This document shows, in pieces, positions 1 through 27,567 of a stretch of 27,567 nt of DNA (position 1 is the stretch's first letter; each line of letters opens with the position of its first letter). The stretch lies in the IMG/VR virus record IMGVR_UViG_3300044961_000427, positions 1-27,567 of that record. The stretch is one strand, 5' to 3'. The stretch is from a virus. The translations under genes were made by a program, and so were the position numbers. Under the pieces are notes generated by a model. That model did not search any database. It saw only the letters and a program-made list of their open reading frames with translations, and was not told the origin of the DNA.

Positions 1-2
1 TG

Positions 3-83
3 GTGGCTGGCGCCATCGTCGCTGTCGCGAACCTCGCCTGGATGCTGGCGGCGCGGGCGAAGGCGCAGAAGGCCGGGCCGTGA
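3..83 (+). CDS. C-terminal end of a membrane protein (partial)
   Basis: An open frame enters from the left edge and stops at TGA 81-83. The 26 visible residues include a hydrophobic stretch with Ala, Val, Ile and Leu followed by a basic tail (AARAKAQKAGP). This looks like the last transmembrane helix and cytoplasmic tail of a small membrane protein. It overlaps the next start by 4 nt (GTGA). Because it directly precedes a spanin pair and an endolysin, a holin is the natural guess, but too little is visible to say so. Confidence 0.5.
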   Translation: MAGAIVAVANLAWMLAARAKAQKAGP

Positions 84-286
84 GCCTGGAACTCATCCTG
101 GCTGCCGTCGTGGGCGTGGTCACGCTCATCGTCGGGGCCTTCATGCGCGGATCGAAGGCAGGTCGCGACGGCGCGGCGGCCGAGGCCGCGCGCAGGCGAT
201 CCGAAGCGGAGAAGAGGGGCAATGCGGCTGCTGCCGATGCTGGCCGTGACGGCGCTGCTGAGCGCTTGCGGCGCGGCGATTTCTGA
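80..286 (+). CDS. Rz-like inner-membrane spanin (i-spanin)
   Basis: A 68-residue protein with a GTG start overlapping the upstream stop. Residues 4-23 form one N-terminal transmembrane helix, followed by a highly charged Ala/Arg/Glu-rich segment that could be a short periplasmic helix. The next gene, a lipoprotein, starts inside this one in another frame (65 nt overlap). This is the classical overlapping Rz/Rz1 arrangement of Gram-negative phages, in which the i-spanin pairs with an outer-membrane lipoprotein to fuse the membranes at lysis. It is shorter than typical Rz, so the call rests on topology and context rather than sequence identity. Confidence 0.6.
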   Translation: MSLELILAAVVGVVTLIVGAFMRGSKAGRDGAAAEAARRRSEAEKRGNAAAADAGRDGAAERLRRGDF

Positions 287-425
287 CAGGCCCGCCTGCC
301 GGGTCACGGAGTTCCCGCGTGACTTGCAGATGCAGGCGGCGGAGGAGCTCCGCACCGCCCCGGCGCTGCGAACCATGATGGACGCCATGGCGCAGGACCG
401 GGCGTTCAACCGGGCGGTGCGCTGA
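222..425 (+). CDS. Rz1-like outer-membrane lipoprotein spanin (o-spanin)
   Basis: A 67-residue protein with a signal peptide and lipobox: hydrophobic residues 3-15 lead to L13-S14-A15-C16, the lipidation cysteine. The mature part is about 52 residues with two further cysteines near its start. It begins inside the i-spanin gene in a different frame and ends with TGATG, sharing one base with the endolysin start, so translation is probably coupled. Lysis-cassette context plus the lipobox make an o-spanin the best reading. A different small phage lipoprotein is possible. Confidence 0.65.
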   Translation: MRLLPMLAVTALLSACGAAISDRPACRVTEFPRDLQMQAAEELRTAPALRTMMDAMAQDRAFNRAVR

Positions 426-1138
426 TGAGCCTCGATCAGCTCCGCGCCCTGTTCGCGCGCCCGCATCCCGTCCATGACGCGGGCATCGCGCAGGGGACGG
501 TGCCGGTCCAGGCGGTGGGGGAGCCGAACTGGCGCGCCATCCTCGCCGCCGCCGGCATGGTCCGCCCGGAGGCATGGGCGGCCGCCATCGCCGGCCCGGC
601 GGGGCGCTACGCGATCAATAACCGGCTCCGCGCCTGCGCCTTCGCGGCCACCATCGCGCATGAGAGCGGCGGCGGGGCGCGCATGGTCGAGAGCCTGAAC
701 TACCGCCCCGAGGCGCTTCTGGCGACCTGGCCGCATCGGTTCAGCCCGGAGGATGCGCGGCGCATGGGGCGGCTGGACGGCAAGCCGGCCGATCAGCGCG
801 CCATTGCCGAGCGCGCGTATGGCGGGCGTATGGGCAACGGGCCGGAGGGCTCGGGCGATGGCTGGCTCTATCGCGGGCGGGGGCTGATCCAACTTACCGG
901 CCGAGATGCCTACCGCCGAGCGACGCAGGCGACCGGCCTTCCCCTCGAAAATCATCCCGAACTCGCCGAAGAGGAGGGCGTAGCCGCCGAGGTCGCTTGC
1001 TGGACCTGGGGCGCGTGGAAGGGCTGCAACCCGCTGGCCGACGCCGAGGATGTGGAGGGCTGGCGGCGGGCCATCAACGGCGGGCTGAACGGCCTTGCTG
1101 ACGTGAAGGCGCGCTACGCGGCGGCGCTGGCGGCGTGA
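425..1138 (+). CDS. Endolysin, GH19 (chitinase/lysozyme-like) family
   Basis: A 237-residue peptidoglycan hydrolase. The GH19 signature is visible: an AHESGGG segment around residues 79-84 with the presumed catalytic Glu80, then GDGWLYRGRGLIQLTGR (145-160), the hallmark of phage GH19 lysozymes. An extra stretch of about 35 residues precedes the catalytic domain. There is no signal peptide or N-terminal helix, so release to the periplasm should need a holin. Start ATG 425 shares one base with the o-spanin stop. The stop TGA 1136-1138 shares one base with the ATG of a tiny membrane protein. In the cell it cleaves the glycan strands at the end of infection. Confidence 0.88.
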   Translation: MSLDQLRALFARPHPVHDAGIAQGTVPVQAVGEPNWRAILAAAGMVRPEAWAAAIAGPAGRYAINNRLRACAFAATIAHESGGGARMVESLNYRPEALLATWPHRFSPEDARRMGRLDGKPADQRAIAERAYGGRMGNGPEGSGDGWLYRGRGLIQLTGRDAYRRATQATGLPLENHPELAEEEGVAAEVACWTWGAWKGCNPLADAEDVEGWRRAINGGLNGLADVKARYAAALAA

Positions 1139-1248
1139 TGCTGGAAGCCTTTGCCGGGGCGCTGGTCTGGGAGCTTTTGCTTCTCGTCGTGGTGCTGGTG
1201 GCGGCGGCGTTCGGAGCGGGAGTGCTTATGGGTAGGCGCATGCGTTGA
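1138..1248 (+). CDS. 36-residue single-helix membrane protein
   Basis: An ATG overlapping the endolysin stop opens a 36-codon frame. The product is MLEAFAGALVWE followed by a strongly hydrophobic Leu/Val/Ala helix and a basic end (MGRRMR). One transmembrane segment with the positive end inside is predicted. Its place straight after the endolysin suggests a lysis accessory protein, such as a holin or antiholin candidate, but nothing in the sequence proves that. The tRNA begins on the very next base after its stop. Confidence 0.5.
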   Translation: MLEAFAGALVWELLLLVVVLVAAAFGAGVLMGRRMR

Positions 1249-1319
1249 TGGTGCGTAGCCAAGCGGTAAGGCAGCGGGCTTTGATCCCGTCATCCGAGGT
1301 TCGAATCCTCGCGCACCAG
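1249..1319 (+). tRNA. tRNA-Gln (anticodon UUG)
   Basis: A cloverleaf can be folded by hand. The acceptor stem is TGGTGCG (1249-1255) with CGCACCA (1312-1318), discriminator G1319. The D stem is GCC/GGC. The anticodon stem is GCGGG/CCCGT with loop CTTTGAT, anticodon TTG at 1281-1283. There is a 4-nt variable loop, and the T stem is CGAGG/CCTCG with loop TTCGAAT. The following bases are CCG, so the 3' CCA is not fully encoded. Anticodon UUG reads CAA (and CAG by wobble). The gene lies between phage lysis and connector genes, so it appears phage-borne. Confidence 0.93.
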
Positions 1320-1357
1320 CCGCGCAGATGCGGCGCTTAGGAAGGGTGTGGGGAGCG

Positions 1358-1504
1358 ATGGATTGCAACCGCTTCGAGCAATACGGCGACGAGGCATGGA
1401 TGCTTTGGGCGGAGCGCCGGGCGCGTCGGCGCCTCGGCTTGGCGCTGCTCGCCGCGGGGATATCCCTGGCTCTTCTGGCCGGGATGCTTGTTCTGGCGGA
1501 TTGA
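1358..1504 (+). CDS. 48-residue single-helix membrane protein
   Basis: The frame starts at ATG 1358 behind a GGGGAG ribosome-binding site. The N-terminal half is charged and aromatic (MDCNRFEQYGDEAWMLWAER), then an Arg cluster (residues 19-25), then one transmembrane helix of about 20 residues. Orientation should be N-terminus inside. It lies just after the tRNA and before the connector gene. No family recognised. It could be another lysis-timing membrane protein, or unrelated. Confidence 0.45.
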   Translation: MDCNRFEQYGDEAWMLWAERRARRRLGLALLAAGISLALLAGMLVLAD

Positions 1505-1599
1505 AGGCTTCTTTACGTTTCTGTTGGCGGAAAGTAAGCCGACGCGCTATCGCCTTCATAGTGCCTTTCGGCATCGCCGTTTGGGAAGGTATGCGCGCC

Positions 1600-2304
1600 A
1601 TGTTCCCCGATTCCTCCATTCAGGCTCCGGCGCCGGACCCGAGCGAGCCGCTAATCGCGGTGGACGATCTTGCGGCGCTTCTCGGCTTGACGCTTCCGCT
1701 GGGGCCGCCGCTGGATACGCAGGTCGTCTTTGCCGCGCGGGCAGTCGCCGCCGCGATCCGGTCGTATTGCGGGCGCCAGATCGTCCGCGGCGAGTATGCC
1801 GAACGATTCATTGGCGGCTTGCCGGTGGAGCGAGAGGGCGAAGGCGGGCCGCTCTATTGGCGGCTGACGCTGACGGAACGGCCGGTCGGAGAAATTGTCG
1901 AAATAAAGTCCGGATCGCGGCTCCTCAACCCGGAACTGGCGGTCATTCACGGCACGCTCGGGGTCGTCCTTGTCCCGGTTTCCCTGGCCGGCGCGGCGTC
2001 GCCAATCGACGTGACTTATCTAGGCGGCTTCGACCCGCTTCCTGGCGATCTCGCGGCGCTCTACGTCGATCTTTGCCGGCGCCAGTTGGTCACCATGGGC
2101 GCGCCCGTGACCGGCGGCTCCGGCGCGCCGGTCAAGGCCGTGACGGTCGGGGCGCTCAAGATCGACTACGCCGTGAACAGCGTCGATGCCGCCGGCGCAC
2201 TGGTGGGCGGGCCGATGCCGCTCACGGCCGATGCGCTCGCGGCCTACGATCCGATCCTGGGGCAATACAAGTCCGTTCGGATGCTCGCCGCGACGATCTG
2301 CTGA
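1600..2304 (+). CDS. Head-tail connector/adaptor protein (gp6-like)
   Basis: About 234 residues. The start is taken at ATG 1600, ten bases after GGAAGG (1584-1589); ATG 1591 is an alternative too close to that site. The middle carries the usual adaptor-type layout: an Ala-rich helix with a conserved IRSYCGRQI-like segment near residues 53-61, beta strands, then a DLCRRQ helix. It is the first gene of an ordered connector, head-closure, tail-terminator, tail-tube series, which supports the assignment. The family is known to form the ring beneath the portal. The 95 nt upstream (1505-1599) hold no gene and are locally AT-richer, so a late promoter could sit there, but I see no clear -35/-10 pair. 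Confidence 0.6.
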   Translation: MFPDSSIQAPAPDPSEPLIAVDDLAALLGLTLPLGPPLDTQVVFAARAVAAAIRSYCGRQIVRGEYAERFIGGLPVEREGEGGPLYWRLTLTERPVGEIVEIKSGSRLLNPELAVIHGTLGVVLVPVSLAGAASPIDVTYLGGFDPLPGDLAALYVDLCRRQLVTMGAPVTGGSGAPVKAVTVGALKIDYAVNSVDAAGALVGGPMPLTADALAAYDPILGQYKSVRMLAATIC

Positions 2305-2316
2305 CGGGAGGCGGCC

Positions 2317-2643
2317 ATGTCGTTCACGATACCGGGTGACTTCGCCACCATCATCAAGGCCACGATCCAGGGGGCCGGTGAGGACGTGGTGTGGACGCGG
2401 CAGGCGACCGGCGTGGAAACCACGATCCGCGCGTCTGTCCAGCGGCCGGGCTCTTCGCTGCTCGTCGGCGATGCCTTGCAGGAGGGCTTCATCGTCTTCA
2501 CGGCCGGCGATGCCTTCGGCGCCGTCGAGCCCGTGCGCTTCGACCGCCTTACGATCTCGGGAGAGGACCGCGCCATCGAAGAGGCGTTGCCGATCCAGGC
2601 CGGCGGCGTCATCCATGCGTGGCAGTTGCGGGTCTTGGGCTGA
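2317..2643 (+). CDS. Probable head-closure / head-tail joining protein
   Basis: 108 residues, starting 12 nt after the connector stop with GGGAGG upstream. Predicted mostly beta: short strands containing FIVFTAGDAFG and VRFDRLTISG, which suits small barrel-like stopper proteins. Position between the connector and the tail terminator is the main argument for its role in sealing the DNA-filled head and docking the tail. I do not recognise a named family from the residues. Confidence 0.5.
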   Translation: MSFTIPGDFATIIKATIQGAGEDVVWTRQATGVETTIRASVQRPGSSLLVGDALQEGFIVFTAGDAFGAVEPVRFDRLTISGEDRAIEEALPIQAGGVIHAWQLRVLG

Positions 2644-2667
2644 TCCGCCGGAAGGGGAGGCGCCGCC

Positions 2668-3099
2668 ATGGCATCCTACGGGCTTCGGGCCGCGCTCTAT
2701 GCGGCGTGGCCGATCAAGACGCCGGCCATCCGCTACATTCAGACGGAGAACCGCGATCTCCCGCGGACGCCGCCGCTCCCCCTCCCTGACGTGTGGGGGA
2801 CGCTCGCCTTCGAGGTCACGGGGCGGCGCATCCTCACGATGGGCCGCCAGCCTTGGATCGAAGAGCAGGGGCAAGCCATTTTCGTGATCTGCGCGCGCTC
2901 GGGACACGGAGATCAGCCTGGCGTCGAAGCCGCCTCGGCGCTCATGCGCGCTTGGGACGGATGGCGGCACTCCGACGGCATGATGTGGTTCCAGAACGTG
3001 GGCGCGCCGCGGAAACTCTCCGTCGAAGCGGAAGGCGAGTGGTTCCTCTACTCCGTGCCCGCAGAATATCGGGTGCAAGAGCGACCCGTTCTGCCGTAG
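2668..3099 (+). CDS. Probable tail terminator/completion protein (DUF4128-like)
   Basis: 143 residues behind GGGGAGG. It has an N-terminal helix, a conserved-looking stretch around the TEN motif (residues 27-29), and aromatic beta strands ending YSVPAEYRVQER. Proteins of this size immediately upstream of the tail tube gene cap the tail and attach to the head-closure ring. DUF4128 membership is an impression from residue pattern, not a search result. An 86-nt gap follows, with an AGGGGA site before the tube gene. Confidence 0.5.
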   Translation: MASYGLRAALYAAWPIKTPAIRYIQTENRDLPRTPPLPLPDVWGTLAFEVTGRRILTMGRQPWIEEQGQAIFVICARSGHGDQPGVEAASALMRAWDGWRHSDGMMWFQNVGAPRKLSVEAEGEWFLYSVPAEYRVQERPVLP

Positions 3100-3185
3100 A
3101 GAATGCTGCGTGATCCGCCGCCCTTCGAGCGCCTAGGGACGGCGCAGGCCTGCATGGCGCTCCGGCCACGAAAGGGGACGCTGCG

Positions 3186-3869
3186 ATGGCACGCGAATCG
3201 ACGATCAAACTCATGTTCGACCTGTCCGGGAGGACGTGGATCACCTCGACTTTGGATGCCATCACGAATGGCGCCACCACCATCATCACCATGGATGCGC
3301 TCGACGCCGGCATGGCCGCCACGCCCATCGCCTACGCGAAGAACGGCTACCTGTGGATCGACGGCACCGGATGGGAGTCTCTTGACGGGAAACTGCACGT
3401 CATCAGCGCCGCGGACGGCACGGCCAGGACCGTGACCATCAGCACCGATACCTCCGCCGAGACGGCTCCGCTCCCCGCGAGCCTCACGGGGGTGACCGTG
3501 AAATACACCACCTGGACGGACGTGTGCTTGTCGGAATTCACGCCGAACCCGGCCACGCCGTCCGAGATCGACGCCACGACCATGTGCGATACGGAGCGGG
3601 TGAACCTCCCCGGCCTGCCGGGCGCCGGCACCGCCTCGTTCACGGGCATGTTCGATCTCGACGATCCCGGCATGATCGCGCTGCGCGACGCCCAGGCCGA
3701 TGCGGTCGAGCGGTGGCTCGTCGCCAAAACTCGCGGCGGGCAACTCGCGATGTTCTTCGGGGTTGTCTCGTCCTTCACCATGGGCGCGCTCGGGATTGAG
3801 CAGGCCATTCCGTTCACGGGCACGATGACCCTCAAGAAGTCGCCGACCTACGGCCGGACGGTGCCGTGA
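3186..3869 (+). CDS. Major tail tube protein
   Basis: 227 residues. The C-terminal half has the pattern of siphophage tail tube proteins: LSEFTPNPATPSEIDATTMC, then a glycine-rich turn, then FTGMFDLDDPGM and a final beta strand before GTMTLKKSP. The first 110 residues contain a Thr-rich insertion. Its position before the G/GT chaperones and tape measure fits exactly. In lambda this is gpV, which polymerises into the tube around the tape measure. The stop TGA overlaps the next ATG by one base (TGATG at 3867-3871). Confidence 0.78.
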   Translation: MARESTIKLMFDLSGRTWITSTLDAITNGATTIITMDALDAGMAATPIAYAKNGYLWIDGTGWESLDGKLHVISAADGTARTVTISTDTSAETAPLPASLTGVTVKYTTWTDVCLSEFTPNPATPSEIDATTMCDTERVNLPGLPGAGTASFTGMFDLDDPGMIALRDAQADAVERWLVAKTRGGQLAMFFGVVSSFTMGALGIEQAIPFTGTMTLKKSPTYGRTVP

Positions 3870-4183
3870 TGGCGATCCTTCCTGTGCTGCGGGAGATCGA
3901 AGTCTCGGCCCCCGCGTGGTCGGACAAGCCCGTGCGGATGCGGGAACCGACGATCAAGGCATGGCGCGAGGCGTCGCGCGCGGGAGACGATCAGGATCGG
4001 ACGATTGCGCTGCTCGGCTTCGTGGTGCTCGACGAGAACGGCAAGCCCGTTGGCGTCGCGGCCATCGAAGCGGCGCCCCTCGCGGCGTTCGGGCAGTTGG
4101 CGAAGCATCTTCCTGTCCTGATCGGCGAGGCGGAGGAAGAGCCCGGCCCTTTGACCCCCACGAGCGGTTCGTCCACCGCCTAG
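3869..4183 (+). CDS. Tail assembly chaperone G (short product)
   Basis: 104 residues from ATG 3869, sharing one base with the tail-tube stop. It is a small helical/beta protein with a Glu-rich C-terminus (EAEEEPGP). It sits between tail tube and tape measure, where lambda-like phages encode gpG and gpGT. A slippery heptamer CCCTTTG lies in the last thirty bases of the gene, allowing a longer fusion product. The chaperone coats the tape measure during tail assembly and is not part of the virion. Confidence 0.75.
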   Translation: MAILPVLREIEVSAPAWSDKPVRMREPTIKAWREASRAGDDQDRTIALLGFVVLDENGKPVGVAAIEAAPLAAFGQLAKHLPVLIGEAEEEPGPLTPTSGSSTA

Positions 4184-4506
4184 CCCTTTCCCTCGGCGGC
4201 ATGACCGTCGCGGAAATGGAGGCACGAATGTCGGTGGCCGAATTGCAGCGGTGGTCGCGCTTCGAGCGCGAAGAGCCGTTCCTCGGCGAGCGCGTCGAAC
4301 TCATGGGGGGCATCATGTCCTCCGTGATCGCGAACGTGCATCGGGGCAAGAACGCGCCGCCATACGATGCGCTCGACTTCATGCCCATCGTCTCGCGCGA
4401 GCATCATCGTGCTGACGAGGCGGCGAAGCGGGCTCGGCACGGGATGCCGGAGCCCGTGAGCGAAGAGGACGCGATCCTCCAACGGCTGGTGCTGGCCTAT
4501 GGCTGA
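3869..4506 (+). CDS. Tail assembly chaperone GT, made by -1 frameshift
   Basis: The G frame (3869 onward) and the next frame (ending TGA 4504-4506) join by a -1 shift at 4147-4153. The predicted product has 95 G residues plus 117 T residues, about 212 in all. The T part reads DPHERFVHRLALSLGGMTV and then MEARMSVAELQRW, which resembles the GT C-terminal domain (DUF4035-like) seen behind the G gene in many siphophages. T has no plausible start of its own near the junction. The T stop overlaps the next gene by 8 nt. In lambda GT bridges the tape measure and tube subunits. Frameshift efficiency cannot be judged from sequence. Confidence 0.75.
4147..4153 (+). promoter_or_regulatory. -1 programmed frameshift slippery site CCCTTTG
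   Basis: Heptamer C-CCT-TTG fits the X-XXY-YYZ rule in the zero frame of the G gene (codons CCT, TTG). After slipping one base back the tRNAs pair with CCC and TTT, and the next codon is GAC at 4153. It lies exactly where the G frame must hand over to the T frame. Confidence 0.75.
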
Positions 4507-5026
4507 CGGGGAAGTCACGGGCATCACCGAACTGATCCAGCGGTTCGACACGCTGCCGACCCGCTTGAAGCAGCGCGTGCTGCGCGGATGGGCCACGGCG
4601 CAAGGCAATCGGATGGCGGCCATGATGCGGCCAGGCATCCAGGCGGTTGCCTTCAAGACGGGGCGGCTCGTCGGCTCCATCCGCGGCAAGGCGGTGCGCG
4701 CGCCGAAGGCATTGTCGATTTTCGGCGCCATCGCTCGCGCCATCGCCTACTCGTCATCGAAGCACGGCGGCTATGCCTTCAACCCGCTGAATGCCGGGAC
4801 GAAGCCGCGCTACACGAAGGGCGGCATCGCGCGGGATCGCCGGGGGCGGTTCTCGGTCGCCGGGAGCATCCAGCGCGCCGTGGGCGCGCGGGCCTACCGC
4901 GGGCGCGTCACGCCTCGACGCTTCATCGCCGGCATGGCTCCGCACATTCACGCCATGGTCGGTCCCGTGGCCGAGGAAGATCTGGCGAAGCGCATCGAGC
5001 GTGCGCTCGCGAAGAACGGAGGATAG
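4499..5026 (+). CDS. HK97 gp10-like minor tail/neck protein
   Basis: 175 residues, overlapping the GT stop by 8 nt. The N-terminus has the gp10 pattern: GITELIQRFDTLPTRLKQRV, a second helix, then a basic TGRLVGSIRGKA segment corresponding to the usual TGxLrxSI motif near residues 61-71. The middle is very basic (many Arg/Lys, Tyr). The family normally works at the head-tail neck and is encoded before the tail tube. Here it lies between the chaperones and the tape measure, so its role may differ. Confidence 0.6.
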   Translation: MADGEVTGITELIQRFDTLPTRLKQRVLRGWATAQGNRMAAMMRPGIQAVAFKTGRLVGSIRGKAVRAPKALSIFGAIARAIAYSSSKHGGYAFNPLNAGTKPRYTKGGIARDRRGRFSVAGSIQRAVGARAYRGRVTPRRFIAGMAPHIHAMVGPVAEEDLAKRIERALAKNGG

Positions 5027-5031
5027 CCCCC

Positions 5032-7542
5032 GTGGCCAGCGCCGATCTCGCAATCACGCTCTCCGTCCGGATGGGCAACCTCGAAGCGGGGTTGAACAAG
5101 GCGAACAGCGCGTTGCGCGCGATGGAGCGGCAGTCGAAAGAGACGGGCCGCGCCGTCGCGGGGATCGGGCAGTCCTTCCGCGCGATGGAGGCGCCGGCCA
5201 CGGCGGCCTTCGGCGCCATCCGGGCGTCCATCGCGGGCGTCATCGCGCTCGTGGCCGGCGGCGGCCTCGTGGCGGGTATCTCCGCTGCCCTCTCGCGCGT
5301 GAATGCGCTCGCCGATGCCGCGGCTCAGGTCGGCGTCGAGGTCGAGGCGCTGCAAACGATCCAGATCGGCTTCGAGGAAGCGGGCTCGTCGGCGCAGACG
5401 GCTGCAATGGGCCTGGGCCGGCTCGGCGCGCTGATCGGCGATGCCGTGCGCGGCGGGAAGGAAGCGCAGGAGACCTTCGTGAGACTCGGCGTGTCCTTCC
5501 GGAACGTCGATGGCTCTGCGCGCACCACGGTCCAGGCCTTCAACGATCTCCGGGCGAGGATCGCGGGCGCTTCGTCGGAGCAGGAGAAACTAAGCATTGC
5601 GGCCGAGGTCTTCGGCGCGAGGGGCGCGCGCGCCGCCGTCGCGGCGATGGCGGAAATGGGCGACAGCGTGGAAGCCCTCACGGCGCGCTACTCGGCGATG
5701 GGCCTCGTGGTCAGCGGCGAGACGGCGACGGCGCTCGACAACATCGGCACGTCCTTCGCCAACCTCGGGCGCGCGATCTCCGTGGTGCTGGCCGACTCGC
5801 TCGCCGCAGTCGCGCCAACGATCCAGGCGGTGGTCGATGGCGCGCGCCGCGCCTTCACGTCCATCGGCCCGCAGATCGTCCAGGGCTTCACCGAGGTCAC
5901 GGCATCCATCGTGGCCTTCGTCCAGAAGGCGGTGGAGGAGTTCCGCCCGCTCTGGGACGCCTTCGCGGGCGTGGTGCGCGAACTCGCTCCCGTGGTCGCG
6001 GCCATCGTGCGGCTGGTCGGCCAGTCGTTCTACAAGGTCGCGCAAGACCTCCAACCCATCGCTGTGTGGATCATCAACACGCTGCGGACGATCATCGGGT
6101 GGGTCACGGAGGCGCTGAAAGCCCTCGGCATCATGGAGCGCAGCGCGCTCGAAGTGGCCGAACGCGGGTTCTCGGCGGCATCCGAGGCGGCGACGCGCGC
6201 GACGAACAGCCTCATGCAAGCCGAGGAACGGCTGGCGAATGCCCGCCGCGTGAATGGGTCGCTCGTCGCGATCCGCTCGGCGGAGGCGGAGGTCGCGCGG
6301 CTCCGGGAGCAGGCGGCGAGGGCGACGGCCGCGCAGGCAACAGCGCAGGAGGAATTGAACCGCGTGCGGGCGAGCCAGCCCGGGCAAGGGACCGTGCCCA
6401 CGGCGCCCACGGTGGCGGCGCCGCCGCAGCCGGCGGGAGCCCCGCCCCGCGTGACGGCAGGCGGCGCACAGCGGGAGACGGAAGCGCAGCGCGAGGCGAA
6501 CCGGCTGCTCCGCGAATCCTATCGGGACCTGATGAAAATTCAGGAGGCTTCGCTTGATCCACAGACGCGGATGGTGGCGTCGCTCGGCGAGGTCACGACC
6601 GCGCTGCGGGAGCAGGATCGGGCGTTCCAGGCCTATATGGCGGCCTATGGCCGGGCCCCCGCGAACATTGAGCCCGTGCGCCTCTCGCTCGAAGCCCTCA
6701 CCATGCATGCGGAGACGGCGGCCGAACGGATGATGCGGTCGGCCGAGGCGCTCGGGCAGCCGGCCGAGCAGATCATGGAGCAGATCAGCGCGGCGGTGCG
6801 CGCCTATGCCGAGGAACTCGCACGCGCCGGCCGAATCACCACCGATCAGATCGACCGCATGGTCGCGGCTGCGCAGAACGCGGCGAACCGCGTGCAATCG
6901 ACCGGCTTCATGGCCGGGTTCCGCTCCGGCGCAGGGGTCGATCTCACGAAGCCGGCGCCCGACTTTATGACGGAGATCGGCCGAGGCTTCGGGCAGATCA
7001 GCACGCAGGTGTTCGACGATCTCGCCTCGTCGCTCGACAAGGTGGCCTCCGGCGCCATGACGGCGGGAGAAGCCATGAGCCGCTTTGCGCTGGACTTCGT
7101 GAAGGCCGTGGCAATGATGATCGCGAAGGCGGCGGCGCTCGCGGCAATCCAGTTTCTGATTCGGTCGATCTTCGGCACGCCATCCATGGGCGGAGCGGCA
7201 AATGGCTCCGGTGCTGCGTCCTTCGGCGGCTTCCGTGCCGCGGGCGGCCCGGTATCGGGCGGGCGCGCCTACATCGTCGGCGAGAGGGGACCTGAACTCT
7301 TCGTGCCTTCGGGCTCCGGGCGGATCGTCCCGAACGGCGCAGGGGGCCCCACCGTGCAGATCGTGAACAACGCGCCGGGCGTCGTGGTCGAGCAGGCCCG
7401 CCGGGACGATCAGATCGTGGCGATTGCCGTGAACCTCTCCCGGCAGCGCGTCGCGACCGACTTCGCGGAGAGCACGCGCACCGGCTACGGGACGTTCGCC
7501 GAGTCCATGTCCTCGCGTTACGCACTGAGGCGCCGGGTATGA
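5032..7542 (+). CDS. Tail tape measure protein
   Basis: 836 residues from GTG 5032, nine bases after GGAGG at the end of the previous gene. Long helical, Ala-rich regions have hydrophobic segments near residues 60-85, 320-370 and 685-715. A coiled-coil stretch around 385-445 is followed by a Pro/Thr linker. The C-terminus holds GGPVSGGRAYIVGERGPELF, the typical end signature of tape measure proteins. The protein sets tail length and is ejected with the DNA. By the rule of about 0.15 nm per residue, this gives a tail of roughly 125 nm (inference). The stop overlaps the next start as ATGA. Confidence 0.92.
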   Translation: MASADLAITLSVRMGNLEAGLNKANSALRAMERQSKETGRAVAGIGQSFRAMEAPATAAFGAIRASIAGVIALVAGGGLVAGISAALSRVNALADAAAQVGVEVEALQTIQIGFEEAGSSAQTAAMGLGRLGALIGDAVRGGKEAQETFVRLGVSFRNVDGSARTTVQAFNDLRARIAGASSEQEKLSIAAEVFGARGARAAVAAMAEMGDSVEALTARYSAMGLVVSGETATALDNIGTSFANLGRAISVVLADSLAAVAPTIQAVVDGARRAFTSIGPQIVQGFTEVTASIVAFVQKAVEEFRPLWDAFAGVVRELAPVVAAIVRLVGQSFYKVAQDLQPIAVWIINTLRTIIGWVTEALKALGIMERSALEVAERGFSAASEAATRATNSLMQAEERLANARRVNGSLVAIRSAEAEVARLREQAARATAAQATAQEELNRVRASQPGQGTVPTAPTVAAPPQPAGAPPRVTAGGAQRETEAQREANRLLRESYRDLMKIQEASLDPQTRMVASLGEVTTALREQDRAFQAYMAAYGRAPANIEPVRLSLEALTMHAETAAERMMRSAEALGQPAEQIMEQISAAVRAYAEELARAGRITTDQIDRMVAAAQNAANRVQSTGFMAGFRSGAGVDLTKPAPDFMTEIGRGFGQISTQVFDDLASSLDKVASGAMTAGEAMSRFALDFVKAVAMMIAKAAALAAIQFLIRSIFGTPSMGGAANGSGAASFGGFRAAGGPVSGGRAYIVGERGPELFVPSGSGRIVPNGAGGPTVQIVNNAPGVVVEQARRDDQIVAIAVNLSRQRVATDFAESTRTGYGTFAESMSSRYALRRRV

Positions 7543-7925
7543 GGACGACCAGCATCGAATGGCCCGAGGCGGCTCTCGGCTGCCCGCTCCGCGGTTCCTT
7601 CCGGGCGCTCGTGCAATCGCGCTTCGCCGCGGCATCGCTCAACCCTGGGATCGGCACCTACGGCGCGGATCGCATGGAGGAAGTGCGCGTGCACGAAGTC
7701 GGCTTCGTGTGGTCGCTCGCGCAACTCGCGGACTTCGAGGAATTCCACGATGTGACCCTCTCGCGCGGCATGCGCTGGTTCATGTTCAAGGTTCCCGTCG
7801 CCGGGCTCGTGGTGCCGACCTACTCGCACATCGAAGGCGGCTACCGCGTGACCGATACCGATGGCTGGACCGCCGTGAACTTCACGATCCAATCCTTTCG
7901 CCGCGTGGGGAATCAGACGACATGA
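7539..7925 (+). CDS. Distal tail protein, paralogue 1
   Basis: 128 residues, ATGA overlap with the tape measure. Near the N-terminus it reads AALGCPLRGSF, and in the middle DFEEFHDVTLSRGMRWFMFKV. Both stretches recur in similar form in the next gene, so the two are paralogues. Genes at this place, straight after the tape measure, encode distal tail components linking the tube to the baseplate (lambda gpM or Dit-like). I recognise the position more than the family. Confidence 0.6.
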   Translation: MRTTSIEWPEAALGCPLRGSFRALVQSRFAAASLNPGIGTYGADRMEEVRVHEVGFVWSLAQLADFEEFHDVTLSRGMRWFMFKVPVAGLVVPTYSHIEGGYRVTDTDGWTAVNFTIQSFRRVGNQTT

Positions 7926-8443
7926 GCGGGTCGTTGGGCACATGGCCGGCCGCGCTCGGCTGCCCGCTCCGGGCGGCCTATGCCGGGCAGGCCGATGCGG
8001 CGTTCTCAACCGTCGAAGTCGCGGACGGGCCGCCTCGGCATCGGCTGATCACCGACATGGATCGGCGGCGCTGGACGGTCGAGTTCGCGTGGACCGACAC
8101 GCAAGTGCAGGTCTTCGAGTCGTGGGTGGCCGCTGACCTCGGGATGGGCCTCTCGTGGTTCCGCATGCCGCAACTCACCGGGGCGGGCATGACGGAGCAC
8201 TTCTGCCATCTCGTCGGCGACTACACGATTGAACGCCTTTCGGATTCCGTGACGCATTGGCGTTGCGCCTTCGAGGTCGAGGCGATTGCAACGTGGCCTG
8301 GCACGATCCCGCCCATTGAATTCCTCGCCGACTACGATGCGCGCCGCGCGCCAGATGCGCTGCCGACCGACATTGTGGATGCCATGAGCGCGGCGAGCAC
8401 GCCGCCCGCGGATCGTATCGACGCCCTCGTGCCGGGAGCCTGA
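7922..8443 (+). CDS. Distal tail protein, paralogue 2
   Basis: 173 residues, ATGA overlap with paralogue 1. It shares the ALGCPLR start, the acidic/aromatic helix (QVQVFESWVAADLGMGLSWF) and the following strand with the upstream protein. It then has an extra C-terminal segment of about 40 residues rich in Asp, Ala and Pro. It is likely another distal tail/baseplate ring component. The stop is followed one base later by the next ATG. Confidence 0.6.
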   Translation: MSGSLGTWPAALGCPLRAAYAGQADAAFSTVEVADGPPRHRLITDMDRRRWTVEFAWTDTQVQVFESWVAADLGMGLSWFRMPQLTGAGMTEHFCHLVGDYTIERLSDSVTHWRCAFEVEAIATWPGTIPPIEFLADYDARRAPDALPTDIVDAMSAASTPPADRIDALVPGA

Positions 8444-8444
8444 C

Positions 8445-8963
8445 ATGCCGACCAGCAGCGCAGACGATGACTATGCCCGGTGGCTCGCGACGCCGGCCCC
8501 GACCGGCCAATATGTCGAGACGCTCGAATTCGTCGGCGGGATCATGGGCAGCGGCATCCGCATCTGCAACCGGCGCCGCGTGGCGCTACAGGCCTTCGAC
8601 GAGAGCGGCGTGCCGCGGACCTTCCTCCCGATCCCGTTCACGATCTCGAAGCCGGCCATACGCAACTCGTCCGAAGTGCGCGTGGACGCGCGGATCGACG
8701 CGTTGGATGGCTCGCTGCTCGCGCTCCTCGGCCGCGCGCGCGCCATCGACCTGAACCAGCAGATCACGGTGTCCTTGCGTGCCTATCTCGACCCAACGAT
8801 CCTCGACCGGCCGCTATGGCGCGTGCCCTTCCGCTTCCGGGTCGAAAGCATGAAGGCGTCGCTCGACGTGATCGAGGTCGTCATGGTCGGCGGGCGGCTG
8901 CCGAACAAGCGGGCCGGCATCCACTACGGCATCGACCGGTTCGTCGGGCTCCGGCCCTTCTGA
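8445..8963 (+). CDS. DUF1833-like tail protein
   Basis: 172 residues. The pattern of an N-terminal ETLEFVGG strand, an IPFTISKPAIRN segment, a paired DARIDALDGSLLALLG stretch, and a final VMVGGRLPNKR resembles the DUF1833 family. This family is commonly encoded between the distal tail protein and the NlpC/P60 gene in siphophages; lambda has gpL in this place. Probable baseplate hub or wedge component. One-base TGATG overlap with the hydrolase gene. Confidence 0.65.
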   Translation: MPTSSADDDYARWLATPAPTGQYVETLEFVGGIMGSGIRICNRRRVALQAFDESGVPRTFLPIPFTISKPAIRNSSEVRVDARIDALDGSLLALLGRARAIDLNQQITVSLRAYLDPTILDRPLWRVPFRFRVESMKASLDVIEVVMVGGRLPNKRAGIHYGIDRFVGLRPF

Positions 8964-9337
8964 TGCGCTCGCGGTGGTTCGCCCTCGTCGGCCGGCCCTA
9001 CGGCTTCCCGAGCCGCCCGCCGGAGACGTTCGACTGCTGGACCCTCGTGAAGTATGTGCGAACGGCGGAGGGGCTTCCTTGCCCGCTCCCCTTCGATGAT
9101 CAGGCAGCATGGTGCGTGCCGGGCAATCTCGCCCGCGCCACGGCCGAAGCGCGCGCCATGTGGCGCCCCCGCGCGCCGGGCCACGATCTGGACGTGGTCG
9201 TGCTTGAGCCAGCGCATGTCGGGGTCGCCCTCGGCGGCGGCGTGCTCCATGCGCTCGCGCGCAATTCAGGCGTGGTATGGACTTCTCCCGCTGTCTTGCG
9301 GCGGCATTGGCCAGCAGCCGAATGGTGGACCGTATGA
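8963..9337 (+). CDS. NlpC/P60-family tail peptidase
   Basis: 124 residues from ATG 8963 overlapping the previous stop. FDCWTLVKYV places the catalytic cysteine at residue 25. HVGVALGGGVLHA provides the catalytic histidine at 85 and a second polar residue, His96. This Cys/His arrangement is diagnostic for NlpC/P60 endopeptidases, equivalent to the C-terminal domain of lambda gpK. It should cut peptidoglycan cross-links during DNA injection or help tail-tip assembly. It overlaps the hub gene by 4 nt (ATGA). Confidence 0.85.
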   Translation: MRSRWFALVGRPYGFPSRPPETFDCWTLVKYVRTAEGLPCPLPFDDQAAWCVPGNLARATAEARAMWRPRAPGHDLDVVVLEPAHVGVALGGGVLHALARNSGVVWTSPAVLRRHWPAAEWWTV

Positions 9338-12300
9338 ACGCCCTCACCGCGATCCGCACATGCCGGATCATCGTCACCGATCCCTTCGAGCAGCGGCAGG
9401 ACGTGCACGATGTGGCGCCGGGCGGGACGCTCGCCGATGCACTCATGTCGATTTCGCCGGGTCGGTGGGGCGGCGCGCACATCGAACTCTATGACGGCGC
9501 GGTCACGGCGGCGTCCGAGATTCCGCTCGACGATGCCCGCGCGATCCTTCTGGAACCGGGCCGCGTCTATCACGTCATCGCCGTGCCGGCGGAGGCCTAT
9601 TCGATCTCGGCGGCGGTGATCGCCGCAGTCGGCGTCTCGGCCACATCGGCGGCCGGCGTCGCAATCACCATCGCCGTCTACATCGCCATCATGGCCGTGA
9701 CGATGGCGATCTCCTACTTGGTCACGATGCTCCTGGCGCCGGGCAAGCAGGCGAACAAGGCTCTCTCGCCCGAGGATCAGCCGTCCGCGCTGAACTCGCT
9801 TTCTCCGCCGCGCAACATGTTCCGCCTCGGCGCGCGCGTGCCCGAGATTTACGGGCGCATCCGCTTCTGGCCGGACCTGATCTTCGCGGCCACGGCGCAA
9901 TGGTTCCCGGTGCAATGGACGGCGAACATCGCACCGAGCGTGAACGAGAACACGGTCCCAACATCGCGCCAGGAAGTCTCTGCGGTCTATTGCCTCGGGC
10001 GCGGCCACTTCGAGACGACCGACTTCCGATTCGGCGACAGCCCCGTGTCGAATGCCAACGGGATCGTCACGGTCTATCCGCCTGGCGTCACGCTGCCATC
10101 GTGGCTCACGGCCTCCTATGCCGCGGCCGATCTCTCCCGCTTCGAACTCGGCGGCCTCGGCTCGCCCACGATGTGGTCCCCGTGGTTCACGATCCCGGCC
10201 GACGAGATCGACCGCATCGACGTTCAACTCTCATTCCCGCACGGCCTGATCCATCTCGCGTCGGGCCGCAAGGTCCCGCCCGGCTACAACTCGGAATCGC
10301 TGGCCATCATCATCCTGGAAGGCCAGCGTCTGGATGAAGATGACAACGTGATCCAGACGATCAGCCACACCGAGATTTATCGCGCGCGCACGAGGAACGA
10401 ACTCCGGGTCACGATGACTCGCGCTCTGCCGCGCGGCCGGTGGCGCTTCCGCGTCGCGGAGACGCTCGACTGGACCCCGTATCCGAACGGCAACGTCTAT
10501 ACGAACATCAACAAGACCGTGCTCGAAGGCATGGTTGGGCATCGCTACCTCACGCCCGAAGAACGCACCTTCGCGCACGAGACGTGCATCATCGTGAAGG
10601 CGAGCAACGTCAACAATCCGGCCTTGCAGAATCTCGAAGCGTTCAACCTCATGGCGGCGCGCGTGCTTCCGACCCAGGACGTGCCCGGCGTGATGACGGC
10701 GCCTCGCGCCGACGCGCGCTGGATCACGGCGGCGATCAACACGCTGACCGATCCCTTCATCTGCAACTACGCGATGGACGAAGTGGATTGGCCGTCGCTC
10801 CATGCCGTGCAGGCCTCGCTTGAGTCCTACCCGGACGGCTTCGACGAGGGCGAATTCAACGGCGCGCTCGACCGCCAGATGACCGCCGACGAGCAACTCA
10901 TGCTCGTGGCACGCAAGGCTCGCGCCTATGTCTTCCCCTCGGGCGGCAAGATGACGTTCGTCCGTGACGAGCGGCGCACGGCGATCTCCGCGCTGTTCAA
11001 TCGGCGCAACCGCCTTGCCGGCCGCGGCGAGGTCGGGCTCGGGCTGCAATTCGCGCAGCGCGACGATCCGGATGGCGTGACGATCTCGTTCATCAACGCG
11101 CTCAAAGGCTACCGCCAGGACACTTACACCTATCCCGAGGGCGTGACGCCGATCGCTCCGCTGTCGATTGATCTCGTCGGCGCGGTCTATCCTCACGAGG
11201 TCTGCCGGCGCGCGCGCTTTGAAATGGCGCAGATCAGGTATCGTCGCCGCTCCATGCCGCTCCGCGTCACGGAGGAAGGGCAGTTGCTGATGCCGATGGA
11301 TCGCGTCGGCGTGGTGATGCCGTGGTCTGAGGGAGCCATCGACGGCGAGGTTCTGGAAGTCGATGGCATGGACCTTCGGATGGACCGGCCGATCCCAACG
11401 CTCACGGCCGACGCAAGAATTCGCATTCGGCGTGAGGACGGCCGCGCGACGCAACTTCTCTCGCTCACGAACTCGGTGCGCGGGCCGGAGTGGGTGACGC
11501 TCGCGGGGGTGAGCGGCGACCTCGAATTTCCTGTCTTCGCTCCGTCCGACACGCGGCAGATCGGGACGCTCTACAACATCACCACGTCCGATGCCTTCGA
11601 TCAGCAGACCTTTTGGTTCGTCACCGGCGCACAGATCGATGATTCGGGCGTCACCCTCTCGCTCGCGAACGATGCCGACGAGGTATACCAACTCTCGGAC
11701 GACCTCTTGATCCCGTGCGTCGATCCGCCGGCCTTCGCCTTCTCGCTCCTGAGCGATGGGGGCAACGATGGCTCGGTCTTCGGCGGCAGCCTCACCATGA
11801 CGGTGCCGCAATGCGATCCCGGCGACATTCTGTTCGCCGTCCTCGGCAGCTCCGGGCCCTACTACGACCCTCCCGCGGGATGGACCGTCATCGACCGCGT
11901 GGATGATCCCACGACCACCCTCGGCGGGCGACGCAACATCCTGGCGTGCTACCGCATTGCGACCGAGTCAGAGCCGGCTACCTACACCTTCCCTCGAAGC
12001 GGCGGCTCCCTCTCGGGCGGCCAGATCACGCGCATCGGCTGCAATCGGCACGTTGGCTCGCTCGTCTATGGCGGCAAGGCGACCCATATCGCCCCGACCG
12101 CAACCGGGCGCGTCGTCACGCATCCCGGCATTGCGGTGGACCAGCCGAAGTCGATCATCATCGTCGGAACGGTGATCGGCGCGACGGTCTATGCCGACCC
12201 GTGGCCGCAACTCGCCGCGGCCGATGCGCCGGGCGTGTGGGTCAAGCAGACCCATATGTCGTGGGTTCCGGGGGCGCAGCCGGTTTATGCGGCCACGGTC

Positions 12301-12459
12301 CATTGCCTTACGCCGCCGCCCGACTTCGTGGGGCACACCGGGCAGATCACGATGGAGATTCCGGCGAACTCGAACCCGGCGAACAACAACGTGTTCATGT
12401 TCTCCGTCTTCCGCTTCTACTACGACGCTTCGACCGGCGGGACGCTCACGCCGAAATGA
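9334..12459 (+). CDS. Central tail hub / host-specificity J-like protein
   Basis: 1041 residues from ATG 9334 (ATGA overlap; ATG 9322 is an in-frame alternative). Residues 1-85 resemble the gpI-like N-terminal module. Residues 90-135 form a hydrophobic hairpin before LLAPGKQANKA, as in gpI proteins. A J-like body follows, with GARVPEIYGRIRFWPDL as in tail-hub proteins. From about residue 800 a beta-rich domain appears (DPPAGWTVIDRV; CYRIATESEPATYTF), like adhesin modules on phage hubs. The protein therefore looks like a fusion of gpI and J functions with a C-terminal receptor-binding domain. It forms the tail tip and probably contacts the host receptor. Confidence 0.82.
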   Translation: MNALTAIRTCRIIVTDPFEQRQDVHDVAPGGTLADALMSISPGRWGGAHIELYDGAVTAASEIPLDDARAILLEPGRVYHVIAVPAEAYSISAAVIAAVGVSATSAAGVAITIAVYIAIMAVTMAISYLVTMLLAPGKQANKALSPEDQPSALNSLSPPRNMFRLGARVPEIYGRIRFWPDLIFAATAQWFPVQWTANIAPSVNENTVPTSRQEVSAVYCLGRGHFETTDFRFGDSPVSNANGIVTVYPPGVTLPSWLTASYAAADLSRFELGGLGSPTMWSPWFTIPADEIDRIDVQLSFPHGLIHLASGRKVPPGYNSESLAIIILEGQRLDEDDNVIQTISHTEIYRARTRNELRVTMTRALPRGRWRFRVAETLDWTPYPNGNVYTNINKTVLEGMVGHRYLTPEERTFAHETCIIVKASNVNNPALQNLEAFNLMAARVLPTQDVPGVMTAPRADARWITAAINTLTDPFICNYAMDEVDWPSLHAVQASLESYPDGFDEGEFNGALDRQMTADEQLMLVARKARAYVFPSGGKMTFVRDERRTAISALFNRRNRLAGRGEVGLGLQFAQRDDPDGVTISFINALKGYRQDTYTYPEGVTPIAPLSIDLVGAVYPHEVCRRARFEMAQIRYRRRSMPLRVTEEGQLLMPMDRVGVVMPWSEGAIDGEVLEVDGMDLRMDRPIPTLTADARIRIRREDGRATQLLSLTNSVRGPEWVTLAGVSGDLEFPVFAPSDTRQIGTLYNITTSDAFDQQTFWFVTGAQIDDSGVTLSLANDADEVYQLSDDLLIPCVDPPAFAFSLLSDGGNDGSVFGGSLTMTVPQCDPGDILFAVLGSSGPYYDPPAGWTVIDRVDDPTTTLGGRRNILACYRIATESEPATYTFPRSGGSLSGGQITRIGCNRHVGSLVYGGKATHIAPTATGRVVTHPGIAVDQPKSIIIVGTVIGATVYADPWPQLAAADAPGVWVKQTHMSWVPGAQPVYAATVHCLTPPPDFVGHTGQITMEIPANSNPANNNVFMFSVFRFYYDASTGGTLTPK

Positions 12460-12477
12460 CCCACGGAGGCTAGAGCC

Positions 12478-13638
12478 ATGGCGACCGAATTCAGGAGGAT
12501 GCAGCAGCGGCGCGGCACCGCGGCCGAATGGGCGGCGAACAACATCGTGCTGCTGGCCGGCGAGATCGCCTTGCAGACCGGCCCCGGCGCGGGCGAGGCG
12601 CGCGCCAAGATCGGCGACGGCGTGACCCCGTTCGGATCGCTCCCGTGGGTCTTTGAGGTAGATCAAACGGCGCGCAATGGCGTCGCTTCCCTCACGCTCT
12701 CAGTCACGAGCCTCGACACGCGCGTCGATGCGCTCGAAGCCGCGACCGGCTCCGGCGGCGCGCTCGACGATCTCACGGCCGCTGTTGCGCAGAACACGGC
12801 TGATATTCTGGCCCGGCAGATGATCCTCCCGGTCGGCACCAACCCAGGCGACCTGCTCTTCTGGTCCGGCACGGACTATGCCGCCACCGCCTTCGCTCCG
12901 GCTATGGAGCATGGCAGCATGTTTTTCTGGAACGCGACCGCGGGCGAATATGCGCGCGTGCCGAACGGCGCGGTCGGGCAAGCCCTCATTCTTCGGCCCG
13001 GCGGCGTGCCCGGATGGGGCAACCCGTCCAGCATCACGGTCACGCTCGAAAACACGTCGATTCCGCTCGCCGGCGGCGCGAGCGTCGAGGCGGCCTTCAA
13101 TGCCGCAGCCCCGACCATCGCGGCCAATGCGATCACGACGGTGACGTGGGAGGGGCAGGCCTTCCACTATGTCGGCGCTCCCGGCACGGCCATCACCACG
13201 GCGACCGCCGCGGACTTCGCGTTGATCGGCTACACGACCTCCGGCATCGCCGACGCCCCATCGGACGGCAAGACCTACGGCCGGAAGGATGCGGCGTGGA
13301 GCGAAGTGAAGCCGACGAACACCGCCGAGCCAGTCAGCGTCCCCGGCACGACCATGACCCTCGCTCTGGCCGATGCCGGCCGATACCTCGCATTCACCGA
13401 CCCCGCGGGCTGCGCGATCACGTTTCCGACCGACGCTGCCGTGCCCATCCCCATCGGGACGATCATCCGGTTTGAGCAGGCCGGCGGCGGCTCAGCCCCG
13501 CTCACCTTCGTGGGCGATACCGGCGTCACCATCCGCAAGCGGTCCACCAAGACGGCCGCGACTGCGGAGGATGGCGCCGTGGTCCACGCCATCAAGACGG
13601 GCGAGAACGAATGGACGATTTGGGGCGATCTCGCATGA
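12478..13638 (+). CDS. Tail fibre with Mtd-type N-terminal domain
   Basis: 386 residues, with GGAGG nine bases before ATG 12478. Residues 5-60 match the major tropism determinant N-terminal pattern: RRMQQRRGTAAEW, then AGEIALQTG, then AKIGDGVTPFGSLPW. Next is a short coiled-coil-like heptad stretch (65-115), a Gly/Ala repeat shaft, and a compact C-terminal beta domain ending NEWTIWGDLA. Likely a trimeric receptor-binding fibre attached to the hub encoded upstream. No reverse transcriptase or template repeat is seen nearby, so there is no evidence of Mtd-style diversification. It is convergent with the minus-strand operon: only three bases separate the two stops. Confidence 0.8.
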   Translation: MATEFRRMQQRRGTAAEWAANNIVLLAGEIALQTGPGAGEARAKIGDGVTPFGSLPWVFEVDQTARNGVASLTLSVTSLDTRVDALEAATGSGGALDDLTAAVAQNTADILARQMILPVGTNPGDLLFWSGTDYAATAFAPAMEHGSMFFWNATAGEYARVPNGAVGQALILRPGGVPGWGNPSSITVTLENTSIPLAGGASVEAAFNAAAPTIAANAITTVTWEGQAFHYVGAPGTAITTATAADFALIGYTTSGIADAPSDGKTYGRKDAAWSEVKPTNTAEPVSVPGTTMTLALADAGRYLAFTDPAGCAITFPTDAAVPIPIGTIIRFEQAGGGSAPLTFVGDTGVTIRKRSTKTAATAEDGAVVHAIKTGENEWTIWGDLA

Positions 13639-13641
13639 TCG

Positions 13642-13842
13642 TCAGAGAAGAGCGGCGGCGAGCCCTCTGAGCGCCATCGCGCGCTTCACGAGTGGCTCAC
13701 GCGACGGATGGCCGCGGCGAAGCGTCGCGACGTGCTGCTCTATCAGGAGGGCGCGGTCAATCAGCGCCTCTCCCACGGTGCGGCCGAGCCCGGCGGGGAT
13801 CGTGATCGTGATGGGCTCGGGCTTCGACATGGGCCTGATCAT
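13642..13842 (-). CDS. Small conserved-looking helical protein (66 aa)
   Basis: Last gene of the minus-strand operon. The start at 13842 overlaps the upstream stop as ATGA and has a GAGGAAG site. The product has a short beta-like start (PEPITITIPAG), then GRTVGEALIDRALLIEQHVATL and two basic helices. No family recognised. A longer upstream extension in the same frame is Arg/Pro-rich shadow sequence and was discarded. Confidence 0.45.
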   Translation of the reverse strand: MIRPMSKPEPITITIPAGLGRTVGEALIDRALLIEQHVATLRRGHPSREPLVKRAMALRGLAAALL

Positions 13843-14159
13843 CGGGCGGCTTCCTCTTCCTCGCCCTCCTGGGCGGCTACGCGATCCCGGAGCGCGCGCG
13901 GGAGAACGTGCGCCCCGAGATCGAAGGTGAGCGAGATCGACAAGCGGCCGGCGTGGCGCACGATCACCGCCCGCTCGGGGCTCACGAGATCGCCGAAATC
14001 GCGCCACCCGACGAGCGGGCCGCACCATGCCCGTAGGCCGGCGCCGAAGCCCTCTTCCCAACGGGGCGGCCCATGGATCGTGCTGACCGGCCGGGCTTCG
14101 TCGGCAGGATCGAGCCAGAACAGGTCGATCTGCCGTGCATCTGGCTCGACTTCGCTCAT
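13839..14159 (-). CDS. Hypothetical protein (106 aa)
   Basis: Overlaps both neighbours as ATGA (start 14159, stop 13839-13841). It has an acidic N-terminus, a central PPRWEEGFGAGLRAWCG segment with several tryptophans, a beta stretch (RLSISLTFDLG), and an acidic tail of five glutamates. I do not recognise it. Its start is preceded by CGAGAACC, one mismatch from the GGAGAACC motif seen before many genes here, inside the end of the upstream gene. Confidence 0.55.
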   Translation of the reverse strand: MSEVEPDARQIDLFWLDPADEARPVSTIHGPPRWEEGFGAGLRAWCGPLVGWRDFGDLVSPERAVIVRHAGRLSISLTFDLGAHVLPRALRDRVAAQEGEEEEAAR

Positions 14160-14470
14160 GTGTGGTTCTCGTCAGAGCCGTTGAACATCGCGGCGAGGCG
14201 CGCCTGCATGGCGCGGCCCTTGTCGGAGAGGCGGTAGGAGGCGGAGGCGCCGCCGATGCGCTCGACGAGCCCGAGGCTTCGCATGCGAGCCATGGTGTTC
14301 GACGTCTCGGGCGGCGCGCAGCCGAAGGCTTCCGTGAGCGCCGCGTTCGGGACGGGCTCCGGGTCGGCGGCTTCGATCATCGCGAGGGCGAGCGTGATGC
14401 GGCTGGAATACCGCATCACGTCCTCGCTCCGCAGCCGGTGAAGAAGCCGGAAGGGACGCGCGGGCATCAT
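14156..14470 (-). CDS. Winged-helix DNA-binding protein
   Basis: 104 residues from ATG 14470 (ATG 14467 also possible), one base after the RecT stop. The central helices ALAMIEAADPEPVPNAALTE and PPETSNTMARMRSLGLVERI are followed by a wing (GASASYRLSDKGR). This is a MarR/ArsR-like winged-helix layout. It may be a regulator of this operon, or a DNA-binding helper of RecT. Only the fold class is supported. ATGA overlap with the next gene. Confidence 0.6.
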   Translation of the reverse strand: MMPARPFRLLHRLRSEDVMRYSSRITLALAMIEAADPEPVPNAALTEAFGCAPPETSNTMARMRSLGLVERIGGASASYRLSDKGRAMQARLAAMFNGSDENHT

Positions 14471-14471
14471 G

Positions 14472-16079
14472 TCAGCCTCGCGGGTTCAGCCGCGCGGCGA
14501 ACGCGGCTTCGACCTTGGCGCCGAGGTCCGGGCGCTCGGCCTTGATGCGCTGGACTCGCGCTCGGATGGACCCGTTGTTCACGTAGTTGGTCCGCAAGTC
14601 CTCAAGCGTGGCCTTGGCGGCATCTTCGAGCAGATCGGCGACCCACTTCTCGTCCGGGTCCATCGGCTGCGGAGCCGAAGGTTCCGGGCCGGGCTGCGCG
14701 GCGCCCGCTGGCTCGTCTGGCTCTGCTGCTTCGGCGAGAATCTCCGCAGCTGCGGCATTCTCGTAGGCTTCGGCGAGCCCATCCGCATTGAAGTCCGCGA
14801 GCGCCTCCCGCTTGGCCGGATCATCCGCGGCCTGCCACAGAGCGACGTAGCCCTGCGCGAACTCGACGGGGCCGGCGCACGGATTGCCCTCGGCAGGATC
14901 GCCATACGCATCGACGAGCGCATGTGGAAAGACCGGCGGCGGGGGCTCCGGCGCGCGGGAGGGCTTGCGGGAGCGCGGGGCCGCTTCGCGCGCGCGCTCC
15001 TGGGCCGGCGGGGGAGGCGGGGGCGGAGGCTCCGGAGCCGCAGAAGGCGGATCGAAGACGGCGCCGGGGAACGCCTGCCGCTGGCGCCCTTCGTCCGGAG
15101 CCGGGCCGGCGGCATAGCCATCGTCATCGTCATCCGGCGCCGAAGCGGCGGTTACCGCGGCGGCCACATAGTCGCCATCGGAGGCGTCGATCACGGTGCC
15201 CCATTCGATGTCGCGGCGCCGCTCTTGCGCCTCGTCGATCTCGATCACCGACGCCAACTCGACGGAGCGCGGCAGCCACTTCGAGCCGGCGCGGAACGCG
15301 GTCTTGCGGGCCATCGCGATCTCATGCTTGACCCACGGCGCTTCCGTCCACGCGGCGGGCAGCCGGCGTCCCTGGCTTTCCGCCTCCTCTTTCATCGAGA
15401 GGGCGAGGCGGTAGGCTTGCGAATTGTCGCGGATCGCAAGCACGTCCTCATAGGGCATAACCTCGAACGCAAACCCGTCCTTCAGCTTCGCCATCATGTA
15501 GGCATGCGTGGGACGAGCGCCGCGCGCCGCGGCGGCGCCCTTCGGGCGGTGCCGAAGATGCGCGTCGGTGCCGTATTCGAACGAGAAGTCGTCCCCGGCG
15601 AACACGACATTGGCCGAGATCGAAGTGACGAGCGGCGAGCGATAGGAGAGGTCGAGCAAGCCGGGATACCCGAAGATCAACTGCACTTCGACGCCGGCTT
15701 CCTCCCGCCTCCGCGTCTGCGGGTTCCACTTGGTCCGTTTGAACGGGATCAGGTGGACGTGTTGCAGCGGCGTGTTCGGCTCAAGCCCGACCTGCGAGCA
15801 GGTCAAGAACGCGCCGATCAGGCTGCGAATGTCGGCCTTGGCGAGCAGCGGCGCGCGCTGGATTGCGCCGGCCATCATGCGGAGCATGCGGTCAGGAGTC
15901 ATGTGGCGCGGGAGCGATTCGGCGACGCGCGTGCGGAACTCCGCGTTCTTGAACAGCTGGTCGAGCGTCGCGACCTGCTTCAACGGCAGATGCGAGAGGC
16001 GCGCCGCGTGCGGCGCGGCGAGGTTCGTCCGCGGCGGCGGATGCTCGCCCGGCCGCGGGTGTTGCGGTGTCGTGTTCAT
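14472..16079 (-). CDS. recT: RecT-family single-strand annealing protein, long form
   Basis: 535 residues. Residues 35-285 carry the RecT pattern: TPDRMLRMMAGAIQR, then LLAKADIRSLIGAFLTCSQVGL, HVHLIPFKRT, VQLIFGYPGLLDLSYRS and WVKHEIAMARKTAFR. RecT anneals single-stranded DNA in phage recombination. The usual RecT is about 270 residues. Here an acidic/Pro-rich linker (305-385, including eight prolines in a row) and a C-terminal helical domain (475-535) are added. ATG 16079 overlaps the upstream stop as ATGA. No RecE/YqaJ-type exonuclease is visible among the neighbours. Confidence 0.88.
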   Translation of the reverse strand: MNTTPQHPRPGEHPPPRTNLAAPHAARLSHLPLKQVATLDQLFKNAEFRTRVAESLPRHMTPDRMLRMMAGAIQRAPLLAKADIRSLIGAFLTCSQVGLEPNTPLQHVHLIPFKRTKWNPQTRRREEAGVEVQLIFGYPGLLDLSYRSPLVTSISANVVFAGDDFSFEYGTDAHLRHRPKGAAAARGARPTHAYMMAKLKDGFAFEVMPYEDVLAIRDNSQAYRLALSMKEEAESQGRRLPAAWTEAPWVKHEIAMARKTAFRAGSKWLPRSVELASVIEIDEAQERRRDIEWGTVIDASDGDYVAAAVTAASAPDDDDDGYAAGPAPDEGRQRQAFPGAVFDPPSAAPEPPPPPPPPAQERAREAAPRSRKPSRAPEPPPPVFPHALVDAYGDPAEGNPCAGPVEFAQGYVALWQAADDPAKREALADFNADGLAEAYENAAAAEILAEAAEPDEPAGAAQPGPEPSAPQPMDPDEKWVADLLEDAAKATLEDLRTNYVNNGSIRARVQRIKAERPDLGAKVEAAFAARLNPRG

Positions 16080-16246
16080 CGTTGGTCCTCGTGAGGGGGA
16101 CGGGGAAGAGTGGCGGCGCGCCTCACATCGGCCGCTCCGGCGGAGCCCGGCGCCGCGGCAAGAGCCGCGACGTCAGGCTGATCTTCATCATCAGCGTCCG
16201 CGGCGTCCGGCGCTCCGGCGGCCACATCAGGGCGGGCCGTGGTCAT
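16076..16246 (-). CDS. Small acidic coupling ORF (56 aa)
   Basis: Start ATG 16246 overlaps the upstream membrane-protein stop, and its own stop overlaps RecT's ATG, both as ATGA. The product is Ala/Asp-rich with an acidic middle (DAADADDEDQPDVAALAA) and a basic tail. No fold or family recognised. It may be a genuine small protein, or mainly a device to couple RecT translation to upstream genes. Confidence 0.4.
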   Translation of the reverse strand: MTTARPDVAAGAPDAADADDEDQPDVAALAAAPGSAGAADVRRAATLPRPPHEDQR

Positions 16247-16473
16247 CGGCCGACCCCCAAGACGAACGCCGCGCTCGCCACGCCCGCGACGAACCCGAAG
16301 ATTTCGCTCGGCGTGAAGGGCCGGGCGAAGCCGCACCGCCACGCGAAATAGACGAGCGCGGAGGTCGCGAGCGCCTTCGCCAAGGCGCCGGTCACGAGCA
16401 TCGCGCCGAAGGTCACGAGCCCGATCAGCACGGCGATGCAGGCGAGGGGCTCTGCCGGATGGCGCGCACTCAC
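16243..16473 (-). CDS. Two-helix membrane protein (76 aa)
   Basis: GTG start at 16473 overlapping the previous stop. There are two hydrophobic spans at about residues 9-48 (with a short break) and a third at 58-74, separated by an Arg/Pro loop, so two to three transmembrane helices are likely. A membrane protein in a recombination operon is unexpected, but the overlaps on both sides show it is translated as part of the operon. No family recognised. Confidence 0.5.
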   Translation of the reverse strand: MSARHPAEPLACIAVLIGLVTFGAMLVTGALAKALATSALVYFAWRCGFARPFTPSEIFGFVAGVASAAFVLGVGR

Positions 16474-17297
16474 CGGACCAGCGCCTTCGTCACGATGGTG
16501 ATCCGCACGCCGGGGATCGGCTGCTGCGGCGGCTGCGCTTCGAGCCTGCGGCGCAACTCCGCCTTGGCTTCCGGCGTCGCGAACATCGCCCGGAGCGCCG
16601 CGCGGATGCGGCTGTGATCGACCACGAGGTATTCGCGCGGGATGGATGCCTCGTCCACGACCTCGAATTCCAGCGTTTCCTTCGCCGTGGCGACCGTGCC
16701 GAGATCGGAGTGCGTCCGCACGAGATCGGCCGGCGATCCGGCGGCCGTGTCCTCAGCACGGCCGGCGCGCGCGGCGGCGCGCTGCGCCTTGGCGACGGCA
16801 TCCTCGGCGTCCTCCGAGGGCGCATCCGAGAACACGGTCGCGGCGGCGGCGGCGGCGGCGCGGGCGGCTTCCTCGCGCGCCCTCCGCGCGGCTTCCTCTG
16901 CCGCCTTTCGCTTCTCCGCGGCGACGCGCGCCTGGTAGGCGTCGAGCACGCGCTGAATGGCGGCCATGGGCGCGCCGAGCGGCTCCATGAGTTCGCGGAA
17001 CCACCCGTCGATCTCGCGCCCGCCGTCGAGGAACGGCGCCTTGGCTTCCTTGCGACGATCCTCGGCGGTGCGGCTCGCGGCCTTCGCCATCCGAAGGTTG
17101 TCCGCGAATGCCAGCATCTGCTCTTCGGTGTCGATCTGCGGCACGGCCGCGATCTGCTCGGCAAGGGCGCGCGCCAACTCGCCGACGCGCTCACGGAGGG
17201 ACGCGAACTCGAAATCGAGCCACGCCCGGATTTGCTCGGCGTCGAGCGGACGAGGCGGGGGCGGCGCGTTGTGGCCGAAAATGGACGAGCCGCTCAT
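16470..17297 (-). CDS. Coiled-coil phage protein of the recombination operon (275 aa)
   Basis: Start ATG 17297 with AGGAG nine bases upstream. Helical throughout: residues 19-55, then a conserved-looking stretch 60-118 (ADNLRMAKAASRTAEDRRKE; GWFRELMEPLGAP), and an Ala/Glu/Arg coiled coil at 119-156. The C-terminal part is more globular (LEFEVVDEASIPREYLVVDH; PIPGVRITI). Proteins of this type are frequent next to phage recT genes but have no agreed function. It is not recognisable as an exonuclease. The stop and the next start share GTGA. Confidence 0.6.
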   Translation of the reverse strand: MSGSSIFGHNAPPPPRPLDAEQIRAWLDFEFASLRERVGELARALAEQIAAVPQIDTEEQMLAFADNLRMAKAASRTAEDRRKEAKAPFLDGGREIDGWFRELMEPLGAPMAAIQRVLDAYQARVAAEKRKAAEEAARRAREEAARAAAAAAATVFSDAPSEDAEDAVAKAQRAAARAGRAEDTAAGSPADLVRTHSDLGTVATAKETLEFEVVDEASIPREYLVVDHSRIRAALRAMFATPEAKAELRRRLEAQPPQQPIPGVRITIVTKALVR

Positions 17298-17665
17298 TCG
17301 TAGAGGCTCCTGAAAAGGCGGGTGACGGAATCGGGGACGGAGATCGGACGCAGACGCATTGGGTCGATGCGCCGCCGCGGGTGCAGGCACGGATGATCCG
17401 GGTAGGCCTGCTTCGCCCAAGTCTTGAGGGCCAGGAGGTCGGCGTACTGCCACGCTTCGATCCGCTCGCCGTAGAGCCAGACGCGGAACACGCCGGCTTC
17501 CACCGGGTCGATGTGGCTCGTCTCCTGCTCGTCGATGATGGCGGTCCACTTGCCGGTCTGCTCGTCCTCGCCGATGGCGCACGGGACCGCCCATCCGCCT
17601 TTGACGAGCCGGAGGCGGAAGTAGCCGGGCTGCGGCCGGTCGATCCTGCGGGGCTCTTCGCTCAT
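17294..17665 (-). CDS. Hypothetical phage protein (123 aa)
   Basis: ATG 17665 is chosen for the ATGA overlap with its neighbour. Tryptophan-rich beta pattern in the first half (GYFRLRLVKGGWAVPCAI; GKWTAIIDEQ), then VFRVWLYGERIEAWQYADLL and a helical, Pro-rich end. It may be a small RNA- or DNA-binding barrel, but that is speculation. The family is not recognised. Confidence 0.5.
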   Translation of the reverse strand: MSEEPRRIDRPQPGYFRLRLVKGGWAVPCAIGEDEQTGKWTAIIDEQETSHIDPVEAGVFRVWLYGERIEAWQYADLLALKTWAKQAYPDHPCLHPRRRIDPMRLRPISVPDSVTRLFRSLYE

Positions 17666-17946
17666 GACGCGGCGGCGGCGCGGTTCAGCATGTGGGCCGC
17701 GACGGCCTCGTTCCGGCGCTCCGCCCAGGTATCGCCCCACGCGCGATCCTGCCGCGCGATCTCCTGCCGCACGGCAGCGCGCGCACGGAGCGCTGCCGGG
17801 CTTTCGAGCATTTCGCGAATTCGCGGCGGCGGCATCGTGCCATCCTGCCGGCAGTCATAGTTGAATTCGCCGCAAAGGTTCTCGACCATTTCCGTGATCC
17901 TGTTCGTTGGTGCGGCGGTCAAGAGAACGGGGGTAGGCTTTTCCAT
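17662..17946 (-). CDS. Hypothetical protein (94 aa)
   Basis: Start ATG 17946, ten bases after AAGGAA. The first third is hydrophobic to neutral with two cysteines (NLCGEFNYDC), followed by two charged helices (REMLESPAALRARAAVRQEI; AERRNEAVAAHMLNRAA). Its start lies 28 nt inside the HNH gene. ATGA overlap downstream. No family recognised. Confidence 0.5.
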   Translation of the reverse strand: MEKPTPVLLTAAPTNRITEMVENLCGEFNYDCRQDGTMPPPRIREMLESPAALRARAAVRQEIARQDRAWGDTWAERRNEAVAAHMLNRAAAAS

Positions 17947-18395
17947 GTTCGTCGGTTCCTTGCTTGCGATATGCACGAGGGGCTTACGCCGTAGCGCGCA
18001 GCCAATTCGACCGAGCGCGACGATGACGCGCGGATTTCCGCCACGGCTTCGGCCGTGAGCCGCGGGCCGCCGCCACCGGCAGCGGTGCCATGGCGGGTCG
18101 CGTCGCGCCGATTGGCGGAGCGCGTGCCCCATCGAAGATTGACGATGCGGTTGTCGCCACGATCTCCGTTAGCGTGGCATGCCTCGTGGTTCTTCGGCGG
18201 CGGCCCGCGGAACGCGTGAAGCACCATGCGGTGCACATAGAAATGGCGGCCCCGCACACGGACCTCGCGATAGCCGATGTGCTTGTTCTGCGATGCCGGC
18301 ACGATCCGCCCTGCGCGCATCACGCGGCCAAGGCTCGACACCTGCACATCGGGCAAGCCGGGCATGCATCGCCATTCCTCGGCGGGGCTTTCCAT
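17919..18395 (-). CDS. HNH endonuclease with NUMOD4-like N-terminus
   Basis: 158 residues. Residues 7-27 (EEWRCMPGLPDVQVSSLGRV) match the NUMOD4 pattern. The HNH core is at 52-99: VHRMVLHAFRGP, then His74, Asn82, Asn86 in NLRWGT, and Asn95. A C-terminal helix-turn-helix (about 128-148, AARYGVSPSCISQ) probably contacts DNA. The set is typical of free-standing phage homing-type endonucleases. The start is at 18395 because AGGAGAACC precedes it. It is the first gene of the minus operon and overlaps the next by 28 nt. Whether it mobilises itself or serves the phage cannot be seen. Confidence 0.85.
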   Translation of the reverse strand: MESPAEEWRCMPGLPDVQVSSLGRVMRAGRIVPASQNKHIGYREVRVRGRHFYVHRMVLHAFRGPPPKNHEACHANGDRGDNRIVNLRWGTRSANRRDATRHGTAAGGGGPRLTAEAVAEIRASSSRSVELAARYGVSPSCISQARNRRTWKSLPPFS

Positions 18396-18399
18396 GGGC

Positions 18400-18407
18400 G
18401 GTTCTCC
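18400..18407 (-). promoter_or_regulatory. Start-associated motif GGAGAACC, minus strand (before 18395)
   Basis: Exact motif on the minus strand, 4 nt before the HNH start at 18395, showing that the signal follows the gene's orientation. Confidence 0.75.
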
Positions 18408-18488
18408 TACGCCGGTTTCGGCGGGCCGGCCAATCCAGTAAGCCCCCAACGCCGCCCTCGCGCAAGGCATTTTCGGGGGGATTTTTCG

Positions 18489-18525
18489 TTGACACGGAGC
18501 ATAGCGGCTGAAATGCAATATGCAT
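18489..18525 (+). promoter_or_regulatory. Candidate promoter and operator of the repressor gene
   Basis: TTGACA at 18489-18494 is a consensus -35 box. A weak -10 (AATGCA, 18512-18517) follows at 17 nt. A perfect inverted repeat ATGCA-ATA-TGCAT (18513-18525) runs into the ATG at 18524, a good site for autoregulation. If this -10 is used, transcription would start at or very near the ATG, leaving no leader. The whole 128-nt gap between the divergent HNH and repressor genes is the likely control region. Confidence 0.45.
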
Positions 18526-18775
18526 GACGAGCGATCCGGCCGACCGGCCGTTTTATTCGCTTCTGGCGAACTTCCCCGATCTGCGGTCGCTGTCGGATCG
18601 GCTCGGCTTGCCCTACGCGACCGTGGCCGCGTGGAAGCGCCGTGACTCCATTCCCGAACGCTACTGGCGCGAGATCGCGAAGGCGGCCAGAAGCCTCCGC
18701 GTGACCGGGGTATCCTACGACCATCTGTCGCGCGCGTCGGCCGCGAAAAGGAATCCGCGGCGCGCCGGAGCGTGA
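18524..18775 (+). CDS. Cro/CI-like helix-turn-helix regulator
   Basis: 83 residues. Residues 17-55 (FPDLRSLSDRLGLPYATVAA then WKRRDSIPERYWREIAKAA) form a compact helix-turn-helix of the small Cro-like type often seen in alphaproteobacterial prophages. The C-terminus is basic. It is divergent from the HNH-recT operon and heads the rightward genes, the position of a lambda-like Cro or CI. No ribosome-binding site precedes ATG 18524, which fits a leaderless message. The next 45 nt contain a 17-nt C tract. Confidence 0.7.
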   Translation: MTSDPADRPFYSLLANFPDLRSLSDRLGLPYATVAAWKRRDSIPERYWREIAKAARSLRVTGVSYDHLSRASAAKRNPRRAGA

Positions 18776-18785
18776 GCGCGCCATT

Positions 18786-18802
18786 CCCCCCCCCCCCCCC
18801 CC
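18786..18802 (+). repeat. Homopolymeric tract of 17 C
   Basis: Seventeen consecutive C residues lie between the repressor stop and the GGAGAG site of the next gene. Such a run is prone to slippage in replication and to sequencing error. A GTG-started frame from 18772 reads through the tract in phase with the downstream gene at the length given here. Confidence 0.9.
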
Positions 18803-18819
18803 ATCAGCAGGAGAGCAAA

Positions 18820-19431
18820 GTGTCTGAGATTTTCCCGACGAACGTAAGCAATGAGACGTGGCTGCAATTCGTCCGCGAAGCCGCGGCGACGCGGCGCGAG
18901 ATCGAAGAGGCGACCGGCCGGCATCGCGCCGTGATGAAGCGCGCCAAGGCGGCGGGCTGCAATCCGAAGGTCATCGCCGCGGCGATCACCGCGAAGAAGC
19001 AGGACCCGGCCGTGATCGTCTCCGAGGTCCGCGATTCGGTGCGCGTGCTCAACCTCGTGGGCATCGAACTGGACAGCGGGTCGATCTTCGGCTCGTGGCA
19101 GCCGGAGATCACGCAGAAGGCGGCGGAGGAATTCGATCTGCACGTCGCCGAGGAACGCGGGTACGGCGCCGGCAAGGGCGGCGGCGACCGCGATGCGAAC
19201 CCCTACGAACCGGGCTCGCCGTTCCATGCCGCGTATGACAAGGGCTGGATCGCGGGCCAGCGCGCCATCGCCGAGCAGATGGGTCCGGACAAGAAGCCCG
19301 TCGCGGCGAGCCGGGCCCGCCCCGCGCGCACCGAGGCTGGCAAGGACGCGCCGGCCGCGGCGACCAAGCGCCCGCGTGGGCGCCCGCGCAAGGACGGCCA
19401 GCCGGCCGGCTCCACCCCGGCGACGCACTGA
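18820..19431 (+). CDS. GapR-like / RMF-like / AT-hook composite DNA-binding protein
   Basis: 203 residues from GTG 18820 behind AGGAGAG. Residues 14-84 resemble GapR (DUF2312): paired helices with AKAAGCNPKVIAAAITAKKQ then DP and a following helix. Residues 109-150 (EERGYGAGK, NPYEPGSPFHAAYDKGW) resemble ribosome modulation factor-type domains. Residues 183-192 contain the AT-hook core RGRPRK. GapR in Caulobacter is a nucleoid protein that binds overtwisted DNA. The combination suggests a phage chromatin or expression factor, but each domain call is by eye only. Confidence 0.6.
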   Translation: MSEIFPTNVSNETWLQFVREAAATRREIEEATGRHRAVMKRAKAAGCNPKVIAAAITAKKQDPAVIVSEVRDSVRVLNLVGIELDSGSIFGSWQPEITQKAAEEFDLHVAEERGYGAGKGGGDRDANPYEPGSPFHAAYDKGWIAGQRAIAEQMGPDKKPVAASRARPARTEAGKDAPAAATKRPRGRPRKDGQPAGSTPATH

Positions 19432-19440
19432 GCGCCGACC

Positions 19441-19920
19441 GTGGCGCGCGTCCTTCTCGCCCTCGACCTCTCGACGCAAGTCGGGTGGGCGGTCGGCCCC
19501 ATCGGTGGCCGGGCCACGATGTTCGGCACATGGGTCTTGCCGCAGATCGGCGGGGAGGGCGCGCGCTTCGCGTCCTTCGAGAACGTCCTGGCGGATTGCA
19601 TCGCCGTCCACGATCCGGCGGTGATGGCGGTCGAGGCGCCGATGCCGTTGCCAGCCATGAACAATCGCGAGGTCGCCTTTCAGCAACTCGGGCTGCGGGC
19701 GATGGCTTTGTCGGAAGCCTATCGCGCGTCGGCGTCGGTTCACGAGTCTGACGCCTACTCCGTGCGGCGCGAAGTCCTCGGGACCGGGCGCTTCGCGAAG
19801 GGGCATGTCAAGCGCGCCGTCACGGAGTGGGCGAAGCGCGAGGGCTATGACGCGCCGGATCACAACGCGGCCGACGCCCTCGTGCTGTGGACCTATTACG
19901 CGCGCCGCCTCGGCCGGTGA
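19441..19920 (+). CDS. RuvC-like Holliday junction resolvase
   Basis: 159 residues, GTG start ten bases after the previous stop. The RNase H-fold acidic residues are visible: Asp9 in LLALDLSTQVGW, Glu65 in VMAVEAPM, and Asp140/Asp145 in APDHNAADALVLW. Lys120 and Lys124 lie in the usual basic region. This pattern is typical of phage RuvC-like resolvases that cut branched DNA before packaging or in recombination, which suits a phage with RecT. No ribosome-binding site is obvious. The 113 nt downstream are non-coding until the motif before 20034. Confidence 0.8.
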   Translation: MARVLLALDLSTQVGWAVGPIGGRATMFGTWVLPQIGGEGARFASFENVLADCIAVHDPAVMAVEAPMPLPAMNNREVAFQQLGLRAMALSEAYRASASVHESDAYSVRREVLGTGRFAKGHVKRAVTEWAKREGYDAPDHNAADALVLWTYYARRLGR

Positions 19921-20021
19921 TCCGGCGCCGCTCGGGGGGGGCGTGACGAGCCTTGCCACGAGCCCGGCGCCCGGAGCAAGATGGGCCCGCCCGGCGCGCC
20001 CCTCGGGCCGCCCCGCATCAC

Positions 20022-20029
20022 GGAGAACC
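20022..20029 (+). promoter_or_regulatory. Start-associated motif GGAGAACC (before 20034)
   Basis: Exact GGAGAACC, 4 nt before ATG 20034, which opens a 17-codon leader frame coupled to the DUF1376 gene. Confidence 0.75.
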
Positions 20030-20033
20030 GCGC

Positions 20034-20087
20034 ATGCCCGACCCCTCGTCTTCCACGATCTATGGCGCCGCGGGCGTCGCCGCATGA
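20034..20087 (+). CDS. 17-residue leader peptide frame
   Basis: ATG 20034 to TGA 20085-20087 encodes MPDPSSSTIYGAAGVAA. It has the best ribosome-binding site of the region (the GGAGAACC motif) and its stop overlaps the DUF1376 start as ATGA. The DUF1376 gene itself has no good site, so ribosomes probably arrive through this frame. The peptide has no recognisable function. Confidence 0.45.
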   Translation: MPDPSSSTIYGAAGVAA

Positions 20088-21130
20088 GCGCGCGGGACCA
20101 CTATATGCGCCTCTATTGGGGCGACTATCTCCGCGACACGACGGACCTCACGGCAACCGAGCATGGCGCGTATCTGCTCCTGATCGGATCGCTATGGAGC
20201 CGTGGCACGCTTCCCTTCGACGAGCGCATCCTCCGGACGATTGCGCGCTGCACGGCGAAGCAATGGAAGTCGGTCTGGCCGCGCATCGCCGGGTTCTTCG
20301 TGATCCACGATGGCGCGATCTCGCAGCCCCGCGTGGATCGCGAACGGCAAGCGGCGGGGTTGGGGAGGAAGGCCGGGCCGGGCCGGCCGAAGGCGCAACG
20401 AGCGCCGGCCGAGCCCCCCGACGAGGCGGCCACGCCCTCCGGAGGGCTCCCGGCGGCGCCCTCTAGAGGGCTCCCCGGGGAATCCTCACCCCCCACGCAA
20501 CCCTTTGAAAAAGGCCGAAAGGCCGAAAACAATAACCAGAACCATATCCAGAACCATAAAGAGGTAGAGAATGTGAGTAGGGGATCTCTCTTCCCTCCAC
20601 AGTCTCACTCTCGCGCGCGTGCGCGCGCGGCGTCCGAGCCGGAGCCAAGCCTTTTCGGCGAGGCATCGACGAGCCCCGAGCCCCAAGCGCGGGAGGCTCC
20701 GCCATCCCCTCCGCCCGATGCTCCGCCCCCCGAGCCCGCCGGCAATGTCGTCGCCTTCGCCCCACGAGCGGTCGCGCTTCGCGAGCCGGCCGGCTTCAAC
20801 GAATTCTGGAAAATCTACCCGCGCAAGACCTCGAAGGGCGCGGCGCGCACGGCTTGGGAGCGGGCCGTCCGCAAGGTGACGGCGGGGGAGATCATCGGCG
20901 CGCTGCGGGATCGGCTCGCGCATTTTCCGGACGAAGCCCGGTTCGTGCCGCACCCCGCGACGTGGTTGAACCAGGAGCGATGGACCGACGAGATCGCATC
21001 GCTGCGCGCCATCCGCGAAAGCCGCCCGCCGACGCCCGCGGAGGAAATGCTGGCGGCGAGCGGCATCACGAAGTCCGATCTCGACGAAATGTTCGGACCC
21101 GCCCCCAGGAGAACCAACCATGGCAACTGA
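20084..21130 (+). CDS. DUF1376 replication-associated protein (lambda O-like role)
   Basis: 348 residues. Residues 5-80 match DUF1376: DHYMRLYWGDYLRDTTDLTA, EHGAYLLLIGSLW, then the LPFDERILRTIARC helix. A long disordered Pro/Ala/Ser linker runs from about 100 to 235. A second domain (about 240-320) holds FNEFWKIYPRKTSKGAARTA and HPATWLNQERWTDE, typical of phage replication proteins. DUF1376 proteins usually occupy the initiator place in phage genomes. The linker is encoded by an AT-rich patch with tandem repeats (20505-20585), so the replication origin may be inside the gene. The stop lies 11 nt into the next gene. Confidence 0.75.
   Translation: MSARDHYMRLYWGDYLRDTTDLTATEHGAYLLLIGSLWSRGTLPFDERILRTIARCTAKQWKSVWPRIAGFFVIHDGAISQPRVDRERQAAGLGRKAGPGRPKAQRAPAEPPDEAATPSGGLPAAPSRGLPGESSPPTQPFEKGRKAENNNQNHIQNHKEVENVSRGSLFPPQSHSRARARAASEPEPSLFGEASTSPEPQAREAPPSPPPDAPPPEPAGNVVAFAPRAVALREPAGFNEFWKIYPRKTSKGAARTAWERAVRKVTAGEIIGALRDRLAHFPDEARFVPHPATWLNQERWTDEIASLRAIRESRPPTPAEEMLAASGITKSDLDEMFGPAPRRTNHGN
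20505..20585 (+). other. AT-rich patch with tandem repeats; candidate replication origin
   Basis: Within a very GC-rich gene about 80 nt are clearly AT-rich. They contain AAGGCCGA twice in tandem (20511-20526) and CCAGAACCATAT/CCAGAACCATAA in tandem (20536-20559). The repeats encode QNHIQNHK in the linker of the replication protein. Repeats plus an easily melted segment inside an initiator gene is the lambda O/ori layout. Confidence 0.45.
21108..21115 (+). promoter_or_regulatory. Start-associated motif GGAGAACC (before 21120)
   Basis: Exact motif, 4 nt before ATG 21120, lying inside the last codons of the DUF1376 gene. Confidence 0.75.
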
Positions 21131-22103
21131 CCTCTCGACGATGACTGAGCCCGGCGACGAATTGCGGCGTCTAGAAGCCCTATTCGCCGACAAAATCGAC
21201 GCCCGCCGGCTGCTCGAATGGATTCGTCCACTCAATGCCGCATGCTCCCGCCCGGAGAAGGACGAGGATGCGTTGCGCGCGCGCGTCGCGGCGATCCTCG
21301 GGCTGCTCGGCGATCTGCCCGCGGCGGCGTTCACCCTCGAGAGCGCGCGCCGCGTGCGCGCCGTGGGCTTCCCTTCGGCGACGGCGATCCGCACCGCGGT
21401 CAATCCCGCCGTCAAGGCGATGGCCGACGAGATCGCGCGGGCGAAGCGCGTCGGCGGCGGCGATGCCGAACGGCCCCAGGGCTGGGCGGCGCGATGGGCG
21501 GCCTACTACCGCGCCCGCATGAACGGTGAGGTCGCGGCGATGCCTCCGCCCAACGAGGCGCATCTGCTCTCGCTGGTCCGGACGCAATCGCCCGCGGCCT
21601 TCGACATGATCGTCGGCGCCGCGGCGGAGGGGATGGGCAACGATGGCGGCAACGGGTGGTGGCGCGAGCGCATTCGCTCCCGCTTCGAGGATGCGGCGTC
21701 GCCGGATTTCCATCGCAACCCCACGATGCGCTGGCGCGAGGCGGAGGGGATGCTTGCCGTCCTCACGCGCCCCGACGCGCACGTGAAGCAATGGGCGGTG
21801 GATCGGCTCGTCGGCATCATGCGGCAGGCTGAGGACGAGGGGGCCGATACGAGCCAGCCCGGCACGCGCCCGCCGCTCTTCGACATGCGGCGCCCGGCTG
21901 CCGGCATCGTGAAGAAGATCGAGGCGGTGCCGTTCTCGGATCGTGGCGCCACGCAAGCCGCTCGCGAAGCCGCGCTGCCCGCCGCGTCGATCTTCGGCGA
22001 TCCGGAACCGATGCCGCGCCGCGGCGCCATCAGCGCCGCCGATCTCGCCGCGGCGTATCGCATGGCCGGGCTGCGAAGCCCGCGGCCGGAGCCGGCGCCG
22101 TAG
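21120..22103 (+). CDS. Hypothetical phage protein following the replication gene (327 aa)
   Basis: 327 residues, starting 11 nt inside the previous gene. Helical N-terminal third with LRRLEALFADKIDARRLLEW and a stretch SARRVRAVGFPSATAIRTAV. The middle has GWAARWAAYYRARMNGEVAA and a glycine patch (GMGNDGGNGWW). The C-terminal third is less ordered. It may serve as a helicase loader or accessory replication factor, judging from position only. I see no Walker A motif and no zinc-binding cluster, so it is not a helicase or primase by motif. Confidence 0.6.
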   Translation: MATDLSTMTEPGDELRRLEALFADKIDARRLLEWIRPLNAACSRPEKDEDALRARVAAILGLLGDLPAAAFTLESARRVRAVGFPSATAIRTAVNPAVKAMADEIARAKRVGGGDAERPQGWAARWAAYYRARMNGEVAAMPPPNEAHLLSLVRTQSPAAFDMIVGAAAEGMGNDGGNGWWRERIRSRFEDAASPDFHRNPTMRWREAEGMLAVLTRPDAHVKQWAVDRLVGIMRQAEDEGADTSQPGTRPPLFDMRRPAAGIVKKIEAVPFSDRGATQAAREAALPAASIFGDPEPMPRRGAISAADLAAAYRMAGLRSPRPEPAP

Positions 22104-22176
22104 GCGGCGCCGTGACGCTTGCGCCGCCCGCCGCGCCATGCCTCAGTGAGCCGCGGCCGCTCGCGCCGCTATGCCA

Positions 22177-22184
22177 GGAGAACC
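22177..22184 (+). promoter_or_regulatory. Start-associated motif GGAGAACC (before 22189)
   Basis: Exact motif, 4 nt before ATG 22189. It decides the start over the in-frame ATG at 22171. Confidence 0.75.
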
Positions 22185-22188
22185 GCCC

Positions 22189-22560
22189 ATGATCGTGAAA
22201 TGTTGGAAGGTCCTTCGTCTCGCGCGTCCGCGCATCTTCCGCCCGAGGCCCGTCACGAGCGAGGCGGTCGCGACCGTGGTCCGCCGCCGGCCGCGTCCGG
22301 GCCGATGGGCGCTCGTCTGCGTCACGGTGGGCGCGCCCGCGGGCGGCGCCGCGATCTACGGCGGGATGGCGGCGCTGCCGGCGCTCCCCGGCGGCGCGCC
22401 AGCCGAGCCGGTGCCGGCGTGGGTGGCCGAGCGGATCGCGTCGGCCGGCGTTGCCGGGCCTGTGGACGCAGCAGCGCCCGTTGCGGTGTCCGAGCCGGCT
22501 GCGGCTGCCATCCTGCTTGTCGCCCTCGCCTTCCTCGCTCTCGCCAGGCGCAGCGCATGA
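22189..22560 (+). CDS. Membrane protein with PEP-CTERM-like C-terminus (123 aa)
   Basis: The basic N-terminus (residues 1-40, many Arg) is followed by a hydrophobic span at about 40-64, a Pro/Ala linker, and a C-terminal segment 99-123: AVSEPAAAAILLVALAFLAL then ARRSA. The order of a short SEP motif, a hydrophobic helix and a terminal Arg pair mirrors PEP-CTERM sorting signals, with Ser in place of the first Pro. Function unknown. The start is fixed by the motif at 22177. The stop overlaps the GcrA-like gene as ATGA, so the two are translated together. Confidence 0.5.
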   Translation: MIVKCWKVLRLARPRIFRPRPVTSEAVATVVRRRPRPGRWALVCVTVGAPAGGAAIYGGMAALPALPGGAPAEPVPAWVAERIASAGVAGPVDAAAPVAVSEPAAAAILLVALAFLALARRSA

Positions 22561-23111
22561 GCAAGCGCACGATTCCCACCGAGACGATCGAGAAGGCGCG
22601 CGCGCTATGGAATGAAGGCCTGCCGGCGCGCGAGATCGGCCAACGCCTCGGCCGCTCCGTGAACTCGGTGATCGGCATGGCGCACCGCAACGGCTTCCCC
22701 ACGCGCGGGAGCCGGCCGCGGCCGATGACGGAAGGTGATCGCAAGCGCATCCTCGCGCTGGCCGACGCAAAGCCGGGATTCGGAATCCGCCGCCGTGTGG
22801 TGCCCAAGCAGCCGGAGCGGGATGGTCCCGCCCCGGCGTCGGGAGCGGGCGGCACGCGGCCGAGCGCCGTGGAACCCCCAACCGCGGACTCCTCTCCGGT
22901 CCATCCGCGCGTCATAGCCGCACCGCTCCCGGCGTGGATCAGCGGCGCGAAGCCGGGCTGCTCGTGGCCGATTGGCGAGCCAGGCACGCCGGGCTTCCGC
23001 TACTGCGACGAGCCGCGCGCCGTGCGCTCCTATTGCGCGGAGCATGCGGCCGTCGCTTACCGGAGCCCGACCGAGACGGAGGCACGCCTCGTGCGGGTCC
23101 GGCGCGCATGA
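22557..23111 (+). CDS. gcrA: GcrA-family transcription regulator
   Basis: 184 residues. The N-terminus fits GcrA: IEKARALWNEGLPAREIGQR, then SVNSVIGMAHRNGF (residues 34-47), a helix-turn-helix. A linker of about 80 Pro/Ser-rich residues follows. The C-terminus reads GCSWPIGEPGTPGFRYCDEP and then SYCAEHAAVAYR, with Cys135, Cys150, Cys160 and His163, the hallmark of the family. In Caulobacter GcrA binds sigma70-RNA polymerase and activates promoters carrying methylated GANTC. The phage copy probably redirects host transcription. ATGA overlaps on both sides. Confidence 0.85.
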   Translation: MSKRTIPTETIEKARALWNEGLPAREIGQRLGRSVNSVIGMAHRNGFPTRGSRPRPMTEGDRKRILALADAKPGFGIRRRVVPKQPERDGPAPASGAGGTRPSAVEPPTADSSPVHPRVIAAPLPAWISGAKPGCSWPIGEPGTPGFRYCDEPRAVRSYCAEHAAVAYRSPTETEARLVRVRRA

Positions 23112-23215
23112 CGGCGCGCGCGCTTCGGATGCTCTACCGCGAAGTGCCGGCGATTGATGGGTGCAAGCCCGCGTGCGGCAAGTGCTGCGGGCCGCCTGTC
23201 AGCGGGCCCGCTTAG
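23108..23215 (+). CDS. Cys-rich mini-protein, possibly truncated YkgJ-like
   Basis: 35 residues from ATG 23108, overlapping the GcrA stop. After MLYREVPAIDG comes a cysteine cluster C-K-P-A-C-G-K-C-C-G, then a stop. This resembles the start of YkgJ-type zinc/iron-chelating proteins, which are normally three or more times longer. The 3' end overlaps the convergent HNH gene by 17 nt, suggesting that the rest of the gene was replaced when the HNH gene arrived. Confidence 0.45.
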   Translation: MTARALRMLYREVPAIDGCKPACGKCCGPPVSGPA

Positions 23216-23606
23216 GCTTCCCGAGCCCGCCATCCAGCCTGTTGGTCTTGCCATTGTGGCAGGGCCAGCAGAGCGGTTGCAGGTTGGAGCGGGTGAGACG
23301 AAGGTCGGGCCGCTCGCGCACGGTGAAGATGTGATCCACCACCTTCGCCCGGCGCACGATCCCCTGCGCAGCGCATGCCCGGCAATTCGGCTCCGCCGCC
23401 AGGACCGCAGCGCGTAGCGCGCGCCATTGAGCATCGTAGCCGCGCTCCGTCTCGGACGGCCGGGCCGGCGCCGTCTCGGCGTAGCGCGCGCGCCATGCCG
23501 CCAGCCGGGCGCGGGCGCTCTCGTCGCGGTCTGGCGCGAACGCCGGGCGAAAGAGGGGAGGCTTGCGGTTCCGCCCCGCGCCGCCGCGCGCACCCTGGTC
23601 CGACAT
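23199..23606 (-). CDS. HNH endonuclease
   Basis: 135 residues, start ATG 23606 with GGGAGGG upstream (a longer start at 23696 is possible). The C-terminal half is a zinc-type HNH domain: Cys75 and Cys78 (NCRACA), VVDHIFTV with Asp91-His92, Asn108 in SNLQPLC, and the Cys113/Cys116-His117 pair. Such proteins nick DNA and often accompany phage terminases or act as mobile intron-less nucleases. It is the only minus-strand gene in the right-hand plus-strand block, which suggests a later insertion. A good promoter lies upstream at 23668-23696. Confidence 0.85.
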   Translation of the reverse strand: MSDQGARGGAGRNRKPPLFRPAFAPDRDESARARLAAWRARYAETAPARPSETERGYDAQWRALRAAVLAAEPNCRACAAQGIVRRAKVVDHIFTVRERPDLRLTRSNLQPLCWPCHNGKTNRLDGGLGKPKRAR

Positions 23607-23667
23607 GCCTTCGCCCTCCCATCCCGGAATTCCGACTATCTGCGCGCCGCCTCGATATTGCCGTTGG

Positions 23668-23696
23668 CTCATATTGGGGACCATGCCATATATCAA
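23668..23696 (-). promoter_or_regulatory. Promoter for the HNH gene
   Basis: Reading the minus strand: TTGATA, a 17-nt spacer, TATGAG. This close match to sigma70 consensus would start transcription near 23660, about 55 nt before ATG 23606. The region is AT-rich for this genome and also carries the inverted repeat ACCAT/ATGGT (23680-23684 and 23696-23700), a possible operator. Confidence 0.5.
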
Positions 23697-23739
23697 TGGT
23701 GTTGCGGCTCACCCCGGCGCGAAGCGCCACCGCCACCAC

Positions 23740-23747
23740 GGAGAACC
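23740..23747 (+). promoter_or_regulatory. Start-associated motif GGAGAACC (before 23753)
   Basis: Exact motif, 5 nt before ATG 23753. A small hairpin GGCGC-GAA-GCGCC lies just upstream. Confidence 0.75.
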
Positions 23748-23752
23748 AGACG

Positions 23753-24010
23753 ATGCCCCTCGACGCCCTTCCCTACGCAGACCTGATGGAGCGGCTCGGC
23801 TTCATTCCCGCCAACCACCGCGAGGCGCAGCTTTTCGCCGCGGAGACGCGCCCCGTCTACGACGAGCGCGGCCAGGAAGTCGCCGACTTCCGCCGCATCG
23901 TCCGCACCGACAACGACAAGACGCTCGAAGTGGTCGGCGCGAGGCTCGTGACCGCCACCGATCCCGCCGGCATGGAAGCCGCGATGTTCCCGAAGGCGCG
24001 CGGATCGTGA
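23753..24010 (+). CDS. Small protein resembling a fragment of DUF932
   Basis: 85 residues, start set by the GGAGAACC motif. The segment DFRRIVRTDNDKTLEVVG and the strands after it recall part of DUF932 proteins, where an arginine, a TD pair and a V-V-G turn follow one another. DUF932 proteins are usually several times longer, so this is either a minimal version or an unrelated look-alike. The stop overlaps the next GTG start as GTGA. Confidence 0.4.
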   Translation: MPLDALPYADLMERLGFIPANHREAQLFAAETRPVYDERGQEVADFRRIVRTDNDKTLEVVGARLVTATDPAGMEAAMFPKARGS

Positions 24011-24096
24011 GCCCGCGGGAGATCGGTCGGGCCATGATCGAAGGCGCCGCCCTCCTGGCGGCCCTCGCGGCCATCGGCTTGTGGAGCTTCGCATGA
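24007..24096 (+). CDS. 29-residue single-helix membrane protein
   Basis: GTG 24007 overlaps the previous stop. The product is a short polar start (SPREIGRAMIEG) then one Ala/Leu helix ending LWSFA. Its stop overlaps the lipoprotein ATG. The double coupling argues that it is translated. No function can be assigned. Confidence 0.4.
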   Translation: MSPREIGRAMIEGAALLAALAAIGLWSFA

Positions 24097-24485
24097 GCCC
24101 CCGCATGCGCTCCGGCGCCTTCCGCGCCGCCGCCATAGCCTCCGCGGTGGCCCTTGCGGGATGCGCCGGGATGGATGCCCACCGGAGCGCATGCGCGGCG
24201 CTCCTGGGCCGGCCGGCGGCGGCCCTCGCCGATGACAAGCCGCTCCCCGGCGGCCCGGCTCCGGCGCCGGAGGGCGCGAAGCCGGCGCCATTGGACCCGG
24301 CCGTCGAGCAATGCGCGCAGCGGAGGGCCGATGACGAGCGCGCAGTCGCCGCGGTCGCGGTCCTCGGCGTCCTTGCCGCCGGCATCGCTGGCGCCGCCTA
24401 TGGCGCGGGCTCCCGCTCCGCCTACCGGCCCTCGTATCGTCGAGCCTATGCGCCGGCCTATCGCCCGGCATGGAGGCGCCCGTGA
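24093..24485 (+). CDS. Lipoprotein with Tyr/Arg-rich tail (130 aa)
   Basis: Signal peptide with Arg residues, hydrophobic core 12-22 and lipobox L21-A22-G23-C24. The mature part has an Ala/Pro-rich stretch, a hydrophobic span near 89-106 (AVAVLGVLAAGIAGAAYGAG), then a repetitive end of Tyr-Arg-Pro and Tyr-Ala-Pro units. Phage lipoproteins are often superinfection-exclusion or lysis factors, but nothing specific points to either. ATG 24093 is preferred for the ATGA overlap; the GTGA end overlaps the next gene. Confidence 0.6.
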   Translation: MSPRMRSGAFRAAAIASAVALAGCAGMDAHRSACAALLGRPAAALADDKPLPGGPAPAPEGAKPAPLDPAVEQCAQRRADDERAVAAVAVLGVLAAGIAGAAYGAGSRSAYRPSYRRAYAPAYRPAWRRP

Positions 24486-25441
24486 GCGACATGCTGCCGA
24501 ACCCCGTGCAGATCGAAATGACGGCGGCCGATCTCGCGCCGTGGAATGGCGCGACGGTTGAGCAAGTCCGGGACGCCTTCCTCGAAGGCCGCGTGGTCGC
24601 TATCGCCCTTTCGCCGGGAGAGCAGAAGACCACCGGCCCGATGCTCAAGGCCTGCATCGAAGATGCGCGTGGCGCGGTCGCCATGGGCCGCCTGATCGAC
24701 GCCGGCCATCTGCCGAACGCCATCATCAAGGCGGAGGCGGTGCGGGCGAAGCCGCTCGTCTGCGGCGGCTGGCTCCGCCATCCCTTCGACGATCCCTGGG
24801 TGCTCTTCCACACCTGGGAGGAGGGCGCCGCCCCGCTGCTCGTGATCCCCGCGAGCGAGGACGGCAGGGGCACGGTGAGCTGCGAATTCGTGCCGACCCT
24901 GATGCGCGGCGCGCGGATGCTGCTCGTCGGCGATGTTGGGGAATTGACCTCCGGCGTCCAATCGGACGGCGAACTCGGATTCTTCGCAAACATCCAATGC
25001 TCCCCGATGCGCCTGCTGGCGGCGAAGGCAGACGAGCCGGATGACGCGATGAAGCGCGAGGCGGCGTGCAATCTCGGCGATCCGGTCTGGACCGCCCTCG
25101 CCATGCTCGCGACCGATGGCGTCGAGGTCGAGACGATCCCGGCCCCGGAGCGGCTGAACAAGCAGCGCGTCGCGAAGGGCAAGCATCCGATCCCCTCGTG
25201 GCAGCGCGTCCACTCGAAGCCCTACATCACGGCGCTGCTCGCCCGGCGCTCCGGCGCGCGGCGCGGCCCCGGCGGCGGGCACCATGCTTCGCCTGTGATG
25301 CATGTGCGGCGCGGGCATCTGCGCCGGCTCGAAGATGGCCGGCAGATATGGGTGCGCGATTGCATCGTGAATGCCGCGGACGATAGCCCGGTCGTCCGCA
25401 GCCACTACGTCATGAAGCCGGGCAAGCAGGAGAACCGCTGA
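24482..25441 (+). CDS. Hypothetical phage protein (319 aa)
   Basis: GTG 24482 chosen for the overlap; ATG 24470 is an alternative. A globular protein of about 319 residues. Near the C-terminus it has SKPYITALLARRSGARRGPG, a double histidine, then a basic VMHVRRGHLRRLEDGRQIWV strand pair. This end pattern occurs in uncharacterised phage and prophage proteins I have seen described only as hypothetical. The last codons encode Q-E-N-R and contain the GGAGAACC motif that serves the next small gene. Confidence 0.6.
   Translation: MSDMLPNPVQIEMTAADLAPWNGATVEQVRDAFLEGRVVAIALSPGEQKTTGPMLKACIEDARGAVAMGRLIDAGHLPNAIIKAEAVRAKPLVCGGWLRHPFDDPWVLFHTWEEGAAPLLVIPASEDGRGTVSCEFVPTLMRGARMLLVGDVGELTSGVQSDGELGFFANIQCSPMRLLAAKADEPDDAMKREAACNLGDPVWTALAMLATDGVEVETIPAPERLNKQRVAKGKHPIPSWQRVHSKPYITALLARRSGARRGPGGGHHASPVMHVRRGHLRRLEDGRQIWVRDCIVNAADDSPVVRSHYVMKPGKQENR
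25429..25436 (+). promoter_or_regulatory. Start-associated motif GGAGAACC (before 25443)
   Basis: Exact motif, 6 nt before ATG 25443, placed inside the final codons of the upstream gene. Confidence 0.7.
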
Positions 25442-25442
25442 C

Positions 25443-25505
25443 ATGGACCGACACGAAGAGGACGCCTTGCGGGCGTTCATCTATGCCGCCGAGAGGCTCC
25501 GCTAA
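25443..25505 (+). CDS. 20-residue peptide frame
   Basis: ATG 25443 to TAA 25503-25505 encodes MDRHEEDALRAFIYAAERLR, which could form one amphipathic helix. The only support is the exact GGAGAACC motif 6 nt upstream and the immediate proximity to the preceding gene. It may be a real micro-protein or a leader. Confidence 0.4.
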   Translation: MDRHEEDALRAFIYAAERLR

Positions 25506-25552
25506 GCCGGGCAGGCTCGCGCCCTCGCCCGCCGCGCGGGAGGGCTCGCGTG

Positions 25553-25753
25553 ATGGGGTTCCTGCTCTCGTTCCTGTCGCGCCGCTGGTTGCGCGCGGCC
25601 ATGGTCGAGCAGTGGCGTCGCAGCCTCTCGCCCGGCGACCGCGCGCGCTTCGATTATTGGGGCGCGACGGGCAATGCGGCGCACCATCGCTTCGCGTGGG
25701 CCGACGAAATACCGCCGAAAGGGTTGCAACACGGGCGGGGCAAGTCTAAGTAG
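25553..25753 (+). CDS. Small basic protein with hydrophobic N-terminus (66 aa)
   Basis: ATG 25553 with GGGAGGG seven bases upstream; GTG 25550 is an alternative. Hydrophobic N-terminus (MGFLLSFLSRRWLRAAMV), then a charged segment (SLSPGDRARFDYWGATGN) and a basic tail. The N-terminal helix may be membrane-attached. No family recognised. A hairpin 34 nt after its stop may end the transcript. Confidence 0.45.
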   Translation: MGFLLSFLSRRWLRAAMVEQWRRSLSPGDRARFDYWGATGNAAHHRFAWADEIPPKGLQHGRGKSK

Positions 25754-25769
25754 GGCGCAAGGCTGAGGT

Positions 25770-25777
25770 GGTTCTCC
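25770..25777 (-). promoter_or_regulatory. Orphan inverted copy of GGAGAACC
   Basis: The minus strand reads GGAGAACC here, but no start codon followed by a usable frame lies downstream of it. It stands just before the hairpin at 25787-25825. Confidence 0.35.
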
Positions 25778-25786
25778 GCCGAGTGG

Positions 25787-25825
25787 GGAGCGGCCGGCTT
25801 CGTCGAAAGGCGAGCCGGCCGTTCT
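25787..25825 (+). terminator. Probable intrinsic terminator
   Basis: Stem CGGCCGGCT (25791-25799) pairs perfectly with AGCCGGCCG (25813-25821), and can extend outward by A-T, G-C and wobble pairs. The loop is 8-13 nt. A short T-containing stretch (TTCTTCGTT) follows. It lies in a gap between two genes on the same strand. Confidence 0.5.
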
Positions 25826-25855
25826 TCGTTCCGCGGCGCCCGCCTCGGCCCCCAT

Positions 25856-25863
25856 GGAGAACC
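25856..25863 (+). promoter_or_regulatory. Start-associated motif GGAGAACC (before 25870)
   Basis: Exact motif, 6 nt before ATG 25870. It selects this start over an upstream in-frame one. Confidence 0.7.
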
Positions 25864-25869
25864 AGCCAC

Positions 25870-26178
25870 ATGCGCGCGATCTCGCTCACCCGCGGACACG
25901 ATCTCTTCTCCGTCCTTCGAGATATGGTCGAGGATGGAATTCCGGACGGGCCGGCCCTCGTCTATTACGACAGCAAGCCGTGCATGCGGCTCGGCTCCAT
26001 CCATGCCGCGGCGTGCCTCTCGGTGCGCGAGAGCCCCGGCTGCCGCTTCGTCCCCTACGTCCCGCATCCGAAGGCGCCGCCCCTCGGGCCGCGCATGTCC
26101 GCGCTGCTGGCCGCGGCCGCGCAGGCGCGGGCGGAGCGGGCTGCGCGCCGGGCTGCGAAGGCGAAGCGTCATGGTTGA
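25870..26178 (+). CDS. Hypothetical protein (102 aa)
   Basis: Start from the motif at 25856. A compact domain (residues 1-75) contains [20 protein letters not shown] and two cysteines ([15 protein letters not shown]), followed by an Ala/Arg helix at the C-terminus that is strongly basic. No family recognised. It overlaps the truncated DUF5131 frame by 8 nt. Confidence 0.5.
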
Positions 26179-26470
26179 GAACACGAAAATCGAGTGGACC
26201 GACCACACCTTCAATCCGTGGACGGGCTGCACGCGCGTCTCGCCGGGCTGCGACCACTGCTATGCGGAGGCCATGTCGAAGCGGAACCCAGGCTCCTTCG
26301 GCTCATGGGACCCGGGCGCATCGCGCAAGCGCACTGGCTTGTCCTACTGGCACCAGCCTCACCGCTGGAACTCTTCGGCTGATTTTCCGAATTTCTGCTT
26401 GGCTCCATCGCGCGCCAGCGCGAATGAAGCAGCACGCCAGGGGACGGACCCCGGCACGGAGAACCAGCAG
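26171..26470 (+). pseudogene. Truncated DUF5131 (phage Gp37/Gp68-like) gene
   Basis: ATG 26171. The first 67 residues match the start of DUF5131 proteins: [34 protein letters not shown] with Cys20, Cys27 and Cys30, then WHQPHRWN. The family, thought to be radical-SAM-like, is normally well over 200 residues. After RWN (about 26370) similarity ends abruptly. The bases after the break are less GC-rich, and the frame continues without a stop into the next gene, so a fused 188-residue product is possible. It looks like a deletion or recombination remnant. Confidence 0.65.
26458..26465 (+). promoter_or_regulatory. Start-associated motif GGAGAACC (before 26471)
   Basis: Exact motif, 5 nt before ATG 26471. 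A GGGG-ACGGA-CCCC inverted repeat lies immediately upstream. Confidence 0.75.
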
Positions 26471-26737
26471 ATGCCCGCCAAGACCGCCCGCCACGCCCGC
26501 GCCGCCACCCGCACCGAGCGCCGCGCAGCGAACCAGAACGCCAGCCTCGAAGCCTTCCTGCGCGAGAAGGCCCGCTTCGACGCGATGCTCGCCGAGATGC
26601 AGCAGATGAGCGAGGACCACATGGGCGCGGACCCCGAGGGGGTGCTTTGGACCGAGGCCGCCCGGCTCGCCTACTTCAACGCGAAGCTGCAGGAGATCAC
26701 GGACTCCTACTTCCGCCGCGGCGAATACGCCGCCTGA
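26471..26737 (+). CDS. Hypothetical helical protein (88 aa)
   Basis: 88 residues with its own motif and start, although in frame with the truncated gene before it. It has a basic N-terminus ([16 protein letters not shown]), then two charged helices ([36 protein letters not shown]). Probably a small DNA- or protein-binding helical protein. Not recognised. The 95 nt after it hold an inverted repeat (CCCGG-ATTGG-CCGGG) and the next motif. Confidence 0.55.
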
Positions 26738-26821
26738 GCCGATTGCGCTTGGCTCCTGCCGACACCAGCGCGACACCACCATCCAGAAGCGCCCCGGATT
26801 GGCCGGGCCTTCGAACGACAC

Positions 26822-26829
26822 GGAGAACC
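26822..26829 (+). promoter_or_regulatory. Start-associated motif GGAGAACC (before 26833)
   Basis: Exact motif, 3 nt before ATG 26833. Fifteen bases upstream lies GGATTGGCCGG (26796-26806), which also occurs before the minus-strand copy at 18400-18407. Confidence 0.75.
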
Positions 26830-26832
26830 ACG

Positions 26833-27567
26833 ATGACCACCCTTTCCGACACCGCCCGCGTGATCCTGAGCCGCGCCGCGCAGCACGAGATGGGGCTCGC
26901 CTTCCCGACCGACTCCCTGAAGGGCGGCGCCATCGCGAAGGTCGGGGACAGCCTCCTGAAGCAAAATCTTGTCACTGCGATCGAGCCGCGCCGCGGGATC
27001 GAGGCCGCCTGGACGGTGCGCGGCGAGCCGGTCCTCCTGAAGATCACCGACGAAGCGCTGCGCGCCATCGGCATCGACCCGAACGAGGGCGACGCCGATC
27101 AGGGCGAGCCCGACTGCTCGGGCATCGAGGGCAGCGTCGCCAACCAGGGCGCGCCTGACGCCGCCGGCGAGGACGCCGCGGACGACCATGGCGCGGACGA
27201 CGCGGAAGCCGCCCACGGCGCCCACGAGGGCGAGGGACACGGCGACGGGGATGAGGGCCCGCAGGACCCGCCCGCCGCCACCACGCGCGCCCACAGGCTG
27301 CGCGACGCCGCAGCAGCCTTCCTGGCCGCCTGGGACGCGTGCCCCGCGCAGGACGCGACCGACAACCCCATCAGCCGGGCGGTCGAGAACCTCCGCAGCG
27401 CCATGGCGCCGAAGCCGACGCGGCACACGACGCAGGGCGAGCGCAAGCCGCGCGAGGGCACCAAGCAGGAGGCGGTGCTCGCCATGCTCCGCCGCCCCGA
27501 GGGCGCGACGGTGGCGCAGATCGCCGAGGCGACCGGCTGGGCGCCGCACACGGTCCGCGGCTTCTTC
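26833..27567 (+). CDS. DUF3489-domain protein (3' end off the window)
   Basis: 245 residues visible from ATG 26833. The N-terminus (DTARVILSRAAQHEMGLAFP, SLKGGAIAKVGDSLLKQNLV) and the last visible stretch (KQEAVLAMLRRPEGATVAQI, AEATGWAPHTVRGFF) match DUF3489 proteins, the latter being a winged-helix-like domain. Between them lies an acidic Asp/Glu/Gly/His linker and a helical segment. In alphaproteobacteria DUF3489 genes often accompany DUF2924 and serine recombinase genes on mobile elements, so an integration module may lie beyond the edge. Confidence 0.75.
   Translation, partial: MTTLSDTARVILSRAAQHEMGLAFPTDSLKGGAIAKVGDSLLKQNLVTAIEPRRGIEAAWTVRGEPVLLKITDEALRAIGIDPNEGDADQGEPDCSGIEGSVANQGAPDAAGEDAADDHGADDAEAAHGAHEGEGHGDGDEGPQDPPAATTRAHRLRDAAAAFLAAWDACPAQDATDNPISRAVENLRSAMAPKPTRHTTQGERKPREGTKQEAVLAMLRRPEGATVAQIAEATGWAPHTVRGFF

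What the first reader, a model, noticed from the sequence alone, without database searches (positions are those of the whole stretch)
1175..11847. AGCT is almost completely avoided in the tail module
By hand scan I find no AGCT from about 1175 to 11847, and about ten in the whole window, where composition would give around eighty. Codon choice explains how: Glu-Leu is written GAA-CTN and Gln-Leu CAA-CTN again and again (for example near 3730, 5980, 6810, 7710, 8170, 9480, 10140, 10390, 10890, 11690), instead of the G-ending codons usual in GC-rich genomes. AGCT is the target of AluI-type restriction systems, so this looks like long selection to escape such an enzyme. Three AGCT sites lie in the first 1.2 kb, so the lysis module may be a later arrival.
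Basis: partly seen in the sequence, partly recalled or inferred. Interest (0 to 1): 0.65.

Follow-up and report, generated by a model that had tools for sequence, protein, structure and literature searches.

The report
Phage genome purged of restriction sites
This bacterial virus has removed nearly all copies of AGCT and of several other short mirror-symmetric DNA words from its whole genome, most likely to escape several bacterial DNA-cutting enzymes; the phenomenon is known, but here it is unusually broad and sharply defined.

Summary
The count is right: 11 AGCT in the window against about 65-67 expected, and none from 1176 to 11847. The deficit is not a property of the tail module. The window belongs to a ~41 kb circularly permuted phage genome that holds only 13 AGCT in all; given 13 sites, a 10.7 kb gap is unremarkable (P=0.33). 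It is not AGCT alone either. Against synonymous-codon shuffles, AGCT is 12/72, GTAC 3/47, CGATCG 1/33, RGATCY 2/37 (all members), CTCGAG 1/18, GTCGAC 2/15, ATCGAT 1/12, while other GATC and TCGA contexts are mostly in excess. The closest relatives point to Acetobacteraceae (Roseomonas/Belnapia group) hosts, whose DNA and prophages have normal AGCT (0.84-1.17). Best reading: a phage without recognisable methyltransferase or integrase, selected against several orthodox Type II restriction enzymes, one of them AGCT-specific. No AGCT enzyme was identified in a host. The 'lysis module arrived later' idea is not supported. A side observation may be new: the phage carries tRNA-Gln(UUG), and in its structural genes writes every Gln-Leu(CTN) as CAA-CTN (11/11); a relative with no tRNA detected almost never uses CAA in its structural genes and keeps AGCT precisely there.

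The parts
1176..11847 (.). Longest AGCT-free stretch (head-tail connector, major tail, tape measure, tail tip genes)
   Evidence: gap length not exceptional once the genome-wide depletion is taken into account
346..349 (.). residual AGCT, in GAG-CTC (Glu-Leu)
438..441 (.). residual AGCT, in CAG-CTC (Gln-Leu), endolysin gene
1172..1175 (.). residual AGCT, outside the predicted genes used for the codon tests
11848..11851 (.). residual AGCT, in AGC-TCC (Ser-Ser), tail tip gene
14748..14751 (.). residual AGCT, in GCA-GCT (Ala-Ala), RecT gene on the minus strand
15484..15487 (.). residual AGCT, in AAG-CTG (Lys-Leu), RecT gene
15955..15958 (.). residual AGCT, in CAG-CTG (Gln-Leu), RecT gene
23829..23832 (.). 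residual AGCT, in CAG-CTT (Gln-Leu)
24085..24088 (.). residual AGCT, in GAG-CTT (Glu-Leu)
24878..24881 (.). residual AGCT, in AGC-TGC (Ser-Cys)
26685..26688 (.). residual AGCT, in a stretch not shared with the other record of this phage
1249..1321 (+). tRNA-Gln, anticodon UUG (reads CAA)
   Evidence: ARAGORN; 83-87% identical to tRNA-Gln of six Acetobacteraceae genomes, up to 88% in the family
425..1138 (+). endolysin
   Evidence: PHROG 181, E=5e-66
1348..2304 (+). head-tail adaptor
   Evidence: PHROG 442
3186..3869 (+). major tail protein; 63% identical to relative L008
4588..7542 (+). tape measure protein
9277..12459 (+). tail tip (J-like) protein; 45% identical to L008
14472..16079 (-). RecT-like annealing protein
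   Evidence: Pfam RecT E=1.6e-32
16470..17594 (-). exonuclease
   Evidence: PHROG 10477

Best explanation
The phage has been selected over a long time to lose the recognition sites of several orthodox Type II restriction enzymes met in its hosts, probably Acetobacteraceae of the Roseomonas/Belnapia group. AGCT (AluI-type) is one of the targets; GTAC (RsaI-type), RGATCY (BstYI/XhoII-type), CGATCG (PvuI-type), CTCGAG (XhoI-type), GTCGAC (SalI-type) and ATCGAT (ClaI-type) are others. The depletion is written mainly by synonymous codon choice. Shown: the depletion of sharply delimited palindromes, in every module and in all three frames, and its absence in putative host DNA. Inferred: that restriction is the selecting agent, the enzyme identities, and the host.
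For: Codon-shuffle test: AGCT 12/72, GTAC 3/47, CGATCG 1/33, CTCGAG 1/18, GTCGAC 2/15, ATCGAT 1/12, GGATCC 0/12. Sharp motif limits: within NGATCN, all RGATCY members (2/37) and CGATCG (1/33) are purged while AGATCG, CGATCC, AGATCA, GGATCA and CGATCA are in excess (1.3-1.7); mutational or dinucleotide bias would not do this. Putative hosts and prophages: AGCT o/e 0.84-1.17, CGATCG about 0.6-1.4. Frame-resolved AGCT 2/21, 7/40, 3/11 in the phage against 180/185, 619/631, 52/50 in hosts. Uniform over modules, 0.04-0.32. Relative L008 avoids a partly different set: GTAC 0/38, RGATCY 2/20, AGCT 26/63, and TCGA 38/97 in its first 14.8 kb, but CGATCG normal 18/15. Lowest A/T-containing hexamer-palindrome content of 125 loci analysed and fourth lowest AGCT. 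No integrase or DNA methyltransferase among the ORFs scanned. Published: avoidance concerns orthodox Type II sites and elimination is commoner in non-temperate dsDNA phages (PMC6286503).
Against: No AGCT-specific restriction gene was identified in any host, and the host rests on terminase kinship (57-59%), a DUF3489 stretch (about 80% over 81 residues) and the tRNA, not on a spacer, prophage or isolate. Some motifs that are low in the phage (GGGCCC, CCCGGG, CGTACG, ACGCGT, GTAC in part) are low in Acetobacteraceae DNA too, so those are not evidence for phage-specific selection.
Confidence: 0.85

Rival explanations
1. The AGCT deficit follows from base composition, codon usage or neighbour-dependent mutation shared with the host.
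For: CTAG, GTAC, CCCGGG, GGGCCC, CGTACG and ACGCGT are low in Acetobacteraceae DNA as well.
Against: AGCT is normal in host DNA (851/870) and in related prophages (627/618); codon-preserving shuffles reject it (z about -10); neighbouring words that share sub-words are in excess.
Confidence: 0.06
2. Host-wide avoidance: the real host itself lacks AGCT because it has carried an AGCT restriction system for long, and the phage only follows host composition.
For: Three loci in the panel show strong AGCT avoidance: L080 (Ferrovum myxofaciens, 1/29), L053 (Ferrovum MAG, 8/52) and L054 (unclassified proteobacterial MAG, 7/51), so avoidance in cellular DNA or prophages exists.
Against: Those loci have 55-57% GC and normal GTAC (0.83-1.17), their terminases are only about 40% identical, and none of the Acetobacteraceae loci sampled shows it.
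Confidence: 0.07
3. The pressure is not on double-stranded DNA cutting but on some other palindrome-directed process, such as regulatory protein binding or a phage nuclease that degrades host DNA.
For: Only that the selecting agent is not shown directly.
Against: Many unrelated 4- and 6-base palindromes are affected with the precision of Type II specificities, and relatives have different sets.
Confidence: 0.02

Closest known systems
Type II restriction-site avoidance in non-temperate dsDNA phages (Rusinov et al. 2018, PMC6286503)
   Same: Loss of palindromic Type II sites across the genome; near-elimination of several sites; no methyltransferase or integrase found.
   Different: Several motifs at once with exact limits (RGATCY plus CGATCG within GATC); host and enzymes not known; a codon-level limit seen by comparison with a relative.
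AluI-type (AGCT) restriction-modification
   Same: The depleted tetramer is the AluI recognition word (established knowledge).
   Different: No AGCT enzyme gene was found here; it is one of several implied specificities.

Membership tests
Restriction-site avoidance (anti-restriction by site loss) | Site count well below expectation given composition and coding | tested here: met
Restriction-site avoidance (anti-restriction by site loss) | Specific to palindromic Type II words, neighbours unaffected | tested here: met
   RGATCY and CGATCG purged, most other NGATCN in excess
Restriction-site avoidance (anti-restriction by site loss) | Not shared with host DNA | tested here: met
   for the putative Acetobacteraceae hosts; the host itself is inferred
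Restriction-site avoidance (anti-restriction by site loss) | Host carries the matching restriction enzyme | tested here: inconclusive
   XhoI-type (CTCGAG) genes over the cut-off in 2 of 150 family genomes, one of them Roseicella; XcyI-type in none, but that search had no positive control; AGCT enzymes not searchable by a named family here
Restriction-site avoidance (anti-restriction by site loss) | Phage DNA not protected by its own methyltransferase or modified bases | tested here: inconclusive
   No methyltransferase among the scanned ORFs; several ORFs have no assigned function and not every small ORF was scanned
   GTAC 0.06, CGATCG 0.03, RGATCY 0.05 are lower than AGCT 0.17

The most novel reading that the evidence does not exclude
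The phage tRNA-Gln(UUG) pays the codon cost of restriction-site avoidance: it lets abundant structural genes use CAA before CTN so that AGCT can be removed from Gln-Leu pairs. In the phage's structural genes all 11 Gln-CTN pairs use CAA, against 22% CAA before other codons. In relative L008, in whose 20.5 kb record no such tRNA was found, structural genes almost never use CAA, and 21 of 23 AGCT sites in the first 14.8 kb examined sit in CAG-CTN or AAG-CTN, whereas Glu-CTN is rewritten to GAA in 19 of 20 cases. At the four conserved Gln-Leu pairs of the tail tip protein the phage has CAA-CTN (three) or CAG-TTG (one), L008 has CAG-CTN each time.
Probability: 0.25. Interest if true: 0.6.

Novelty: new member of a known kind. 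Interest (0 to 1): 0.42.

Why it matters
The set of missing words is a readable record of the restriction enzymes that this uncultured phage lineage has met, and can be used to look for its host. The comparison with L008 suggests that codon and tRNA supply limit how far a phage can purge a site, which would give phage tRNA genes a testable role in anti-restriction.

Tried and rejected
Single-enzyme AGCT model: rejected, since other motifs are lower. Tail-module-specific depletion and late arrival of the lysis module: rejected by scan statistics and per-module counts. Degenerate AvaI-type CYCGRG: its mixed members are in excess (51/41), so CTCGAG and CCCGGG are separate. Overlap with GATC methylation as the reason for spared TCGA sites in L008: sites in ATCGA/TCGAT without GATC are spared as well, not resolved. 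Host by DNA similarity: 398 Acetobacteraceae genomes searched with window 1-20000; the listed matches are short or distant (tRNA-Gln up to 88%, a RecT-region stretch of about 600 bases at 67%, pieces of window 161-422 at 71-76%), no prophage or spacer of this phage. Tail-tip alignment in genome contigs: no relative. Literature on phage tRNAs together with restriction-site avoidance: no paper with the exact terms.

Full report
Observation. AGCT occurs 11 times in the 27,567-base window; dinucleotide shuffles give 67.0 (sd 8.0) and Markov models 64.6-66.1. It is absent from 1176 to 11847. It has the most negative z-score of all tetramers (-7.7). So the hand count was right.

The genome. A second record of the same phage (IMGVR_UViG_3300045922_000286, 41,062 bases) is 99.2-100% identical over the shared parts, and the window runs across its ends: window 1-18781 matches 22278-41058 and window 18770 onward matches position 1 onward. 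The genome is therefore circularly permuted or circular and about 41 kb long. It encodes terminase, a fused protease-capsid protein, portal, collagen-like fibre, endolysin, tail genes, RecT, exonuclease, RuvC-like resolvase and replication proteins; no integrase or DNA methyltransferase was seen in the ORFs scanned. The whole genome has 13 AGCT. A gap of 10.7 kb among 13 sites is unremarkable (P=0.33), and so is the cluster of three near the endolysin (P=0.25). The deficit is thus genome-wide and not a mark of the tail module.

Coding control. Synonymous codons were shuffled within each gene, which keeps the proteins and the codon usage. AGCT: 12 observed, 72 expected (a first run with a hand-made gene list, two of whose genes were out of frame, gave 12 against 72.6). 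The deficit holds in all three frames (2/21, 7/40, 3/11). Glu before CTN is GAA 25/28 (35% elsewhere), Gln is CAA 12/15 (23% elsewhere), Ser before T is AGC 2/83 (30% elsewhere); hosts show no such shift.

More than AGCT. The same test shows GTAC 3/47, CGATCG 1/33, CTCGAG 1/18, GTCGAC 2/15, ATCGAT 1/12, GACGTC 2/13 and RGATCY 2/37, the last including the non-palindromic members AGATCC/GGATCT (1/20). The limits are sharp: GATC as a whole is in slight excess (1.16), because AGATCG, CGATCC, AGATCA, GGATCA and CGATCA are at 1.3-1.7 while RGATCY and CGATCG are gone. Such precision is what Type II enzymes impose. GAYRTC (6/33), CTNNAG (24/78) and CASTG (8/28) are also low in the phage and not, or much less, in hosts.

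Host control. The terminase is 57-59% identical to prophage terminases of Roseicella, Pseudoroseomonas, Roseomonas, Belnapia and Dankookia, and at most 43% to the rest of the listed hits; a stretch of the DUF5131/DUF3489 protein is about 80% identical to Belnapia loci over 81 residues; the tRNA-Gln is 83-87% identical to theirs. In chromosomal DNA of six genomes of this group AGCT is 0.89-1.17 of expectation, in nine prophage loci 0.84-1.16. CGATCG is 0.6-1.07 in hosts. Some motifs (GGGCCC, CCCGGG, CGTACG, ACGCGT, partly GTAC) are low in hosts too and are not counted as phage-specific. In a panel of 125 loci of at least 8 kb (viral contigs and genome loci gathered through the terminase, plus this phage and L008) the phage has the lowest content of A/T-containing hexamer palindromes (0.52) and the fourth-lowest AGCT.

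A relative. L008 (IMGVR_UViG_3300032144_000046; major tail protein 63%, tail tip 45% identical) avoids GTAC (0/38) and RGATCY (2/20), also TCGA (38/97 in its first 14.8 kb), and AGCT in part (26/63), but not CGATCG (18/15). So related phages carry overlapping but different sets, as expected from different restriction histories.

Codon limit. In the 14.8 kb of L008 examined first, 21 of 23 AGCT sites lie in CAG-CTN (14) or AAG-CTN (7), while Glu-CTN is GAA 19/20. Its structural genes hardly use CAA. No tRNA was found in that 14.8 kb, and the tRNA-Gln had no match in its whole 20.5 kb record, which may be a fragment. The window's phage carries tRNA-Gln(UUG) at 1249-1321 and in its structural genes has 11 CAA-CTN and no CAG-CTN, against 46 CAA and 164 CAG before other codons. 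At four conserved Gln-Leu pairs of the tail tip protein the phage has CAA-CTN or CAG-TTG where L008 has CAG-CTN. This rests on two genomes and is a correlation; hosts must also read CAA, so the tRNA could at most raise supply.

Mechanism. The best-supported account is selection against cutting by several orthodox Type II restriction enzymes, one with AGCT specificity. Published surveys find this kind of avoidance restricted almost wholly to orthodox Type II sites, with elimination commoner in non-temperate dsDNA phages (PMC6286503). XhoI-type genes (CTCGAG) exist in the putative host family (2 of 150 genomes, including Roseicella); XcyI-type genes rang in none, without a positive control; an AGCT enzyme could not be searched by a named family. 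Enzyme names given for motifs are from general knowledge.

Verdict. The tRNA link is the part that could be new.

Noticed in passing
window 1249-1321: Single tRNA-Gln(UUG) gene between the endolysin and the head-tail genes; its codon CAA is the one that AGCT avoidance needs at Gln-Leu.
   Followed up: partly
window 23931-23942 (other record 5162-6173): The other record has about 1.0 kb more here, within and after a DUF932 gene; the junction carries a 12-base direct repeat (TGGTCGGCGCGA), so the window variant looks like a deletion between short repeats, or an assembly difference.
   Followed up: partly
window 26372-27435: A 1.06 kb stretch not found in the other record, which has about 0.5 kb there and an unbroken DUF5131-DUF3489 gene; in the window that gene is interrupted.
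   Followed up: partly
window 18783-18801: A run of about 17 C in front of a gene, at the point where the other record begins.
   Followed up: no
L080 (whole locus), L053, L054: Ferrovum (L080, L053) and one unclassified proteobacterial MAG locus (L054) have strong AGCT avoidance (1/29, 8/52, 7/51) with normal GTAC: candidates for hosts with a long-standing AGCT restriction system.
   Followed up: no
L126, L127, L117: Terminase-related viral contigs (51-55% identical) eliminate GTAC (0/25, 0/47, 2/28) but keep AGCT, so GTAC avoidance is common in this phage group.
   Followed up: no
L194 (relative L008, whole record): TCGA is avoided except next to A/T that gives ATCGA or TCGAT; the reason is not clear (overlap with GATC does not explain all).
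   Followed up: partly
whole phage genome: GAYRTC, CTNNAG and CASTG are also depleted (0.18, 0.31, 0.28) and not, or much less, in hosts; the first two match no restriction specificity that I recall, CASTG is the TspRI word.
   Followed up: no
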